From Cryobacterium sp. PH31-L1 (lineage in GTDB: Bacteria; Actinomycetota; Actinomycetes; Actinomycetales; Microbacteriaceae), in assembly GCF_030063145.1 (NCBI RefSeq), contig NZ_JASISM010000005.1:186001-250000 (forward strand): a DNA stretch of 64,000 bases, read 5' to 3'. Shown here in pieces: positions 1 through 64,000 of this stretch; position 1 is the first letter of the stretch, and every line of letters starts with the position of its first letter. The notes beneath the pieces were generated by a model. It was not told where the DNA came from. It made no database searches and was given only the letters and a program-made list of their open reading frames with translations. The position numbers were made by a program, and so were the translations under genes.

Positions 1-748
1 GGGCTGCGATATCGCCGACGTCGACGAGATCGACCGGCAGTCGGCTGGCAGTGCCGAGAAACGCCGCCTGCACGTCGTCCTCCAGACCGAACACAACGGA
101 TGCCGCCACCACATACTTCTGCGGCGCAATACGTTGCAGGTGCGATTCCACTGACGCGTCCACGGCCGCCCGAAGCACGACGGGGCTGCGGGTGAGCCAG
201 CCCACCGCATCGAACCGTGGCGCGAGCGGCAGCAGTCCACTGCGATTCACGGCGTCCTGGGTGCTCCGAAGGCCCCACAAACCTTGGTACGACGCGGGCA
301 CGCGGATGGACCCAGCGGTGTCGGTGCCGAGACCGATGTCGGCGTGGCCGAGCGCGACCGCTGCGGCAGGACCGCTCGACGACCCGCCGGGCAGGCCAGC
401 GGGCACCCGCGGGTTCGGCGGGGTGCCGTAGTGCACGTTGGCTCCGGCGATGCTGTAGGCGAATTCGTCGGTCTGAGCGATACCGCGCACACTGGCGCCG
501 GCGCCGAGGAGGGACCGCAGGGCCGGGGCGCTTTCCGTCGCAACGGACTGCTCGCGCAGGTACTCCGGAATGCCCGCGCCAACAGCAAAACCGGCCACGT
601 CATAGAGGTCTTTGACGGCGACGGTCAAACCGTGCAGCGGGGCGCCGGTTTCGCAGCCGGATTCGCTGCCGATCAGCGGGTTGCCGAGTACCCGCCAGAC
701 GCTGGTGTCGAAGGCCGGCACCGCTGCCGAGCGCGCCGAATCAACCAC
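1..748 (-). CDS. Amidase-signature hydrolase, 3' end cut by the window edge
   Basis: Visible are 249 codons from a GTG start at 748; the gene runs out past base 1. The amidase-signature Ser-cisSer-Lys triad is readable: lysine in the motif VAVKDLYDV (about residue 46), the serine-rich GLPGGSSSGPA loop, and the nucleophile region GTDTAGSIRVPA. Family members hydrolyse an amide to acid and ammonia; the substrate cannot be told. The GTG start overlaps the last 8 bases of the upstream acetamidase/formamidase gene, so the two are probably co-translated for amide use. The start is inferred from that overlap and from the protein reading sensibly from its first residues. Confidence 0.85.
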   Translation of the reverse strand, partial: MVDSARSAAVPAFDTSVWRVLGNPLIGSESGCETGAPLHGLTVAVKDLYDVAGFAVGAGIPEYLREQSVATESAPALRSLLGAGASVRGIAQTDEFAYSIAGANVHYGTPPNPRVPAGLPGGSSSGPAAAVALGHADIGLGTDTAGSIRVPASYQGLWGLRSTQDAVNRSGLLPLAPRFDAVGWLTRSPVVLRAAVDASVESHLQRIAPQKYVVAASVVFGLEDDVQAAFLGTASRLPVDLVDVGDIAA

Positions 749-1826
749 GAAAGTCGGCTACTCGAATGCGGGCGTGCACGCCGGTGACCCGGTCGACCAC
801 CTGCGAGATGTTGAAGTCGGTCGCGGCGCTGAGATAGGCGTAGGCGAGGGTGCGATCCATGCCGTAGCGGGCGGCGAGCAGGTTGATTGCCGCCCGCACG
901 CACTCGCGCACGGCCTCGTCGAGGTCGACGTTCAGCCCGGTCGGCACGAGAAAATCCTTCGTCTCGGCGAGTGGGCCGACGATCAAGCCGAACTTGGCGA
1001 GGGCATCCGCCTGGCTGATCACGTCGAAACGTACCCTGACGCGTAGGGAGGCCTCCATGGCCGTCAGGGCGACCTCGCCGTCGCCCTGGGCGAAGTGTGG
1101 GTCGCCGACGTAGGCGAGTGCGCCGGGAACCTGCACCGGCAGGTACAACGACGACCCGACGGTGAGCAGATTGATATCGAGGTTGCCGCCGTGCGAGCCC
1201 GGCGGCACGGAATGCGCCCGCACGTCGCCCGCGACGGCGACGCCCATGATGCCGAGGAACGGGTTCAGGGGAAATCGCACCACCCGGTCGGCGCCGGGAT
1301 GGAGCGGCAGTGTGCCCACCTGACGGCCCTCGAATTCCTCAACGGCCGCGAACACGCTCACATTTTCGGTACCGAGCGGATACTCGCCCGGCAGGGCGCC
1401 GCGACCGTGCCGGTTGGAGATGATTCCGTAGGGCACGCGTGGTGTCGCCTCGAGCACGGTCATTTTGAGCAGGTCGCCGGGCAGGGTCCCGCTCACGTGG
1501 ATCGGGCCCGTTACTACGTGCGGGCCGTCGCTGCCCGGGTCGCGGTCGATGTCCGAGGCGGCCAGTGCGACGGCGTCGTCGAGTACGAATTCGCGCGGCA
1601 CGCCGTGTCGGCCGAAGAACGCGGCCGGGTCGCGGCCCTGATCTTCGAGCACACCCTCATGGCTGATGGTGTCGATGACGACCTCGTCGCCCGACTCGAC
1701 GGTGATCACGCCGACGTCATTCGCGCAGGGCAGACGACCCCAGAGCACGGTATTGATCGTCGCCGGAAGGTAGTGCGTGGAGCCGATGTTGCCGCGCTGC
1801 GGCTGGAGAATCAAAGCGGACATCAT
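741..1826 (-). CDS. Acetamidase/formamidase family protein
   Basis: 361 residues, near the family's usual length. These cytoplasmic enzymes hydrolyse formamide or short aliphatic amides to ammonium and the acid (formate from formamide). Support comes from the stretches HEGVLEDQGRDP, GPIHVSGTLPGDLL and FPLNPFLGIMGVA, typical of the FmdA/AmdA fold. Its stop overlaps the start of the downstream amidase gene, forming an amide-degradation pair. Formate made here would suit the formate transporter and dehydrogenase further along. Whether formamide or acetamide is preferred cannot be decided from sequence. Confidence 0.85.
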   Translation of the reverse strand: MMSALILQPQRGNIGSTHYLPATINTVLWGRLPCANDVGVITVESGDEVVIDTISHEGVLEDQGRDPAAFFGRHGVPREFVLDDAVALAASDIDRDPGSDGPHVVTGPIHVSGTLPGDLLKMTVLEATPRVPYGIISNRHGRGALPGEYPLGTENVSVFAAVEEFEGRQVGTLPLHPGADRVVRFPLNPFLGIMGVAVAGDVRAHSVPPGSHGGNLDINLLTVGSSLYLPVQVPGALAYVGDPHFAQGDGEVALTAMEASLRVRVRFDVISQADALAKFGLIVGPLAETKDFLVPTGLNVDLDEAVRECVRAAINLLAARYGMDRTLAYAYLSAATDFNISQVVDRVTGVHARIRVADFRG

Positions 1827-1998
1827 GGCCTTCCAGACAAGCAGCGTGCCGAAGGATGCGTCGAGCGGCGCATCGTTGTTGATCCGGCGGGGGCCAGGCC
1901 GAATCGGTGCGCATCTTCACGCGTCAGGGTAGTAAATATTGGTGCTCTATCTGCGAGCGTATAGCGCCACGGCCAGTCACCCCCGTGGTGGGGGGATC

Positions 1999-2619
1999 AT
2001 GGCCGCCGAACGATTGGCCCGTACGATGGCAGGCATGCAGACGTCGCAGCCCGCCAGCCACGCCGCCGGGCTGGTGCTCGCCGCCGGAGCCGGCTCACGC
2101 TACGGTCAGCCGAAGGCGCTCGTGTACGACGACGCCGGGCGTTCCTGGCTTCAGCACGCCGTCGACGTGCTGACAGCAGGCGGATGCTCCCCCGTGATCG
2201 TGGTGCTGGGTGCGCGTGGGGCGGAGGCCGCGGCGCTGCTAGCGCCCGCGGCATCCGTTCTGCTCGTGCAGGCTACCGATTGGGCCGACGGGCTCTCTGC
2301 CTCGCTGCGTGCCGGGCTGCTCTGCGCTCTCGATCAGCCCGGTCTGACCAGCATCGCGGTGGTTCCGGTGGATGTGCCAGACCTGAACGCGGCGACCATT
2401 GCTCGGGTACTCGAAGCCAGCACCGAGAACAGTCTGCGCCAGGCCCGGTTCGCCGGGCAACCCGGTCACCCGGTCGTGATCGGCCGCGCACACTGGGAGC
2501 CCATCATCGCTGGTGCGACCGGTGACACCGGCGCCGGTCCCTACTTGCGCTCGCACTCGGCCAAGGCCGTCGAGTGCGGCGATCTCGGCACCGGACTTGA
2601 TGTCGACCGGCCGAACTGA
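1999..2619 (+). CDS. MobA/MocA-like NTP transferase (molybdenum cofactor maturation)
   Basis: The nucleotidyltransferase signature LVLAAGAGSRYGQPKAL near the N-terminus and the metal-binding VVPVDVPDL motif identify a MobA/MocA-like enzyme, which adds CMP or GMP to molybdopterin. Length (206 residues from this ATG) fits. The start is uncertain: ATG 1999 follows a GGTGGGGGGA purine run, but ATGs at 2026 and 2035 sit closer to the conserved core, and an ATG at 1939 is also in frame. It lies within 12 kb of moaA, fdhD and a molybdenum-dependent dehydrogenase, so cofactor maturation for that enzyme is the likely job. This is inference from context. Confidence 0.75.
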   Translation: MAAERLARTMAGMQTSQPASHAAGLVLAAGAGSRYGQPKALVYDDAGRSWLQHAVDVLTAGGCSPVIVVLGARGAEAAALLAPAASVLLVQATDWADGLSASLRAGLLCALDQPGLTSIAVVPVDVPDLNAATIARVLEASTENSLRQARFAGQPGHPVVIGRAHWEPIIAGATGDTGAGPYLRSHSAKAVECGDLGTGLDVDRPN

Positions 2620-2648
2620 ACCGTTCGTAAACTGCCGGGCCCACCTTA

Positions 2649-2686
2649 GGAAACCGGGACCACGATCTATCGTGGGCCCAGTTTCC
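2649..2686. terminator. Stem-loop between convergent genes
   Basis: Two 18-base arms (2649–2666 and 2669–2686) are complementary except for two mismatches and lie between the converging NTP transferase and glycosyltransferase genes. The innermost pairs must open to form a loop. There is no clear T-run, so a bidirectional terminator is inferred from position and stem strength. Confidence 0.5.
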
Positions 2687-2711
2687 AGGCTCGGGCCCGG
2701 AAATAGCGGGG

Positions 2712-4025
2712 CTAACGTCGGGCGGGCACCCGGGTGAGTGCCGCGTAGGCGCGCGACGCTCCGGACTGCAGGGTCAGGGATGCCGCGAGCGCGTCGAGGC
2801 GGGCGCGCGCGGAGCCGGTGAGGAGCAGCATCCGCTCGCAGGCCTCCCGCAGGCCGAGCACGGTCGCGGTGTTGGGCGGCAGAGACGTACCGAAGCCGGC
2901 GTCGTCGAGGGCGGTCGCCCCGGCGAACTGGTCGGTGGAGAACGGCAGCACGACGAGCGGCACCCCCTCGCGCATCGCCTCGGTGACCGAATTATTGCCG
3001 CCATGGGTCACGGCGAGGGCGGCATCCTGCAGCAAGCGCACCTGCGGCAGGAACCCGCGCACCAGCCAAGAGTCGGGGACGGGACCGAGCACGGTGGGGT
3101 CGGTCGCCCCGACAGCGAGAGCGACCCGCACCGGCAGGCCTCTCAGGGCGGCGGCAACGCGCGTAAGCACATCACCACGTACCGAGAGAAAACTTCCAAA
3201 GCTGACGTAGACCACGGGCAGGGAGTCTGAAGCCAGCCACGCCTCGACCTCGGGATCGACGGCTTCGGTGCGCACGGCCGAGCCGAGAAAGACGTGCGGC
3301 GACAGCGACATGGTGCGCTCGGCGGCGTGCAGCTCGGCCGGGTAGTTGAGCAGCAGCACGTCGCCGCACTCCTGGAAGGCGTCTCGGCTCGGCTTTGCCT
3401 GGGGGTCAAGCTCTCGCAGGGCGTCGTTCCACTGGGCGGTGAAGTCGTCGCGTACGGCCTCGCACTCGTCGTGGAGCAGGGCGAGTTCCGTGGCGGCGGG
3501 CGAGAACACGGCAGGCCAGGCCGGCGGGTAGCCGTAGACCTCGGTGCCAACCGGCAACGCCGACGGATGCCCGAGCACGACGTCGGCGTAGGGCACCTCG
3601 GCGCTGAGCAGCCCGAGCCGCGCGCTGAAAGCCAGGTGGTCGACGATGACTTGGTCCGGCTTCACCCGGGCGACGATGCGCTGCACCTCGCGGGCAATCT
3701 CCACCGGGTTGTAGAGCAGGTCGTTGCTGCGCGCCTCGGCTTGAAAACGCAGAGTGTCGACCATGCCGCGGCGGGTGGCATCGAAGAAGCCGCGCAGGGC
3801 ATCGTCTTCACCGACGGGCTGCTGTTCGGCCCGAATCGTGCCGGGGTTGGAACCGCGGCCTAGCTGCAGATTCTCCCGTTCGAATCCGAACGCGGTTACG
3901 ATGTCGGCCGTCGCGGGACCGGTCGCGACCACGACACGTTCGCCGGCCTGCGCCCAGGCGGTGCCAAGCGTGGCCAGCGGGTAGAGGTGCGAGGCGTAGT
4001 CGGGGCTGATGATCAGCAGGGTCAC
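2712..4025 (-). CDS. GT1 (UDP-glycosyltransferase/MGT-like) glycosyltransferase
   Basis: 437 residues with the GT-B architecture of family GT1. The C-terminal donor-binding region is clear: VYVSFGSFLSV, then VRGFLPQVRLLQDAALAVTH, then the HGG motif (THGGNNSVTEAMREG) and VLPFSTDQF. Such enzymes move a sugar from an NDP-sugar to a small acceptor such as a macrolide, carotenoid or lipid. Its start overlaps the stop of the upstream GT4 gene by 4 bp (ATGA), so the two are translationally coupled and probably act on the same glycoconjugate. The acceptor is unknown; there is no biosynthetic cluster next to it. Confidence 0.85.
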   Translation of the reverse strand: MTLLIISPDYASHLYPLATLGTAWAQAGERVVVATGPATADIVTAFGFERENLQLGRGSNPGTIRAEQQPVGEDDALRGFFDATRRGMVDTLRFQAEARSNDLLYNPVEIAREVQRIVARVKPDQVIVDHLAFSARLGLLSAEVPYADVVLGHPSALPVGTEVYGYPPAWPAVFSPAATELALLHDECEAVRDDFTAQWNDALRELDPQAKPSRDAFQECGDVLLLNYPAELHAAERTMSLSPHVFLGSAVRTEAVDPEVEAWLASDSLPVVYVSFGSFLSVRGDVLTRVAAALRGLPVRVALAVGATDPTVLGPVPDSWLVRGFLPQVRLLQDAALAVTHGGNNSVTEAMREGVPLVVLPFSTDQFAGATALDDAGFGTSLPPNTATVLGLREACERMLLLTGSARARLDALAASLTLQSGASRAYAALTRVPARR

Positions 4026-6277
4026 GAGACGCTCAATTCCCAGGCGATCGGCTCGCTGGCCACAGCAACGTCACGGTATACCTCCGTCAGGGTTGACGCC
4101 ATGGCTTCGATGGTAAACCTGTTCGCGACCATGCTGCGAGCCCGTGCCGCGTTGGCGCCACCATGCGCTCCCGCCGCCAGGGTCAGCGCGTCCGTGATGG
4201 AGTGGCCCAGGGCGTCGCCGTCACCGGTGTCGACGAGAAATCCGGTCACGCCGTGCTCAACGTAGGTCGCCGGTCCGCCGCCATTGGGCGCAACGACCGT
4301 TAGCCCGGTGGCCATAGCCTCGAGCAGGGCGATGCCGAACTCCTCTTTCATGCTCGCGCAGACGTATACCCCGAACGGAGCCGCGAGGCCGGGGCGTCCG
4401 TAGCGGGCGGCGGCCAACCAACGCGCGACCGTGTCGTTGGCGCGGTGTCCGGCCAGCAGCAGCCCCCGGGCCGATGTCGCCGTGCCCGTCACCGCGGCCT
4501 GCATACGCTGCAGCTCAATGCCCTCGTCACGCGACGGATGCTCGAGGTCACCACCCACAATCAGCAGGTTGGAACGAGCCTGCAGGCTCGGGTCGCCGCT
4601 CCACGCCTCGACCAGGGCGGCCATGCCCTTCACCCGGTGCAGTCGGCCGACGCTGATCAGCAGGGGCAAACCGCGCCGCTCGAGCGGGAGCGTACCGAGC
4701 AGGGCGTCGAGCTGATCGAAAGCCAGAGCGGCCGGTTCGGCCTCGGCCCTGGCGTGCGCCTCGCCGGTGACCAGCAGTCTGCCGCCGGTGAGACCGAGCG
4801 AGCCGAGGGCATCCGTTCTCGAACGGTCGATCACCGCGAGGTCGATGCCCTCGGGAATGACGGAATGCCGTTCGGGGTGCGCGTCGATGTCGATGCCGAT
4901 CAGCCGTTCGATGTCCTGCTGCAGTTGCGGGCGCGGAAAGAGCACGGTGTGGGCGGCATCCGCTGCCAAGCGCTGCACCAGGCGGGCACGAAACCAGAAG
5001 TGCTCGACGGCGTCGACCGAGCCGAAGTTGGCTCGGGTGAGGGCGCCGCTCGATTCGAGGGAATCGATCACGCCGTGCGGGTCGGGTGCCACGGTGAACA
5101 CCACCGGAATGTCGAGGTCGCGGGCGACCGTGGCCGCGGCGAGGCTGCCGACGTCGGCCATGCGCAGGTGAATGGCGTCAACCACGCCGGCCGAGCGCAG
5201 AATACGCCGGATGCCGCGCTCAGCCGCGATCCGGCGCGGCCAGGCGTCGATGGAGGGCACCGGGCCGCCGACGAAGGGCACTGCCGCGAACGAGTGTCCC
5301 GGCTGGGTCGATCCCACGTCGGCGAGGGCGTTGAGCGCGGACTCGTGGCTGCCGCGCGAGATAGTGATAACCCGGTCGATTCCGGCCGCCGCAGAGCCCG
5401 GTCCCCCGGCCGGACCGGCGACGAGGGCGTCGCCGAGGCGCACCAGCAGGGTGGCGATGCCGCCATTGTCGCCGGCGCCCACTTGGGAGAGTTCACCGTC
5501 GATGTCGGCGTGCAGGAACAACTGAGCGATTGTGGAGGTCTGGTTCCACGGGGCGTGCGCGGTGGCCGGTGCCGTGAGGTCGAACAGAGCCAGTCGGGCG
5601 ACGGCCGCGAGCTCATTGGCCTCGGCGCTGGTGTCTGCGGCATCCGCTTGCGAGAGCGCGCTGAGCAGCGAGATTATGGCAGGGTTGGAGGCTCGGTCGC
5701 CGAGGGCCGCGATCGCGGCCGCGCGGGTATGCAGGTCCTCGGTGGAGTCGGTGGCGACCCGACGTAAGAGCCGCTCTGGAACGCGGCCGGGAATGAGGCC
5801 GATGGTTTCGACCAGGCGGGCGCGGGCGTCCGCTTCGGTCGTGCCGAGCAGGGTGCCCTCAAGAAAGAGACCGACATGATCGGCGGCCGAGGTGCCCCAT
5901 TGCTCGAGCGTGCGCTGGGCGAGCATGCCGCTGAAACCGCCGCCGCGCACGAGCGTGACCAGTCCGGCGATGGCGTCGTAGCGGGGCAGCCGGGTGCCGA
6001 GTGCCCAGGCCGCGTGCTCGCGCAGGAAGGCCGCGTCGTGGTGCAACAGTGCCACGAGCACTTCGTCGGCCGAGTCGTCGAAGACCTGGGCGAGGGCGTG
6101 CACGGCCGCGATTGCAGTGAGTTGGTCGCTCGGGTCGGTCGCCGCCTGGGCCAGCAAGCGCACCGCCCGAACGCCGCCGTCGCGAGCGGCCGCGACCGTG
6201 AGGTCATCGGCCCGCCGAATTCCGTCGAGAATTGTGGCGGCAGAGCGCTGCTGGTCAAGGGCGGTGTGGGTGGCCAC
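4022..6277 (-). CDS. HEAT-repeat/GT4 glycosyltransferase fusion
   Basis: 751 residues, almost twice a plain GT4 enzyme. Roughly residues 10–215 are helical Ala/Leu-rich repeats of HEAT type, such as QLTAIAAVHALAQVFDDSADEV and AAFLREHAAWALG. From about residue 230 to the end is a GT-B glycosyltransferase of family GT4: LISVGRLHRVKGMAAL, LLIVGGDLEHP, and the donor-site EEFGIALLEAMATG followed by VVAPNGGGPATYVEHG. Translation starts at GTG, 10 bases after GGGGAGGAG. The repeat domain probably docks partner proteins or the GT1 enzyme encoded next. Substrate unknown; the sucrose-phosphate-synthase-like part is the closest general resemblance. Confidence 0.8.
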   Translation of the reverse strand: MATHTALDQQRSAATILDGIRRADDLTVAAARDGGVRAVRLLAQAATDPSDQLTAIAAVHALAQVFDDSADEVLVALLHHDAAFLREHAAWALGTRLPRYDAIAGLVTLVRGGGFSGMLAQRTLEQWGTSAADHVGLFLEGTLLGTTEADARARLVETIGLIPGRVPERLLRRVATDSTEDLHTRAAAIAALGDRASNPAIISLLSALSQADAADTSAEANELAAVARLALFDLTAPATAHAPWNQTSTIAQLFLHADIDGELSQVGAGDNGGIATLLVRLGDALVAGPAGGPGSAAAGIDRVITISRGSHESALNALADVGSTQPGHSFAAVPFVGGPVPSIDAWPRRIAAERGIRRILRSAGVVDAIHLRMADVGSLAAATVARDLDIPVVFTVAPDPHGVIDSLESSGALTRANFGSVDAVEHFWFRARLVQRLAADAAHTVLFPRPQLQQDIERLIGIDIDAHPERHSVIPEGIDLAVIDRSRTDALGSLGLTGGRLLVTGEAHARAEAEPAALAFDQLDALLGTLPLERRGLPLLISVGRLHRVKGMAALVEAWSGDPSLQARSNLLIVGGDLEHPSRDEGIELQRMQAAVTGTATSARGLLLAGHRANDTVARWLAAARYGRPGLAAPFGVYVCASMKEEFGIALLEAMATGLTVVAPNGGGPATYVEHGVTGFLVDTGDGDALGHSITDALTLAAGAHGGANAARARSMVANRFTIEAMASTLTEVYRDVAVASEPIAWELSVS

Positions 6278-6412
6278 GCTGACTCCTCCCCGCGAAAACT
6301 AACGCGGATCGATCACGGCGATTCGGGCTCGCCGCCAGTGAACGGGGATCTGTATCGGCCATTTCAGGCCGAGAACGTCACGAATCCGAGCGTCTGTGCG
6401 GCCGGATCAGAT

Positions 6413-6433
6413 TTAGCTAGCCGGGCTAGCTAA
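6413..6433. promoter_or_regulatory. Perfect 21-bp palindrome upstream of the glycosyltransferase pair
   Basis: TTAGCTAGC, spacer CGG, then GCTAGCTAA: 9-bp arms match perfectly. It lies about 136 bp upstream of the HEAT/GT4 start in otherwise empty DNA (6278–6510). It looks like a dimeric repressor operator, but no local regulator gene is paired with it. Confidence 0.5.
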
Positions 6434-6510
6434 TTCCCCACTCGTCATCATTGCATGAATCAGAAGACTTAAGCTGGGAGATTTCCAATTTTGAGGCCAA
6501 CCCCATCAAT

Positions 6511-6550
6511 ACAAATAGAGCCACGCCCCAATGAATGGAGCGTGGCTCTA
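6511..6550 (-). terminator. Rho-independent terminator of the OFA transporter operon
   Basis: An 11-bp perfect stem (6516–6526 paired with 6540–6550, core TAGAGCCACGC) with a 13-base loop. On the minus strand it is followed by a short U-rich tail (UUUGU). It lies 15 bases past the stop of the small transporter-associated ORF, so it ends that transcript. Confidence 0.8.
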
Positions 6551-6564
6551 AAAAGGAATGTGAT

Positions 6565-6666
6565 TTAGCCGAACAGAGCGGTCACCTTTGTGAGCGTTTG
6601 ATAGATGCCGAAGGCAAGCGGAATACCCACCAATGCCCAACCTACGATGAGTTGCAGGGTCTTCAT
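6565..6666 (-). CDS. MFS transporter small-subunit-like microprotein (33 aa)
   Basis: A 33-residue ORF, mostly a single hydrophobic helix (LQLIVGWALVGIPLAFGIYQTL), with a polar end. Its ATG overlaps the TGA of the upstream OFA transporter (ATGA), and a strong terminator follows its stop, so it is the second cistron of that transcript. Small one-helix proteins of this kind are annotated beside OFA-family oxalate/formate MFS genes as a small subunit. The role is presumed to be stabilising or modulating the transporter in the membrane. Identification rests on position, size and hydrophobicity. Confidence 0.75.
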   Translation of the reverse strand: MKTLQLIVGWALVGIPLAFGIYQTLTKVTALFG

Positions 6667-8057
6667 GCGCGCGCCTCCCGGGCTGCCGTGCCGACAAGCG
6701 GCTTTTCTGGTTCGTGGTAGTCGGAGTGAACCGGTCGTACAAAGAGGTTTGCCACGAAGCCGACGACGAGCAGCCCGACCATGGTGAGCAGGGCTGGCTG
6801 GTAGGCGGCGGCGGTCAACTCCCCCGGAGCACCCTGGGCGTCGAGGAACGAGTTCACGATGAGCGGCCCCGCGATGCCAGCAGCCGACCAGGCGGTCAAC
6901 AACCGACCGTGGATAGCACCCACCTGGAAGGTTCCGAACAGGTCACGCAGGTAGGCCGGCGCGGTGGCGAAACCGCCGCCGTAAAACGAGATGATGATGA
7001 AGGCCAGGACCACGTACAGTGCCGTCGTGCTCGGCCCGAACAGAGCCAACAGGAAATACAACACCGTGCCGACGCCGAGGTAGACCATGTAGATGTTCTT
7101 GCGCCCGGTTTTGTCCGAAGTGGCCGACCAGATGAAACGTCCGCCCATGTTCGCCAATGACAACAGGCCCACGAATCCACCCGCGACTACGGCCGAGACC
7201 AAAGAGTTGCCGTCGTTCTGCCGGAAGAAGTCCTGGATCATCGGGGCGGCCTGCTCGAGAATGCCTATGCCGGCAGTCACGTTGCAGAACAACACGACCC
7301 AGAGCAGCCAGAACTGGCGGGTGCGAATGGCGTTCCGGGCCGAAACGTGATTGGTCGTGACGAGCGCCTGCGCCTTCACCCGCGACGGATCGAACCCGGC
7401 CGGAGTCCACCCCGGCGCCGGCACCTTGATCGTGAAGGCGCCGAACATCATGTATGCGAGATAGATCACCGCGAGGGTGAGAAAGAGTTTGCCGACGGAA
7501 TCACCGCTGGCGACCCAGTTCGCCGATCCGGAATTCGGATCGTAGAAGCTGAGCAGGGCGGTTGAGACCGGGCTGGCGATGAGAGCTCCGCCACCAAAGC
7601 CCATGATGGCCATGCCGGTTGCGAGGCCCGGGCGGTCCGGAAACCACTTGATGAGTGTGGAAACCGGGGAGATGTAGCCGATCCCCAGCCCGATGCCGCC
7701 GATGAAACCGTAGCCGACATAGACCAACCAGAGCTGGTTGCTGAAGATTCCGAGAGAACCGATGAGGAATCCGCCGGACCAGAACAGCGCAGCGACGAAC
7801 ATCGCCTTGCGCGGCCCGTTCGTGTCTACCCAGGTGCCCATGATGGCCGCTGAGAGGCCGAGCATTACGATGGCGATCGAGAAGATGACCCCGATCTGAA
7901 CCAGGCTGGCATCAAAGTGCGCTACCAGCGCCGTTTTGTACACGCTCGTGGCGTAGGCCTGGCCGATGCAGAGGTGCACGGCCAGTGCTGCCGGCGGGAT
8001 GAGCCAGCGGTTGAATCCGGGTGGGGCGATGGTGCGGTCTCGATCGAGCCAGCTCAT
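6663..8057 (-). CDS. OFA-family MFS transporter (oxalate/formate antiporter type)
   Basis: 464 residues with about 12 hydrophobic segments. The OFA hallmarks are visible: IGQAYATSVYKTAL in helix 1, SAAIMGTWVDTNGPRKAMF, GIGYISPVSTLIKWFPDRPGLATGMAIMGFG in the middle, and ATSDKTGRKNIY in the central loop. It probably moves formate, oxalate or another small carboxylate across the membrane. It is divergent from the formate dehydrogenase gene across a 146-bp region carrying two palindromes, and it is translationally coupled to a 33-residue membrane microprotein. Formate as substrate is inferred from the dehydrogenase next door. Confidence 0.85.
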   Translation of the reverse strand: MSWLDRDRTIAPPGFNRWLIPPAALAVHLCIGQAYATSVYKTALVAHFDASLVQIGVIFSIAIVMLGLSAAIMGTWVDTNGPRKAMFVAALFWSGGFLIGSLGIFSNQLWLVYVGYGFIGGIGLGIGYISPVSTLIKWFPDRPGLATGMAIMGFGGGALIASPVSTALLSFYDPNSGSANWVASGDSVGKLFLTLAVIYLAYMMFGAFTIKVPAPGWTPAGFDPSRVKAQALVTTNHVSARNAIRTRQFWLLWVVLFCNVTAGIGILEQAAPMIQDFFRQNDGNSLVSAVVAGGFVGLLSLANMGGRFIWSATSDKTGRKNIYMVYLGVGTVLYFLLALFGPSTTALYVVLAFIIISFYGGGFATAPAYLRDLFGTFQVGAIHGRLLTAWSAAGIAGPLIVNSFLDAQGAPGELTAAAYQPALLTMVGLLVVGFVANLFVRPVHSDYHEPEKPLVGTAAREARA

Positions 8058-8098
8058 TGAGGTGTCCTTGCTGCCGGAAGGCGATAGCGACGTTGCTG

Positions 8099-8143
8099 TC
8101 GGATAAAAGCCTATCCGAATGTTTCAACCGAATTTTCTATTCG
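8099..8143. promoter_or_regulatory. Two palindromes in the transporter/formate dehydrogenase divergent promoter
   Basis: TCGGATA-N6-TATCCGA at 8099–8118 and CGAAT-N5-ATTCG at 8129–8143. Both inverted repeats are perfect, and they sit back to back between the divergent OFA transporter and formate dehydrogenase genes. They are likely binding sites for one or two regulators controlling both genes. The regulator is not identifiable here. Confidence 0.55.
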
Positions 8144-8203
8144 TAACGTGCCCATTTAACACTTTGAGGGTATTTCCCCCGAAGGGCAAGGCAGGATAGA
8201 CCT

Positions 8204-10504
8204 ATGACACGCTCAGCTCCGATCGAAGACATCAACGAAGATAATCTCGTTGTCACTCCGCCCAAGACCCATGCGGCGGGAGTCGAAGCAGTGGTCGTGG
8301 CGCTCGACCGGGGCATCGCCCAGGCCGGCGTCGCGCGCACCGCCCGTTCGCTGCTGCGCCTGAATCAGCGCGACGGTACCGACTGCCCCGGATGCGCGTG
8401 GCCGGAGTCCCAGGGACACCGGAAGACCGCAGAATTTTGCGAAAACGGCGCGAAGGCCGTCGCCGAGGAGAGCACGCTGCGCACCGTGACACCGCAGTTC
8501 TGGGCCGAGCACTCCATAGCCGAGCTCGCCACCAAGACCGAGTACTGGCTCGGCAACCAGGGCCGCATCACGCACCCCGTCGTGATCCGACCGGGCGACA
8601 CGCACTATTCGCAGATCTCCTGGGACGACGCCTTCGAGCTCATCGGCGAGCAGATTCGCGCCACCGTGCCCGACCGCTCCGTTTTTTACACCTCCGGCCG
8701 CACGGCTAACGAGTCGGCGTTCATGTACCAGCTGTTTGCCCGGTCAATCGGCACCAACAACCTGCCGGATTGCTCCAACATGTGCCACGAATCGTCGGGC
8801 TCGGCGCTGAACCCCACAATTGGCATCGGCAAGGGCACCGTCTCCCTCGACGACATTCACCGGGCCGAGCTCATTATGGTCGTCGGCCAGAACCCGGGCA
8901 CCAACCATCCGCGCATGCTGTCGGCCCTGGCTGAGTGCAAGGATAACGGCGGCAAGATCGTGGCCGTCAACCCACTGCCCGAGGCCGGTCTGTTCAACTT
9001 CATGGACCCGCAGACTCCCAAGGGTGTCATCGGAAAGGGCACCAACCTGGCCGATGAGTTTCTGCAGATCAAAGTCGGCGGCGACCTCGCCCTGTTCCAG
9101 GCGCTCGGCCATCTGCTACTCGAACAGGAAGCCCGAGTGCCCGGGTCGGTCATCGACCATGAGTTCGTGGCGGCGAACACCGACGGCATCGAGGCCTATC
9201 GGGCAGCCCGTTCGATGATCGACTGGGACGAGACCTTCCGCGCCACGGGCCTCGAACGTGCCGCGATCGAAACGGTCGCCCGCATGCTCGTGGCGAGCAA
9301 GGCCACCATCATCTGCTGGGCGCTCGGACTGACCCAGCAGCCGCACTCGGTGAATACCCTCAAGGAAATCATCAACCTGCTGCTGCTGCAGGGGAACTTC
9401 GGCAAGCCCGGTGCGGGAGCGTGCCCGGTACGTGGCCACTCCAACGTGCAGGGCGACCGCACGATGGGCGTCTGGGAGAAGCCCAAGGAGCCTATGCTCG
9501 CCGCCCTTGACGCCGAGTTCTCGATCGTCTCCCCTCGTGAGCACGGCCTGGACTCCGTCGACACGGTGGATGCCTTCGTGCACGACCGAGTCGACGTGTT
9601 CGTCTCGATGGGCGGTAACTTCGCCCTCGCCTGTTCCGACACCGACCTGCTCGAAACGGCCATGCAGCGCGTCCGACTCACCGTGCACGTCTCCACCAAG
9701 CCCAACCGCTCGCACGTCATGCACGGACTGACCTCACTCATTCTGCCAACGCTCGGCCGCACCGATACCGATGACAAGCATCCGTCTGGCCGCCAGGTGC
9801 TTTCGGTGGAAGACTCAATGTCGGTGGTGCGCACCACCCAGGGGCGCCTGGAGCCGGTGTCGGAGCACCTGCTCGCCGAACCCGTCATCATTGCCCGTAT
9901 GGCCCATGCCACGCTCGGCGACGACCACCCGGTCGACTGGAAGGCGATGGCCGAGGACTACGACGTCATTCGCGATCACATCTCGCGGGTCGTGCCCGGC
10001 TTCGACGACTTCAACGCCCGGCTCAAGACGAAGAACGGATTCGTGCTGCCCAACCCGCCGCGCGACACCCGCAGCTTCGCCACCGATATCGGCCTGGCTC
10101 GCTTCACGGTGAGCCCGATCGAGTACCTCTCGGCGCCCGAGGGGCACCTGATTCTGCAGACCATCCGCAGCCATGACCAGTACAACACCACGTTTTACGG
10201 GCTCGACGACCGCTACCGCGGGATCAAGAACGGGCGCCGGGTCATCTTGATCCACGAAGACGACGTCACCGAGCTGGGCTTTGTCGACCGCGATATGGTT
10301 GACGTGATCAGCACTTTCCAGGGTGTCGAGCGTCGGGCCGACACCTTTCGCCTCGTGGTCTATCCAACGCCGCGGGGCTGCGCGGCCGCGTACTTTCCAG
10401 AAGCCAACGCGCTCATGCACCGCGAGCTGGTGGCCCGCGAGTCGAACACACCCGGTTACAAGGCCATGACCGTGCGCTTCGTACCGGCCGCCAGGCCGGC
10501 CTGA
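8204..10504 (+). CDS. FdhF/YdeP-family molybdopterin oxidoreductase (formate dehydrogenase-like)
   Basis: 766 residues, the usual length for this family. The N-terminal cysteine cluster DCPGCAWPE (C61, C64, with C79 in EFCENGAKAV) should bind an Fe-S cluster. The central domain contains NMCHESSGSAL, placing a cysteine (C194) at the expected molybdenum-ligand position. VVGQNPGTNHPRM and GKPGAGACPVRGHSNVQG are molybdopterin-binding stretches. The C-terminal aspartate-decarboxylase-like domain includes TIRSHDQYNTTFYG. It likely oxidises formate in the cytoplasm; the electron acceptor is unknown and no partner subunit is adjacent. FdhD and MoaA follow. YdeP relatives can have other roles, so formate activity is inferred from context. 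Confidence 0.85.
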   Translation: MTRSAPIEDINEDNLVVTPPKTHAAGVEAVVVALDRGIAQAGVARTARSLLRLNQRDGTDCPGCAWPESQGHRKTAEFCENGAKAVAEESTLRTVTPQFWAEHSIAELATKTEYWLGNQGRITHPVVIRPGDTHYSQISWDDAFELIGEQIRATVPDRSVFYTSGRTANESAFMYQLFARSIGTNNLPDCSNMCHESSGSALNPTIGIGKGTVSLDDIHRAELIMVVGQNPGTNHPRMLSALAECKDNGGKIVAVNPLPEAGLFNFMDPQTPKGVIGKGTNLADEFLQIKVGGDLALFQALGHLLLEQEARVPGSVIDHEFVAANTDGIEAYRAARSMIDWDETFRATGLERAAIETVARMLVASKATIICWALGLTQQPHSVNTLKEIINLLLLQGNFGKPGAGACPVRGHSNVQGDRTMGVWEKPKEPMLAALDAEFSIVSPREHGLDSVDTVDAFVHDRVDVFVSMGGNFALACSDTDLLETAMQRVRLTVHVSTKPNRSHVMHGLTSLILPTLGRTDTDDKHPSGRQVLSVEDSMSVVRTTQGRLEPVSEHLLAEPVIIARMAHATLGDDHPVDWKAMAEDYDVIRDHISRVVPGFDDFNARLKTKNGFVLPNPPRDTRSFATDIGLARFTVSPIEYLSAPEGHLILQTIRSHDQYNTTFYGLDDRYRGIKNGRRVILIHEDDVTELGFVDRDMVDVISTFQGVERRADTFRLVVYPTPRGCAAAYFPEANALMHRELVARESNTPGYKAMTVRFVPAARPA

Positions 10505-10597
10505 GCGGCGCCTGAGCTGGGCGGCCGCGCGCGGGTGTGGCGCCACTGCGCGGGTTCTGCGCCAAGTGGCGGGCGCGTCCACGGCACCACTGCCAGG

Positions 10598-10693
10598 CCC
10601 TGCGCGGGACCTGAGCCAGTACGCAGGAGTTCGGGCTCCTGCGCTCTCCTCGTAGAGCACCCTGCGCGGGACCTGAGCCAGTACGCGGGAGTT
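10598..10693. repeat. Direct repeat of a 34-bp intergenic element
   Basis: Two 34-bp copies (10598–10631 and 10660–10693), starting CCCTGCGCGGGACCTGAG, differ by one base and lie 62 bp apart. A decayed third copy follows at about 10735–10760. They fill the 300-bp gap (10505–10804) between the formate dehydrogenase and fdhD genes, which holds no convincing gene. Confidence 0.75.
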
Positions 10694-10759
10694 GCGGCCC
10701 GGCCAGAGCTCCCGCGCCACACGCCAAGCTGGAGTTGAGCCAGTGCGCTCGAGTTGCGC

Positions 10760-10782
10760 CTCCCGCGCAGCGGCGCAGCTCC
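10760..10782. repeat. Dispersed GC-rich intergenic element, copy 1
   Basis: A 23-bp element beginning CTCCCGCGCAG and ending CGCAGCTCC. It matches the element at 32718–32740 at 21 of 23 positions and resembles one at 56230–56253. With the preceding GAGTTGCGC it can form a hairpin. All three copies are intergenic. Confidence 0.6.
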
Positions 10783-10804
10783 GGCGAACCGTCAGAGCGC
10801 AGGC

Positions 10805-11653
10805 CTAGGCGGCCTGCTCGTTCCGGCTCACGATGCGGTCGCCGCCGGCATAGATGACCATGGAGTCGCCGCGGAGAAAACCGACCAGGGTCATGCCCAC
10901 CTCAGCGGCGAACTCAGCGGCGAGTGATGACGGCGCGGAGACCGCCGCAAGCACCGGAATGCCCGCCATCAGGGCTTTCTGGGTGAGTTCGAAGCTCGCC
11001 CGGCTCGACACCATGAGCACGGTGCCGGTCAGCGGCAGCCGGTTCTCCTTGACCGCCCAGCCGATGACTTTATCGACGGCGTTGTGCCGGCCGACGTCTT
11101 CGCGCAGCACGAGCAGCGCGCCGGTCGCAGCATCGAACAGGCCGGCCGCATGGATGCCGCCGGTCTTCTCGAACACGTTCTGCCCGGCCCGCAGCCGGTC
11201 GGGGAAGGTCGTGAGCAGTTCGGCATCCACTCGTGCCGGGTCATCCGCTATGGCGAAGGACGACTTCGTGCGCACGGCGTCGATGCTCTCCTTGCCGCAC
11301 AGGCCGCAGGAGCTCGTCGTGATCAGGGACCGTTCCAGGCTCGGTGCCGGCGGTGTGACCCCGGGTCCGAGGGTGACGTCGAGCACATTGTAGGTGTTGA
11401 CACCGTCTTCGGTGGCGCCGGCACAGTAGCGGGCGGTGTTGAAGTCGTCACCCTTGGTGATGACGCCCTCGGACACCAGAAAGCCGGCAGCGAGGTCGAT
11501 GTCGTTACCCGGGGTGCGCATCGTCACGGCGAGGCGGCGGCCGTTCACTCGAAGTTCCAGTGGTTCCTCGACCGCGAGCAGGTCCTCGCCGGCCAGGGTT
11601 GGCTTGCCGACCGTGAGCCGGGTGATTTTACGTCGCGCGGTGATTCTGCTCAT
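10805..11653 (-). CDS. fdhD: FdhD, sulfur carrier for formate dehydrogenase maturation
   Basis: FdhD passes sulfur from cysteine desulfurase to the molybdenum cofactor of formate dehydrogenase. The catalytic pair is in SSCGLCGKESIDAV (C116 and C119 from this start). Other FdhD features are AVEEPLELRVNG, RTPGNDIDLAAGFL, GGIHAAGLFD, REDVGRHNAVDKVIGW and SSRASFELTQKA. The ATG at 11653 (MSRITARRKITR) matches where the family begins; an in-frame GTG at 11698 would add 15 residues but runs up to a transposase relic. It stands downstream of and convergent to the formate dehydrogenase gene it should serve. Confidence 0.92.
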   Translation of the reverse strand: MSRITARRKITRLTVGKPTLAGEDLLAVEEPLELRVNGRRLAVTMRTPGNDIDLAAGFLVSEGVITKGDDFNTARYCAGATEDGVNTYNVLDVTLGPGVTPPAPSLERSLITTSSCGLCGKESIDAVRTKSSFAIADDPARVDAELLTTFPDRLRAGQNVFEKTGGIHAAGLFDAATGALLVLREDVGRHNAVDKVIGWAVKENRLPLTGTVLMVSSRASFELTQKALMAGIPVLAAVSAPSSLAAEFAAEVGMTLVGFLRGDSMVIYAGGDRIVSRNEQAA

Positions 11654-11705
11654 GCTGAAAGTCTGCCACGGGTCGGTGCTGGGAGTGGCGTTCGCCACCG
11701 CGGAT

Positions 11706-11819
11706 TTCTCGCCTCACGGCGGCCGGAGTCATCGATTTTCCGCTCTCCAGCGTCAACCGAACCATCTCAGCTCTGTACTCCGGGGTTACACCCCCAGCCT
11801 TGCGTTCTTTCCGTGCCAT
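11706..11819 (-). pseudogene. IS3-type transposase OrfA N-terminal relic
   Basis: About 38 codons starting MARKERKAGGVTPEYRAEM and continuing VRLTLESGKSMT resemble the N-terminal helix-turn-helix region of IS3-family OrfA proteins. The reading then passes directly into the fdhD upstream region, and no other insertion-sequence parts or terminal repeats are visible. It appears to be a leftover from an old insertion between moaA and fdhD. The family call rests on a short match. Confidence 0.45.
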
Positions 11820-11936
11820 ATTCGCAATCCAATCAGAGGTTATGAAGAACCACTGACCGGAAACCACGGGTCACCGCAAGCAGAATCGCTCGGCGTGTCG
11901 TAGTTCTACCGGCATAGCCTGCACGGGGGCCGCGGT

Positions 11937-13055
11937 TCAGCCGCCGATGTAGCTCATTTCGATCTTTTTCGCACCGGATGCCCGCAGCTCGCTGGTCTTC
12001 GCGCTGCGCAACTGCGAGTACCGGTCGGTGCGCTCCCGCCAGAGGTGCGCCATGACGGTGGAGAGCTCTTCGTCGGAGCAGCCGCCGCGCATGAGTGCGC
12101 GCAGGTCGTGGCCCTCGGTGGCGAACAGGCAGGTGAACAGTTTGCCGTCGGTCGACACCCGGGCGCGCGAGCAGGTCTGACAGAAGTTCTGGGTGACGCT
12201 CGAGATGACGCCGATCTCGCCGCCGCCATCTTGGTAGCGCCAGCGGCGGGAGGTCTCACCGCTGTAGTTCGGGGCCACCTCCGTGAGCGGCAGCTCGGCG
12301 TGGATGCGAGCGATGACGTCTTTCGACGGCACGACAGCGCCCATCTCCCAGCCGTTGCTCGTTCCGACGTCCATAAACTCGATGAATCGAAGAATGTACG
12401 GGGTGTCTTTGAAGTGCCGGGCCATGGCGACGATGTCCTGATCGTTCTTGCCGCGCTGCACGACCATGTTGACCTTGATCGGGCCGAGACCGACTGCCTC
12501 GGCCACGTCGATACCGTGCAGCACCTTGGCGACCGGAAACTTCACGTCGTTCATGGTTCGAAACGTGGTGTCGTCGAGTGAGTCGAGCGACACCGTGACG
12601 CGCCCCAGGCCGGCATCCTTGAGCGCCTGCGCTTTCAGGGCCAGCGCCGACCCGTTGGTGGTGAGAGCGATGTCGATCTCGCCGCCGGAGGGGGTACGCA
12701 GCTCGGCCAGCATTGCGATGAGTTCCTCGAGACCCTTGCGCAGAAGCGGTTCACCGCCGGTCAGGCGAATCTTCTCGACGCCGTGCGCGACCGCGATGCG
12801 GGCGAGACGGGTCAGTTCTTCGAAGCTGAGCAGTTCGTCGTGTTCCATGAACGCGAAGTCTCGCCCGAAGATCTCCTTGGGCATGCAGTACACGCAGCGA
12901 AAGTTGCAGCGGTCGGTGACGCTCAGACGCAGGTCGTGCAGCGGCCGGTTCAGCCGGTCGGTGACCAGCCCGGTGGGGGCCTCGAGCTTCACCGGAATAT
13001 CGGCCCGCTCTCGGAAGAAGCGCGGAACTGGTTCTGAAACGTCGGCGCCGGTCAT
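11937..13055 (-). CDS. moaA: GTP 3',8-cyclase MoaA
   Basis: Radical-SAM enzyme that starts molybdenum cofactor synthesis by cyclising GTP. The N-terminal cluster motif is CNFRCVYC (C50, C54, C57). The C-terminal second cluster uses C292 and C295 in [14 protein letters not shown] and C309. The protein ends in the family's Gly-Gly tail (SYIGG), needed for activity. [11 protein letters not shown] is the SAM-binding GGEP motif. At 372 residues it has the typical length. It lies with fdhD and the MobA-like gene around the molybdenum-dependent dehydrogenase, which presumably depends on it. Confidence 0.95.
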
Positions 13056-13134
13056 GTATCCACCCTAATCCTCGTGCCCCCGCCCGGCATGCCCAGAACA
13101 CCGGTAATAAGCGGATGCCCAGCGCCGTTACAGA

Positions 13135-13172
13135 GATGGCCCGGGCCGGGAGAATTCCCGGGCCGGGCCATC
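13135..13172. terminator. Strong GC-rich stem-loop downstream of formaldehyde dehydrogenase
   Basis: 17-base arms (13135–13151 and 13156–13172) pair with one mismatch around a GAAT loop. It sits 22 bp after the stop of the formaldehyde dehydrogenase gene. There is no U-run, which is common for actinobacterial terminators. Confidence 0.65.
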
Positions 13173-13194
13173 CGCTGGTCTGGTGCGCTCCGAC

Positions 13195-14412
13195 CTAGCC
13201 CTTGACGTAACCGTTGGGGTTCAGCACGTACTTCGTCGCCGCACCGGCGTCGAATTCGGCGTAACCACGCGGGGCGTCTTCGAGGCTGACGGCCTTGGCG
13301 TTGACGGCCTTGGCGATCTGCACCTTGTCGTGCAGGATCGCCATCATCAGCTGGCGGTTGTACTTCATCACCGGGCACTGTCCGGTGGTGAAGGACAGCG
13401 ACTTGGCCCAGCCGAGGCCCAGCCGTATCGACAGCGAACCGACCTGGGCGGCCTTGTCCTTGGCGCCCGGGTCACCCGTGACGTACAGGCCCGGAATTCC
13501 GAGGGCTCCACCGGCCGCGGTGATCGTCATGAGCGAGTTCAGCACGGTGGCCGGAGCCTCGTGGTCGGCGTCCTTACCGTGGCCGCGCGCCTCGAAACCG
13601 ACGGCGTCCACGCCGGCGTCAACCTCGGGTACGCCGAGGATCTGCTCGATCTGCTCCCCCGGCTCCCCCTTGCTGAGGTCGATGGTCTCGCAGCCGAAGC
13701 TGCGGGCCTGCGCGAGACGTTCGGCGTTCATGTCGCCGACGATGACGACGGCCGCGCCGAGCAGTTGGGCCGAGACGGCGGCCGCGAGGCCCACCGGACC
13801 GGCACCCGCCACGTAAACGGTCGATCCGACGCCGGCACCGGCCGTGTAGGCCCCGTGGAATCCGGTCGGGAAGATGTCGGACAGCATGGTGAGGTCCATG
13901 ATCTTCTCGAGCGCCTGGTCCCGGTCGGGGAACTTCAGCAGGTTCCAGTCGGCGTAGGGCACCAGCACGTACTCGGCCTGGCCGCCCACCCAGCCGCCCA
14001 TGTCGACGTAGCCGTATGCACTGCCCGGGCGGTCAGGGTTGACGTTGAGGCAGATGCCGGTCTTGCGTTCCTTACAGTTGCGGCAGCGGCCACAGCTGAT
14101 GTTGAACGGTACCGACACGATGTCGCCGACCTTAATGAATTCCACGTCGGGGCCGGCTTCGACCACTTCGCCGGTGATTTCGTGACCCAGCACCAGGTTG
14201 CTCGGTGCGGTCGTGCGCCCACGCACCATGTGCTGGTCGGAGCCGCAGATGTTGGTGGTCACGGTCTTAAGAATGACACCGTGGGGTACCTTGCGGCCGA
14301 CGTTGGCCGGGTTGACGCCCGGTCCGTCTTTGAGTTCAAACGTGGGGTAATCGATGTCGATGACCTCGACGACTCCCGCGCTCTTGTAGGCAACTGCTCT
14401 GTTCCCCGTCAT
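13195..14412 (-). CDS. fdhA: Glutathione-independent formaldehyde dehydrogenase
   Basis: 405-residue zinc alcohol-dehydrogenase-family enzyme that oxidises formaldehyde to formate with bound NAD, without a thiol cofactor. The catalytic zinc region is TTNICGSDQHMVRGR with GHEITGEVVEAG. The structural-zinc cysteines are in CGRCRNCKERKTGIC. The dinucleotide fold is VYVAGAGPVGLAAAVSAQLLG followed by VIVGDMNAERLAQA. The inserted KYNRQLMMAILHDKVQIAKAVNA segment and overall length match the Pseudomonas-type FdhA. Its product would feed the formate dehydrogenase encoded 3 kb away. Confidence 0.9.
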   Translation of the reverse strand: MTGNRAVAYKSAGVVEVIDIDYPTFELKDGPGVNPANVGRKVPHGVILKTVTTNICGSDQHMVRGRTTAPSNLVLGHEITGEVVEAGPDVEFIKVGDIVSVPFNISCGRCRNCKERKTGICLNVNPDRPGSAYGYVDMGGWVGGQAEYVLVPYADWNLLKFPDRDQALEKIMDLTMLSDIFPTGFHGAYTAGAGVGSTVYVAGAGPVGLAAAVSAQLLGAAVVIVGDMNAERLAQARSFGCETIDLSKGEPGEQIEQILGVPEVDAGVDAVGFEARGHGKDADHEAPATVLNSLMTITAAGGALGIPGLYVTGDPGAKDKAAQVGSLSIRLGLGWAKSLSFTTGQCPVMKYNRQLMMAILHDKVQIAKAVNAKAVSLEDAPRGYAEFDAGAATKYVLNPNGYVKG

Positions 14413-14561
14413 GAACTACCTTCCTCATTGATCTTCGCGGGCACGATCGGAGGACCTGACCCACAGTGGATGATTGCTGCTGATTTTTTGACTGCAGCCC
14501 TTTCACTCCACCACGGATCACAGAAAATACAATCAGCAAATTCCCAGTTCGCGAGAGCGGG

Positions 14562-16661
14562 TCAGGGCTTCCACACCTGCACAATGGATGGCCGTGGTCC
14601 GGCCCACGCGCCGGCCGGCGCAGCAGCGCCCAGGGGCACGTAATCCGGGAACCGGCTGGCCTGGGCCGCCCAGCTGCCGTTCTCCCCCGGATGCTGCACC
14701 GCCACGTAGACCATCGACTGTTCAGAGCGAATGACCGGCCCGCAGGTCTCGGCCTGCCGCGGCACCGAGAGGAACTGTTGCACCCGCCCGCGCTCGGGAC
14801 CGGTGAGCGGAACTTTGAACAGGCCGTCACAGAAGCCGATCGTGCTCGGGGCGCCGTCGGTGGAGATCCACAGGTTTCCCTCGGCGTCGAAGGCCACGTT
14901 GTCCGGGCAGGAGATGGGCGAGACCTTCTCGCTCGGGAAGCCCGCGAAGTAGGTGCTCGAATTCGTCTTCGGATCGCCGCAGACGAGCAGCAGATTCCAG
15001 CCGAAGGTCACCGCGGTGGCGTCGGAGCCGGTCTCGGTGATCTCGACGATGTGGCCGTCCCGGTTCATCGTGCGCGGATTGGGTTCGGTGGCGCCCTCCT
15101 TGCCCGGCAGTCCACGATCGGTGTTGTTGGTGCAAGCGACGTAGATCTTGCCGGTCACCGGACTCGGTTCGACGTCCTCGCAGCGGTCCATTTTGGTGGC
15201 GCCGACGGCATCGGCTACCAGACGGGTGTTCACGAGCGCGTCGTCGGTACTGAAGCCGGGCACCTGGCAGATGCCGTCGATGACGAGAGCCACCCACTGG
15301 CCGGTGCCGTCGAACTGGCCGTCGGCGGGCAGCTGGCCGGTGCCGGTGATCTCCCCGGCCGGCGAGTTGCCGGTGAACCGGGCCACATAGAGCGAGCCTC
15401 GGGTGAGCAGGGCCTTGTTGTGCACGCGGGCCTTCGGACTCTTCTTCTTGTCGAACCGGTCGTGGGAGACGAACTTGTAGAGGTAGTCGAAGCGTTCGTC
15501 GTCGCCCATGTACGCGGCGACATGGCCGGTCTTTCCCACGATCACGTTGGCGCCCTCGTGCTTGAACCGGCCGAGCGCGGTGTGCTTGACCGGGGGCTCG
15601 TTCGGGGCCTCCGGGTCGATCTCCACGATCCAGCCGAACCGGTTGGGCTCGTTCTCGTTGCCGGCGACGGTGGCGTCGAAGCGGTCATCGACCCGTTCCC
15701 AGAGCCGGCCGGTGGGGCGGTCGGCCAGGCCGTACCGGGCATCCGCTGGGCTGGTGCCCGGCGTGCGGAAATACCCGTTGAAGTTCTCCTCGCCGGAGAG
15801 CACGGTGCCCCAGGGGGTGGTGCCGCCGGCGCAGTTGCCGAGGGTGCCGAGCACGGTGCGGCCGGTCGGGTCTGCCCTGGTCTTCAGCAAGTCGCTGCCG
15901 GCGGCCGGTCCGGTGATGGTGAACGGGGTGCTCGCGGTGATGCGGCGGTTGAGGCGGTCGCCGACGCGGTAGGTCCAGGGTTGCCCGGCGCGCTTTCGTT
16001 CGAGGGCGACCACGGACATGCCGTGGGCCATCATCGCGACGCGACGCTGATCATCCGCTTCGGCCGAAGTTGTGGCTGGCGCGAACATGATGCCCTCGTT
16101 GGTGTACTCGTGGTTGGTGACGAGAATTCCGTTTCGCCCCTTGTGATCCTCGAGAATGTCAAGGTAGTCGTTGTTGTAGCCGAACTGGAGCGCCTGCGAC
16201 GCGGCGCTCTGGTGGGCTGGGTCGAACCGATCGGTGGCGGCGAACAACGGGTCGCCCCAGCGGATGATCGGGTTCCAGGAATACCCCGACGGTACCGAGA
16301 AGGCATCGACGGCCGCCGGAACCGGCGCGATCGGCGTGAACGAGAGGCCGCCGCCGGCCGGACCGCCCGGTGCCGCCAGCGCGGGAGTCGTCTGGCCAAC
16401 CCCCAGCACGATCGCCGCTGCGCCGACGCCAACGCCCGCGAGCAGGGAACGACGGCTCAGTGCCGCTCCGACGATGTCGCGAAAATAGTCGTTCGTACTC
16501 TCATTGGGCACCGGGTGAAAGCAGGCATCTGCACACTTGAGGTGACAGGTGACCGCACTGCGCTTACCGAGCGTATGGCCATCCATCGGCAGCAGAGGGA
16601 TCAGCGGCCGGTCACGATCGGTGACGCTCAAACGGAGATCCTTGGCTTCACGATTCAACAT
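14562..16661 (-). CDS. PhoX-family alkaline phosphatase/DUF839 protein, Tat-exported
   Basis: 699 residues. A twin-arginine signal lies unusually deep (about residues 68–95: SRRSLLAGVGVGAAAIVLG), after a leader containing CHLKCADACFHPVPN that is typical of actinobacterial PhoX proteins. The mature part has SGYSWNPIIRWGDPLF, GILVTNHEYTNEG, GNCAGGTTPWGTVLSGEENF and ISTDGAPSTIGFCDGLF. PhoX enzymes are calcium/iron phosphomonoesterases acting outside the membrane. The ATG at 16661 has AGGAG seven bases before it, favouring it over the in-frame ATG at 16676. No phosphate-specific operator was recognised upstream. Confidence 0.85.
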   Translation of the reverse strand: MLNREAKDLRLSVTDRDRPLIPLLPMDGHTLGKRSAVTCHLKCADACFHPVPNESTNDYFRDIVGAALSRRSLLAGVGVGAAAIVLGVGQTTPALAAPGGPAGGGLSFTPIAPVPAAVDAFSVPSGYSWNPIIRWGDPLFAATDRFDPAHQSAASQALQFGYNNDYLDILEDHKGRNGILVTNHEYTNEGIMFAPATTSAEADDQRRVAMMAHGMSVVALERKRAGQPWTYRVGDRLNRRITASTPFTITGPAAGSDLLKTRADPTGRTVLGTLGNCAGGTTPWGTVLSGEENFNGYFRTPGTSPADARYGLADRPTGRLWERVDDRFDATVAGNENEPNRFGWIVEIDPEAPNEPPVKHTALGRFKHEGANVIVGKTGHVAAYMGDDERFDYLYKFVSHDRFDKKKSPKARVHNKALLTRGSLYVARFTGNSPAGEITGTGQLPADGQFDGTGQWVALVIDGICQVPGFSTDDALVNTRLVADAVGATKMDRCEDVEPSPVTGKIYVACTNNTDRGLPGKEGATEPNPRTMNRDGHIVEITETGSDATAVTFGWNLLLVCGDPKTNSSTYFAGFPSEKVSPISCPDNVAFDAEGNLWISTDGAPSTIGFCDGLFKVPLTGPERGRVQQFLSVPRQAETCGPVIRSEQSMVYVAVQHPGENGSWAAQASRFPDYVPLGAAAPAGAWAGPRPSIVQVWKP

Positions 16662-16770
16662 GCGGGCACTCCTCATGGTTTTGTGAGCCCCGAACTGGGG
16701 GCAGAACCACCCTCCCGCCGCCCGGTGACTGGACGGTGAACCGAATATGAACGCTCGGTGCCGATCAGTG

Positions 16771-17079
16771 TTACAGGACGATGAGCCCGATCACCCAGAC
16801 GGCGGCGAAACCGGCGACGCCCTGGATTGCGGTGGCGGCGCCGGTGCGCTCGAGGATCACACCAATGATGGTGCCGAACAGAATGATCAGACCGATGTTA
16901 CCGAGGGTGGCCCCGAAGGCCCCGGTCATGGTCGGGGCGATCGTGTCGACCGGCAGACCCAACGCGAAACCACCGACCAGCGCCCCAGCGAGCAGCGCCA
17001 GGAATGGGTTGATTTTCAGCTTCGCGGTGGCGAAGACGATGGCGGCGACGAGAGCCACCAGGATGGCGATGCTCAGCAT
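16771..17079 (-). pseudogene. Truncated GntP-family permease
   Basis: 102 codons match only the N-terminal quarter of GntP gluconate/glycerate permeases: two hydrophobic helices around LKINPFLALLAGALVGG, then GAFGATLGNIGLIILFGTIIGVILERTGAA. Intact permeases are about 450 residues. The reading frame ends at 16771 after a short hydrophobic tail and nothing of the remaining helices is seen before phoX. It overlaps the glycerate kinase stop by 7 bp, the usual kinase–permease arrangement. Transport function is almost certainly lost. Confidence 0.75.
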
Positions 17080-18281
17080 TGAGACGGCCCTTCTATTTCA
17101 GGGTGGAAATAATGGGTCTGGAGAACGAGGGAAACGACCTGCGCTGTGGTCTCGCGTACGCGTTCGGCCGCGTGTTCTTGCAGGTCGTCTAGGGCCACCG
17201 GGCCACCGGCGATCGAGAATGCGGCAGTGATACCGGATGCTGCGGTGTCGGCCGGCGAGAGCGCCACCCGCCCGGCGATGACGACGACCGGGCATCCGGT
17301 CGGCGCCAGACGTGCCACGGCCACGGCGACCTTGCCGCCGAGCGATTGAGAGTCGAAGCTGCCTTCACCGGTGAGTACGAGGTCGGCGCTGGCCATCTTG
17401 TCGGACAGGCCCACGGCATCCGCTACCAGAGTGGAACCGGGTACCAGCTCGGCGTGGAGCAACGGCACGAGGGTGGCCGGCATGCCGCCAGCCGCTCCTG
17501 CGCCGGGCCGGCCCTGCATGTTCTCGCCGGTTTCAGCGAGCACGATGGCGGCGAGATGGGCTAAGCCAGCGTCGAGCTCAACGACATCGTTGGGCTGTGC
17601 GCCCTTTTGCGGGCCGAACACGGCGGACGCGCCGTTCGGGCCGCAGAGCGGGTTGTTCACATCGACCGCGACGCGCCAACTGACCTCGCGGGCGCGCGGG
17701 TGCAGGCCGGTCAGATCGATAGCCGCAATCTCGGCCAAGCCGGCGCCGCCGGGCGCGACCGGTTTGCCGGCGGCGTCGAGAAAACGCGCGCCGAGCCCGG
17801 CGAGCAGGCCGGTTCCGCCGTCGGTGCTGGCGGAGCCACCGACGCAGAGCAGAATCTCGTCGACCCGCTGATCGAGTAGTTCCCGTGCGAGCAGGCCAAC
17901 CCCGAAGGTGTCGGCGCGCTGGGGCTGGGGCGGGGCATCCGCTGTCAGGGGCAGGCCGTTGGATTCGGCCGCTTCGATGAGCCCGGTGCGGCCGTCGGCG
18001 GAGGTGGCATATCGAGCCCGTCGGCTGCGCCCGAGCGCGTCGACGGTGAGCATGGTGCGGGGCAGGACGCCCCAGACTGCGGCAATGGCATCGAGCGTTC
18101 CCTCGCCGCCGTCGGCCATCGGGCAGAGCGTGAGGTGAAGGTCGGGCCGACCGAGTGCAAGGCCGGCGTCGCGGGCACCCTCGGCCATGGCAGCGGCCGC
18201 TTCGGCCGCGCTGAGGCTTCCCTTGAACGAGTCCGGCGCGATGACTATGGTGAGCGGCTTCAGCGCCGGGCGATCGTGCAT
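17073..18281 (-). CDS. Glycerate kinase (GlxK/GarK family)
   Basis: 402 residues. It phosphorylates D-glycerate with ATP in glycerate/glyoxylate use. Family motifs: IAPDSFKGSLSAAEAA at the N-terminus, CPMADGGEGTLDAI, CVGGSASTDGGTGLLAGLG, AGAAGGMPATL and DLVLTGEGSFDSQSLGGK. The kinase itself looks intact. It lies between a broken CdaR-type regulator (5 bp upstream) and a truncated GntP permease (7-bp overlap), so its own substrate uptake and control have been lost locally. Confidence 0.9.
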   Translation of the reverse strand: MHDRPALKPLTIVIAPDSFKGSLSAAEAAAAMAEGARDAGLALGRPDLHLTLCPMADGGEGTLDAIAAVWGVLPRTMLTVDALGRSRRARYATSADGRTGLIEAAESNGLPLTADAPPQPQRADTFGVGLLARELLDQRVDEILLCVGGSASTDGGTGLLAGLGARFLDAAGKPVAPGGAGLAEIAAIDLTGLHPRAREVSWRVAVDVNNPLCGPNGASAVFGPQKGAQPNDVVELDAGLAHLAAIVLAETGENMQGRPGAGAAGGMPATLVPLLHAELVPGSTLVADAVGLSDKMASADLVLTGEGSFDSQSLGGKVAVAVARLAPTGCPVVVIAGRVALSPADTAASGITAAFSIAGGPVALDDLQEHAAERVRETTAQVVSLVLQTHYFHPEIEGPSQC

Positions 18282-18285
18282 TGGT

Positions 18286-18888
18286 TCAGGCTAGAACACA
18301 ACCAGACAGATATTCAGGTGGAATGACACCACATTTCTCTGCAATTCGTGGGCTATTCACTGTGCATCGTGCACATAGCGGGCGGCGACGGCTGCCAGTA
18401 CGACGCGCATCCGCACGGCGGCATTGAACTGCCGGAGGTTGAGGCCGGTCAGGAGCTCGATGCGGTCGAGTCGCGGATTCTCGCCACGACGCGTTATCGC
18501 GCTGCCGCTCCTGGCTGAGCAGCATCTGAACGGTCAGCACGAGCACCTGCGCGACCGGCAGCACCTCGGCGGGGATCCCGGTGACCCCGACGACGGCCAC
18601 GACCTGTCCGTCGACGATCAACGGAATATTCACTCCGGGCCGGGGTCCCTGATGCTCGTCGCCGGGAGCGATGTGCACCGCTTCCCCGCGAACAGCGGCA
18701 TCCCGGGCGCCGTCATGCAGGGTGCCGATGCGGGCAGTATCCAGTGACCCGATGATCACCCCGCCCGCATCCATGATGTTGACGTTGTGCAGGAGGCTCG
18801 GCGCGACCTGCTCGACCAGGCGCTGGGCGAGCTCACGGGTGATCCTCGCGGTGCCGGGTGCACTGCCGGTCGGTATTTCGTCGGTCAC
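18286..18888 (-). pseudogene. CdaR-type sugar-diacid regulator, frameshifted and truncated
   Basis: From a GTG start the first 130 or so residues match the sugar-diacid recognition domain: ELAQRLVEQVAPSLLHNVNIMDAGG, IGTLHDGARDAAVRG, PGVNIPLIVDGQVVAVVGVTG. After QERQRDNA the frame becomes arginine-rich nonsense. A neighbouring frame over the same bases (about 18500 down to a TGA at 18357) reads DRIELLTGLNLRQFNAAVRM and continues helically, so a frameshift is likely near 18510. The C-terminal helix-turn-helix of CdaR/PucR proteins is absent. Context (glycerate kinase, GntP) agrees with CdaR. Confidence 0.7.
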
Positions 18889-19110
18889 TTAACCATGTAG
18901 ATCGCAGGCTCCGGCTGTTTCACGAGCATCCGCCCATGGCGCATGTCGGTGGAGTGACATACACTTTTACCTAGAAGACATATTCGATAGCAGGTGATTT
19001 CGACGACATTTTGCTCGAACTCATTGTGGGAGTTTTTTAACCCTCGCTCATCAGGTTTTTACCATTATCGCCCACCCCGAGCCACCCGTCACGAGCCTAG
19101 GGAGCCCACC

Positions 19111-19383
19111 TTGCCCCACATTATTGACGCACCGGTCGACGTTGAGCTGTCCCCCGATGGCGACCCACGCGCGTTCATCTGGAATCGGTTCGAACACACC
19201 GTCATCGGTCAGCCGCAGGCCGTATTCAAACGCACCCGGTGGTGGGAAAACGAGGGAACCCCCACCCGCATCGACACCGAACTGTGGCGGCTCGATGCCT
19301 GCCGTGGCAGCGAAGAGCAGCACCGTTACGACCTGCGCCGCGGCACCGATGGGTCCTGGACTTTAGCATTGGACTGGGGATGA
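19111..19383 (+). CDS. DUF6504 family protein
   Basis: 90 residues from a TTG start (LPHIIDAPVDVELSPDGDP...), with conserved FIWNRFEHTVIG and RWWENEGTPTRIDTELWRL. DUF6504 proteins are small and often sit with the actinobacterial lesion-bypass genes (imuB-like, dnaE2); biochemical role unknown. The stop overlaps the dnaE2 start (ATGA), so the two are co-translated. The TTG was chosen because homologous sequence begins there; an upstream in-frame GTG (18994) would add 39 residues of low-quality sequence. Confidence 0.75.
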   Translation: MPHIIDAPVDVELSPDGDPRAFIWNRFEHTVIGQPQAVFKRTRWWENEGTPTRIDTELWRLDACRGSEEQHRYDLRRGTDGSWTLALDWG

Positions 19384-22300
19384 GTACTGCAGCAGGAGCC
19401 TTCGCACACCTGCACGTTGCGAGCGCCTACTCGACCCACTACGGGGTGACGCTTCCCGAAGCCCTGGCCGGGCAGGCGGCCGAGCAGGGCGCGAATTTTC
19501 TGGCTGTCACGGACCGTGACGGACTCTACGGCGCCGTCAAACACGTGCGCGCCTGCGTGGACGTCGGCATCCGCCCCGGGCTCGGCGCCGAACTCGCCGT
19601 GCACGACGACCAGTATCGCCCGCTCGGCCGAGTGGTCGTGCTCGCCCACGGCCAGACGGCGGGTAGAGGCTACGCCGCACTCTGCCGCGCGGTCAGTGCC
19701 GCCCACAGCACCGATCGAGACGCGCTTCAACACGGCGCCGCCAGCCACGGCGCACCCCAGAACAGCACAGCCCAGCACAGCACCGCACATGGCGCAGCTG
19801 CCGGCCCGAGCATTTCGCGCGCCCGCCTGGCCGATTTGGCCGGCTTGGCCTCCCTCACCGTGCTGCTCGGCCCCGATTCCGACGTCGGCCTCGCGATCGG
19901 TCGACGCGACAACACGGATGCCGCGGCGCGGCTCGCCCACTGGCAGCGCGCCCTGCCCGAAGGTGCCGTCGTGCTCGAGATCGTCTGCCACCTCGCCGAG
20001 AGCGGCACCATCGGCAGCGTGACCCCGGCCACCCGCCTGCTTGCCCTGGCCGAGAACGCCGGACTGCCCGCCGTGCTCAGCAATGCCGTGCGCTACGGCA
20101 CCCCCGACGAAGCGGTCACCGCCGACCTCGCCGATGCCGCCCGCTTTCTGCTGCCGCTCGCCGAGCTCGAGACCCCGCAAACCAACGGCCAGGCCTGGCT
20201 CAAACCGGCCGGCGCGATGCGCCAGGTGGCGCGCATGGTCGTCGACGCCGGCCTGCACGACAACGGGGCACTCGAACGACTGCTGGGCGACACCGAGCAG
20301 CTCGCCGACCGCTGCAGCCTCGACCCCGTGAGCGATATCGGCCTCGGTCACCCGCGCATGCCGGAGGCGCGCATCATCGGCGTCACCGGTGACCCGGTCA
20401 TCGAATTGTGGCGCCGCGCCCGAAGTGGCATCGCCGAGCTGTACTCCGCGAGCGGCTCACGCGCGGTCGAAGCGGCCCACCATCAGCTCGCCCATGAGAT
20501 GAAGACGGTCGAACACTTAGGCTTTGCCAGCTACTTTCTCACCGTGTCGCGGGTGGCCGACATTATTCGCGGAATGGGCATCCGCATTCAGGCCCGCGGT
20601 TCGGGGGTCGGGTCGGTTCTCAACTATGCGCTGCACACCTCCTCGGTCGAGCCGATCGCGAACGGCCTGCTCTGGGAGCGTTTTCTCTCCCCCGAGCGCC
20701 AGACCCTGCCCGATATCGACATCGACGTCGAGTCAGCGAGGCGGCACGATATCTACCGCGAGGTCTTTCGCGCTTTCGGCAGCGACCGGGTCTCGCTCAT
20801 GTCGATGACCAACGCCTACCGGGGCCGCGGCGCCGTGCGTGACGCCGGCCTCGCGCTCGGCCTGCCCGACGCCCAGATCAACGTGATCGCCAAACAGATG
20901 TGGCGGTTCAACGCCCGTGACTTTCGCCGCGCCCTCGAGGAAAAGCCCGAACTCGAGGCCCTTGCCACCGAGGTGCGCGAGTCGCAGCAACTCGATCTGC
21001 TGGTCGACCTCACCGCGAAACTCGACCGGCTCCCCCGGCATATCTCGGTGCACCCCTGCGGCGTGATCCTCTCCGACGCGAGCCTGCTCGACCGCACCCC
21101 GGTGCAGGCGAGCGGCATGGGCCTGCCCATGTCGCAGTACGACAAGCACGACATGGACCCGATGGGCCTGATCAAACTCGACATTCTCGGCGTGCGCATG
21201 CAGTCGGCCATGGCGCACGCTGTTGAAGAGCACCACCGGCTCACCGGCGAGAGAATCGACCTCGACCGGGTACCGCTCGACGATGCGAAAACGTTCGAGC
21301 TGATTCGTTCCACCCGCACCCTCGGCATCTTTCAAATCGAATCCCCCGGCCAGATGGAGCTCGTCGGCAAGCTGCAACCCGAGGTCTTCAACGACCTCAC
21401 CGTGGAGATCTCGCTGTTTCGGCCCGGCCCGATGAAGAACAACATGCCGCTCAAATATTTGCAGGCCAGGCACGGCGAGGTCGCGCCCGACTACATCCAC
21501 CCCCGCTTCGAGCCTATTCTGCGCGAAACGAAGGGCGTCGTGATCTTTCACGAACAGGTCATGCGGCTGTTCGACGAACTCACCGGCTGCGGCCTCGGCA
21601 AAGCGGATGTCTTTCGCCGCCACCTGGGGAAACCGGAGCAACTCCCCCAGATCGAGGAGTATCTGCGCGAGAAAGCGCTCGCCCGCGGCTTCAGCGAGAA
21701 AGTCATCGACCAGATCTGGACGGTGCTCGCAGGGTTCGGCAGTTTCGGCTTCGCCAAGGCGCACGGCGCCGCCTTCGCCTTGCCCACCTACCAGTCGGCC
21801 TGGCTGAAAACCCACCATCCGGCCGCCTTTCTGGCCGGGCTGCTCACCCACGACCCCGGCATGTGGCCGAAAGACCTCATCGTGGCCGAAGCCCGGGTGC
21901 TCGGGGTGCCGGTGCTCCCCCTCGACGTGCAATCGAGCGCGCTGGACTACCGCGTGGAAGATCTCGCCGACGGGAGTCAGGGCATCCGTTTGGCGCTGCC
22001 GGAACTGGTCGGCAGCACGGAAGGCGAGCGGGCGCGCATTGCGCAGCATCAGCCGTTCGGCTCGCTGCAGGACTTTCGTGACCGTGTGCACCCGCGGCGG
22101 CGCACGTTCGAGGCGCTGGCCCGGGTCGGCGCCCTCGACACGTTCATCGGTTACGACCGCACCCGGCGGCACGAACTGCTCGCGCATATCCAGTCGCTGC
22201 GTGGCACGGCCGTGGTCATCCGTGCCGATCAGCTCGCCTTCGAGGTGGAGTTGCCGGTGCCGCGCTACTCCGGCGACCGTGCGGGTACCATCACCTCGCT

Positions 22301-22871
22301 CGAGCTGCGCGGTCGAACCCAGACCGACCTGGAACTGCTCGATCTGAACCTGGCCATCGGGTCACACCAGATGAAGCGCTTTCACGCCCTGTTCAAGGAG
22401 CTGGGGGTGACGCCGGCGAGCGAGCTCGGCAACCTGCCCGGCGGCACCGAGGTGCTGCTCGCCGGGGTGCGGCGAGCCACGAACACGCCGCCGATGCGCG
22501 GCGGTCGCCGCGTGGTGTTCATCAGCCTCGACGATGGCACCGGCCCGGTCGCGAACGTCGTGTTTTTTCACGACGCGCAAGAAAGGGTCGGCGGGCAGGT
22601 GTTCCAGACCAATTACATGCTCGTGCGCGGTCGCACCCGGCGGTCCGGAGCGCGCGGCGTCTCTGTGACCGGGGAGAACCTGTGGAACCTGTTCGATGTA
22701 GCCCGCCAGGTGAAGGAGCGGCACGCCGTCGAACGTGCTGCCGCGGAGGAAGCGGCCAGCGCTGCCGCCTACGCGGCCGAACTTGCGGCGCATCCGGCGC
22801 TGCGCACACCGGCGCAGCAGTCGTCGGGCGGTGGCACCCTGCACCAGCTCACTGCGGCGCAGAGTGCCTAG
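19380..22871 (+). CDS. dnaE2: Error-prone DNA polymerase DnaE2
   Basis: 1163 residues. C-family polymerase used in damage-induced translesion synthesis. Order: N-terminal PHP domain (HLHVASAYSTHYGVTLPEAL, VTDRDGLYGAVKH), a palm with catalytic aspartates in PDIDIDVESARRHD (about 445–447) and GLIKLDILG (about 598), fingers with IQARGSGVGSVLNYAL and FQIESPGQM, helix-hairpin-helix region, and a C-terminal OB fold (VFISLDDGTGPVANVVFF). Residues 111–142 are a Ser/Thr/His/Ala-rich insertion in the PHP domain. The ATG overlaps the DUF6504 stop. No imuA or imuB homologue is adjacent. Confidence 0.93.
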   Translation: MSTAAGAFAHLHVASAYSTHYGVTLPEALAGQAAEQGANFLAVTDRDGLYGAVKHVRACVDVGIRPGLGAELAVHDDQYRPLGRVVVLAHGQTAGRGYAALCRAVSAAHSTDRDALQHGAASHGAPQNSTAQHSTAHGAAAGPSISRARLADLAGLASLTVLLGPDSDVGLAIGRRDNTDAAARLAHWQRALPEGAVVLEIVCHLAESGTIGSVTPATRLLALAENAGLPAVLSNAVRYGTPDEAVTADLADAARFLLPLAELETPQTNGQAWLKPAGAMRQVARMVVDAGLHDNGALERLLGDTEQLADRCSLDPVSDIGLGHPRMPEARIIGVTGDPVIELWRRARSGIAELYSASGSRAVEAAHHQLAHEMKTVEHLGFASYFLTVSRVADIIRGMGIRIQARGSGVGSVLNYALHTSSVEPIANGLLWERFLSPERQTLPDIDIDVESARRHDIYREVFRAFGSDRVSLMSMTNAYRGRGAVRDAGLALGLPDAQINVIAKQMWRFNARDFRRALEEKPELEALATEVRESQQLDLLVDLTAKLDRLPRHISVHPCGVILSDASLLDRTPVQASGMGLPMSQYDKHDMDPMGLIKLDILGVRMQSAMAHAVEEHHRLTGERIDLDRVPLDDAKTFELIRSTRTLGIFQIESPGQMELVGKLQPEVFNDLTVEISLFRPGPMKNNMPLKYLQARHGEVAPDYIHPRFEPILRETKGVVIFHEQVMRLFDELTGCGLGKADVFRRHLGKPEQLPQIEEYLREKALARGFSEKVIDQIWTVLAGFGSFGFAKAHGAAFALPTYQSAWLKTHHPAAFLAGLLTHDPGMWPKDLIVAEARVLGVPVLPLDVQSSALDYRVEDLADGSQGIRLALPELVGSTEGERARIAQHQPFGSLQDFRDRVHPRRRTFEALARVGALDTFIGYDRTRRHELLAHIQSLRGTAVVIRADQLAFEVELPVPRYSGDRAGTITSLELRGRTQTDLELLDLNLAIGSHQMKRFHALFKELGVTPASELGNLPGGTEVLLAGVRRATNTPPMRGGRRVVFISLDDGTGPVANVVFFHDAQERVGGQVFQTNYMLVRGRTRRSGARGVSVTGENLWNLFDVARQVKERHAVERAAAEEAASAAAYAAELAAHPALRTPAQQSSGGGTLHQLTAAQSA

Positions 22872-22902
22872 CCAACGAGCGACCGGCCCCGCTGGCCGGG
22901 CG

Positions 22903-22956
22903 CTACTGGCCCGGGGCTACTGGCCCGGGGCTACTGGCCCGGGGCTACTGGCCCGG
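22903..22956. repeat. 14-bp tandem repeat over the PBP stop codon
   Basis: Nearly four head-to-tail copies of CTACTGGCCCGGGG. The innermost copy supplies the last codons and TAG stop of the penicillin-binding protein (minus strand ...PGQ-stop), and the others repeat that stop into the intergenic space before the convergent dnaE2 end. Confidence 0.9.
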
Positions 22957-25251
22957 CGGCGGCGGCGCGTCCGGCGGGGCGGGTGCGGCCGGCGGAGCGA
23001 CCGGCGCCACGACCGGCGGGGCCACGACCACGGGCGGCGGAATGTACTTCGGGGCGAGTTCGTCGAAGGCATCACCGCCGTACTTGGCGTTGACGACCGA
23101 CATCACGACCGGCCACATGCGGTGCCGTGCCGTCGCGATCTGGTCACGCCCAAAGAACTGCCGCCGCTGGCTGAGTGCTCCCGTCACACTCACCACGGCG
23201 ACTACCGTGGCCACCTTGGTGCTTGCGCCGCTCATCCAGGTATCCTTGGCGCCATCCGTCGTTCCGGTCTTGCCGATCATCGGTACATACGGCTTGGTGT
23301 TGGCATTCGATTGCTGCCCGGTGCCGCTCGTCATCACCCGGTGCATGGCGTAGGCCATGCCGGCGGCGACCGTCGAATCCACCGATTGCGTGCAGACCGA
23401 CGGCGGCACTGCGATCTCCGCGCCGCCGCGGTCGACGATACGGTCGATGGCGATCGGCGAACAGGTGACGCCCTTATTGGCGATACCGGCGAAGGCGACG
23501 GCCATGGTCAGCGGCGCAACCTCATTGGTTCCGATCACGGTTGCTGCGGACTGCGACAGCGGGTTGCCGTCGGCCCGGTGTACCCCGAACGCCTCCGCAG
23601 TTTTGCGGATACCGCAGAGGTCGAGCCGCTTCGCCATGCCGATGAAGCCGGTGTTGATTGAGCCGACGGTGGCTTGCAGCGCACTGTAGTTGGCGCCGGA
23701 TTCGTTGGCGTCATTGCGCGGGTTGAAGGGTGGTTTCTCCTTGTCGTAGTTCTGGGGTCCGAGGCAGCTGTCCTGAAAGGTTCCCCAGTTGGATTTGCGC
23801 CGGGAATCGACACGTTCGTTGAGCGAGTGGCCTTCCGTGAGCCAATCCGCCAGGGTGAAAACCTTGTAGGTCGATCCGGGTTGGAATCCACTTGAGCCGC
23901 CCTCGGCGTAGTCGGTGGCGTAGTTGATTCCGGTGTAGTTGGCGCCGGTCGCCTGCACCGTGGGGTCCTGGCTGTAGTCCTTGTTCTGAGTCATGGCGAG
24001 CACCCGGCCGGTGCCGACCTGCACGCTCGTGATCACCGCGCCCACGTCCCCGCCGGCGTAAACCTTGGGGACCTGCTGATTCATGGTGGTCACGGCCGCA
24101 CCCTGCACGTCGAGGTCGAGGGTCGTGTACACGTCATAGCCGCCGCGTCGAAAATTGAGCATGCGGGTGGCCGCATCGGCGCCGAAGGTGGGATCGGTCT
24201 GCAAAATCTTGGTCACGTAGTCGCAGAAGAACGCGTTCGCCGCCGCTGTCTGGCAGCCCGTGCTCGGCTCGGTGATCACCGGTTCGACCGGCGCCGCCAT
24301 GGCGGCGTCATAGTCGGCCTGAGAGATCTTTTTGTAGCGCAGCATCTCGCGCAAAATGTAGTCACGACGTTGTTTGTTGGCGGCGTAGCCGTTGGCGGCC
24401 CCGTTAGTCTCGCTCGCGGGCTTGTCGAGCTGAAACTTGACCGGGTTGTTGACGATGGCAACGAGACTCGCCGCCTGCGGCAGGGTGAGGTTGGCCGCGG
24501 TCGTGTTGAAGTAGTAGTTGGCGGCCGCCTCGATACCGTAGACGGTGCCGCCGAAGCCGGTGATATTAAAGTACTGCTGCAGGATGTCGTGCTTGCCGTA
24601 CTTTTTTTCCACTCCGATGGCGAGCCGCATCTCCTTGAGTTTGCGGTCGGGCGTGGTCTCGGTCGCCGCCGTGTAGCACGCGTCGTGCGCCCGCTTGTCG
24701 GTGAGCACCTCGCACTTCTGCACGAGCACATTCTTCACGTACTGCTGCGTGATGGATGACCCGCCCTGGGTGTTCCCGCCGGCCACCGTCGTGGCCGTGG
24801 CGCGCAGGGTCCCCTGCAGATCGACCCCGCCGTGCTCGTAGAACCGCGGGTCTTCTCCCGACACCGCGGCATCCTTCACGAACTGGCTGATCGCATCCCA
24901 CCCCACTTCGATGCGATTCTGGTCGTAGAACGAGGCGAGTAGTTCGGCGGTTCCGTCACTGCGGGTGGCGAAGATGTCGCTCTTCTGCGAGAGCGGTTCG
25001 ATGTTGACGTAGCCCGGCAGGTTCTCGAACACGGAGATCGTGTTGGTGGCTGCGATGCCCGACAGTGCCACGACCGGAGTCACCGAGACGGTAACCAGAA
25101 CCCCGGCAGCGGCGCTCATGGCGACGAATCCGAGCAGCCCGCCGAGAACACCGTGAAACGTGCGCCGCCACGATTGCGCCGCGCCGGTCGGAACCTCTGT
25201 TACCTGCACCACATTGACCCCCAGCTGAGTCCATCCAGTGCGAGAGCCCAC
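22945..25251 (-). CDS. Bifunctional penicillin-binding protein (PBP1/PonA-like)
   Basis: 768 residues. A cytoplasmic N-terminus and one membrane helix (about 36–66) lead into a GT51 glycosyltransferase domain (catalytic glutamate E133 in SGEDPRFYEHGGVD, then GGSSITQQYVKN). The transpeptidase domain follows, with SxxK in QPGSTYKVFT (about 459), the SxN-type motif in VGSINTGFIG, and KTGT in IGKTGTTDGAKDTWMSG (about 658). It polymerises and cross-links peptidoglycan outside the membrane. The C-terminal tail is Pro/Ala/Val-rich, common in actinobacterial PonA proteins, and its stop lies in a tandem repeat. Confidence 0.92.
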   Translation of the reverse strand: MGSRTGWTQLGVNVVQVTEVPTGAAQSWRRTFHGVLGGLLGFVAMSAAAGVLVTVSVTPVVALSGIAATNTISVFENLPGYVNIEPLSQKSDIFATRSDGTAELLASFYDQNRIEVGWDAISQFVKDAAVSGEDPRFYEHGGVDLQGTLRATATTVAGGNTQGGSSITQQYVKNVLVQKCEVLTDKRAHDACYTAATETTPDRKLKEMRLAIGVEKKYGKHDILQQYFNITGFGGTVYGIEAAANYYFNTTAANLTLPQAASLVAIVNNPVKFQLDKPASETNGAANGYAANKQRRDYILREMLRYKKISQADYDAAMAAPVEPVITEPSTGCQTAAANAFFCDYVTKILQTDPTFGADAATRMLNFRRGGYDVYTTLDLDVQGAAVTTMNQQVPKVYAGGDVGAVITSVQVGTGRVLAMTQNKDYSQDPTVQATGANYTGINYATDYAEGGSSGFQPGSTYKVFTLADWLTEGHSLNERVDSRRKSNWGTFQDSCLGPQNYDKEKPPFNPRNDANESGANYSALQATVGSINTGFIGMAKRLDLCGIRKTAEAFGVHRADGNPLSQSAATVIGTNEVAPLTMAVAFAGIANKGVTCSPIAIDRIVDRGGAEIAVPPSVCTQSVDSTVAAGMAYAMHRVMTSGTGQQSNANTKPYVPMIGKTGTTDGAKDTWMSGASTKVATVVAVVSVTGALSQRRQFFGRDQIATARHRMWPVVMSVVNAKYGGDAFDELAPKYIPPPVVVAPPVVAPVAPPAAPAPPDAPPPPGQ

Positions 25252-25387
25252 GCCTGCACATCGGTTCGTAATTAAATGTCATGTTAGTCAGATGCGGGCG
25301 CTCGCGTGTTGGGCTGGCCGTCATGAGAATGTATCGGCTTGGTACCGGTTTGTGAGTAGTATCCGGTGAAAGTGCTGGAGGTGATGA

Positions 25388-26482
25388 ATGCGAACGTTCG
25401 GCATCGAAGAGGAATTCATCTTTCTGAAGCCATCGACCTTGCAACCGGCGAACGTCGGCGACGAGGTGCACGCCGAACTCCTCGGCCGCTCCCCGGTGTC
25501 GCGGTTCGTCAGCCACGAGTTTCTCGCCTCGCAGATCGAGCGGTCGACGCCGGTGTTTGATCGCTTTGAACAGGCATCCGCTGATCTGCTCGCCTTTCGG
25601 TCCCGTCTGGCCCGCGCGGCCGTCAGTCGGGGGGTACTCGCCGCCGGTGTCGGCGCGCCGTTCCAGACCGAGGGCTGGCCCGAGGTGACCGATGTGGAGC
25701 GGTATCACACCGTCGAGACCGAGTTTCGCGGCTTGGTTCCCGACCACCTCATCAACGGGCTGCACGTGCACGTCGGCATTCCGAGCCGCGACGCCGGCGT
25801 CCAGGCGCTCAATCGGGTGCGCGTCTGGCTGCCGACGCTGCTCGCGCTGGCGGTGAATTCGCCGTTCTGGCACGGTGCCGATACCGGCTTCTCGAGCTGG
25901 CGGAGCGTGCACATGCGCCGTTGGTCCACGATCGGCTGCCCGCCGGTCTTCACGGATGCCGCCGATTACGATCGACGCATTCGCCGTCTGGTCGGCGTGG
26001 GCGGCACCTACGACCTGCGCACGATCTGGTGGAATGCCCGCCTGGCCGAGGACCATCCGACCGTGGAGATTCGGGTCTGCGACGCCCAGCTCGATGCGCC
26101 GTCCACCCTGCTGCTCGCCGCCCTGACCCGTGCGGTCATAACGACCGCGCTGCGCGACGGCGAAACGGATGTCGCCCCCATCGATATCGCGCCGGAACTG
26201 CTCGATGCTGGCCTGTGGCATGCCGCTCGCGAGGGCATGGAGTCGACCCTGCTGAACCCCGTGTCGGGAACTCTGGAGGGAGCATCCGCTGTCATTGAGG
26301 CGCTGCTACGCTACGCCGGCGATGCCATCGACGAGGGCGGCAATCGTGATCGAATTGTGGGGCTCCTCGCCCGGACGCGGCGGCTCGGCACTGGAGCCGA
26401 ACGCCAGCGGGCCGCCATGAGGAACGGCGGGCAGCCGGCGCTGGCCGCGCTACTCACGCAAGCGCTGACAGCGCACGACTAG
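25388..26482 (+). CDS. YbdK-family carboxylate–amine ligase (glutamate–cysteine ligase type 2)
   Basis: 364 residues, the family's normal length. GCS2 fold, ATP-grasp-like: FGIEEEFIFL at the N-terminus binds nucleotide/metal, GLHVHVGIPSRDAGV carries the HVHVG motif, and WRSVHMRRWSTIGCPP and TVEIRVCDAQLD complete the site. YbdK proteins have weak gamma-glutamylcysteine ligase activity; in mycothiol-producing actinobacteria the real substrates are unclear. GGAGGTGATGA precedes the ATG. The stop overlaps the converging YhgE/Pip gene by 4 bp. Confidence 0.85.
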   Translation: MRTFGIEEEFIFLKPSTLQPANVGDEVHAELLGRSPVSRFVSHEFLASQIERSTPVFDRFEQASADLLAFRSRLARAAVSRGVLAAGVGAPFQTEGWPEVTDVERYHTVETEFRGLVPDHLINGLHVHVGIPSRDAGVQALNRVRVWLPTLLALAVNSPFWHGADTGFSSWRSVHMRRWSTIGCPPVFTDAADYDRRIRRLVGVGGTYDLRTIWWNARLAEDHPTVEIRVCDAQLDAPSTLLLAALTRAVITTALRDGETDVAPIDIAPELLDAGLWHAAREGMESTLLNPVSGTLEGASAVIEALLRYAGDAIDEGGNRDRIVGLLARTRRLGTGAERQRAAMRNGGQPALAALLTQALTAHD

Positions 26483-28581
26483 ATCTTCAGCGACGGGTGA
26501 AGCTTGGCGATCGACCAGATCTTCTTCGAACGGCTCGCGAAGACCGAAACGGCGAACGCTCCGATTCCGAAAGCGATCAGGGCGAGAAGGTCAACCAGAA
26601 TCGCGCTCGTGAAGCCCTCCGCGATGAGTCGCCGCACCCCGTCGACCGCGTAGGTCATCGGCAAGGCCGGGCTGATCCACTGGAAGAAGCCGGGCGACGT
26701 CTGTACCGGGTAGGTGCCTCCGGCCGAGGCCAACTGCAGGATCAGCAGTAACAGGGCCACCAGTCGTCCGCGACCGCCGAGCAGGGCGATCAGGCTGTGG
26801 TGAATAGCCGTGAACACGAGCGCGACGATCACCGTGAAGGCGGCGAGGGCCGCGAAATTGGCTGCCTCCAGCCCCACCAGAAAGTGCAGCACTGCGAGCA
26901 GCAGCCCGGCCTGCAGAAGCCCGAACAGCAGCCCGGGCGCGAGGCCGGTCAGCGCCACCCGCACCGGCCGGGCAGTGGATGCGACGGCCTGCGGCGACAG
27001 CGGACGGAACAGAAAGTACATGCCGATTCCGCCGACCCAGAGCGCGAGCGGAATGAAGTACGCCGCGATTCCCTCGCCGTAGAACCCCACGGCGTTCTCC
27101 CGCACGTGCTCGGCAGCGACCGGTTCAGAGGTGACGGCAGCCAATTCGCTGGCCTGCGCGCTGGTGTAGCTCGGCACCTGGGTAACGCCCGACTGCAGCG
27201 AGGTACTCAGGGTGTCGGCACCGGTCGCGAGCTGGTCGAGGCCGTCGGCGAGGGTGCTCGCCCCGGTGCTGGCCGTCGTCGCGCCGAAGGCAAGCGTGCT
27301 GGCGCCGGCCGCAGCGCTGTCGGCACCGGTGGCGAGCGAGGCTGCGCCGGCGGAGAGCGACGCCGCGCCGGTGGAAACGGATCGGGCTCCGGCCGAGACG
27401 TCAGACGCTCCCGTTGCGAGAGTTGCGGCGCTGTCGGCCAATGTGCCGATGCCGGTGACCAGCGGTGTCGCGCTCTGGTTCAGTGTGTAGGCGCCGGTCG
27501 CGACTGTCGCGGCGCCCGCCGCGAGGGTAGCGATCGATCCGCCGCCGGTGGCGAGGGCGGCGTTCAGTTGGGTCAGGGTCCAGTCGGGGTGCGCCGCGGT
27601 GAACGCGGCGACCGTGCCGAGGGTGGTGGAAACGGTCTGGGTACCGGCGGCCAGCTGGGCGGTCGCGCTGGGCAGCGTGCTCACGCTCGCGTCGAGGGTC
27701 GCTGCGCCCGTCGCTAGGGCTGCCGAACCGCTGGCGACCTGCGCCGCGCCGCCCGCAATGCTCGAGGCACCCGCGGCCAGGGTACCGGCGCCGGTGGCGA
27801 GGGTGTGGCTGCCCGCATCCACTTGGGAGACCCCACTCGCGAGCGTGGCAGCGCCGGCGGAGAGCGTGCCGAGACCGATCACGAGTTGCGCCGACCCGTC
27901 ACTCGCGCTCGTGGCGCCGTCGCTGAGAGTCAGGGCACCGTCAGCCGCCAGCGCGAGGTCGTCGTGCACACTCGTAAAGCCGAGGTAGACGTTGTCGAGA
28001 TAGGTCGCCGAGATTGAGGTCGACAGCTCGGTGCGAATGGCTGCGGTGACCGATTTCGTGACCTGGCCCACGATGAAGTTCGATGCGTCGTCGGTGTACA
28101 CGCGCAGGCGGGCCTGCTCGGGGGCGAAAACGGATGCTGCGGTGCCGGTCGTCGTGGCGACTGAGTTCACAGCGCCGGGGTTCACAGCGGTCGAGGCCAG
28201 GGTGCTCGAGAAGTCGGCGGGAACGACGAGCACGGCGAAATTCTCGTTATCGGCGAGCGAGCTGCGGGCATCCGCTTCGCTGGTGGCACTGCTCCAGGTG
28301 AAGCCGGCACTGTCGCTGCCCACGAGGGAGTCGACCAGGGCGGCGCCGGCGTCGATGGTCTGCTCGGTGCCGTCGGTGCCGGTGACGTTCGCGGCCACGT
28401 CGTTGTCGACGATGACGGCGTGCAGTTTGCCGATGTTGCCGCTCGTATTCCAGTTGGCCGAGAGGTAGACGCCGCCGTAGATGGCGGGAACGGCAGCGAT
28501 CATGAGCAGGGCCAGGATGGCCAGGCGAGATGACCGAAAACGGGACAGCTCGATGCTGGGCAATGAGAATGTCTTGGCCAT
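26479..28581 (-). CDS. YhgE/Pip-family membrane protein (ABC-2-like permease)
   Basis: 700 residues. One N-terminal helix (SRLAILALLMIAAVPAIYGGVYL), an external domain of about 500 residues, then five to six C-terminal helices ending near ASRSKKIWSIAK. The external domain has many near-regular repeats of the type LATGAxxLxxGA, which should form a long helical stalk. Family members include Lactococcus phage-infection protein Pip and type-VII-secretion-associated YhgE/EsaA-like proteins. The ATPase gene starts the unit and ends 3 bp upstream, so the two probably form an exporter controlled by the adjacent TetR regulator. Confidence 0.85.
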   Translation of the reverse strand: MAKTFSLPSIELSRFRSSRLAILALLMIAAVPAIYGGVYLSANWNTSGNIGKLHAVIVDNDVAANVTGTDGTEQTIDAGAALVDSLVGSDSAGFTWSSATSEADARSSLADNENFAVLVVPADFSSTLASTAVNPGAVNSVATTTGTAASVFAPEQARLRVYTDDASNFIVGQVTKSVTAAIRTELSTSISATYLDNVYLGFTSVHDDLALAADGALTLSDGATSASDGSAQLVIGLGTLSAGAATLASGVSQVDAGSHTLATGAGTLAAGASSIAGGAAQVASGSAALATGAATLDASVSTLPSATAQLAAGTQTVSTTLGTVAAFTAAHPDWTLTQLNAALATGGGSIATLAAGAATVATGAYTLNQSATPLVTGIGTLADSAATLATGASDVSAGARSVSTGAASLSAGAASLATGADSAAAGASTLAFGATTASTGASTLADGLDQLATGADTLSTSLQSGVTQVPSYTSAQASELAAVTSEPVAAEHVRENAVGFYGEGIAAYFIPLALWVGGIGMYFLFRPLSPQAVASTARPVRVALTGLAPGLLFGLLQAGLLLAVLHFLVGLEAANFAALAAFTVIVALVFTAIHHSLIALLGGRGRLVALLLLILQLASAGGTYPVQTSPGFFQWISPALPMTYAVDGVRRLIAEGFTSAILVDLLALIAFGIGAFAVSVFASRSKKIWSIAKLHPSLKI

Positions 28582-28584
28582 GGT

Positions 28585-29451
28585 TCAGGCCTTCCGGGTG
28601 GGCGCGGTCAGGATTTCGGCGGTGCGAGTGCGGTCGGTGAGGGTGCGGCCGTACTCCAGATCGAGCAGGTACACCGGGCGCGCCGGCGCTGGGTGGACGT
28701 CGGCGTCGATGCGTTCGAGGATCTCGACGAGCTCCTTGGGATCCTGCCCGCTCGCCGCGATCGTGAGGTCGTGCCAGCCCGCCATGCGCAGAACGAGCAG
28801 TGCGGCCCAGGCGCGGGTGCGGTCATCCGTGTCGCGCAGGGTGTCGACGTCATCGACGATAAGCAGGCGTGGCCGGCCGATCAGAGCCACGACCACGCCG
28901 AGCACAGCGCGATCAAGTGGTTGCAGGTCGACGATGCGATCGGTGCCGGTCAGTCGCGGTAGGCCGGCGTGACTTTGCTCGAGGATTTCGCCGGCCCGCG
29001 CGTCGACCTGGCGCAGCAACGCGTTCACCCGAACCAAGCAGAGTGCCACCGTTTTCGCGCTGACCAGCGGTTTCCACCACGGTTGGCGCAGCACGAGGGC
29101 GGCCGCTATCTGGCGCTCCACCGTGAGATCGTCGTCGAGGCGGTTTACGATGGGCGTCTCGGCGAGGGCCGACAGGTGCCGCACCTGCCCGCCGCTCTGG
29201 CGCAGCGGATGCCCGAACACGGTCGCCGTTCCGGCGAACCCACGCAGGCGGCCGGCCAGAGCGAGCAGCAGGGCTGTCTTGCCCGAGGCGAACCGGCCCG
29301 ACACGACGAAGAGTGCTCCGACCGGAATAGCGAGGTTCGTGGCGCCGATCACGGTCTGACGCCCATTGCGAATCGTGAAATTGCTCGCCTGGATGGCTAG
29401 GTCGATTTCAGGCGAGTCGATAGCGGGGGCCGAAGCGGAGTCGAGGGTCAT
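28585..29451 (-). CDS. ABC-type ATPase partner of the YhgE/Pip protein
   Basis: About 288 residues. Walker A is SGRFASGKTALLLALAGRL and Walker B is PRLLIVDDVDTL. The usual LSGGQ signature is not recognisable (PLDRAVLGVVVALIG stands in its place), so this is a divergent ATPase. It lies 3 bp upstream of the YhgE/Pip gene and is divergent from a TetR-family gene. It should energise or gate the YhgE/Pip membrane protein. The in-frame ATG at 29463 would add four residues. Confidence 0.75.
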   Translation of the reverse strand: MTLDSASAPAIDSPEIDLAIQASNFTIRNGRQTVIGATNLAIPVGALFVVSGRFASGKTALLLALAGRLRGFAGTATVFGHPLRQSGGQVRHLSALAETPIVNRLDDDLTVERQIAAALVLRQPWWKPLVSAKTVALCLVRVNALLRQVDARAGEILEQSHAGLPRLTGTDRIVDLQPLDRAVLGVVVALIGRPRLLIVDDVDTLRDTDDRTRAWAALLVLRMAGWHDLTIAASGQDPKELVEILERIDADVHPAPARPVYLLDLEYGRTLTDRTRTAEILTAPTRKA

Positions 29452-29499
29452 GCAGAGTTCCATCCAACGTTGGGTTGTGCGGGGCGCGATGCCGCCGTA

Positions 29500-29538
29500 G
29501 TATTTTCAATACCGAGAGTATCCAATACCCAAAGTATT
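29500..29538. promoter_or_regulatory. GTATT/AATAC operator array between ABC ATPase and TetR genes
   Basis: Half-sites alternate: GTATT (29500), AATAC (29508), GTATC (29518), AATAC (29524), GTATT (29534). The last pair, AATAC-N5-GTATT, is perfect, and the AATAC sites are 16 bp apart. The array fills the short divergent promoter and is the expected binding site of the adjacent TetR repressor. Confidence 0.75.
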
Positions 29539-29568
29539 CACTTGTCAACAGCAATCCGAAAGGCACTC

Positions 29569-30321
29569 ATGGACGAGAGGCCAGGCACGACACCCGAGAT
29601 GGCATCAGGAACGGCTCCAGCTCCTGGCACCTCACCCGTTCACGCGGCCGACTCCGCGCTTGCACCCGAGGCGTCGCCCCATCTCGCACCAGCCTTGGCG
29701 CGCGACGTCCTGCCACCGGCTCGCAGGCGACCGCTACGCACCGACGTGCGGGCGGATATTCTGCGGGCGGCGACCGAGCAATTCTTCGAATCCGGCTACC
29801 TCGGAACCAAGCTCGTCGACGTGGCGACGCGGGCCGGGTACACCAAGGGCGCCGTCTACTCCAATTTCGGCTCCAAGCAAGCCCTATTCGGATCGATCCT
29901 GAATGAGCGCCTGGCTACCCTGCTCAGCGGGCGGCTCGCGACCATTCTCGGCGATGAAAGACGGCTCGACGACGCGGCGCTCGCCCGCATCGCCCGCCGT
30001 CTGGCCGAGACCCTGGTCGAAGACGGCCCCTGGCACCTGCTGCTCATGGAACTGGCCGTTCATGCGGCCCGCAACCCTCAGGCCGCCGATCTCTATCGCC
30101 AGAGTCGGCAGAGCGTGCGCCTCGCCCTCGGCGCGGTGATTCTGGAACGCGCCGACCAATTCGGCATCGACCCGGCTGACCACCGGGTGGACGTGCTCGC
30201 ACCCCTCGTTATGTCGGCCACCAACATCCTGGCGCTCGAGCGCATTCTCGACCCGGACTACTTCACGAACGACGTGCAGTCGCGCATGATCGAGGCGCTC
30301 CTGGTGGGGACTCTGCGATAG
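29569..30321 (+). CDS. TetR/AcrR-family transcriptional regulator
   Basis: 250 residues from this ATG. A Pro/Ala-rich N-terminal tail of about 55 residues precedes the DNA-binding domain RADILRAATEQFFESGYLGTKLVDVATRAGYTKGAVYSNFGSKQALFGSIL, whose TKGAVYSNFGSK recognition helix is typical. A helical ligand-binding domain follows. It is transcribed away from the ABC/YhgE unit, with an inverted-repeat array between them, so it likely represses that exporter and itself. The ATG at 29569 is chosen because an upstream in-frame TTG (29470) would place coding sequence over the operators. Confidence 0.88.
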   Translation: MDERPGTTPEMASGTAPAPGTSPVHAADSALAPEASPHLAPALARDVLPPARRRPLRTDVRADILRAATEQFFESGYLGTKLVDVATRAGYTKGAVYSNFGSKQALFGSILNERLATLLSGRLATILGDERRLDDAALARIARRLAETLVEDGPWHLLLMELAVHAARNPQAADLYRQSRQSVRLALGAVILERADQFGIDPADHRVDVLAPLVMSATNILALERILDPDYFTNDVQSRMIEALLVGTLR

Positions 30322-30446
30322 TTTTTAGCGCAATTTGAGCCCCACCACCAGCCTGTGGAGAACTTCAACGGGATTGTAGCAATTCGGTCACCTGTGACCC
30401 CATGCGAAATGCGTCGCGCCGTCGCCCGCTCGGCGACGGACTCTAG

Positions 30447-30791
30447 CTCGGCCAGCCCGCTCAGGTGCTGTTCACGCCCGTCGGCTACCACTGGAACTAC
30501 GGCGACGGCAGCACCATGTCGAGCCCCACCGGCGGAGCCAGCTGGGCAGACCTCGGCCTCACCGAATTCTCCACCGCCCCCACCAGCCACAAATACACAG
30601 CCAAGGGCACCTACACCGTCACCCTCACCGTCGACTACCGAGCCGACTACAGCTTCGGCGACCAAGGCTAACGCCCCGTCGAAGGAACCGTGTCCGTGCC
30701 ATCCGCTCCGTTCACCGTCGTTGCGGCGAAGGAATCCACCGTGCTCGTCGCCGAAGACTGCAACGCCAACCCCCACGGCCCCGGCTGCTGA
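30447..30791 (+). pseudogene. PKD-domain protein C-terminal relic
   Basis: The frame reads LGQPAQVLFTPVGYHWNYGDG, then TSHKYTAKGTYTVTLTVDY, a classic PKD beta-sandwich (GYHWNYGDG and KGTYTVTLTV). It continues RADYSFGDQG and hits a TAA at 30669. In-frame sequence after that stop still matches this protein type, ending LVAEDCNANPHGPGC. There is an in-frame TAG just upstream (30444). So the C-terminal quarter of a surface protein has survived with at least two stops. Bases 30322–30446 hold nothing else recognisable. Confidence 0.7.
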
Positions 30792-30846
30792 CCGGGCCGC
30801 ACTACCCCACGGCCCGGAGTGGAAACCGGGCCGCGGGGCTACATTG

Positions 30847-32526
30847 CTAAGGCAGCAGGCGGTCCCCGGCCTTTTTCGGCAGCCGGGCTGCCGCCGCGCG
30901 GGCGATTGCTGTCGCGGCTTCGTCGGCAACTGCGTCAAAGTCGACGCCGTTGATCGAATCAGAAACGGATGCTTCCGCTGCCGACCGTGCAGCTGCGGCA
31001 GCGGTCGCCGCCGAGGCACCAACCGATGGTGACGCCGCTGCTGAAGGCGCTGCCGCTGAAGGCGCGGTAGCCACCGAGGGCGACGCAGGGCCGGCCCCGG
31101 TCGAACGCGACGACGCACCAGCCGGAGCAGCAGGGGAAGCGGATGCGCCACTGTGCGCGGGCGCGGCGTCCCGCAGGGCGGCTCCGGCCGTTCCGCCGAG
31201 CAGCCCACCGAGGAGATCCTTGATACCGATTCCCATGGTGGAGCCGAGCACGGCGTCGACCTCGCTGAAGCCCGACGCAACGTTCTTCGAGAGCTGGCTG
31301 GCACCATCCGTTGAAATGACCGTGAGCTGGTCGATGTTGCCCATCGGGGCGGCGAGCTCGTGTGCGATCTGCGGAAGCATTTCGACCAGGCGCAGCTGGA
31401 TGAGCGCCTCGGACTGCTGGGCGACGGCCTCGGCCGAGAGTCGGGTGGCCGTTGCCTCTGCGGTACCGCGGGCAAGGATGGCGTCGGCCTCGGCCTGGCC
31501 CTCCGCGCGGGTGGCGTCGGCGTTGGCGACACGGCTGTCGCGATCGGCGGTGGCCTTGGCCACGGAGGCTTCGGCGGCCGCGATCGCGGTCACGCGGATG
31601 CGGTACGCGTCGGCGTCGGCGATTGCGTTAACCTCGGACTCGAGTTCGGCCTTACGCAGGCTGGCGCGTCGCTGGGCGGTGAGTTCCTGCTCCTGTACGA
31701 TCGCCTGCTGCGCCTTCGCCTCGGCGAGTGGCTTGGAGGCGGCAGCCTCGGCGGCGGCTTTGTCGGTGTCGAGCTGCAGAGCGGCCTTGCGCAGGGCGAG
31801 CGTGTTCTGCGCCTCAGCGATGGCCTGCTCGGCGGTGATCAGGGCTTCCTGTGACTCGCGATTGGCCACGTGCTCGGCCACCTCGGCTTGGCGGCGCACC
31901 TTGGCCTGCTCGGCACGACCGATGTCGCGGATGTAGTCGTTCTCGTCGGTGATGCCCTTGATCTCAAAGGAGTCGACGTCGAGGCCCTGGTTGGCGAGCG
32001 ATTCACGAGCCGTCGCGAGCACCGAGCTGCCGAGTTCATCGCGCTTCTGGATGACGGTCATGACGTCGGTCGCTCCGATCGAGGACCGCAGCGAACCGCT
32101 CAGTACCTCCTGAGCGAAGCCATCGATGTTCTTGTCCTGCCCGAGAAAGCGCTGCGCGGCAGCGCGAATCGCGGCTGGGTCGTCGCCGACCTTGACGATG
32201 GCGACGGCCTCGACCGAGAGCGTGATGCCGTTGCGGTCCTGCGCCACGGCAGTGATCTCAATCGCCCGGCTGCGCAGGCTGATCTTGAACGCCTTCTGAA
32301 AGAAGGGGGTGATAAACACGCCCTGTCCGTGCACGACGCGCTGGCCCGATTCCTCGAGCGTGGCACCATCGACGATGGTCTTACGGCTCTTCTTGCCGGT
32401 AATGATGAGGGCCTCATCCGGCCCTGCATTCTTATATATCGTCTTGGCGTAGATCAGGCCAATGAGCAGAACCACAACGATCGTGAAAATGATCCCGGGG
32501 ATCGGGCTGAACAGAAAATCGAGCAT
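30847..32526 (-). CDS. Flotillin-like SPFH/band 7 membrane scaffold protein
   Basis: 559 residues from the ATG at 32526, preceded by AAGGA. One N-terminal membrane helix (GIIFTIVVVLLIGLIYAK) is followed by the SPFH domain (VVHGQGVFITPFFQKAFKISLRS, FAQEVLSGSLRSSIGATDV, GLDVDSFEIKGITDENDY). Then a long Ala/Glu coiled coil (about 200–380), and an Ala/Ser/Pro-rich tail. Flotillins organise lipid microdomains at the inner membrane. The alpha/beta-hydrolase–caspase gene lies 239 bp upstream on the same strand, so co-transcription is possible but not shown. Confidence 0.88.
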   Translation of the reverse strand: MLDFLFSPIPGIIFTIVVVLLIGLIYAKTIYKNAGPDEALIITGKKSRKTIVDGATLEESGQRVVHGQGVFITPFFQKAFKISLRSRAIEITAVAQDRNGITLSVEAVAIVKVGDDPAAIRAAAQRFLGQDKNIDGFAQEVLSGSLRSSIGATDVMTVIQKRDELGSSVLATARESLANQGLDVDSFEIKGITDENDYIRDIGRAEQAKVRRQAEVAEHVANRESQEALITAEQAIAEAQNTLALRKAALQLDTDKAAAEAAASKPLAEAKAQQAIVQEQELTAQRRASLRKAELESEVNAIADADAYRIRVTAIAAAEASVAKATADRDSRVANADATRAEGQAEADAILARGTAEATATRLSAEAVAQQSEALIQLRLVEMLPQIAHELAAPMGNIDQLTVISTDGASQLSKNVASGFSEVDAVLGSTMGIGIKDLLGGLLGGTAGAALRDAAPAHSGASASPAAPAGASSRSTGAGPASPSVATAPSAAAPSAAASPSVGASAATAAAAARSAAEASVSDSINGVDFDAVADEAATAIARAAAARLPKKAGDRLLP

Positions 32527-32717
32527 GGAGTCCTTCCGAGGCGCAAGCCGCGTACGTCGTTTCGGCGATCCGGTCGAGCGACCTCGGCGCCGATCTGTTC
32601 CTCCAGTGTCGCAGGCCACAGCGCCGGATGCGAAAGTCGTCGAGACGCAGTGCCAGCCGGTGTGGCCATTTCGGCCTGCCAACCGTCGTTTCACGGCATC
32701 CGCCCTGGCTCATTTCC

Positions 32718-32740
32718 CTCCCGCGCAGTGGCGCAACTCC
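32718..32740. repeat. Dispersed GC-rich intergenic element, copy 2
   Basis: Starts CTCCCGCGCAGTGGCGCA and ends ACTCC; 21 of 23 bases match the element at 10760. It lies in the 239-bp gap between the caspase fusion and the flotillin genes. Nothing else is recognised in that gap except the flotillin ribosome-binding site. Confidence 0.6.
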
Positions 32741-32765
32741 TGCGACAGTCGCCAATAGCGGCGGG

Positions 32766-35066
32766 CTACCCGTCGATGAAGTCCGCAGCGGCGCGCAGGA
32801 ACGCGGCGGCCGCTAGGGCGCGAGCCGCGGCATCCGTTTCACGAACGCCAGCGCCATCCACCCCACCTGCCTCGCCAGCAGATGCCGCGAGCGGGTCGAC
32901 CCCGTCCGCGCCGCCCGCAGGCGCTACGCCAGCAGCCGCGTCGAGCAGGGCTGAGATAGCGCCCGGAATCGCTGCCGCGCCGGCCCCAAGGCCTGAAACC
33001 GAGCCCGACCCGGTGGCGCCGCCGCCAGCCGAGCCAACACCGCCACCCGCACCCGCGACAGCACCAGCACCAGCACCAGCCAGCGCCCCCAAAAACAGTC
33101 GCGACTTCGCCGCCCGCGGACCGTTGAAGTCGGGGTTCTGCCGCGGCTGGCTGGAGAATGCCTCCCGCACCTTGACCAGAAATTCCGCGTTGGTCAGGCG
33201 ATTCGCGCTCGGAACCACGAGCAGGCTGGCCGCAACGGTGAAGTCACCGTGCCCGCCGGTCTCATAGGCGACCTCGGTGGGCTTGCACGCGCTGAACAAC
33301 ACCTCCCGAGCCAACGCGCGCTTGCCGGCCCGGGCGGGCGTGCCTCGCTTCAAACGGTAGTTCCTGCTCGTCTGCTCATCGGGAATGATGAACCGCGCCC
33401 GCCGCCCGTGGGGAACGGATGCCGCACTCAGGTCCGCCACATCGGCCGGCTGCAGCTGCAACCGGCGCTGACCATCACCCGAGTGGCAGGAGTCGAAGAA
33501 CGCCGTGAGGCTGACGCCATCGGGCAGCTGGTCGAAGATCTCGCCCAGGTCGTCGTCGATGATCAGGTTGCCGTCGCGAAAGTCGATCGGGCAGAGCGCT
33601 TCGTCGTACTTCGTCTCCTCGTTGCCAGCCTCGGATTCGTCGCCATCGAGGTCGTCGACGTAGGTGCCATGGCCGGCGTACTGAAAGACCAGCACATCGC
33701 CGGCGACACTGCTGGCGACCAGGTCGAGCAGCCCGAGCAGAATGTTCTGCCGGGTCGCCTCCGCGTCGAGCAGGGTACGCACCGCGAACCCGGCGATGCT
33801 GAATTGCACAGCCCACGCCTCGGCATCCGCTACGCAGCCGTAGAGGGCATCGCCGCCCGGATAAGCGTTGATACCCACGCAGAGCGCGTGGTGAGTGCCG
33901 ACCGGCCGTGGCGACGACGGTGCGGGAGCAGGCCAGAGTTCGTCGCCACGGTTCCGGGTCGCCGGAAATGACTGGATGCGCGAACTGCCGGTGACCCGCC
34001 GAGCCACGCTGTCCATGGTGGAAATATCGTTGTCGAAACCGCCGTGACTGGTCGAGGTGCTGCGGCTGGTGAGCGGGCCGCTCGTGGTTTTCGACCAGAT
34101 GATGTCTGCCGCGCCGCCGACCCCGGGTGACCCACTCGCGCCGGAGAGCCCGAACAGCTGAGCCAGCACGGGGTCGGCACGCAGGCATTCCTCGAGGCCG
34201 AGAATGGGCGAGAATTCCTCGGGCTCGAACGAGGCCCGCACGAGGTAGAGCAGGGATTTTCCGTAGGCACCGAGGCAGGTGTCGTCGCGTTCGAGTTTCT
34301 CGGTCATGGTGAACATGGCGAGGGATTTCACGCCGTGGCCGACCAAGGGCACGATCTGCTTCTCGAAGACGTCGGTGCGCACGGCCGGCGCGAGCAGGCT
34401 GAACGTTTCGATGGCCGCCACTCCGGCCCTGAGCGCGGTCGGCAGAAAGAAGGAGTGAAAGATCGACCCGGCGCTGTGCCCGACGGCGTGCACGGTGATC
34501 GTGTCGGGATGGGCTGCGCAGTAGGCGCCGAGTGCTTCGGCGACGTAGCGTGCGCCGCCGTCACCGGCCGAGGCTGCCTCCGCCGAACGCTTCATCTGCC
34601 CCCAGATCGCCTGGCCCTGCCCGAATCGCGCGGCAAGTTCGAGTACCCGGTCTTTCGCCTCGTCGAGCCAGCCGCGGCGACCCTGGGCCCAGTCGCCGAC
34701 CGCGCTCGTGATGGCCCCGGCGAGGCTGGTCTCCCAGACGAAGTGGATGGGGTAGACGCCGTTCGACTTCCACCAGTCCACCTGGGTGGCCGCGATGCGC
34801 AGCCCGGATTGCTCATCGACGAGCCCGCCGTGGGCATAGAACACCACGGGAACGACGCCGCCGTGCTCGGCCACGAAGGCCGGCAGGTGGGTGGCGAAGA
34901 TGGCGTCGACGTCTTTCTTCGTGGTCGTGAATGCTCCGGTCGGCGAGAACTTGCCGGCGCTGAGGTTGACCACGTGCGGCCGCAGTTTGTCGAGTTCGCT
35001 CTGCGGCAACGGCGGCTGTCGTTTCGTGGACGGTGCCGGCTTCGTGGGGGTCGTCGGTTCGGGCAT
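32766..35066 (-). CDS. Alpha/beta-hydrolase–caspase (C14) fusion protein
   Basis: 766 residues. The N-terminal half (about 35–300) looks like a serine hydrolase: an oxyanion-type FYAHGG (76–81) and the nucleophile elbow AVGHSAGS (S198). A linker with Ser/Thr/Gly stretches (305–385) leads to a caspase/metacaspase p20 domain: HALCVGINAYPG (393–404), catalytic His466 in YAGHGTY, acidic loop DDLDGDESEAGNEE, and catalytic Cys527 in FFDSCHSGDG. The final 110 residues are a Gly/Ala-rich, glycine-zipper-like tail. No signal peptide, so probably cytoplasmic. Both catalytic pairs look intact. A SARP-type operator lies directly upstream, and a gluzincin gene is divergent. Substrates unknown. Confidence 0.85.
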   Translation of the reverse strand: MPEPTTPTKPAPSTKRQPPLPQSELDKLRPHVVNLSAGKFSPTGAFTTTKKDVDAIFATHLPAFVAEHGGVVPVVFYAHGGLVDEQSGLRIAATQVDWWKSNGVYPIHFVWETSLAGAITSAVGDWAQGRRGWLDEAKDRVLELAARFGQGQAIWGQMKRSAEAASAGDGGARYVAEALGAYCAAHPDTITVHAVGHSAGSIFHSFFLPTALRAGVAAIETFSLLAPAVRTDVFEKQIVPLVGHGVKSLAMFTMTEKLERDDTCLGAYGKSLLYLVRASFEPEEFSPILGLEECLRADPVLAQLFGLSGASGSPGVGGAADIIWSKTTSGPLTSRSTSTSHGGFDNDISTMDSVARRVTGSSRIQSFPATRNRGDELWPAPAPSSPRPVGTHHALCVGINAYPGGDALYGCVADAEAWAVQFSIAGFAVRTLLDAEATRQNILLGLLDLVASSVAGDVLVFQYAGHGTYVDDLDGDESEAGNEETKYDEALCPIDFRDGNLIIDDDLGEIFDQLPDGVSLTAFFDSCHSGDGQRRLQLQPADVADLSAASVPHGRRARFIIPDEQTSRNYRLKRGTPARAGKRALAREVLFSACKPTEVAYETGGHGDFTVAASLLVVPSANRLTNAEFLVKVREAFSSQPRQNPDFNGPRAAKSRLFLGALAGAGAGAVAGAGGGVGSAGGGATGSGSVSGLGAGAAAIPGAISALLDAAAGVAPAGGADGVDPLAASAGEAGGVDGAGVRETDAAARALAAAAFLRAAADFIDG

Positions 35067-35104
35067 GGCGCAGGTCCTCTCACGGGTGACGGGCGGGCGC
35101 TGCG

Positions 35105-35136
35105 ATTATGGCTCGCACGCGTTACTGCGGTGTTAC
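35105..35136 (-). promoter_or_regulatory. SARP-type operator and -10 for the hydrolase–caspase gene
   Basis: On the minus strand: GTAACAC (35136–35130), GTAACGC (35125–35119), 8 bp, then CATAAT (35110–35105). The heptamers start 11 bp apart. Direct heptamers at 11-bp spacing with the last one 8 bp before the -10 are the known SARP binding layout. A transcript starting near 35098 would have a leader of about 32 bases with AGAGGA before the ATG. Confidence 0.75.
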
Positions 35137-35149
35137 TGGGCCGCACACC

Positions 35150-35178
35150 TTGACAGACCCGGGGTTCGGTTGCATATT
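35150..35178 (+). promoter_or_regulatory. Sigma70-type promoter of the metallopeptidase gene
   Basis: TTGACA (35150–35155), 17 bp, CATATT (35173–35178), with the ATG 31 bp further on. The two GTTAC direct repeats (35121–35136) lie just upstream of the -35, so one SARP site could serve both divergent genes. Confidence 0.65.
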
Positions 35179-35209
35179 GCAGACACAAACGGATGCTGCG
35201 GGGGTCGCT

Positions 35210-36946
35210 ATGACGACTGGTGCGGAGGCGACCGGTGCGCAGCCGGCCGGAGACACCGTGTCGAGCAACCCGGCGCACAGCGGCCTGCAGGTGAGCCTGA
35301 CCGTGCTGGCCGAAGGGCCATTCACGAAGGCCAGGGCGGCTGGGCAGGACACGCTGCTCACGACGACCCTGCGAGTGCCGGTCGAGCGCATCGGGCCGGG
35401 GCCGCGCAGCGCCCGTTTCGACGTGATCGTGCGGCGCCCGGGCGAGAAGCCGTTCAGTCTCGAGCTCGGATCCCCCACTCCGCCGTGGATGATCGTCGAC
35501 GAGAAACCTCCCGACACGCTCCCCGAACTGTTGCAGGACAGCCGGTTCTTGGCGCAGCAGGTGTACGCGGTGGCGGCATCCACTCTCGCGCTGTTCGAGT
35601 CGACCCTGGGGCGTCGCATGGGCTGGGTCAATGGCGGGAGACTGACTATCAGCGCCTACGACCGGGTCTCCTATCGGGAGTCTGGTTACTATCGCGACGA
35701 CGGCCTGATTCGCTTTGGGCACAAGCGCGACGGCCGCACCAGCAAGGCGGTGCCGCTCGCCCTGTTTCGTGATCTCGTGGCGCACGAGGTGACCCACGCG
35801 ATCGTCGATGGCTACCGGCCCAAATGGGCCGACAGCCACGCTGAACTCGACCAGCTCGCCCTGCACGAAGCCATCGCCGACCTCGTTGCGCTGCTGTCGG
35901 TGTTCTCGACCCAAAGCCTGGTCGAGCAGCTGCTGACCCAGGCCGAGAACCTCGACCTCGCTACGCTCGACGAAGTCACCCTGCGCGATGACCTGTTTCG
36001 CCTCGGCGACGGATTATTCAAACGCGGCACGGCCAGGCCATCGCTAGCCGACGACATCGTGTCCGGCTGGCGCACGCTGTCCGACCCGCACCTGCGTGGC
36101 GGCGCAATCGTGCAGGTGCTGCTGCGCGTGGTGGCCCGGCTGTGGCTGCAGCGCCTTGACCTGCCCGGCGGCCGCTCGAGCCTGTACCAGGTGGCGCGCG
36201 CCGGGGCATCCGTCGGGCGCCAGGTCTTGAGCATGCTCATTCGCAGCCTCGGCTATATGGGGCCGGTCGATGTGACCTGGGAAGATCTGCTGCGCGGCAT
36301 TCTCGCCGCCGACCTGGCGGTCGTTCCCGACGACGACCTCGACTATCGGGGCACCGTCGTGACAGCTTTCGCCGAGGCGGGAATCGCGTTGCCGCCGGCC
36401 ACCGATCTCTCGGGCGTCGCGGAATTTGTGAACCTCCGCTACCCGGTTCGACTGGCCGCGCTGGCTTCGGATCCGGAGGAAATCGTGCGGTTTCTCTGGG
36501 AGAACCCCACCCTACTCACGGCGGCGAGAATCGACCCGACCCGGCCGATCGCCGTCGAACGGGTGCGCCCTACCCTGCGGGTCGGCCCCGACGGCTTCGT
36601 GGTGTCGGAGATCGGCGCCACCTTCACCCAGGAATTTCGACTGAGCGCCGCGGAAGCCCGCACCCTGGGCCTCGTCACTCGGGCACCGGTGTTTATTCGC
36701 GGCGGCGGCCAGCTGCGCTTCGACGAGGGCGGACGCCTCAGCTTCGCGGCCCTCAAACCGATTCTCGACCCTGACCGCCAGCGCGCCAAGCTGGCCGCCG
36801 CGCAGTTGGCCACCCGCCGAGCGGATGCCGCCGCTCCCGTCACCCCACCGGCCGCAGCCCCGCCCGTGCCGCAGCGAATTACCCGAAAAATCGCGGCGCC
36901 GGCCCCCGAGGTTTCGGCCGACCGCCGGCCGACCTTTCACCCCTGA
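35210..36946 (+). CDS. Gluzincin-type zinc metallopeptidase-like protein
   Basis: 578 residues from this ATG (GGGGG lies 6 bases upstream). The zinc site is HEVTH (H192, E193, H196), followed 24 residues later by HEAIADLVAL, which supplies E220 and D224 of the ExxxD ligand motif of gluzincins such as thermolysin. The region before (ISAYDRVSYRESGYYRDDGLIRFGH) suggests a beta-sheet edge as in those proteases. The C-terminal 350 residues match nothing I recognise; the last 40 are Pro/Ala-rich. No signal peptide is visible, so it may act inside the cell. It ends 3 bp before the convergent caspase gene. Confidence 0.8.
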   Translation: MTTGAEATGAQPAGDTVSSNPAHSGLQVSLTVLAEGPFTKARAAGQDTLLTTTLRVPVERIGPGPRSARFDVIVRRPGEKPFSLELGSPTPPWMIVDEKPPDTLPELLQDSRFLAQQVYAVAASTLALFESTLGRRMGWVNGGRLTISAYDRVSYRESGYYRDDGLIRFGHKRDGRTSKAVPLALFRDLVAHEVTHAIVDGYRPKWADSHAELDQLALHEAIADLVALLSVFSTQSLVEQLLTQAENLDLATLDEVTLRDDLFRLGDGLFKRGTARPSLADDIVSGWRTLSDPHLRGGAIVQVLLRVVARLWLQRLDLPGGRSSLYQVARAGASVGRQVLSMLIRSLGYMGPVDVTWEDLLRGILAADLAVVPDDDLDYRGTVVTAFAEAGIALPPATDLSGVAEFVNLRYPVRLAALASDPEEIVRFLWENPTLLTAARIDPTRPIAVERVRPTLRVGPDGFVVSEIGATFTQEFRLSAAEARTLGLVTRAPVFIRGGGQLRFDEGGRLSFAALKPILDPDRQRAKLAAAQLATRRADAAAPVTPPAAAPPVPQRITRKIAAPAPEVSADRRPTFHP

Positions 36947-36949
36947 GTT

Positions 36950-37801
36950 TCAGAACGCCGTGCCCCACGCCGTCGACTTTCCCGAAGCGGAGGCCTCCAG
37001 TTGCGCTCGCTGCGCAAACTTACGCCCGCGCAGCTGCGCGTTGACCTGCTTGATCACCTCACCCCGGCTCGAACCGGACTGCAGCCCGTCCAGCAGAAAG
37101 TGCGTGAACGCGCCGTTGTACCGGCCGTCGAAGCTGGCATCGGCGGCGGTCTGGTCGGCGCGGCAGGCGGCGAACAGCACCGGTTTCGCCGCGGCTCTGG
37201 AGGTACGAACCAGGTCGCGCAGGGTGCGGGTGTCAGCACCCTCGGCCTCGGCACCGTCCCGGCCGAGCGGTGTCGGCGGCGGTACGAAGCGCGGGCGCCG
37301 GTCGTCAAGCGTGGGCACGAGGTCCATGGCGCGCAGCCCGCTGCCGCTGTGACAGGTGTCGAGGATCACATCGAGCAGCACGCCTTTCGGCAGCCGTGCG
37401 AACAGGTCGTGCAGCTCGTCGTCGACGATGAGCGAGCCCGGGTCCCACGCGGCGCCGTTCTGCCGCAGGTCGTAGGTGGCGAAGGCCTCATCGACTTGGT
37501 CGACTTCGTCACCGTTCATATCGGGCAGCTGCGTGCCGTGGCTCGACATGGTGAAAACGATGTGATCGAGGTGCTCCCCCGGCGTGTTCGCCCGGTCGAG
37601 CGCCTCGGTCAACGCGCCAAACACCGCGTCCTTGGTCGCGGCCTGGTCGGTCAGAACGGTGATGCTCGCGTCGGCAAATCCGAAACACGAGGTGAGCAGC
37701 GTGCTCACATCGTTGGCATCGTTCACGCAACCATTCAGCCAGCTCGCCATCGGCAGATTCTCGAACTTGTTGATTCCCACGCACAGAGCGAATTGAGTCA
37801 T
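36950..37801 (-). CDS. Caspase-like cysteine protease (C14, metacaspase-type)
   Basis: 283 residues from the ATG at 37801, which has GAGGA at good spacing; an in-frame ATG at 37813 adds four. The p20 fold is complete: FALCVGINKFEN at the N-terminus, catalytic His88 in MSSHGTQLPD, an acidic calcium-site-like stretch GDEVDQVDEAFATYD, and catalytic Cys150 in LDTCHSGSG. FAACRADQTA and NGAFTHFLLDGLQ fit the p10 end. It is a stand-alone protease, likely cytoplasmic. The nearby hydrolase–caspase fusion shares both the fold and the upstream SARP-type operator, so the two are probably co-regulated. Confidence 0.87.
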   Translation of the reverse strand: MTQFALCVGINKFENLPMASWLNGCVNDANDVSTLLTSCFGFADASITVLTDQAATKDAVFGALTEALDRANTPGEHLDHIVFTMSSHGTQLPDMNGDEVDQVDEAFATYDLRQNGAAWDPGSLIVDDELHDLFARLPKGVLLDVILDTCHSGSGLRAMDLVPTLDDRRPRFVPPPTPLGRDGAEAEGADTRTLRDLVRTSRAAAKPVLFAACRADQTAADASFDGRYNGAFTHFLLDGLQSGSSRGEVIKQVNAQLRGRKFAQRAQLEASASGKSTAWGTAF

Positions 37802-37872
37802 GGTGGTCCTCATCCGTCAGAGCCGGTACAAGCGGATGCCGCGGGTGCCGGCTGCACACTCCGCGCGAACCG

Positions 37873-37905
37873 AGGGTAGCCGCACGGGCGTTACCGGCGA
37901 GTTAC
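37873..37905 (-). promoter_or_regulatory. SARP-type operator and -10 for the stand-alone caspase gene
   Basis: On the minus strand: GTAACTC (37905–37899), GTAACGC (37894–37888), 9 bp, then TACCCT (37878–37873). The heptamers start 11 bp apart as at 35105–35136, and the bases after the proximal heptamer (GTGCGGC here, GTGCGAGC there) also agree. The two sites define a shared box, GTAACNC. Confidence 0.75.
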
Positions 37906-37955
37906 TCGGACGGCGCTGCCACGGTTCGAAAGCATCCGTTTTGGGGGTGTCGGCA

Positions 37956-37984
37956 TTGACAACCACGCCGGTGCTGGCCATTCT
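37956..37984 (+). promoter_or_regulatory. Candidate promoter of the SARP gene
   Basis: TTGACA (37956–37961), 17 bp, CATTCT (37979–37984), 39 bp before the GTG start. The -35 is perfect, the -10 weak. The GTTAC repeats are 50 bp upstream, outside the usual SARP geometry for this direction. Confidence 0.5.
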
Positions 37985-38023
37985 GGGCGGTAGCAGCACC
38001 CGTCGTCTCATTGCGGGTCCGCT

Positions 38024-38815
38024 GTGTACTCTTTCGCGGATCGAGCACTCATGGGATTTTCAGCGGCAGGATTTTCAACGACAGAGGGCTGGGATTTTCG
38101 CGTGCTGGGCTACTGGCAGCTGCGCTACAACGGTGTACAGGTCGCGGTCGGCGCACGTCAGCAACGACTGCTCGCCGCCCTCGCCCTGCTGCACGCCCAG
38201 CCGCGGCACGTGCTCGCCGCAGTGCTCTGGCCCGACAGCCCCGAGCGTCAGTCGGCCGGAAACCTGCGGGCGAGCGTCTTTCGCATCTCGCACGAATTGC
38301 CGCGGCTCCTGAACGCGACTGACCCTCTGCAACTCGACGCCGCGGTGCGCGTTGACCTGCGCGCGGTACGGGAATTGATCACCGAGATCACCCTGAACGG
38401 CGCGGGGTCGGTGAGGCCCGAATCGATCGACTTGCTCCAGAAAGCCGACCTGCTGCCGGGCTGGTACGAGGAGTGGGTGATCGACCAGCAAGATCATCTA
38501 CTGAACCAGCGGGTCGATGCGCTGGAAGCCCTGGCCCGCGCCTATCTGGTCGCCGGCAGTTTCAGCCGCGCCCTCGGGGCAGCACGAGCAGCGGCGGTCG
38601 TCGACCCGCTGCGGGAGAGCGCTCAGCATCTGCTCGTACGCTGCCACCTCGCCGAAGACAACTACGCGTCGGCCGTGCAGGTGTACCGCAGTTTTCGGGC
38701 ACACCTGGGGCGGGAACTCGGCGTCGAACCGTCGGCCCATTTCGCTGAGTTACTCGGGCTGGATTCCGGAGTCATCGACACCCGCCTGCTCGTACGGGCG
38801 ATGAAAACCAGCTGA
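38024..38815 (+). CDS. BTAD-domain SARP-family transcriptional regulator
   Basis: 263 residues (GTG start; ATG at 38051 is an alternative). The N-terminal OmpR-like winged helix begins FRVLGYWQLRYNGVQVAVGARQQRLLAAL and includes LWPDSPERQSAGNLRASVFRISHELP. The bacterial transcriptional activation domain follows (about 120–250): LLQKADLLPGWYEEWVIDQQ, HLLVRCHLAEDNYASAVQVYRSFRAHLGRELGVEPS. SARPs activate promoters through 11-bp-spaced heptamers; such boxes lie upstream of both nearby caspase genes, so this is the likely local activator. No ATPase domain is attached. Confidence 0.88.
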   Translation: MYSFADRALMGFSAAGFSTTEGWDFRVLGYWQLRYNGVQVAVGARQQRLLAALALLHAQPRHVLAAVLWPDSPERQSAGNLRASVFRISHELPRLLNATDPLQLDAAVRVDLRAVRELITEITLNGAGSVRPESIDLLQKADLLPGWYEEWVIDQQDHLLNQRVDALEALARAYLVAGSFSRALGAARAAAVVDPLRESAQHLLVRCHLAEDNYASAVQVYRSFRAHLGRELGVEPSAHFAELLGLDSGVIDTRLLVRAMKTS

Positions 38816-38954
38816 GTTCCTGCACGTTTTGCCGGTAAATTTCGCGACACGCCGTGACTTGCAGCTATGGTGACCCGTAGTTTCCGGTCGGTAGCTCGGC
38901 GTATCGTGATTCACCCGGCATAGCGTGCAGGACACGTCGCCGCGTGGAACGAAA

Positions 38955-39746
38955 TTAGAACGTCGTGAGGCCGTGCGCGCGAAACTGCTCGCGCACCCGC
39001 TCCTGCAGGGCGGCATCCGGCGGTTGCACACGGTGCAGCGGATACGGGATGGCCAGGCGGTTCCATTTGTCCTCGCCCATCTGGTGAAAGGGCAGCACCT
39101 CGACCCGGGAGACGTTGGGCCAGCGGGCCACGATCTCGGCGACGGCGTCAACGTTGTCGACGGCGTCGGTCAGCCCGGGAACGAGCACGAAGCGCACCCA
39201 GACGTTGGTGCCGCGCGCGCGCAGCCGGTCGCCGAAGGCGATGGTCGGTGCCAGCTCCCGCCCGGTCACCTCGCGGTAGGTGTCGGGCCTGCCCGATTTC
39301 ACGTCGAGCAGCACGAGGTCGGTGTGATCGAGCAATTCGTCGGAGGCACTCGCGCCGAGATACCCCGAGGTGTCGAGGGTCGTGTGCACGCCGAGCTCAT
39401 GGCACTCGGCGAACACTCGCGCGACGAAGGCCGGCTGCATGAGCGGCTCCCCGCCGGAGAGCGTCAGACCACCGCCGGTCGCCGTGAACACGGGCCGATA
39501 CCGACGGATGCGGGCGAGCACGTCGTCGATCGGCGTGAGTGCGCCGTCACGCATTTTCCAGGTGTCCGGGTTGTGGCAGTACTGGCAGCGGAGCAGGCAG
39601 CCGGAGAGAAAATAAGTCAGCCGGGTGCCCGGCCCGTCGACCGCGGTCACCAGTTCCCAGGAGTGCACGCTCGCGACCGTGCCGGCGCGATGGGCATCCA
39701 GTTGTTCATGGTGAAACTCAGTTTGGCCCAGCTGTATGGCCACCAT
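38955..39746 (-). CDS. pflA: Pyruvate formate-lyase activating enzyme
   Basis: 263-residue radical-SAM enzyme that installs the glycyl radical on PflB. The cluster motif is CLLRCQYC (C50, C54, C57), followed by LTLSGGEPLMQPAF. Family stretches VHSWELVTAVDGPGTR and LPFHQMGEDKW fit PflA. It starts 1 bp after the pflB stop, so the genes are co-transcribed. It works only without oxygen. The upstream gap to the SARP gene (38816–38954) shows nothing else. Confidence 0.93.
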   Translation of the reverse strand: MVAIQLGQTEFHHEQLDAHRAGTVASVHSWELVTAVDGPGTRLTYFLSGCLLRCQYCHNPDTWKMRDGALTPIDDVLARIRRYRPVFTATGGGLTLSGGEPLMQPAFVARVFAECHELGVHTTLDTSGYLGASASDELLDHTDLVLLDVKSGRPDTYREVTGRELAPTIAFGDRLRARGTNVWVRFVLVPGLTDAVDNVDAVAEIVARWPNVSRVEVLPFHQMGEDKWNRLAIPYPLHRVQPPDAALQERVREQFRAHGLTTF

Positions 39747-39747
39747 T

Positions 39748-42024
39748 TCAGACGCTCGTGTGGAAGGTCCGGCTGATCACGTCGAGCTGCTGCTCGCGGG
39801 TGAGTCGCACGAAGTTCACCGCGTAGCCCGACACCCGGATGGTCAGCTGCGGGTAGTTCTCAGGGTGTTCCATGGCATCTTCGAGGGTTTCGCGGTTGAG
39901 CACGTTGATGTTGAGGTGGTAACCGTGCGACAGCGTGTAGGCGTCGATCAGGCCGACCAAATTGGTGATCTGCTCCTCGGGCGTGTGGCCGAGCCCGGTC
40001 GGCACGACCGTGTTGGTCAGCGAGATACCGTCTTGCGCTTCGGAGTAGGGCAGTTTTGCCACACTCAGGGCCGAGGCGAGCATGCCGTGTGTGTCCCGGC
40101 CGTTCATCGGGTTAGCCCCCGGTGCGAAAGGTGCTCCGCCGCGGCGGCCGTCGGGCGTGTTTCCGGTCTTCTTGCCGTAGACCACGTTCGAGGTGATGGT
40201 GAGCACCGACTGGGTGTGCACGGCGTTCCGATACGTCGGGTGCGTACGAATCATGGCCATGAAGGTTTCGACGATGGTGACCGCGATGGCATCGACCCGG
40301 TCGTCATCGTTGCCGAACGAGGGGTACTCGCCGTCGATCACGTAGTCGACGATGAGGCCGGTGTCGTCTCGCACCGGGCGCACACTAGCGTATTTGATGG
40401 CGGCGAGGGAGTCGGCGGCCACGCTGAGGCCGGCCATGCCGCAGGCCATCGTGCGCAGAATGGTGTCGTCGTGCAGGGCCATCTCGAGGCGTTCGTAGGC
40501 GTACTTGTCGTGCATGTAGTGGATGCAGTTGAGTGCGTCGACGTAGGTTTCGGCGAGCCATTCGAGGCTCGCGAGGTAGGCGGTCCAGACAGTGTCAAAG
40601 TCGAGCACATCCCCGGCCAGCGGTGCGGTGACGGGGGCGATCTGCTCGCCGGTCAGTTCGTCGCGGCCGCCGTTGATGGCGTAGAGCAGCGCCTTGACGA
40701 CGTTGACCCTGGCACCGAAGAACTGCATCTGCTTGCCGACCCCCATCGGCGAGACACAGCAGGCGATCGCCGCGTCGTCGCCCCAGGCCTCACGAATGAG
40801 GTCGTCGGACTCGTACTGAATCGCCGAGGTATCGATGGAGACCTGCGCGCAGAACCGTTTGAATCCCTCCGGCAGGGCGTCGCTCCAGAGCACCGTGAGG
40901 TTCGGTTCTGGCGCTGGGCCCAGGTTGTACAGGGTCTGCAGAAACCGGAACGCGGTCTTGACCACGAGGGTGCGCCCGTCGAGACCGATGCCGCCGAGCG
41001 ATTCGGTCACCCAGGTCGGGTCGCCGGAAAACAGCTGGTCGTATTCCGGGGTGCGCAGAAAACGCACGATCCGCAGCTTGATCACGAGGTCGTCGATGAG
41101 TTCCTGCGCCTGGCTCTCGGTCAAGACGCCGGCCTGAAGGTCACGTTCGAGGTAGGCGTCGAGAAAGGCGCTGTTGCGGCCGAACGACATGGCCGCGCCG
41201 TTCTGCTCCTTGACCGCTCCGAGGTAGGCGAAGTACAGCCACTGCACCGCTTCGGTCGCGCTGGCAGCCGGCCGGGCAATGTCGAAGCCGTAGGACGCGG
41301 CCATCTGAACGAGTTCTTTCAGGGCCCGCACCTGCTCGGCGTTCTCCTCCCGGGAGCGGATGATGTCTTCCGTGCTCGGATGCTCGTCGAGCGCGGCGCG
41401 TTCGACCTTCTTAGCCGCGATCAGCGCGGTCACACCATAGAGCGCGACGCGGCGGTAGTCGCCGATGATGCGACCGCGACCGTAGGCGTCCGGCAGCCCG
41501 GTGATGAGGTGACTGTGCCTGGCCCGCTTGACGGCCGGCGGATACACGTCGAACACGCCGTCGTTGTGGGTCTTGCGGTACTTCGTGAAGATTGTTTCGA
41601 GCTCGGGCGAGACCGGGTAGCCGTAGGTTTCGAGGCTCGTCGCGACCATGCGCCAGCCGCCGTTGGGCATGATGGCGCGCTTGAGCGGAGCATCCGTTTG
41701 CAGGCCGACGATGATTTCGTTGGGCCGGTCGATGTAGCCGGGGGCGTGCGCGGTGATCGATGCCGGTGTCGTCGGGTCTACGTCGTAGACGCCGAGCGCC
41801 CGCTCCCGGGGAAACATGGCCGACAGGCGGGCCCACAGGCAGAGGGTGCGCTCGGTCGCCCCGGTCAGAAAGTTCGCGTCTTCGGTGAACGGCGTGTAGT
41901 TGCACTGAATGAAATCGCGCACGTCAATGCCGTGCTGCCAGGGTCCGGCGGTGAAACCGGCCCAGCCATCGCCGATGCTGGGAGCGGCGGTCGAGGCGGA
42001 ACGCGGGCTGTCGAGGAGGGTCAT
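39748..42024 (-). CDS. pflB: Formate C-acetyltransferase (pyruvate formate-lyase)
   Basis: 758 residues. It converts pyruvate and CoA to acetyl-CoA and formate under anoxic conditions. Catalytic cysteines C422 and C423 lie in [11 protein letters not shown]; the radical glycine G733 is in [13 protein letters not shown] near the C-terminus. [15 protein letters not shown] and DNEPSTEDI-like regions (here [16 protein letters not shown]) fit. Formate from this enzyme could be oxidised by the FdhF-like enzyme or exported by the OFA transporter. PFL is uncommon among actinobacteria, so it points to a facultative life style. Confidence 0.94.
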
Positions 42025-42094
42025 ACCTCCACGCTAGCGACGGGGCTGGCGGCTGTCTCGGGCCGTAAGTCCCGACTTCTCCGTCAGCGGATGC

Positions 42095-43816
42095 TTACCG
42101 TTTCAGCTCCGGAAACTGGTCGTCGCGCCACTCGTCGGGCAGCCGGGTGCCGGCGGCGGCGGCATCGTCTTCGCGCTCGCGGAGCTCGACCCGGCGGATC
42201 TTGCCCGAGATGGTCTTGGGCAGCTCGAAGAATTCCACCCGTCGTACTCGCATATAGGCGGGCAGGCCGGTGCGCGCGTGTCGAAGTACGGCTTCGGCAG
42301 TCTCGGCGTTCGGTTCCCAGCCCGGGGCGAGGTGAATGTAGGCCTTGGGAATGTTCAGCCGGGTGGCGTCGGGCGCGGGAACGACGGCGGCCTCGGCGAC
42401 TGCGGGGTGTTCGAGCAGCACGCTCTCCACCTCGAACGGTGACACCTTGTAGTCGCTCGACTTGAACACGTCGTCGGTGCGGCCGATGAAGGTGAGGTAC
42501 CCGTCGGCATCCACGTTGGCAACATCGCCGGTGTGAAAGAAGCCGCCGCGAATGGCGTGCGCGGTGAGGTCGGGTTCGCCGTGGTAGCCGCTCATGAGGT
42601 TGACCGGGCTCTGGGAGAGGTCGAGGCAGATCTCGCCCTCGTCGGCCGGCAGCTCGGTGATGGGGTCGAGCAGCTTGATCGAGACACCGGGCAGGGGCAG
42701 CCCCATCGACCCTGCTTTCAGCACGGATCCGGGCCCGTTTCCGACGATGGCGGTGGTCTCGGTCTGGCCGAACCCGTCGCGGATCGTCAGTTTCCAGCCG
42801 TTGTCGATCTGCCGGATGACCTCGGGGTTCAGTGGTTCGCCGGCCGAGAGCAGCTCCCGGAGGGCGGCGGGGCGGGCGCCAACATCCGCTTGGATGAGCA
42901 TGCGCCAGACCGTGGGCGGCGCACAGAAGGTGCTGACTCTGGCGCGATGCAGCTGCGCAATGAGGGCGTTGGGATCGAACTTGGAGTAGTTGTAGACGAA
43001 CACGGTCGCCTCGGCGATCCAGGGGGCGAAGAAGCAGCTCCAGGCGTGTTTGCCCCAGCCGGGCGAGCTGATGGCGAGATGCACGTCGCCGGGGCGGAGC
43101 CCCAGCCAGTACATGGTGGACAGGTGGCCGACCGGGTAGGAGGTCTGCGAGTGCAGCACCATTTTGGGTTTGCTGGTGGTGCCGGAGGTGAAGTAGATCA
43201 GCGAGGGGTCAGCGGATGCGACGACAGTCTCGATAGGCTCCGGCGTGACTCGGTAGGAATCGGCGAAATCGGCCCAGCCGGGTTGCGGGGCACCGACGCC
43301 GATGCGCCCGTAGTCGCCGGGAACGTCGGCGAATTTGGCCACGTCGGCCGAGTTGGCGATGACGTGGGTGACGCCGCCGCGCTGCACCCGGTCGGTCAGG
43401 TCGTGCGAGGCGAGCACGGCGCTCGTGGGCATGATGACGGCGCCGACCTTCATGATGGCGAGCATGGCTTCCCAGATTTCGCGCTGGTTGCCGAGCATGA
43501 GCATGACGTGGTCGCCGCGCCGCACGCCCTGGTGACTGAGCCAGGTGGCGACCTGGTCTGACCGGTGGGCCATTTCGTCGAAAGTGAACTTCTGCTCGCT
43601 GCCGTCTTCTTCGACGATCCACAGCGCTATCTTGTCGTTGCCGCGGGCGAGCACATCGAACCAGTCGGTGGCCCAGTTGAAGTGGTCTCCCACGTCTGGC
43701 CATTCAAATTGCTGCGCAGCGCGGGCGTGATCGTCGCGCAGGGCCAGAAGCTGGTCGCGCGCTGCCCGGTAGTTGCTCGTGCTCGTGTTGGTGTTCGTGC
43801 CCACCTGGTGAGTCAT
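42095..43816 (-). CDS. AMP-forming acyl-CoA synthetase (AMP-binding enzyme)
   Basis: 573 residues from the ATG at 43816, preceded by GAGGAGA. The adenylation motif is YFTSGTTSKPKMVLHS; later core motifs are RDGFGQTET, FHTGDVANVDADGYLTFIGRTDDVFKSSDYKVSPFEVES, and the C-terminal catalytic lysine in LPKTISGKIRRVELRE. It activates a carboxylic acid as acyl-AMP and transfers it to CoA. The sequence fits the acetyl/medium-chain acyl-CoA synthetase group. The exact chain length cannot be read off. It lies upstream of pflB on the same strand. Confidence 0.9.
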   Translation of the reverse strand: MTHQVGTNTNTSTSNYRAARDQLLALRDDHARAAQQFEWPDVGDHFNWATDWFDVLARGNDKIALWIVEEDGSEQKFTFDEMAHRSDQVATWLSHQGVRRGDHVMLMLGNQREIWEAMLAIMKVGAVIMPTSAVLASHDLTDRVQRGGVTHVIANSADVAKFADVPGDYGRIGVGAPQPGWADFADSYRVTPEPIETVVASADPSLIYFTSGTTSKPKMVLHSQTSYPVGHLSTMYWLGLRPGDVHLAISSPGWGKHAWSCFFAPWIAEATVFVYNYSKFDPNALIAQLHRARVSTFCAPPTVWRMLIQADVGARPAALRELLSAGEPLNPEVIRQIDNGWKLTIRDGFGQTETTAIVGNGPGSVLKAGSMGLPLPGVSIKLLDPITELPADEGEICLDLSQSPVNLMSGYHGEPDLTAHAIRGGFFHTGDVANVDADGYLTFIGRTDDVFKSSDYKVSPFEVESVLLEHPAVAEAAVVPAPDATRLNIPKAYIHLAPGWEPNAETAEAVLRHARTGLPAYMRVRRVEFFELPKTISGKIRRVELREREDDAAAAGTRLPDEWRDDQFPELKR

Positions 43817-43916
43817 ACGCCGTTGTCTCCTCGAACGAGTCGCCAGAGTGAAACGGCGACAGTCCATTCTGGCAGTGCTCGCGGTCGGCCCGCACCGGGC
43901 CGATAGTCTGCGAGGG

Positions 43917-44861
43917 ATGACATCTGAAAATGCGCCCGTCCTGCCCGCCATGGTCACGGCCAACGAGATATTCGCGCGGGTCGACTACCGCGCCGCTGTT
44001 CGGGCGGTGCAGAAAGCGCTCCTGGGCGGGCTTGACCCGGCGCAGGATTTCGCCCGGCAGGTGCTGCCGGTCGCAAACGGCCAGTTGCTGCTCATGCCCA
44101 CCGAGGCGCCGGATTTCGTCGGTATCAAGGTGGCGTCAGTCGCTCCGGGCAACCCGGCGCGAGGCGTCGAGCGCATCCAGGGCGTCTACCTGCTGCTCGA
44201 TGCCGCGACGCTGACCCCGGTCTGCCTGCTTGACGGCGCAGCGATCACGACCCTACGCACTCCGGCCGTGTCGGCCGCCGCCGCCGACGTCCTGGCTCCG
44301 GCTACCGTGGAACATCTGGTCGTGTTCGGAACCGGGCCGCAGGCCAGGGGACACATTGAGGCGATGCGAGCCATCCGCTCGATCGATCAAGTGACGATCG
44401 TGGCCCGCGACCAGGCCCGTGCCGAATTGTTCGCCGCCCGGGTGCGTGCGAGTAGTCTGCCGGCCCGGGTCGGCATCGCGGCCGATGTCAGTACGGCGCA
44501 GCTCATCGTGTGTGCCACGACCGCCCGCACTCCCCTGTTCGACGGAACCCTGGTGCCCGCCGACTGCTGCGTGGTCGCGGTCGGTTCGCACGAAGCGGAT
44601 GCCCGCGAGCTCGACTCCGGGCTCCTCGCCCGCTCCCAGGTGATCGTCGAAGACCCGGCGACGGCGCTGCGCGAGGCCGGTGATGTGATCATGGCCTCGG
44701 CCGAGGGTGTGATTCTGCCGGGCGACCTCGTGCCGTTGCGTGACCTGGCGATCGGTGCGATCGCCGTAGATCTGGGCCGGCCTCGAGTCTTCAAGAGCAC
44801 GGGTATGTCGTGGGAAGACCTGGTCATCGCAACGGCGGTCTATCGGGCTGGCGAGCTGTGA
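43917..44861 (+). CDS. Ornithine cyclodeaminase/mu-crystallin family protein
   Basis: 314 residues. NAD(P)-binding oxidoreductase fold: VFGTGPQARGHIEAMRAI is the dinucleotide loop. LLLMPTEAPDFVGIKVASVAPGNPARG and LLDGAAITTLRTPAVSAAAAD carry the substrate-site lysine and arginine typical of ornithine cyclodeaminase and alanine dehydrogenase relatives. Members act on amino or imino acids; the actual substrate is undetermined. It overlaps nothing and is followed after 27 bp by an acetyltransferase gene, likely in one transcript. Confidence 0.85.
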   Translation: MTSENAPVLPAMVTANEIFARVDYRAAVRAVQKALLGGLDPAQDFARQVLPVANGQLLLMPTEAPDFVGIKVASVAPGNPARGVERIQGVYLLLDAATLTPVCLLDGAAITTLRTPAVSAAAADVLAPATVEHLVVFGTGPQARGHIEAMRAIRSIDQVTIVARDQARAELFAARVRASSLPARVGIAADVSTAQLIVCATTARTPLFDGTLVPADCCVVAVGSHEADARELDSGLLARSQVIVEDPATALREAGDVIMASAEGVILPGDLVPLRDLAIGAIAVDLGRPRVFKSTGMSWEDLVIATAVYRAGEL

Positions 44862-44888
44862 GAAAAGCGACACGGCTTATCGTTAGGG

Positions 44889-45389
44889 GTGACCTTCTCG
44901 ATTCGTTCCTTCGTGCCCGCCGATCTGCCGCGCCTGCTCGCGCTCAACAATGAGGCCGTTCCCGCGGTCAACGAGCTGGATGCCGATGCGCTGACTTCGC
45001 TGGCGCTGCACAGCCACCTCGCGTTCGCCGTTGTCGACGACGACGACGTCGCCACGGTGCTCGGCTTCGCCATTCTGTTCGTCGCCGGAGCGGAGTACCA
45101 GAGCGAGAACTACCGCTGGTTCTCGGCCCGGTCCACTGATTTTCTCTACGTCGACCGCATCGTCGTGGCCGACGGGTATCGCGGGCAGGGCCTCGGCCAG
45201 GTGCTCTACGACGCCATCTTCGGCGCTGCCCGCCGTTTAGAGCTCGCCGAAGTGCTCTGCGAGGTCAACCTGGAGCCGCGGAACCCGGGCTCCCTCGCCT
45301 TCCACGACCGGCTCGGCTTTGTCGAGGTCGGCCAGCTGTCGACCAAGGGCGACACCGTCGTCGTGAGCCTGCTGGCGGCATCCGTTTAG
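44889..45389 (+). CDS. GNAT-family N-acetyltransferase
   Basis: 166 residues, GTG start. The acetyl-CoA loop is VDRIVVADGYRGQGLGQVLYDAIFG (Q/RxxGxG/A form), followed by EVNLEPRNPGSLAFHDRLGFVEVG, the usual last strands. Substrate unknown. It lies 27 bp after the ornithine cyclodeaminase-type gene and converges on a DUF1003 gene. Confidence 0.87.
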   Translation: MTFSIRSFVPADLPRLLALNNEAVPAVNELDADALTSLALHSHLAFAVVDDDDVATVLGFAILFVAGAEYQSENYRWFSARSTDFLYVDRIVVADGYRGQGLGQVLYDAIFGAARRLELAEVLCEVNLEPRNPGSLAFHDRLGFVEVGQLSTKGDTVVVSLLAASV

Positions 45390-45404
45390 TGGGTCGCGGG
45401 CCCG

Positions 45405-45947
45405 TTAGTCGTTTTTCGTGGGCACCGGGCGGGGCAGGTCGAGGCGTTCGAGAATGGCCTGAAGGTCGCCGATCATCGCGAGCTGCCGATTGTTGATCTC
45501 CAGCAGCGCTTCGATGTCGGTCTTGGCAGCGATGTTCGTGTCAAAGTCATGCTGGGCCAAGGCTGCGGCGATCGCATCCTGCCGCTTGGCCGAGATGAGC
45601 AGAATCGCGCCTTGCAGACCGGCGAGCATGCTCAGGAACAAATTGAGCAGAATGAACGGGTAGGGATCCCACCCTGACGCGAATGAATTCGCCCCGGCCC
45701 ACAAAATCATGAACAGTATGAAGCCGCCGACAAATTTCCAGCTGCCCATGGAGTTTCGCATGGTGTCGGCGGCCCGCTCCCCCGTGGTCAGGGATTTCTT
45801 GTGCTGCTGGTGCCAGGTGATCGTAAGTCCGCGGCGGGCACTCGCGGTCTTCGGCGCGAGGGGCGGCGCCGTAGCAGGACTCGGCTCGGCGGCGGCCGGC
45901 CCGGAGGTGCCGGGCGCGGCATTTGTTGACACAGTATTCATGGGCAC
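45405..45947 (-). CDS. DUF1003 family membrane protein
   Basis: 180 residues. A Pro/Ala-rich cytoplasmic N-terminus (about 35 residues) precedes the DUF1003 core: GERAADTMRNSMGSWKFV, two membrane helices (GFILFMILWAGANSFA, and PYPFILLNLFLSMLAGLQGAILL), then SAKRQDAIAAALAQHDFDTN and a coiled C-terminus. Function unknown in this family. Start could be either of two close ATGs (45947 or 45941). Confidence 0.85.
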   Translation of the reverse strand: MPMNTVSTNAAPGTSGPAAAEPSPATAPPLAPKTASARRGLTITWHQQHKKSLTTGERAADTMRNSMGSWKFVGGFILFMILWAGANSFASGWDPYPFILLNLFLSMLAGLQGAILLISAKRQDAIAAALAQHDFDTNIAAKTDIEALLEINNRQLAMIGDLQAILERLDLPRPVPTKND

Positions 45948-46018
45948 AGTGTATGGCTGCGGGCTTCAAAAGATCTTGTTGGGGCTTGTACAGCAGCGCC
46001 TGCACAGCGCAAACAAAT

Positions 46019-46127
46019 CTCTGTATACACAAACCCCTTTTCGTTGAGAGCACTATTCGGGCTCGCCGCGAATCGCCTGCGATAGAGTCCGTCGAAACGG
46101 GGACAGACGAACTGCTCTGTATACACA
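46019..46127. repeat. Repeated palindrome-centred 13-mer CTCTGTATACACA
   Basis: Identical 13-mers at 46019–46031 and 46115–46127, each centred on the palindrome TGTATACA, 96 bp apart in the intergenic stretch 45948–46232. They look like paired operators for a dimeric regulator. No gene in the stretch itself is supported. Confidence 0.6.
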
Positions 46128-46232
46128 CTTTGTCTGGGAGTTCAAGGGGGAGCGGAAAAATGCTCTCGCCCCCTATGGTCGATCTGACGCGAGTTATCGC
46201 TTGCGCAGAACCAAGCCAAGGGACAACCCTCG

Positions 46233-46400
46233 ATGCGAATTACCTGCCCGTTTTGTAAGTCTCAGGCCGACCTGAAACCCAACCCCGCGCAGGCACTGCG
46301 CATTACTCTTCCCCTTTACGTTCTCAAGTGCACCGGTTGCGAACGCACCAGCATTCGCGTTGAACCGGTGCGCCTGGCGCACACTCTCGCCACGGCCTAA
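46233..46400 (+). CDS. Small zinc-ribbon protein (55 aa)
   Basis: 55 residues with two CxxC knuckles, CPFC at residues 5–8 and CTGC at about 36–39, starting MRITCPFCKSQADLKP. The spacing fits a zinc ribbon. AAGGGA lies 11 bases before the ATG. It is too short to assign a function; such proteins bind nucleic acid or act as structural adaptors. It follows the paired 13-mer repeats, which may control it. I favour it over a longer reading on the other strand because of the metal-binding pattern. Confidence 0.65.
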   Translation: MRITCPFCKSQADLKPNPAQALRITLPLYVLKCTGCERTSIRVEPVRLAHTLATA

Positions 46401-46631
46401 TTGCTCAGCCCACCGCACGGCCGACATCGCCAACCGGTCGCGGACGATTCCCAATTGCAGAAGCGCAGACACCACTGATGATTGCGAGCCGTCCACGTCG
46501 GGATGGGTGCTGGTCTCGGCGAATTGCCGTTCAAGCGAGTACCGGATTTCGCGGATCTGAGCCACTTCATTTCGGGAACAGGGCGCCAGCTTCGGAGGGG
46601 ATGCACCGCAGGTTTCGGCGTCAGTTCAGCC

Positions 46632-47312
46632 TCAGCCGGCCGAAACGGATGCCGGTGCGCTGGTCAGTCGCGCCAGTGCGTCGTCTTCGTGGTCACTCAG
46701 CCGACTTTCGGCCAATGCACCGTCCCCGCCCAGTACAGCCTCGGCGATGCCGCGATGTTCAGCGATCCACTCCTCGGTGACCCGGTACGAGTCCTGCAGC
46801 ACGGTCAGGCACATGCGCGTCTCGGTCATGAGAGTGCTGTGGATGCGCGCGAGGCTGCGACTGCCACTCAACGCGACGAGGTGTTCGTGAAAGGCCATGT
46901 CGGCGTCGCTCATGGCGGCGCGGTCGCCGGTGGCGGCCGCATTCTCCATCTCGGTCACGTTGGCCAGCAAGTTTTCACCGGCGGCGACGTGGTCGGCGCG
47001 CACGAGCAGCTTGCAGGCAGCCGATTCGATGGCGGTGCGCAGCACGTACATGTCGCGAATCTCAGCATCCGTCATTTCGATGACGAACAAGCCCCGGTTG
47101 CGAATACTGACCAGCAGGCCCTCCTGAGTCAGCCGCTGCATGGCTTCGCGCAGCGGACCCCGACTGACGCCGAGCTCGCGGGCGAGTTCGGCCTCGCCCA
47201 GTTGCGACCCGGGGGCCACCTCGCCGTGGGCGATCGCGTACCGCAGCTTGCGGGCGATGATCGACGGGGTGGATTCCTGAATGACGGGTTCCAATGAATA
47301 TCGCTGGGGCAT
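46632..47312 (-). CDS. GntR-family regulator, FCD subfamily
   Basis: 226 residues from the ATG at 47312 (GAAGGG immediately upstream). The winged helix is IIARKLRYAIAHGEVAPGSQLGEAELARELGVSRGPLREAMQRLTQEGLLVSIRNRGLFV. The FCD effector domain follows, with metal-site histidines expected in DMAFHEHLVALSGSR and EEWIAEHRGIAEAVLGG. An operator-like palindrome lies 88 bp upstream, so self-regulation is likely. The regulated pathway is not evident; the divergent gene is a maltokinase. Confidence 0.9.
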   Translation of the reverse strand: MPQRYSLEPVIQESTPSIIARKLRYAIAHGEVAPGSQLGEAELARELGVSRGPLREAMQRLTQEGLLVSIRNRGLFVIEMTDAEIRDMYVLRTAIESAACKLLVRADHVAAGENLLANVTEMENAAATGDRAAMSDADMAFHEHLVALSGSRSLARIHSTLMTETRMCLTVLQDSYRVTEEWIAEHRGIAEAVLGGDGALAESRLSDHEDDALARLTSAPASVSAG

Positions 47313-47399
47313 ACCCTTCACAGTTCTTTCTTGAGTGAGTGTCTGAGGTGCACGGAATGAGAATTCCACTGTCGATGCGACCCGGTTGAGCTGACTGTC

Positions 47400-47413
47400 A
47401 ATTGTCTACAATT
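47400..47413. promoter_or_regulatory. FCD-GntR-type operator AATTGTCTACAATT
   Basis: A perfect 6-bp inverted repeat around CT; its core TTGTCTACAA fits the T-x-GT...AC-x-A pattern of FadR/FCD regulators. It lies between the divergent gntR and maltokinase genes. Confidence 0.7.
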
Positions 47414-47580
47414 CTAGCTCAAGCTCCCGAAAATGTCGTCCGATTCGAGCAATCCCGTTTGGGGGCTTGACGAACAGTCCTGGATCGGAGGTTTCAGGGA
47501 CGAGAATCCATTGACGGGTCAGCGTGACGACGCGCGCACATCCTCGGGCGTAGTCCGGGCGAGGAGGCTACGCTGGCGGC

Positions 47581-49071
47581 ATGATCGACGGAGACCGCGC
47601 CCCCAATGCAGACAGCTCCAGCAATCCCGACCTCGCCCCTACCCATCGGGGAACTCCGCTGCCCGACTATGTGAACGCCTGGGTTGCTGGGCAGCGCTGG
47701 TTCGGCAATAAGGGACTTGTGCCGGCTCTTCGCAGCATCGGGCATTTCTCGCTGGACTCGGTCGAGGCGTCAGTGACTATTCGCGTCGACCTCATGTTGG
47801 ATACCGCGAGCCTGGGCCTCACCCTGTACCAGCTGCCGACCACAGAACGAGTCTCGGAACTGCCCGGTGCGGCCAATGCCTTGATCACCGTGCGTAAACC
47901 CGGATCTGATCACGCGCGTTACATCTACGACGCGACCTATGACCCCGCGTTCGCAGCCGCTGTCCTCACCTTCATGGAGTTGCAGGGCGTGTCAAGCTCG
48001 AGCCCGCCAACATCCGATCGCTCCGCCGCGAGCGCGCGCGGCGACGACCTCCGACCGGGTTCAGCGGCCCCGCCGCAGACCGTGGTGGCATCCAGCCGCG
48101 TACTCAGCGGTGAGCAATCCAATACCTCCATCATCGTGGAGCGCACCGACGCTGCCGGAGCGCCGATATCGCCGATCATCTGCAAGGTGTTTCGCATCAT
48201 TCATGCCGGCGAGAATCCGGATGTCACGGTGCAGGCCGCCCTGGCCAGCGCCGGATCAGCCCGGATCCCGCAGCCGTTCGGCGCCATCCTCGGCCAGTGG
48301 GATGACCCCGCCGAACCGAGCAGCCGCGCCGTCGGGCACCTCGCCTTCGCCCAGGAGTTTTTACCCGATGCTCCGGATGCCTGGCGTACCGCCCTGGTCG
48401 CCGCTGCCGCCGGCACCGACTTCACGGGGCCCGCGTTTCGACTCGGGCAGGCCACCGCTGACGTGCACGCCGACCTCGCCCGCACCCTGCCGACCCTGGA
48501 TGCCTCCCCCACGGTGATCGCAGTCGAAATGGCCAAGATGCGCGTGCGCTGCGGTCAGGCCCTGGTCGAAGTGCCGGTTCTGGCCCCCTACCGCGATGCG
48601 ATCGAAGCGGTCTTCGCCCGGGCGGAGGCGGCAGCATGGCCACGACTGCAGCGCATTCACGGCGATTTCCATCTCGGCCAAGTACTCGATGTCGAGGACC
48701 GCGGCTGGGTGCTTCTGGACTTTGAGGGGGAACCGCTGCGCACCCTGCGCGAGCGCACAGAACCCGACATTCCGCTACGCGACGTTGCGGGCATGCTGCG
48801 CTCGTTCTCCTACGTGGCGGGGGCAATGGCCGAGACGACGGATGCCCTGCCCACGGTTTTCGAGTGGGCCACGGCCTGCCGTAGTGCCTTCCTCGACGGT
48901 TACGCCGAAAGGTCCGGCGTCAAGCTGGCCGAGCAGAGCGCGCTCCTCGACGCCTTCGAACTTGACAAGGCACTCTACGAAGCGGTGTATGAGATTCGCA
49001 ACCGCCCCACTTGGCTGCCCATCCCCCTCGCAGCGATCAAACGTCTGGTCGCGCCCTCGCGCATCGAGTAA
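47581..49071 (+). CDS. mak: Maltokinase
   Basis: 496 residues. It phosphorylates maltose to maltose-1-phosphate, the precursor for GlgE-type alpha-glucan synthesis. An N-terminal cap domain (YVNAWVAGQRWFGNKG) is followed by a kinase domain with SGEQSNTSIIVE, the catalytic loop RIHGDFHLGQVL (about 360) and the metal site LLDFEGEPLRTLRERTEPDIPLRDVAGMLRSF. treS, glgE or glgB are not adjacent, so partners must be elsewhere. Residues about 140–170 form a Ser/Pro/Ala-rich insertion. Confidence 0.88.
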   Translation: MIDGDRAPNADSSSNPDLAPTHRGTPLPDYVNAWVAGQRWFGNKGLVPALRSIGHFSLDSVEASVTIRVDLMLDTASLGLTLYQLPTTERVSELPGAANALITVRKPGSDHARYIYDATYDPAFAAAVLTFMELQGVSSSSPPTSDRSAASARGDDLRPGSAAPPQTVVASSRVLSGEQSNTSIIVERTDAAGAPISPIICKVFRIIHAGENPDVTVQAALASAGSARIPQPFGAILGQWDDPAEPSSRAVGHLAFAQEFLPDAPDAWRTALVAAAAGTDFTGPAFRLGQATADVHADLARTLPTLDASPTVIAVEMAKMRVRCGQALVEVPVLAPYRDAIEAVFARAEAAAWPRLQRIHGDFHLGQVLDVEDRGWVLLDFEGEPLRTLRERTEPDIPLRDVAGMLRSFSYVAGAMAETTDALPTVFEWATACRSAFLDGYAERSGVKLAEQSALLDAFELDKALYEAVYEIRNRPTWLPIPLAAIKRLVAPSRIE

Positions 49072-49203
49072 CGCTCCGATAACGCCTCGCGGGGTAGCTT
49101 GACCGCCAGTGGGCACTGGGACCACTTGCGGTCAAGTGCTCATTCCGGCACCGCCAATTCCGGCCCGTGCCAGTAGGGAACAGAGCACACAAGGAGCAGT
49201 TCC

Positions 49204-51123
49204 ATGGCAGAAAACAATTCCGGCCCTGGCGGGGACCAGAAATTCGTCAGTGAGGGTGAATTTCAGGCAGGAGAGTCGGCCTCCGGCATCATCTCCGGCG
49301 TCACCTTCGGCCCGACGGAAGTGGTCTACTACAAGGTCAACAACCTGGCGGTCTTCGAAGGTGACATCGTGCTGGGCACCGTCGCCGAGCTGGAGCAGAC
49401 TAAGGATCAGGCGAATCAGGACGACCGTCGCGCCCGGGCCGTCATCATCACCGGCGCGCGCTTTCGCTGGCCGAACGCGCAGGTTCCGTTTCAGATCAAC
49501 GCCGCCCTGCCCGACCAACAGCGAGTGCGGGACGCGATCACCCACTGGGAGGCGCGCACGCCTATCCGTTTTCCGGAACGTACCCCGGCCAATGCCGCGC
49601 AATTTCCGAACTTCGTCGAGTTCAGCGATGCCGGCGGATGCTGGTCGATGCTCGGTATGCAGGGTAACGGCATGCAGACCATCAGTCTGGGTACCGGCTG
49701 CACGAGCGGCAACGCAATCCATGAGATCGGCCACGCGGTCGGTCTCTGGCATGAACAGAGCCGCGAAGACCGCAACACCTTCGTAACCATCAACGTGGCC
49801 AACATCTCCCCGGGTATGGAGAGCCAGTTCGACCAGCACATCGTCGATGGCGATGACGTCGGCGGCTATGACTACGGCTCGATCATGCATTACCCGCGCA
49901 CCGCGTTTTCAAAGAATGGGCTGGAGACCATCACCCCGGTGCAGGCCGGAGCCCAGATCGGCCAGCGTACGGCCCTGTCGGCCGGTGACATCGCGGCGGT
50001 CAACTTCATGTACCCGCAGACGCCCAGGGCAAGTTCGAGCCCGGTCGTGTCGTGGGGACCGAACCGGCTCGATGCCTTCGTGCTCGGTACCAATCGTGCG
50101 GTGTTCCACAAGTGGTTCAGCGGAGCCTGGGGACCGTCGGTCACCGGCTACGAGAACATGGGCGGCATCGCCGAGAGTGTTCCGCAAGCCGTGGCGTGGG
50201 GCCCGAACCGGCTCGACCTGTTCATCACCGGAACCGACAGCGCGCTCTACCACAAGTGGTGGAACGGCAGCGCGTGGGGTCCGTCGGTAACGGGCTACGA
50301 GAACATGGGCGGCGTCATCCTCGGTGACCCGCGGGTGGTCTCTTGGGGTCCGAACCGGCTCGACGTGTTCGTCGTCGGCAGCGACCATGCGCTCTATCAC
50401 AAGTGGTTCAACGGGGCGTGGGGCCCGTCGGTGACCGGCTACGAGAACATGGGTGGCATCGTCGTCGGCCAGCCCGAAGTCGTCTCCTGGGGTCCGAACC
50501 GGCTCGACGTGTTCGTGATCGGCACCGACCGGGCGCTTTACCACAAGTGGTGGAACGGCTCAGCCTGGGGCCCGTCGCTCACCGGGTATGAACGTCTCGG
50601 CGGAGTCTGCACCTCGGCGCCGCGAGTGGTCTCGTGGGGCCCGAACCGGCTCGACGTCTTCGTCACGGGCACCGATGGAGCGCTGTACCACAAGTGGTGG
50701 AACGGCAGCGCCTGGGGTCCGTCCGTCAACGACTTCGAGCGGCTCGGCGGCATTGTCGTGGGCGAACCCGAGGCCGTGTCCTGGGGGCCGAACCGGCTCG
50801 ACCTGTTTGTGATCGGCACCGACAGTGCGCTGTACCACAAGTGGTTCGACGGCAACGGGTGGGGTCCATCGGCGCTCGGCTACGAGAACATGGGCGGCAT
50901 CGCGACCTCACAGCCGCGCGTGGTGTCCTGGGCACCGGGCCGGCTCGATGTGTTCCTGACCGGAACCAACAGCGCGCTGTTCCACAAATGGTTCAACGGA
51001 GCAGCATGGGGTCCGTCGCTCACCGGCTATGAGAGTCTAGGCGGCGTGATCACGTCGTTCGACGAGGCTGAGGCGCGTGCCGTTGCCGAGGGTTCAGACT
51101 CGCAAAACCGGGACACGGACTAA
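49204..51123 (+). CDS. Astacin-family metalloprotease with seven-repeat lectin-like propeller
   Basis: 639 residues. An N-terminal segment of about 85 residues precedes an M12A domain with the zinc signature [17 protein letters not shown] (H173, E174, H177, H183) and Met-turn GSIMHY (M228). From about residue 275 come seven repeats of 48–49 residues, each with the pattern [15 protein letters not shown](D/N)xALYHKWxNGxAWGPS, as in PLL/fucose-binding-type propellers. It should cut proteins while bound to sugar. No signal peptide is visible despite an outside-type architecture. AAGGAG precedes the ATG. Confidence 0.92.
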
Positions 51124-51594
51124 GGCGAGGCCGGGCAGAACCGGGTCGGACAGCACCGGGTGGGACTGCGTTGAGACGAAGTCCCCCTCGGTGATGTCCG
51201 GGCGACCGGTACCCGGTCGCCCGGACTGATCGGGGGCAGGTGCCGTCCGGGAAGAGACACGGGCGGTTGAGTGCGCCAGGGACTCGCGCGAATCGCGTGT
51301 CTGGCGCACTTCCGTTTTCGAGTTCATCTCGCGCACGTGGACACGCACGTTGAGGGCGCGGACGCCGTTGAGCACGGGGCGCGGAACGGTCACGGTGAAC
51401 GGCAGTTCGGTCGCGCCGCTCGCGGGAGCCGCAGGGCTATCGAAGGTGACGGACCCGACGACGGTACTGGGGGCATCCGCTCGCGAGACGTCTTCGACGA
51501 GTACTGTCACGGTGACGGCACCGACCGGGCGGTCGTCGCCGCTGAAAGCGATGATGCCCGTGACCATTTCACTGTTATCGGAGTCCGCTGACAT
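51094..51594 (-). CDS. YbaY-like domain protein
   Basis: 166 residues from the ATG at 51594 (another ATG at 51603). The first 100 residues fit the YbaY/pilotin beta-sheet domain: [36 protein letters not shown], then [14 protein letters not shown] and RVHVREMNS. The C-terminal 65 residues are polar and unlike the family. Members are usually lipoproteins, but no lipobox or signal is visible. Function unknown. Its last 30 bases overlap the end of the convergent astacin gene. Confidence 0.6.
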
Positions 51595-51600
51595 GCACAC

Positions 51601-51999
51601 CATGGTGGCACCACTCGCCCGATCGCGCTGGACGCGCCGGCACCGCCCCGCACCGGCATGCCCTCCGGTGCCATGGGCAAGATGGTCGCCCTGACCATCT
51701 CCGAGATGATCCTGGACGGCGCGACCACTCCGACCCACACCGCGTCAATGGGCGAAATGTCTGCCACCTGCATCGCCTCGACCGGAACGGGACTACTCAC
51801 CGGCACCGCCGCCGCCATGTCGATGTCGATGTCGCCGATTGTGCCGGACTTCGCCAAGCACCCGACCACCGCCGGTCGCCACCCGACCGAGACGACGGGT
51901 GACATCGGCCTCGCAGCGCACTGGGTCAAGCGCGTGCTGCTCACCATGTTCCTGTACAAGGCCAAGGCGTACCCGTTCTGGTATCTCATTCCGGAGTGA
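51601..51999 (+). pseudogene. FAD-dependent oxidoreductase, C-terminal remnant
   Basis: The frame reads GMPSGAMGKMVALTISEMILDG, then GEMSATCIASTGTGLLTGTAAAM, IVPDFAKHPTT, and GLAAHWVKRVLLTMFLYKAKAYPFWYLIPE. This matches the C-terminal quarter of actinobacterial sulfide:quinone-reductase-like FAD enzymes (about 400 residues). The FAD-binding N-terminus is missing; upstream is the divergent YbaY-like gene. The small gene behind it is intact. Confidence 0.65.
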
Positions 52000-52042
52000 G
52001 TCGCACGCATCTACTTTGCCACCGAAATAGAAGGAGAACACC

Positions 52043-52210
52043 ATGGACACCGCCCAAGCCCACATCGACGTTGCGCCGCTGCCGAGCGCCCGCGAACTGA
52101 GCCGACGCAGCAACGTGCTGGTTCCGCTCGTGCGCTTTCTGCAGCTCAACGTCAAGATGTACCTGCTCGCCCAGCGCCACCACGGAAATTCGCGGCCGAC
52201 CTTCGGTTGA
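52043..52210 (+). CDS. Hypothetical 55-residue protein
   Basis: 55 residues with AAGGAG at ideal spacing before the ATG. The sequence starts MDTAQAHIDVAPLPSARELS and includes an amphipathic helix (VLVPLVRFLQLNVKMYLLAQ). It follows the FAD oxidoreductase remnant by 43 bp and is its likely old operon partner. Its stop directly abuts the stop of the convergent gntR gene. No known family recognised. Confidence 0.55.
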   Translation: MDTAQAHIDVAPLPSARELSRRSNVLVPLVRFLQLNVKMYLLAQRHHGNSRPTFG

Positions 52211-52969
52211 TCACGAGCGCGGATCGCCGGCGGCCAGTCCCACGAACATGGAGTCATGCAGCACCGATACGTGCTGATCGATGATGGCCACGGCGGCCAC
52301 CGGGTCGTGCTCCCGCAGGGCCGTCACGAGCCTCGCGTGCTCACGGTTGACTTCGTGCAGGTAGTCCACCGGGTACGGCAGAAAGTACCGGTACAAACCT
52401 TGCAGCGCGGCGCCGTACTGCGCCAGAGCCCAGTCCAACCCGCTGGCCGCGGCGACGCCGAGGTGAAACTGCTCATCGGCCGCGTGGTACTCGGTCCAAT
52501 TCTGCGCCGCAGCCGCCCGGGCGACGTGGGCGTCGAGACTTTCGAGCTGATCAACCGTGATCTTGAGCGCGGCCTGATGCACCAGCGCGCACTCCAGCAG
52601 TACCCGCTCATTGATGAGCCGGTGTACGTCAGCGGCGTCAGCCAGGTATGCGGTGATCGACGAGATCGAAGCGGATGCCGCCGGGTCGGCGACGAAGGTT
52701 CCCCCGTTCCTTCCGCGCTTTCGAGCGAGCACGCCCTCATCGGCCAGGCTCTTCAGAGCGCGGCGCACCGTGATCTCGCTCACTCCGAGCGCGGCTGCGA
52801 CATCGTGATCGGACGGCAATTGCTCGCCCACCACCATGAGGCCGAGCTCGATCGCGAGGGCGATGCGGGCGCGCACCGTGTCGGTGGCGCTCAGGCGAGT
52901 GATGCCCGATACCGCCGGATTGGCGAGCGCGGCCACGGCCTCGGTGCTGTTGTCTGCGTGAACCATCAC
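52211..52969 (-). CDS. GntR-family regulator, FCD subfamily
   Basis: 252 residues. The DNA-binding domain is VRARIALAIELGLMVVGEQLPSDHDVAAALGVSEITVRRALKSLADEGVLARKRGRNGGTFVA. The FCD domain has ADEQFHLGVAAASG and EVNREHARLVTALREHD, with the histidines of the effector site. It is divergent from the nitrilase–permease–nitrilase unit, and a perfect 13-bp palindrome lies between them, so it probably controls that unit in response to an organic acid, nitrile or amide-derived acid. Confidence 0.9.
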   Translation of the reverse strand: MMVHADNSTEAVAALANPAVSGITRLSATDTVRARIALAIELGLMVVGEQLPSDHDVAAALGVSEITVRRALKSLADEGVLARKRGRNGGTFVADPAASASISSITAYLADAADVHRLINERVLLECALVHQAALKITVDQLESLDAHVARAAAAQNWTEYHAADEQFHLGVAAASGLDWALAQYGAALQGLYRYFLPYPVDYLHEVNREHARLVTALREHDPVAAVAIIDQHVSVLHDSMFVGLAAGDPRS

Positions 52970-53021
52970 GCATCCACATTAGCCGCACACCTCGATTTTC
53001 CCGGCTGGACTAGACAAAAGT

Positions 53022-53034
53022 GATCATTATGATC
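53022..53034. promoter_or_regulatory. Palindrome GATCATTATGATC, GntR operator candidate
   Basis: A perfect inverted repeat around one T, 47 bp before the nitrilase start and 53 bp before the gntR start. It is well placed to control both divergent genes. Confidence 0.7.
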
Positions 53035-53080
53035 TAATTTGATTCTTGCTGATCCGATTCTTCAGATTGAAGGAGTCACC

Positions 53081-53995
53081 ATGCCACGCACAGTGCGCAT
53101 AGCCGCCGTCCAGGCCGTACCCCGTCCGGTCGGAGCGCCCCTCGGTGATTTCGCCGCCGAGGTGCGCCGCGTCCGTGAAACGGACCCGAGCATTCAATTC
53201 ATCGTCTTCCCCGAGCTGCACCTCTTCGGAACCGAAGCGACCACCTCGAGCCTGGAGCAGCGGAACGAGCTGCTGCGAGCATCCGCGGTGCCGCTGGATG
53301 GCGAGCTCATCGCGGGGCTCGGCGCGATTGCCCGCACGGCCGGCATCTGGTTGCTGCCCGGCAGTATCTGTGAACGTGGACCCGGCGGCGAAGTGTTCAA
53401 TACGGCCGTGGTGTTCTCACCGACGGGTGACCTCGTGGCCAGCTACCGCAAGATCTTTCCATGGCGACCGTATGAACCCTACGAACCGGGCGATCGCTTC
53501 GTCGTGTTCGACGCCCCGGGTATCGGCCGATTCGGGCTGTCGATCTGTTACGATTCCTGGTTTCCCGAGGTCACTCGGCATCTGGCGTGGATGGGGGCCG
53601 AGGTCGTGCTCAACGTCGTCAAGACCACCACGCCCGACCGTGCCCAGGAAGTAGTGCTCGCCCAGGCCAATTCCATCGTCAACCAGACGTTCACCGTGAG
53701 TGTGAACTGCGCCAGGCCCCTCGGCCAGGGCCGCAGCCTCCTCGTCGACCCGGAGGGTGTCACCCTCACGGAATCGACCGGCGACGACGCCGTGGTTCTG
53801 GTGCACACGCTCGATCTCGATCAGGTGACCCGGGTGCGCGAACACGGCACAGCCGGTACCAATCGAATGTGGGAGCAGTTCCTGCCTACCGACGCGCCCC
53901 TCGAACTCCCGCTCTATGCCGGACGAATCGACCCGCACCGCTGGACCCCGCAACCTGCTATCACTCCCGCCACTCCCTTGGAAACGGACTTCTGA
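53081..53995 (+). CDS. Carbon–nitrogen hydrolase (nitrilase superfamily)
   Basis: 304 residues from the ATG at 53081 (GAAGGAG upstream). The Glu-Lys-Cys triad is in FIVFPELHLFG, ASYRKIFPW and LSICYDSWFPE. It hydrolyses a nitrile or amide to an acid and ammonia; the exact class is uncertain. The permease starts 1 bp after its stop, so uptake and hydrolysis are linked. Control is likely by the divergent GntR regulator. Confidence 0.87.
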   Translation: MPRTVRIAAVQAVPRPVGAPLGDFAAEVRRVRETDPSIQFIVFPELHLFGTEATTSSLEQRNELLRASAVPLDGELIAGLGAIARTAGIWLLPGSICERGPGGEVFNTAVVFSPTGDLVASYRKIFPWRPYEPYEPGDRFVVFDAPGIGRFGLSICYDSWFPEVTRHLAWMGAEVVLNVVKTTTPDRAQEVVLAQANSIVNQTFTVSVNCARPLGQGRSLLVDPEGVTLTESTGDDAVVLVHTLDLDQVTRVREHGTAGTNRMWEQFLPTDAPLELPLYAGRIDPHRWTPQPAITPATPLETDF

Positions 53996-53996
53996 C

Positions 53997-55376
53997 ATGA
54001 CCGGTACCCCCGCCCTCGCGCGCACCCTCGGCCTGCGCTCCCTCGTGCTCTTCGGCCTGGCCTACATGACGCCGCTCATCGTGCTCGGAATCTTCGGTGT
54101 CGTGGCCGAGGCGACCGGGGGCGCGAGCGGATCCGCCTACCTCGTCGCCCTCGTCGCGATGCTGTTCACGGCGTCGAGCTACGGTCGCATGGCCGCCGCC
54201 TACCCGGTAGCCGGCTCCGCGTACACCTACGTGCGCCGCACGGTCGACCCTCGCGTCGGCTTCCTCGTCGGATGGGCGGTGCTGCTCGACTACCTCTTTC
54301 TGCCCATGGTGATCTGGCTCATCGGCGCCGCCTATCTGGAAGCCCAGTTCCCCGGGGTACCGGCCTGGGTGTGGATCATCGGGTTCGTCGTGATCACCAC
54401 CCTGCTGAACATTCTCGGCATCAAGGTTGCCGACAAGGCGAACTTTCTGCTCATGGCTTTTCAGGTGCTCGTCATCGGTGCGTTCGTGGCACTGTCCGTC
54501 GCCTCGATCGTGGCCAGCCAGGGCGCTGGCGGCCTCGTCAATGCGTCTCCGTTCGCCAACCCGACCTCCACCTTCGCTGGCATCACAGCCGGGGCAGCCA
54601 TCGCCGCGTACTCTTTTCTCGGCTTTGACGCCGTCACCACCTTCACCGAGGAGACCATCAACCCGCGCAAGACCGTGCCGCGGGCCATCCTGCTGGTCGC
54701 GCTCATCGGTGGTGCGATCTTCGTTCTCGTTTCCTACACCACGCAGCTTGTGCGCCCGGGCGGAGTCTTCACCGATTCATCGTCGGAAGCGTTCGACATC
54801 GCCATGCAGATCGGCGGCAACGTGTTCGGCGCCATCTTCCTGGCCGGCCTCGTGATCGCGCAGTTCGCCTCCGGTCTCGCCGCCCAGGCCGCTGCCTCCC
54901 GACTGCTGTTCGCCATGGGCCGTGACGGGGTGCTGCCCCGCCGCATCTTCGGTGAGGTCAGCAAGCGCTTTCGTTCCCCAGTGTTCAACCTCGTCATCAT
55001 CGGTGTGGTCGGCTTCATCGCGATCTTCCTCGACGTGGCCACGTCGACCTCGTTCATCAACTTCGGTGCCTTCGTCGCGTTCACGATGGTCAACGTCGCC
55101 GTCATCTTCTATTTCGTGCGCCAACGTCGCGAGGGCAACCGTCTCAATCCCGTCTTCTACTTCGTGATTCCGCTGATCGGCGGGCTGATCACGCTCTACC
55201 TGCTCACCCGCCTCGACTCGAACGCCATCGTTCTCGGCCTCAGCTGGCTGGGAGTCGGCATCATCGTGCTCGGAATACTCACGCGTGGGTTCCACCGCCA
55301 GCCGCCCGAGCTGGAGTACATCGAAGCGGATGATGCTGCTCTCGTCGCCGAGACCCGGTCATCGCGTTTAGGCTGA
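53997..55376 (+). CDS. APC-family amino acid permease
   Basis: 459 residues and about 12 hydrophobic segments. Helix 1 has the unwound motif GLAYMTPLIVLGIFGVVAEATGG; helix 6 has AAIAAYSFLGFDAVTTFTEETINPRKTVPRAIL, the APC consensus. It should import an amino acid or amine. It lies between two nitrilase-family genes, whose substrate or product it likely carries. Start is 1 bp after the nitrilase stop. Confidence 0.9.
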   Translation: MTGTPALARTLGLRSLVLFGLAYMTPLIVLGIFGVVAEATGGASGSAYLVALVAMLFTASSYGRMAAAYPVAGSAYTYVRRTVDPRVGFLVGWAVLLDYLFLPMVIWLIGAAYLEAQFPGVPAWVWIIGFVVITTLLNILGIKVADKANFLLMAFQVLVIGAFVALSVASIVASQGAGGLVNASPFANPTSTFAGITAGAAIAAYSFLGFDAVTTFTEETINPRKTVPRAILLVALIGGAIFVLVSYTTQLVRPGGVFTDSSSEAFDIAMQIGGNVFGAIFLAGLVIAQFASGLAAQAAASRLLFAMGRDGVLPRRIFGEVSKRFRSPVFNLVIIGVVGFIAIFLDVATSTSFINFGAFVAFTMVNVAVIFYFVRQRREGNRLNPVFYFVIPLIGGLITLYLLTRLDSNAIVLGLSWLGVGIIVLGILTRGFHRQPPELEYIEADDAALVAETRSSRLG

Positions 55377-55414
55377 CCAGACAGGCGTGACCGAAACCGG
55401 AGGCAGGGCCCGAC

Positions 55415-56227
55415 ATGAGAGTCTGCCTCGCCCAGATCGCCTCCGGTACGGATACCGACCACAATCTGACGCTGATTCAGCGGGCGACGCAGCAGGCATC
55501 CGCTGCGGGCGCCGACCTCGTCGTGTTTCCCGAGTACGCCATGTACGAGAAGAAGATGGTCGACGCGAGTTTCGCTACGGCGGCCCAACCGGTGACCGGT
55601 CCCTTCGTCGCTGCCCTCGCCACCACGGCGGCCAGGCTCGGAATCACCCTCGTGGCGGGAATCGTCGAGACCAACCCGCAGGATCCGCGCCCGTACAACA
55701 CCATCGTGGTGCTCGGGCCCGACGGCATGCTGCAAGCCCGGTACCGCAAGATGCACCTGTTCGACTCCTACGGATTTGGCGAGTCCGAGTGGATCTCCGC
55801 CGCGACCGACCTCACCCCCGTGGTCTGTTTCGTCACGGCACGCTCGGGTGAAAGACTTCGTATCGGCCTGATGACCTGCTACGACCTGCGTTTTCCCGAG
55901 CTCGGTCGCGAGCTGGCCGATTCCGGTGCAGAACTGGTCCTGGTCTGCTCGTCCTGGGTTCCAGGCGCCGAGAAAGCCGAGCAGTGGCGCATTCTGGCCC
56001 AAGCACGCGCGATCGAGAATTCGTATTTCATCGGCGCGGTCTCGCAGTGCCCGCCGATCTCGATCGGGCGCAGTCTCCTGGCCGATCCCGCTGGGCGGGT
56101 GCTCGCCGAACTTGGCCTCACGCCCGACCATGTGACCATCGACATCGACGCAGACGACGTTCGGCAGGCACGAGCGCGCAATCCCGCCCTCGAGCATCGG
56201 CGCCACACCATCCACCCGCGCGCGTAG
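55415..56227 (+). CDS. Carbon–nitrogen hydrolase (nitrilase superfamily, omega-amidase-like)
   Basis: 270 residues. Triad: glutamate in VVFPEYAMYEKK, lysine in ARYRKMHLFDSYGF, cysteine in GLMTCYDLRFPELGRELA. The length and RKxHLFD fit the omega-amidase/Nit branch of the superfamily, which removes the amide group of alpha-ketoglutaramate-type or repair substrates. It lies 38 bp after the permease gene and should be part of the GntR-controlled unit. Confidence 0.87.
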   Translation: MRVCLAQIASGTDTDHNLTLIQRATQQASAAGADLVVFPEYAMYEKKMVDASFATAAQPVTGPFVAALATTAARLGITLVAGIVETNPQDPRPYNTIVVLGPDGMLQARYRKMHLFDSYGFGESEWISAATDLTPVVCFVTARSGERLRIGLMTCYDLRFPELGRELADSGAELVLVCSSWVPGAEKAEQWRILAQARAIENSYFIGAVSQCPPISIGRSLLADPAGRVLAELGLTPDHVTIDIDADDVRQARARNPALEHRRHTIHPRA

Positions 56228-56229
56228 TC

Positions 56230-56253
56230 CTCCCGCCTGCGGCGGCGCAACTC
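56230..56253. repeat. Dispersed GC-rich intergenic element, copy 3
   Basis: Starts CTCCCGCCTGCGGCGGCGCA and ends ACTC. It resembles the elements at 10760 and 32718, with changes in the middle. It lies between the convergent nitrilase and ku genes and may help end transcription. Confidence 0.45.
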
Positions 56254-56276
56254 GCGCGAATCGGGAAGCTGCCCGA

Positions 56277-57116
56277 TCAGGAGGCGGACCGGGCCCGCTT
56301 CTTCTGGGGCTGCGGCTTGGGCTTGGCCCGATCGCGGCTCGCCTCGACACTGCGCCGCAGGGCCTCCATCAGGTCGAGCACCTCGCCGCCCTCGCCCTCT
56401 TCCTCGGTTTCCCCGAAGGTGACCTCGGTTGACACCGTGTCGCCGCTTTTCAGTTTGGCCTCGATCAGCGCCCGCAACTCGTCCTGGTAATCGTCGGTGA
56501 AGGCATCCGGTGCGAAGTCGGCCGCGAATGACTCAACCAGTGCGGCCGACATGTCCAGCTCCTTGGCGCTGACGTTCACCCGCTCGTCGAGAGACGCAAA
56601 CTTGGCCTCGCGCACCTCGTCGTCCCAGAGCAGGGATTGCAGCATGAGCACGTCGCCGTGCACGCGCAACGCACCCAGCCGGGTCTTCTGCCGCAGGGCG
56701 AAGTGCACGATGGCGGTACGGTCGGTGGCCTCAAGAGTGCGACGGAGCAGCACGTAGGCCTTCGACGACTTGCCGTCGGGTTCGAGAAAGTAGCTCTTGT
56801 CGAGCATGATCGGGTCGATCTGATCGCTCGGCACGAACTCGACCACGTCGATCTCTTTGCTGCGCTCGGAGGGCAGCGTGGCGAAGTCGTCCGCCGTGAG
56901 CACCACGGTCTGCTCACCGTCGTCGAACGCCTTGTCGATGTGGTCGTACGGAACGACTTTGGCGCAGATCTCGCACCGACGTTGATAACGGATGCGTCCC
57001 CCATCGGCATCGTGCACCTGGTGCAGTGACACGTCGTGGTCTTCGGTGGCGCTGTACACCTTGACGGGCACATTGACGAGCCCGAAGGTGATCGCACCGG
57101 TCCAGATGCTTCTCAT
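56277..57116 (-). CDS. ku: Ku protein (non-homologous end joining)
   Basis: 279 residues from the ATG at 57116 (MRSIWTGAITFGLVNVPVKVY, the standard Ku start). SLHQVHDADGGRIRYQRRCEIC and YFLEPDGKSSKAYVLLRR fit the DNA-encircling core. The basic tail (RAKPKPQPQKKRARS) is usual in bacterial Ku. It binds broken DNA ends and recruits LigD, which is encoded divergently 71 bp away. Confidence 0.95.
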   Translation of the reverse strand: MRSIWTGAITFGLVNVPVKVYSATEDHDVSLHQVHDADGGRIRYQRRCEICAKVVPYDHIDKAFDDGEQTVVLTADDFATLPSERSKEIDVVEFVPSDQIDPIMLDKSYFLEPDGKSSKAYVLLRRTLEATDRTAIVHFALRQKTRLGALRVHGDVLMLQSLLWDDEVREAKFASLDERVNVSAKELDMSAALVESFAADFAPDAFTDDYQDELRALIEAKLKSGDTVSTEVTFGETEEEGEGGEVLDLMEALRRSVEASRDRAKPKPQPQKKRARSAS

Positions 57117-57187
57117 ACGACCAGTACACACCCGAATGAGACATTTTTCGCCTAGTAGACCGGTGGTTTCCGCGGCACAGTTGACGC

Positions 57188-59656
57188 ATGAACGCCAGCA
57201 GCCAGGTGGTCTCCGTTGAGGGTCACCGCATTTCGCTCACCCACCTCGACAAGGTGATGTACCCGGAGACGGGCACCACCAAGGCCGACGTGTTGGCATA
57301 CTACGCGGCCATCGCGGACGTGCTCATTGCCCACGCGGGGAACCGACCGGCCACCCGCAAGCGCTGGGTGCACGGCGTCGGCACGAGTGAGAACCCCGGC
57401 ACGATGTTCTTCCAGAAGAACCTGGAACCCGGGGCGCCGAGCTGGGTGAAGCGGCGTGAGATTCAACACAAGGACCACGTGAACTCCTACCCGCTGGTGA
57501 ACGACATCGCCACCCTCACCTGGCTCGGACAGATGAGCGCCCTTGAAATCCACGTGCCGCAGTGGCAGTTCGGTCGCACCGGCACCCAGCGCAATCCCGA
57601 CCGGATCGTGCTCGACCTCGACCCGGGTGAGGGCATCGGGCTCGCCGAATGCGCGGAGGTGGCGCGGCTGGCGCGCACGATTCTGCAGGACATGGGGCTG
57701 GAACCGATGCCGGTGACCAGCGGAAGCAAGGGCATCCATGTGTATGCGGCCCTCGACCTGTCGTACACCTCCGACCAGGTGTCGGCGGTGGCGCACGAAC
57801 TGGCGCGGGCCCTCGAAGCCGACCATAGAGACCTCGTCGTAAGCGACATGAAGAAGACCCTGCGCCCCGGCAAGGTACTGGTGGACTGGAGCCAGAACAA
57901 CGCCGCGAAAACCACCATCACCCCGTATTCGCTGCGGGGGCGCAGCCACCCGATGGTTGCGACCCCGCGCACCTGGAAGGAACTGGCCTCGGCCGACCTC
58001 GAACAGCTGGACTACAAGCAGGTGCTAGCTCGCCTGAAACGGCGGGAGGATCCGCTCGCACTGCTGTCGGCCGGGTCGCTCGAGCACACCGTGAACGCGA
58101 ATGACTCGGCGTCCGCCCTGGTCACACCGGACCGACTCACGGTCTACCGCCACAAGCGCGATGCGTCGAAGACCCCCGAGCCGGTGCCTGAGGCCCCAGC
58201 CACGGCATCCGCGGGTCATTCCTTCGTGATTCAGGAACACCATGCCCGCAGCCTGCACTGGGATTTTCGGCTCGAACACGATGGCGTACTGGTGTCCTGG
58301 GCGTTGCCGCGTGGCGTGCCGGTGTCGACCGCCCAGAACCGGCTCGCGGTGCACGTGGAGGATCATCCGCTCGAATACGGCAGTTTCGAGGGGAATATTC
58401 CAGTCGGAGAATATGGAGCCGGCGACGTATCCATCTGGGACCGCGGCGACTACGAACTCGAAAAATGGCGCGACGACGAGGTGATCGTGACCCTGCACGG
58501 TGAACCCGCCGCCGGACTCGGCGGCTCAGCCCGGTTCGCCCTCATTCGCACGAGCGACGGCCACGGCAGCAAACCGGCGAACAACTGGCTGATCCACCGC
58601 ATGAAGCCACTCACCGCTGGCGCCGACTCCCGCACGAATGCCCGCCCGCACAGCGCACCGGCAGCGAGCATCGCACCATCGAAGAGCACCTACTCCCCGA
58701 TGTTGGCCGCCGCCGGCTCCGAGGCCGACCTCGGCGACGACGGCTGGGCCTTCGAAATGAAGTGGGACGGAATGCGGGCGCTCGCCTACCTGTCGCTGGC
58801 CGAGCAGACCGTGCGCCTGGTCACCCGCAACGGGCACGACGTGACGGCGTCCTATCCCGATCTCGTCGCCGACCTGCTCGCCGCACTGGCGACGAATCCA
58901 GAAACGGATGCCGCGGTGCTCGACGGCGAGATCGTGGCCGTCGACAAACGCGGCCGCCCGAACTTCGGCCTGCTGCAGACCCGCATGAAACTCACCGAGG
59001 AACGGGAAGTGGCCGCCGCATCGAAACGGGCCGCGTTGCAGTTCATGCTCTTCGACCTGCTCGAACTAAACGGCCGCTCCCTCACCGGGCTCAACTACAG
59101 CGCGCGGCGGGACCGGCTGGAGAACGCGGTCACCGCGACCGGCTCCACCCAGGTGCCGCCACGGTTCGACGGCGACTTCGCCGAGGCATTTCAGACCAGC
59201 CGCCGGCTCGGGCTCGAAGGCGTCATGGCCAAGCGGCTCGACGGTCGCTACACGGTCGGGCGTCGGTCCCGCGACTGGGTGAAAATCAAACACTTTCGTA
59301 CTCAGGAGGTTGTCGTGGGCGGCTGGCGTCCCGGCCGCGGCAACCGCACCGGCGCGATCGGGTCGCTGCTGCTCGGGGTGCCGACCGATGCGGGCCTCCG
59401 CTACGTCGGCCGCGTCGGCACCGGGTTTGGGGAACGCGACCTCACCGACATCCGTTCTCGACTGGCCCGGCTGGTGCGAAAGACCACACCGTTCAGCGAC
59501 ATTCCTGCAACGGATGCCCAGAGCGCCGTCTGGGTGCGCCCCACCCTCGTCGCCGAGGTCGAGTTCGCCGAATGGACAGCGACCGGTCGGCTGCGTCAGC
59601 CCTCGTGGCGGGGCTGGCGCCCAGACAAATCACCAGGAGACGTTGCGATCGACTGA
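57188..59656 (+). CDS. ligD: LigD: polymerase–phosphoesterase–ligase for end joining
   Basis: 822 residues. Order: polymerase domain (1–300; active-site aspartates D143 and D145 in VLDLDPGEG), 3'-phosphoesterase domain (about 344–475; FVIQEHHARSLHWDFRLEHDG), then an ATP-dependent ligase domain (from about 500) with the nucleotidyl lysine K525 in EMKWDGMRAL and GVMAKRLDGRYTVGRRSRDWVKIK. This is the mycobacterial domain order. It fills, trims and seals double-strand breaks held by Ku, encoded divergently next door. Confidence 0.95.
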   Translation: MNASSQVVSVEGHRISLTHLDKVMYPETGTTKADVLAYYAAIADVLIAHAGNRPATRKRWVHGVGTSENPGTMFFQKNLEPGAPSWVKRREIQHKDHVNSYPLVNDIATLTWLGQMSALEIHVPQWQFGRTGTQRNPDRIVLDLDPGEGIGLAECAEVARLARTILQDMGLEPMPVTSGSKGIHVYAALDLSYTSDQVSAVAHELARALEADHRDLVVSDMKKTLRPGKVLVDWSQNNAAKTTITPYSLRGRSHPMVATPRTWKELASADLEQLDYKQVLARLKRREDPLALLSAGSLEHTVNANDSASALVTPDRLTVYRHKRDASKTPEPVPEAPATASAGHSFVIQEHHARSLHWDFRLEHDGVLVSWALPRGVPVSTAQNRLAVHVEDHPLEYGSFEGNIPVGEYGAGDVSIWDRGDYELEKWRDDEVIVTLHGEPAAGLGGSARFALIRTSDGHGSKPANNWLIHRMKPLTAGADSRTNARPHSAPAASIAPSKSTYSPMLAAAGSEADLGDDGWAFEMKWDGMRALAYLSLAEQTVRLVTRNGHDVTASYPDLVADLLAALATNPETDAAVLDGEIVAVDKRGRPNFGLLQTRMKLTEEREVAAASKRAALQFMLFDLLELNGRSLTGLNYSARRDRLENAVTATGSTQVPPRFDGDFAEAFQTSRRLGLEGVMAKRLDGRYTVGRRSRDWVKIKHFRTQEVVVGGWRPGRGNRTGAIGSLLLGVPTDAGLRYVGRVGTGFGERDLTDIRSRLARLVRKTTPFSDIPATDAQSAVWVRPTLVAEVEFAEWTATGRLRQPSWRGWRPDKSPGDVAID

Positions 59657-59761
59657 CGCGAATTCGCCCCGGTCGCGCCTTCTCGACCGGGCTCGACCGT
59701 TGTAGTGTGGCGCGACTGCAGATCGAGAGCCGACACACACCCCAACCCGAAAGGACCGCAG

Positions 59762-60619
59762 ATGAGCGAGCTCCGGAGCGAGCCGGTCTGGCGCACCCGC
59801 TACGAGAAATTCGTCGCCGACACCCGAGCACTCTCGGCGGCCCAGCGTCGGCGCCTGAGCCTGATCTCGATGACCCTCGTCGGCGTTGGCGTCGTGCTCT
59901 TCATCTGCGTACTCGTCGACGTGCTGCAACCCGACCGTTCAGCAATCTACGACTCGCCGATTCGCCTGTGGCTCGTGGGCGAACGGTCGCCGACCCTGAC
60001 AGTCGTCATGATCGCCCTGGCGATCGTGTTCGGCCCGGTCGCCCTGCCGATCATCGTGCTGGTGCTCGCCGTCGTCTGGGGCGTGACTGGCAAACATGCC
60101 TGGCGGCCGCTCGTACTCGCCGCGGCCATGCTCACCGGGGTGCTGCTGGCGCAGATCCTGGCGCCACTGGTCGCCCGCAGCCGACCGCCGGTCGAGCTGA
60201 TGCTATTCGGCGCGGATCACTCGTTCTCGTTTCCGTCGGGGCACGTGCTCGGCGCGGCCGACTTCGTGCTCGTGCTCACCTATCTGATCGTGTCGCGGCG
60301 AAGTAGCCGCCGAAACGTCATCGTGGGCTTCAGCGTGGCCTTGGTCTGCATCGTGCTCGCCGCTACCAGTCGCCTCTATCTTGGTTACCACTGGACGACG
60401 GATGCCCTCGCCTCACTCGCGATCTCGTTCGTGGTGCTCGGCGCAGTGATCGCCTGGGATACCCGTCACGCCCACCGTTCACTGCAGGCGAGAACACTGC
60501 GAACGACTTCGCTACAGCCGGGCGCGGCGGGCCCGAACAAAGCAGTAGGCACCGTAACTGATGAGGCCAAGACCGATCAAAATCAACGCGATCGTGCCGT
60601 AGGGCAGGGCGGCGAGTGA
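59762..60619 (+). CDS. PAP2-superfamily membrane phosphatase
   Basis: 285 residues. Several membrane helices and the three phosphatase motifs: RSRPPVELML, FPSGHVLGAADF (catalytic His) and SRLYLGYHWTTDALA. Such enzymes remove phosphate from lipid phosphates such as undecaprenyl pyrophosphate or phosphatidic acid. AAAGGA precedes the ATG. The last ~36 codons (after HRSLQARTL) are read through the antisense of the convergent DUF1206 gene and give a polar tail unlike the family. Confidence 0.87.
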   Translation: MSELRSEPVWRTRYEKFVADTRALSAAQRRRLSLISMTLVGVGVVLFICVLVDVLQPDRSAIYDSPIRLWLVGERSPTLTVVMIALAIVFGPVALPIIVLVLAVVWGVTGKHAWRPLVLAAAMLTGVLLAQILAPLVARSRPPVELMLFGADHSFSFPSGHVLGAADFVLVLTYLIVSRRSSRRNVIVGFSVALVCIVLAATSRLYLGYHWTTDALASLAISFVVLGAVIAWDTRHAHRSLQARTLRTTSLQPGAAGPNKAVGTVTDEAKTDQNQRDRAVGQGGE

Positions 60620-61315
60620 TTTGAGGGCCCCATCGAGTCCGGTGGACTTGCTGGCGTCGTGGGTGAGCGCAGCGGCACCGATGAGGATCGCGACCACGCC
60701 GAGGGCGATGCCCTTGGCGATGTAACCGACCACGCCGAGCACGATGACCGCGCGGCCGACCGTTCCGCCCGGCACGGCCAGGTCGGACCGGAACTTCTGC
60801 GCGGCACCCTTGTAGATGAAATAGCCCGCAACGCCGAGCACGGCCACTCCCGCCAGGAACAGCACGACGACTCCGCCCGGAGTGGCCAACAGCGATGAAC
60901 TCGCACTCTGGGTGCTGCCGGCGGAACTGGCCGAGCCACCCTGCGCGAAGGTCAGCGCGGTGGCGCCGAGAGCAAAGTACACGATGGCTTTGGCGAAGTT
61001 CGCGACTCGACGTGACCACGTGCGTTTGGGATCGCCGTGCATCACGAATGCCGAGATGACCAGCCACAGCCCGAGGGCGAACAGGCCGACCACGACGGTC
61101 CAGAGCAGGAACACACCGCCCGGGCTCGACGCCACCTGGCCGAGCGCCCCGCTCTGGTCAGCCGAGCCACCGCCGGCCCCGACCGCGACGGTGATCGCGA
61201 TCGAACCGATGAGAATGTGCAGCAGCCCGTTGACGGCGAAACCCAGCCGTGCCAGCAGTTGCAGTGCCGAACTGTTGCTCGCTTCACGAGCGAGGTGTGT
61301 CGCCGATGCATTCAT
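60512..61315 (-). CDS. DUF1206 family membrane protein
   Basis: 267 residues from the ATG at 61315. Six hydrophobic segments in three related pairs: LARLGFAVNGLLHILIGSIAI, RRVANFAKAIVYFALGATAL and AVIVLGVVGYIAKGIALGVVAI repeat the DUF1206 pattern. Family function unknown. Its 3' end overlaps the convergent PAP2 gene by 108 bp. Confidence 0.87.
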   Translation of the reverse strand: MNASATHLAREASNSSALQLLARLGFAVNGLLHILIGSIAITVAVGAGGGSADQSGALGQVASSPGGVFLLWTVVVGLFALGLWLVISAFVMHGDPKRTWSRRVANFAKAIVYFALGATALTFAQGGSASSAGSTQSASSSLLATPGGVVVLFLAGVAVLGVAGYFIYKGAAQKFRSDLAVPGGTVGRAVIVLGVVGYIAKGIALGVVAILIGAAALTHDASKSTGLDGALKSLAALPYGTIALILIGLGLISYGAYCFVRARRARL

Positions 61316-61421
61316 CACGGGCTCAGCATAGGTCGAAACGCACGCTCGCGCGGAGAAACTTCTTCGCTGCTTTACGAAATCAGCACCGAGCGATAGCGTC
61401 CCACAACGCTGAATCGCGGGG

Positions 61422-61856
61422 CTAGGAGGCAGCCGCCGACGCGCTGTCTGCGCCCGCGATGTTGACCATCCAGTTAGTGCCGAACTTGTCGACCAGCATG
61501 CCGAAGCTGTCACCCCAAGGTGCTCTGCTGAGCGGCATGGTCGCGGTGCCACCGTCGAGCAACTTCTCCCAGTATCCGGTCAGTTCGGCTTCATCGTCTC
61601 CGCTGAGGGAGACGGTGACGCTGCTGCTGGTGGGGAGTTCCATACTGCTCGGGGTGTCAGAAGCCATGAGCGAGAAACCGCTGGTAGTGGTCAGTTCCGA
61701 GTGCATGATCTTGTCCTTCTCGGCCGGATCTTCGCTCGCGTTGAATTCACCGAAGGTGCTGCGGGTGACCTCTCCGCCGAAGACACTCTGGTAGAAGTCC
61801 ATGGCTTCGCGAGCGTTGTCACGAAATCCGAGGTAGGGGTTGAGACGACTGCTCAT
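61422..61856 (-). CDS. VOC-family protein (PhnB-like)
   Basis: 144 residues; AAGGAG lies ideally before the ATG at 61856. NPYLGFRDNAREAMDFYQSVFGGEV and PWGDSFGMLVDKFGTNWMVNI are typical of the PhnB/YjdN-type glyoxalase-fold group. Function unknown; they resemble metal-binding dioxygenase or resistance proteins without known activity. Confidence 0.88.
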   Translation of the reverse strand: MSSRLNPYLGFRDNAREAMDFYQSVFGGEVTRSTFGEFNASEDPAEKDKIMHSELTTTSGFSLMASDTPSSMELPTSSSVTVSLSGDDEAELTGYWEKLLDGGTATMPLSRAPWGDSFGMLVDKFGTNWMVNIAGADSASAAAS

Positions 61857-62006
61857 GGTGGTTCTCCTTAGTTCTTGTGTCGGGGTAGTCCTGTGATTAT
61901 CGCCCGGATCAGTCAACAGCACGCAGGTCGGGCCACGAATTCTTCCGGTCAGGGACGCGGGATTGCCCTGCGTGCTCGCGGTGCGGTAGCGGGTACAGTA
62001 ACGGGC

Positions 62007-62315
62007 ATGAAGCTGATTGCCATCGACCCGCCCACCCGCAGTTTTTCGCGCTGGCTGACCGACGAAGAGATCGGCCGCGTGATCGCCGCCAAGCGCGGCT
62101 GGCGTCAGGCACCCGACGGCAGCGTACAGGCCGGCAAGATTCGCAAGACCCGCATCAGCGCATCACTTGACCAGCTCGGTGCCGCCGCCGTCGACCGCGG
62201 CTGGGCCAGCCGGCCCCGGGTCGAGCCGAGCGACAGCAGCGGGCCCACCCACATGATGTGGGGCATCATCGATGCGCGCACCGATGCCGAGATCCTGGCC
62301 GAACTCACGGCCTGA
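62007..62315 (+). CDS. Hypothetical protein (102 aa)
   Basis: 102 residues from the ATG at 62007 (MKLIAIDPPTRSFSRWLTDE). Ends RTDAEILAELTA. Mixed polar sequence, cytoplasmic, no membrane helix, no motif I recognise. An upstream in-frame start would run into the VOC gene promoter. It lies 49 bp before the glutathione-transferase-like gene on the same strand. Confidence 0.6.
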   Translation: MKLIAIDPPTRSFSRWLTDEEIGRVIAAKRGWRQAPDGSVQAGKIRKTRISASLDQLGAAAVDRGWASRPRVEPSDSSGPTHMMWGIIDARTDAEILAELTA

Positions 62316-62364
62316 CCACGAGGCTTGACCTACAACGCGGCTCGGCAGCGCGTAGCGTGGGTAC

Positions 62365-63366
62365 ATGAGTCTGAATCCCAGTTACATCACTCCCGGCCTG
62401 GATTTCAACCGCGACACCAACTACATCGAAGACCGCATCACCCAGGACGGCCGCGATGGCTGGCCGGTCGAACCTGGCCGCTACCGCCTGGTCGCGGCCC
62501 GTGCCTGCCCATGGGCGAACCGCACCACGATCGTGCGTCGGCTGCTTGGCCTCGAGGGTGTCATCTCGCTCGGCCTGCCGGGCCCCACCCACGATAGGAA
62601 CAGCTGGACCTTTGACCTCGATCCCGGCGGCGTCGACCCGGTACTCGGCATCGAACGCCTGCAACAGGCGTTCTTCGCCCGCTTTCCCGACTACCCGCGC
62701 GGCATCACCGTGCCAGCGATCGTCGATGTGCCCACGGGCAAGGTCGTCACCAACAACTACCCGCAGATCACCCTCGACTTCGAGACCGAGTGGACGGCGT
62801 ATCACCGCCCCGGCGCTCCCGACCTCTACCCGGAAGCGCTGCGAGCCGAAATCGACGAGGTCGCCGATCTCATCTTTCACGACGTGAACAACGGCGTCTA
62901 CAAGTGCGGGTTCGCCGGGAGCCAGAAATCGTACGAGCGGGCCTACGACGCTCTGTTCGCCCGGCTGGACTGGCTCGAACAGCGCCTGACCGGGCAGCGG
63001 TATCTCGTGGGCGACACGATCACCGAGGCGGACATCCGCTTGTTCACCACGCTCGCACGGTTCGACGCGGTCTATCACGGCCATTTCAAGTGCAATCGCA
63101 ACAAGCTCAGCGAGATGCCGGTGCTCTGGGCCTACGCCCGCGACCTGTTCCAGACCCCGGGGTTCGGCGACACGATCGACTTCGACCAGATCAAGAGGCA
63201 CTACTACGTGACGCACGTGGACATCAACCCCAGCGGCATCGTGCCCAAGGGACCGGATACCGCCGCCTGGCTGGCCCCGCACGCCCGCGCTGACCTCGGC
63301 GGGCACCCCTTCGGCGCCGGCACCGCGCCGGAGCCGCCGTTGCCATTCGAGCGCATAGCGAACTGA
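62365..63366 (+). CDS. Xi-class glutathione S-transferase-like/glutathionyl-hydroquinone reductase family
   Basis: 333 residues. Thioredoxin-fold site ARACPWANRTTIVRRLLGL with the catalytic Cys-Pro-Trp-Ala motif, then TVPAIVDVPTGKVVTNNYPQI, and a helical C-terminal domain (GQRYLVGDTITEADIRLFTTLARFDAVYHGHFKCN). These enzymes reduce thiol-conjugated quinones. Actinobacteria mostly lack glutathione, so mycothiol is the likely thiol. Confidence 0.87.
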   Translation: MSLNPSYITPGLDFNRDTNYIEDRITQDGRDGWPVEPGRYRLVAARACPWANRTTIVRRLLGLEGVISLGLPGPTHDRNSWTFDLDPGGVDPVLGIERLQQAFFARFPDYPRGITVPAIVDVPTGKVVTNNYPQITLDFETEWTAYHRPGAPDLYPEALRAEIDEVADLIFHDVNNGVYKCGFAGSQKSYERAYDALFARLDWLEQRLTGQRYLVGDTITEADIRLFTTLARFDAVYHGHFKCNRNKLSEMPVLWAYARDLFQTPGFGDTIDFDQIKRHYYVTHVDINPSGIVPKGPDTAAWLAPHARADLGGHPFGAGTAPEPPLPFERIAN

Positions 63367-63397
63367 CGCGGGCTCGGGCGCCGGGCTCGGCGGCAGG

Positions 63398-64000
63398 CTA
63401 GTCGGGCTTCCTGGCGCGACTCGGCTGCACCCGCGGCGGCTCCCCCGGCATCTTCGGAAAGTCCGGCGGAAACGGCAGTTCGCCGAGCCCGTTAGCCAGA
63501 TCGCGTTCCCACCACGAATACAGGGTGTCGATGGTGCCAGGCTGATCATGCATAATCGCCCACGGGTCTCCCTGGCCCCGCAGCCGATCCGGAACCGTCA
63601 GAATCGTGAAGGCACGCGGGTCGGCGCCGGCCAATTCGTCCGACTCCAGCGGGCAGGAGACCGGAGCGTGCGGCAGCGGCCGGGGGCTATAGGCGCCGGC
63701 CATGGTGCGATCGCGGTTGGCCTGGTTGTAGTCGATGAAGATACGCTCGCCGCGCTCTTCCTTCCACCAGTTCGTGGTGACCTTCTCGGGCATCCGTCGT
63801 TCCAGCTCGCGCGCGCCGGCAATGACGGCGTGCCGCACGTCGAGAAATTCGTGGGTCGGGGTGATCGGCGCAAAGACGTGCAGACCGCGATTACCGGATG
63901 TCTTCACAAACGCCGTCAGGCCGGCTTCGGCGAGCAGGTTCTTCAGTTCCACGGCGACCGGAACGGTATCGGCGAAGTCCGTGCCCGGCTGCGGATCCAG
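63398..64000 (-). CDS. LigD-type polymerase/primase domain protein, 5' end off the window
   Basis: The 200 visible C-terminal codons run in frame from the window edge: LDPQPGTDFADTVPVAVELK, KTSGNRGLHVFAPI, NWWKEERGERIFIDYNQANRDRT, AGAYSPRPLPHAPVSCPL. These are the polymerase (AEP primase-like) signatures of LigD and stand-alone LigD-polymerase homologues. It ends RVQPSRARKPD with no ligase domain. This is a second LigD-like polymerase 4 kb from the full LigD and may aid end joining or other gap repair. Confidence 0.85.
   Translation of the reverse strand: MDPQPGTDFADTVPVAVELKNLLAEAGLTAFVKTSGNRGLHVFAPITPTHEFLDVRHAVIAGARELERRMPEKVTTNWWKEERGERIFIDYNQANRDRTMAGAYSPRPLPHAPVSCPLESDELAGADPRAFTILTVPDRLRGQGDPWAIMHDQPGTIDTLYSWWERDLANGLGELPFPPDFPKMPGEPPRVQPSRARKPD

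Follow-up and report, generated by a model that had tools for sequence, protein, structure and literature searches.

Two caspases and a leaderless pro-astacin under a predicted SARP switch in Cryobacterium: a candidate caspase/pro-protease cascade

What could hold together two caspases, a thermolysin-like metallopeptidase, a flotillin and a SARP regulator at one locus of Cryobacterium sp. PH31-L1, a cold-loving soil bacterium, when the SARP class is, to our knowledge, otherwise known for activators of antibiotic clusters? Coordinates refer to the window, the whole stretch of 64,000 nucleotides that was analysed. Its reading-frame list confirmed, at the positions reported, all five genes described by a first-pass annotation: a flotillin (30847-32526, minus strand; Pfam Band_7 and Flot), a fusion of an alpha/beta-hydrolase-like (ABH) half to a C14 caspase (766 aa, 32766-35066, minus strand; PF00656, E 5.4e-23), a leaderless thermolysin-like gluzincin, HEVTH...E (578 aa, 35210-36946, plus strand), a stand-alone C14 caspase of the metacaspase/orthocaspase type convergent with it (283 aa, 36950-37801, minus strand; PF00656, E 4.5e-22) and a small SARP/BTAD activator (38051-38815, plus strand; PF03704, E 8.1e-16). 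Frame comparison placed the likely ATG at 32526 for the flotillin (frame to 32529), 35210 for the gluzincin (frame from 35108), 37801 for the caspase (frame to 37813) and 38051 for the SARP (frame open from 38024). The five-gene island proposed by that annotation holds for this genome but not as a conserved unit, and a sixth gene that bears the predicted operator lies outside its borders: a pro-astacin (M12A) that lacks a leader and carries a DUF346 repeat domain, recognised by family match, alignment and hydropathy (49204-51123, plus strand; PF01400, E 2.1e-49; PF03984, E 1e-31). The presence of several protease classes at the locus is borne out by this set.

Control of the caspase, ABH-caspase and astacin genes by the SARP is well supported as a prediction from their promoters. 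The 11-bp direct repeat RTAAC-N6-RTAACG occurs 3 times in the 440,451 bp scanned (~12% of the genome) against 0.27 expected, while simulations gave a maximum of 1 occurrence in 15 runs; when spacing was varied, 3 occurrences were seen at period 11 alone, one at period 9 and none at 19 other spacings. All three repeats precede proteases, 70, 104 and 136 bp before their starts. The resulting predicted operators are located in the promoters of the caspase (AGTAACTCGCCGGTAACGC, with TACCCT 9 nt on; 37888-37906, minus strand; kept in 12/12 genomes), of the ABH-caspase (AGTAACACCGCAGTAACGC, with CATAAT 8 nt on; 35119-35137, minus strand; kept in 11/12) and of the astacin (AGTAACGCTCCGATAACGC, with TAGCTT 9 nt on; 49067-49085, plus strand; present in all 7 genomes where the astacin gene was found). 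At each site a -10-like hexamer, predicted from sequence, follows at 8-9 nt. This matches the geometry of published SARP promoters, which in PMC10936776 and PMC5930380 carry 11-bp direct repeats with the 3' repeat ~8 bp from the -10. Our regulator shares with the antibiotic-cluster SARPs of these papers the BTAD domain (59.1 bits against a PF03704 cut-off of 22.1) and such repeats 8-9 nt before a -10-like hexamer, whereas its predicted targets are proteases and not biosynthetic genes. The AfsR model aligns to residues 20-243 of the SARP, with a score far under that model's cut-off. The SARP gene itself has a sigma70-like promoter (TTGACA-N17-CATTCT, 37956-37984, plus strand), whose -35 is present throughout the alignments and which the generic promoter scan did not pass.

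The shared, conserved repeats thus lend support to the earlier idea of SARP control over both caspases. A dedicated activator was also proposed; predicted operators at both caspases agree with this, but the SARP is not exclusive to the cassette, because four genomes keep it beside the flotillin without a caspase match, and the gluzincin has no SARP-type operator. The latter has instead its own sigma70-like promoter (TTGACA-N17-CATATT, 35150-35178, plus strand), the sole match in the region scanned with 0.1 expected, and its TTGACA is present in 10/10 genomes examined. No repeat stands in the caspase promoter of G003 or of G790, which we count against the cascade reading developed below.

The catalytic residues claimed to be intact proved invariant among orthologues. 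This is the case for HEVTH and the downstream Glu of the gluzincin (13/13), for His88/Cys150 and D28/D148 of the caspase (14/14, with C25 in 13/14) and for GHSAGS and His466/Cys527 of the ABH-caspase (11/11 aligned). The His-Cys dyad of the stand-alone caspase (PDB match to metacaspase-1, 3.3e-27), together with the putative S1 residues C25/D28/D148, follows the metacaspase/orthocaspase (C14) pattern for P1 Arg/Lys, the equivalence being drawn by eye; the TbMCA2 counterparts are Cys92/Asp95/Asp211 in PMC4357240 and PMC6426788. Candidate S1-type residues of the ABH-caspase, C411/D414/D525, were likewise placed by eye. No Pfam family covers its ABH half, whose predicted model gave no significant fold match; Ser198 and His341 are invariant across 8 sequences, including two at 47-50% identity. 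CHAT and DUF7363 are added in relatives from G008, G630 and Humibacillus, and DUF7379 in the one from Humibacillus. Median pairwise dN/dS values of 0.141 for the gluzincin (9 sequences), 0.090 for the caspase (9) and 0.132 for the ABH-caspase (11) indicate purifying selection, the comparison genes flotillin and acsA standing at 0.080 (9) and 0.074 (7).

The pro-astacin (168 bits against a PF01400 cut-off of 22.5) carries the features of a zymogen. The FEGDI motif and an RAR-[AG] junction, here DDRRAR-A, are found in 7/7 astacins aligned, and FXGDI is given as the astacin prodomain latency motif in PMC9848320. PF01400 and this motif are common to M12A astacins; the present protein differs from them by its DUF346 repeats, its SARP-type predicted operator and the lack of a visible signal peptide, the maximum 19-residue hydropathy value in the first 60 residues being 0.86. 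A leader-like hydrophobic N-terminus was missing from all six proteases tested, whose highest 19-residue mean was 1.45; the flotillin reached 2.69. The astacin gene was not found in 5 of the 12 full-order genomes within the stretches examined. In two genomes a triple repeat precedes a subtilisin sitting in the ABH-caspase position, and the repeat precedes a hemopexin/M12 metallopeptidase in two SARP genomes that lack caspases; the other two of the four SARP-only genomes had no repeat in the stretches examined. Such a swap of protease class behind one operator suggests that a cascade, rather than a single enzyme, is kept. Domains of the astacin, hemopexin and DUF346 types are as a rule found outside cells, which counts against an intracellular cascade.

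The gluzincin frame (35108-36946) matched no Pfam family at 1e-3, and its M4 match stayed below threshold (E 0.023; 15.6 bits, cut-off 22.4). HExxH with a Glu ligand, the M4 thermolysin hallmark, is nevertheless present in 19/19 gluzincins, distant relatives included. Unlike thermolysin-like M4/M36 peptidases, the protein has no leader, falls under the Pfam M4 cut-off and carries an additional C-terminal region and a conserved short C-terminal tail. In 16/16 annotated neighbourhoods examined, an MBL gene comes after its distant plasmid-borne relative, with MBL genes matching the LmuA and Avs1a models; phospholipases are also neighbours, and CBASS (cyclase) is near in 3/16. The suspected link to defence is supported in this form, as a defence-like setting of the distant relatives on plasmids. 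A pattern scan of viral contigs found no gluzincin relative.

How much of the locus belongs together can be judged from its distribution. The five genes occur in the same order in 12/57 Cryobacterium genomes, so the co-occurrence anticipated earlier exists but is clade-restricted; caspase matches were obtained in 17/57. The flotillin, by contrast, is near-universal in the genus (49/57), keeps its place at loci that lack caspases and has no predicted operator in 11/11 tested. We therefore judge it a genus-wide neighbour and not part of the system, contrary to its first placement. The conserved core is the convergent caspase-gluzincin pair, which also exists in two Sinomonas genomes at another locus; 12 Cryobacterium genomes add the ABH-caspase to this pair, and two have the subtilisin in its place. 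Among the 12 full-order genomes, the SARP frame has an in-frame stop in three (G018, G812 and G786), and three carry a gluzincin gene that is cut short or disrupted (G018, G786 and G796). Both caspases are stop-free in full-order genomes with such decay, thus the parts are not strictly interdependent. The caspase of G786 aligns only up to residue 264 of 287.

Where prokaryotic caspases have a known role in defence, PMC12799240 lists them as parts of CRISPR, gasdermin, NLR, Thoeris and Canu circuits. With Canu and the nuclease-protease pairs of Hachiman, AVAST and Lamassu treated there, our locus shares a multi-gene make-up in which a caspase accompanies a pro-enzyme presumed to be activated by a protease, and the LmuA- and Avs1a-like MBL genes beside the plasmid gluzincins add to the likeness. 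In contrast to Canu, no adjacent MBL-fold pro-nuclease is seen, as no MBL family was present among the 18 proteins of the window that were scanned; a protease, the pro-astacin, takes the part of candidate pro-enzyme, and control would pass through a SARP-type predicted operator. VMAP-ternary and related conflict systems pair a caspase with an alpha/beta-hydrolase (PMC7159879), which the fusion seen here, with conserved GHSAGS in its putative hydrolase half, may resemble. Yet the two caspases score 33 and 17.1 bits with the EACC1-associated caspase model, under its cut-off of 140, VMAP, MoxR and vWA genes were absent among the 18 window proteins scanned, and CHAT had no match in this genome. 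No further defence genes were seen in the window among 18 proteins scanned with Pfam and five with PADLOC, which recognised the caspase domains alone.

Our best reading, to which we give a probability of about 0.5, is that the SARP gates an intracellular cascade of caspases and a pro-protease, serving regulated death or defence. An active SARP would recruit RNA polymerase at once to the caspase, ABH-caspase and astacin promoters. The caspases would cleave after Arg or Lys, like metacaspases and orthocaspases, and would mature the pro-astacin at the invariant RAR-A/G junction, lifting FEGDI latency, while the ABH domain would act on lipids. The constitutive gluzincin may be a standing caspase partner, either as processing enzyme or as brake. 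Destruction of cell protein and membrane would then end in regulated death or in arrested growth, with phage or severe stress as the most likely trigger. The protease cascade suggested at the outset is plausible on these grounds, given the predicted latency motif and invariant RAR junction, and conflict systems offer precedents both for the pairing of ABH with caspase (PMC7159879) and for pro-enzymes that a caspase activates (PMC12799240). More tentatively, regulated cell death in bacteria may here take a new form, in which a SARP co-switches Arg/Lys-specific caspases and lineage-interchangeable leaderless pro-proteases (astacin, subtilisin, hemopexin metallopeptidase), giving a caspase-to-metalloprotease cascade with a constitutive thermolysin-like partner.

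Other readings deserve weighing. A bona fide Canu-like anti-phage system, in which the pro-astacin or the ABH domain would substitute for the nuclease, is a narrower form of the cascade reading with overlapping odds, and we find it rather doubtful. Caspase-activated pro-nuclease systems exist (PMC12799240), and the LmuA/Avs1a-like MBL genes and, in 3/16, the CBASS cyclase near plasmid gluzincins point the same way; the window scan without an MBL gene, the PADLOC result restricted to caspase domains, the viral contigs without a gluzincin relative and a regulator acting as a transcription factor, a slow means of sensing phage, argue against it. The same proteases could instead form a nutritional or antagonistic exoprotease regulon, leaving by lysis of a subpopulation or by unrecognised export and digesting outside protein or competitors. 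Astacin with DUF346 repeats, hemopexin-M12 and subtilisin are domain types common outside cells, and the distant gluzincins of G262 and G305 adjoin genes read by eye as tyrosinases. However, caspases are intracellular enzymes, leader-like N-termini are missing from the six proteases tested, and the MBL, phospholipase and occasional CBASS neighbours on plasmids do not fit, which makes this explanation unlikely.

We hold similarly little expectation for a stress proteolysis regulon without death, in which the SARP would induce clearing of damaged protein, for example under cold or oxidative stress. Purifying selection on all three enzymes would agree with it, and a cyanobacterial pseudo-orthocaspase has reportedly been studied in relation to oxidative stress; against it stand the patchy occurrence (17/57) with repeated decay, a latency-motif zymogen unusual for house-cleaning, and ABH-caspase pairs otherwise known from conflict systems. 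Finally, flotillin and SARP do occur without caspases, as a chance neighbourhood of unrelated adjacent genes would have it. Yet the rare operator common to the protease genes largely refutes chance, and the caspase-gluzincin pair recurs at another locus in Sinomonas, with a caspase also two genes away from a gluzincin on an Isosphaeraceae plasmid, rendering such an accident highly improbable.

Under the SARP-gated cascade reading, one switch with a readable operator would stand over two caspases and a dormant metalloprotease, so that its function is directly testable, and the operator offers a sequence handle for finding more members in Cryobacterium genomes. Through the gluzincin family, moreover, this chromosomal protease set is tied to modules on plasmids, of which some adjoin CBASS.

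The five genes that the first-pass annotation had placed together at this locus are present on the contig carrying the window (C29) of the 3.66-Mb host genome, and their catalytic residues are conserved in the orthologues. They follow each other as flotillin (30847–32526, −), an alpha/beta-hydrolase-like and C14 caspase fusion (ABH-caspase; 32766–35066, −), gluzincin (35210–36946, +), caspase (36950–37801, −) and SARP (38051–38815, +), an order in which the promoter regions of ABH-caspase/gluzincin and of caspase/SARP are divergent and one pair of genes converges. PF00656, the C14 caspase family, is matched twice in the whole genome, each time at this locus. ABH-caspases (32766–32830; loci L026 and L104) end in a similar FLRAAADFI-type tail past a variable linker, as do distant relatives. 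Beyond SARP, we take the genes, judging from their sequences, to be pfl, pflA, acsA and ocd; the first two, taken for a pyruvate formate-lyase and the corresponding activase (38955–42024), are broken or missing in the related genomes G726, G800, G010 and G796.

When the intergenic regions were aligned, each of the two divergent promoter regions proved to hold a short direct repeat. The 64 kb contain two copies of GTAAC-N6-GTAAC, against 0.03 expected, and a relaxed form gives a third site. The predicted operator RTAAC-N6-RTAACG was built from these three sites, and its count is a test of rarity and placement rather than a discovery: 3 matches in 440,451 bp of the own genome, all within the window; 15 simulations averaged 0.27 and never gave more than 1. 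Among 21 repeat spacings compared, period 11 yielded three matches, period 9 one and all others none. The operator lies 70 bp upstream of the ABH-caspase start, 136 bp upstream of that of an astacin gene and 104 bp upstream of the caspase ATG at 37801 (92 bp if counted from the earlier start codon). Published SARP promoters have repeats 11 or 22 bp apart, the final repeat standing 8 bp from the −10 (PMC10936776); the predicted operators here stand 8 or 9 nt from a −10-like hexamer. The gluzincin promoter is unlike the operator type (TTGACA-N17-CATATT, with TTGACA in 10/10 genomes examined), and that of the SARP gene, TTGACA-N17-CATTCT, was not passed by a generic promoter scan.

In the 12 Cryobacterium genomes with all five genes in order (full-order genomes), the operator precedes the caspase in all 12 and the ABH-caspase in 11; in G018 the latter site was lost together with the gluzincin start. 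SARP control of the caspases, proposed earlier, is supported through a specific and conserved predicted operator. Elsewhere, the caspase of the decayed G015 is preceded by no more than the shorter GTAAC-N6-GTAAC, and G015 lacks the ABH-caspase operator, which is present at a remnant in G806. The operator is absent before the caspase in G003 and G790, both of which carry a triple repeat upstream of a subtilisin gene. Two SARP-only genomes (G799, G017) have the repeat upstream of a hemopexin-M12 metallopeptidase gene, and none was found in the stretches examined of two others (G016, G803). In G811 (L029, upstream of 12896), the ABH-caspase operator is expanded into a longer tandem array of 11-bp units.

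The family scan identified an M12A astacin with DUF346 repeats at 49204–51123. An astacin gene was found near the locus in 7/12 full-order genomes (G000, G013, G014, G812, G792, G811 and G796, where it is split over two frames), each time preceded by the operator; none was found in the stretches examined of G018, G010, G786, G800 and G726, nor near the locus in the two decayed and 6 cassette-free genomes examined there. The protein carries FEGDI, the motif that confers latency in the propeptides of animal astacins (PMC9848320), and a RAR-[AG] junction ahead of the catalytic domain is invariant (7/7). Metacaspases and orthocaspases are described as cleaving after basic residues, with two S1-pocket Asp being important (PMC6426788, PMC4357240); both caspases have Cys-x-x-Asp and Asp-x-Cys, equated by eye with S1-pocket residues. 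Given the basic junction, FEGDI, this cleavage preference and the S1-type Asp, we infer that a caspase would cut and thereby activate the pro-astacin. An acidic C-terminus, DTD or DTN, is common to the astacins and to the hemopexin-M12 proteins found in other genomes (51090–51123; L195, L159).

Searching with the caspase alignment gave matches in 17/57 Cryobacterium genomes. Twelve, our own included, have the five genes in the same order at the flotillin locus, some genes being broken; two (G003, G790) have SARP-caspase-gluzincin at another locus, with the subtilisin divergent to gluzincin in the position held elsewhere by ABH-caspase; two (G015, G020) have a decayed cassette; and the sole match in G008 is a CHAT-ABH-caspase protein. 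Besides the flotillin loci of G003 and G790, 12 cassette-free ones were inspected: SARP immediately adjoins flotillin in G799, G017, G016 and G803; flotillin lies close to acsA, without SARP, in G009 and G804; G806 has an ABH-caspase fragment; and within 20 kb no query gene other than flotillin was found in G023, G008, G024, G021 and G007. Co-occurrence of the five genes in this order is thus restricted to a clade, in 12/57 genomes. Flotillin is found in 49/57 of these genomes, also at cassette-free loci, and the operator precedes it at 0/11 loci tested. The initial interpretation accordingly holds in part: the membrane scaffold was dropped from it, the SARP-caspase link retained and pro-astacin added.

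The flotillin tree places G003 and G790 next to the cassette clade and the cassette-free G009 and G804 within it (91% with G800), the latter position being the one expected after loss; among the forks listed, of at most 18 rows, none with support of at least 80 held the whole clade. The SARP tree, including 9/12 full-order genomes (three with a SARP stop were left out), has three supported groups: four SARP-only genomes, G003 with G790, and the full-order genomes.

Some observations weigh against a SARP-gated cascade. An in-frame stop interrupts SARP in 3/12 full-order genomes, and gluzincin is truncated or broken in 3/12; both caspases are without stops in 12/12, the caspase match in G786 ending at residue 264 of 287. 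Since SARP and gluzincin decay while the caspases stay stop-free, the caspases either persist for some time once their controls are gone or serve other uses. Decay also affects the neighbouring pfl and pflA in several of these genomes, so lability is a general feature of the region. Astacin and hemopexin domains are mostly met outside cells, a habit that favours an exoprotease regulon acting outside the cell; no leader was seen in the astacin, leader absence in the proteases being judged by hydropathy and not by a dedicated predictor, and we consider such a regulon unlikely. We infer the role of the protease set as a whole to be that of an intracellular cascade.

The gluzincin keeps HExxH and Glu in 19/19 members and, by motif and a low-confidence model, is a thermolysin-like protease. 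It was found in 4/396 genomes drawn from the phylum, our own counted. A single scan reaching close relatives only (19 loci), the nearest named ones being Cryobacterium, gave, outside that genus, two Sinomonas genomes with just the convergent caspase-gluzincin pair (identity 52% for the caspase, 51–52% for the gluzincin) among other genes, and a Humibacillus caspase forming the end of a DUF7379-DUF7363-CHAT-caspase protein. Relatives at ~25–32% identity lie on 43 plasmid records (22 typed conjugative), of which 17, picked by rank and variety and partly non-independent, were inspected; one (H10) is without annotation, and counts are over the remaining 16. A metallo-beta-lactamase-fold (MBL) gene immediately follows gluzincin in 16/16, fifteen matching LmuA of the PADLOC models at 1e-9 or lower and the sixteenth Pfam Lactamase_B at 4.8e-8; the PADLOC library had no match to the gluzincins scanned. 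DUF2235/Tle1-like or patatin-like phospholipases, by annotation, occur in 10/16 neighbourhoods, a CBASS cyclase in the displayed stretch of 3/16, and a caspase two genes upstream in 1/16; two plasmid gluzincins are annotated as fused to subtilisin. Past a variable linker, many gluzincins (L221–L236; 36900–36946) finish with short tails that resemble one another: those of plasmid members are EPFAFVHR-like, and the Cryobacterium one is PTFHP. Such a tail could be a docking or autoinhibitory element. Distant gluzincins of two same-family genomes (L099, L100) adjoin a gene read by eye as tyrosinase, an annotated tyrosinase gene lies beside a gluzincin on a Rhizobium gallicum plasmid, and another distant gluzincin (L101 of G107, 1825–6314) clusters with an MBL and a matrixin/astacin-like protein. 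Unlike its plasmid relatives, the Cryobacterium gluzincin has no MBL gene seen beside it, and a caspase takes that place. Because those relatives share their neighbourhoods with MBL, phospholipase and, in some cases, CBASS genes, the gluzincin family has a conflict-like setting.
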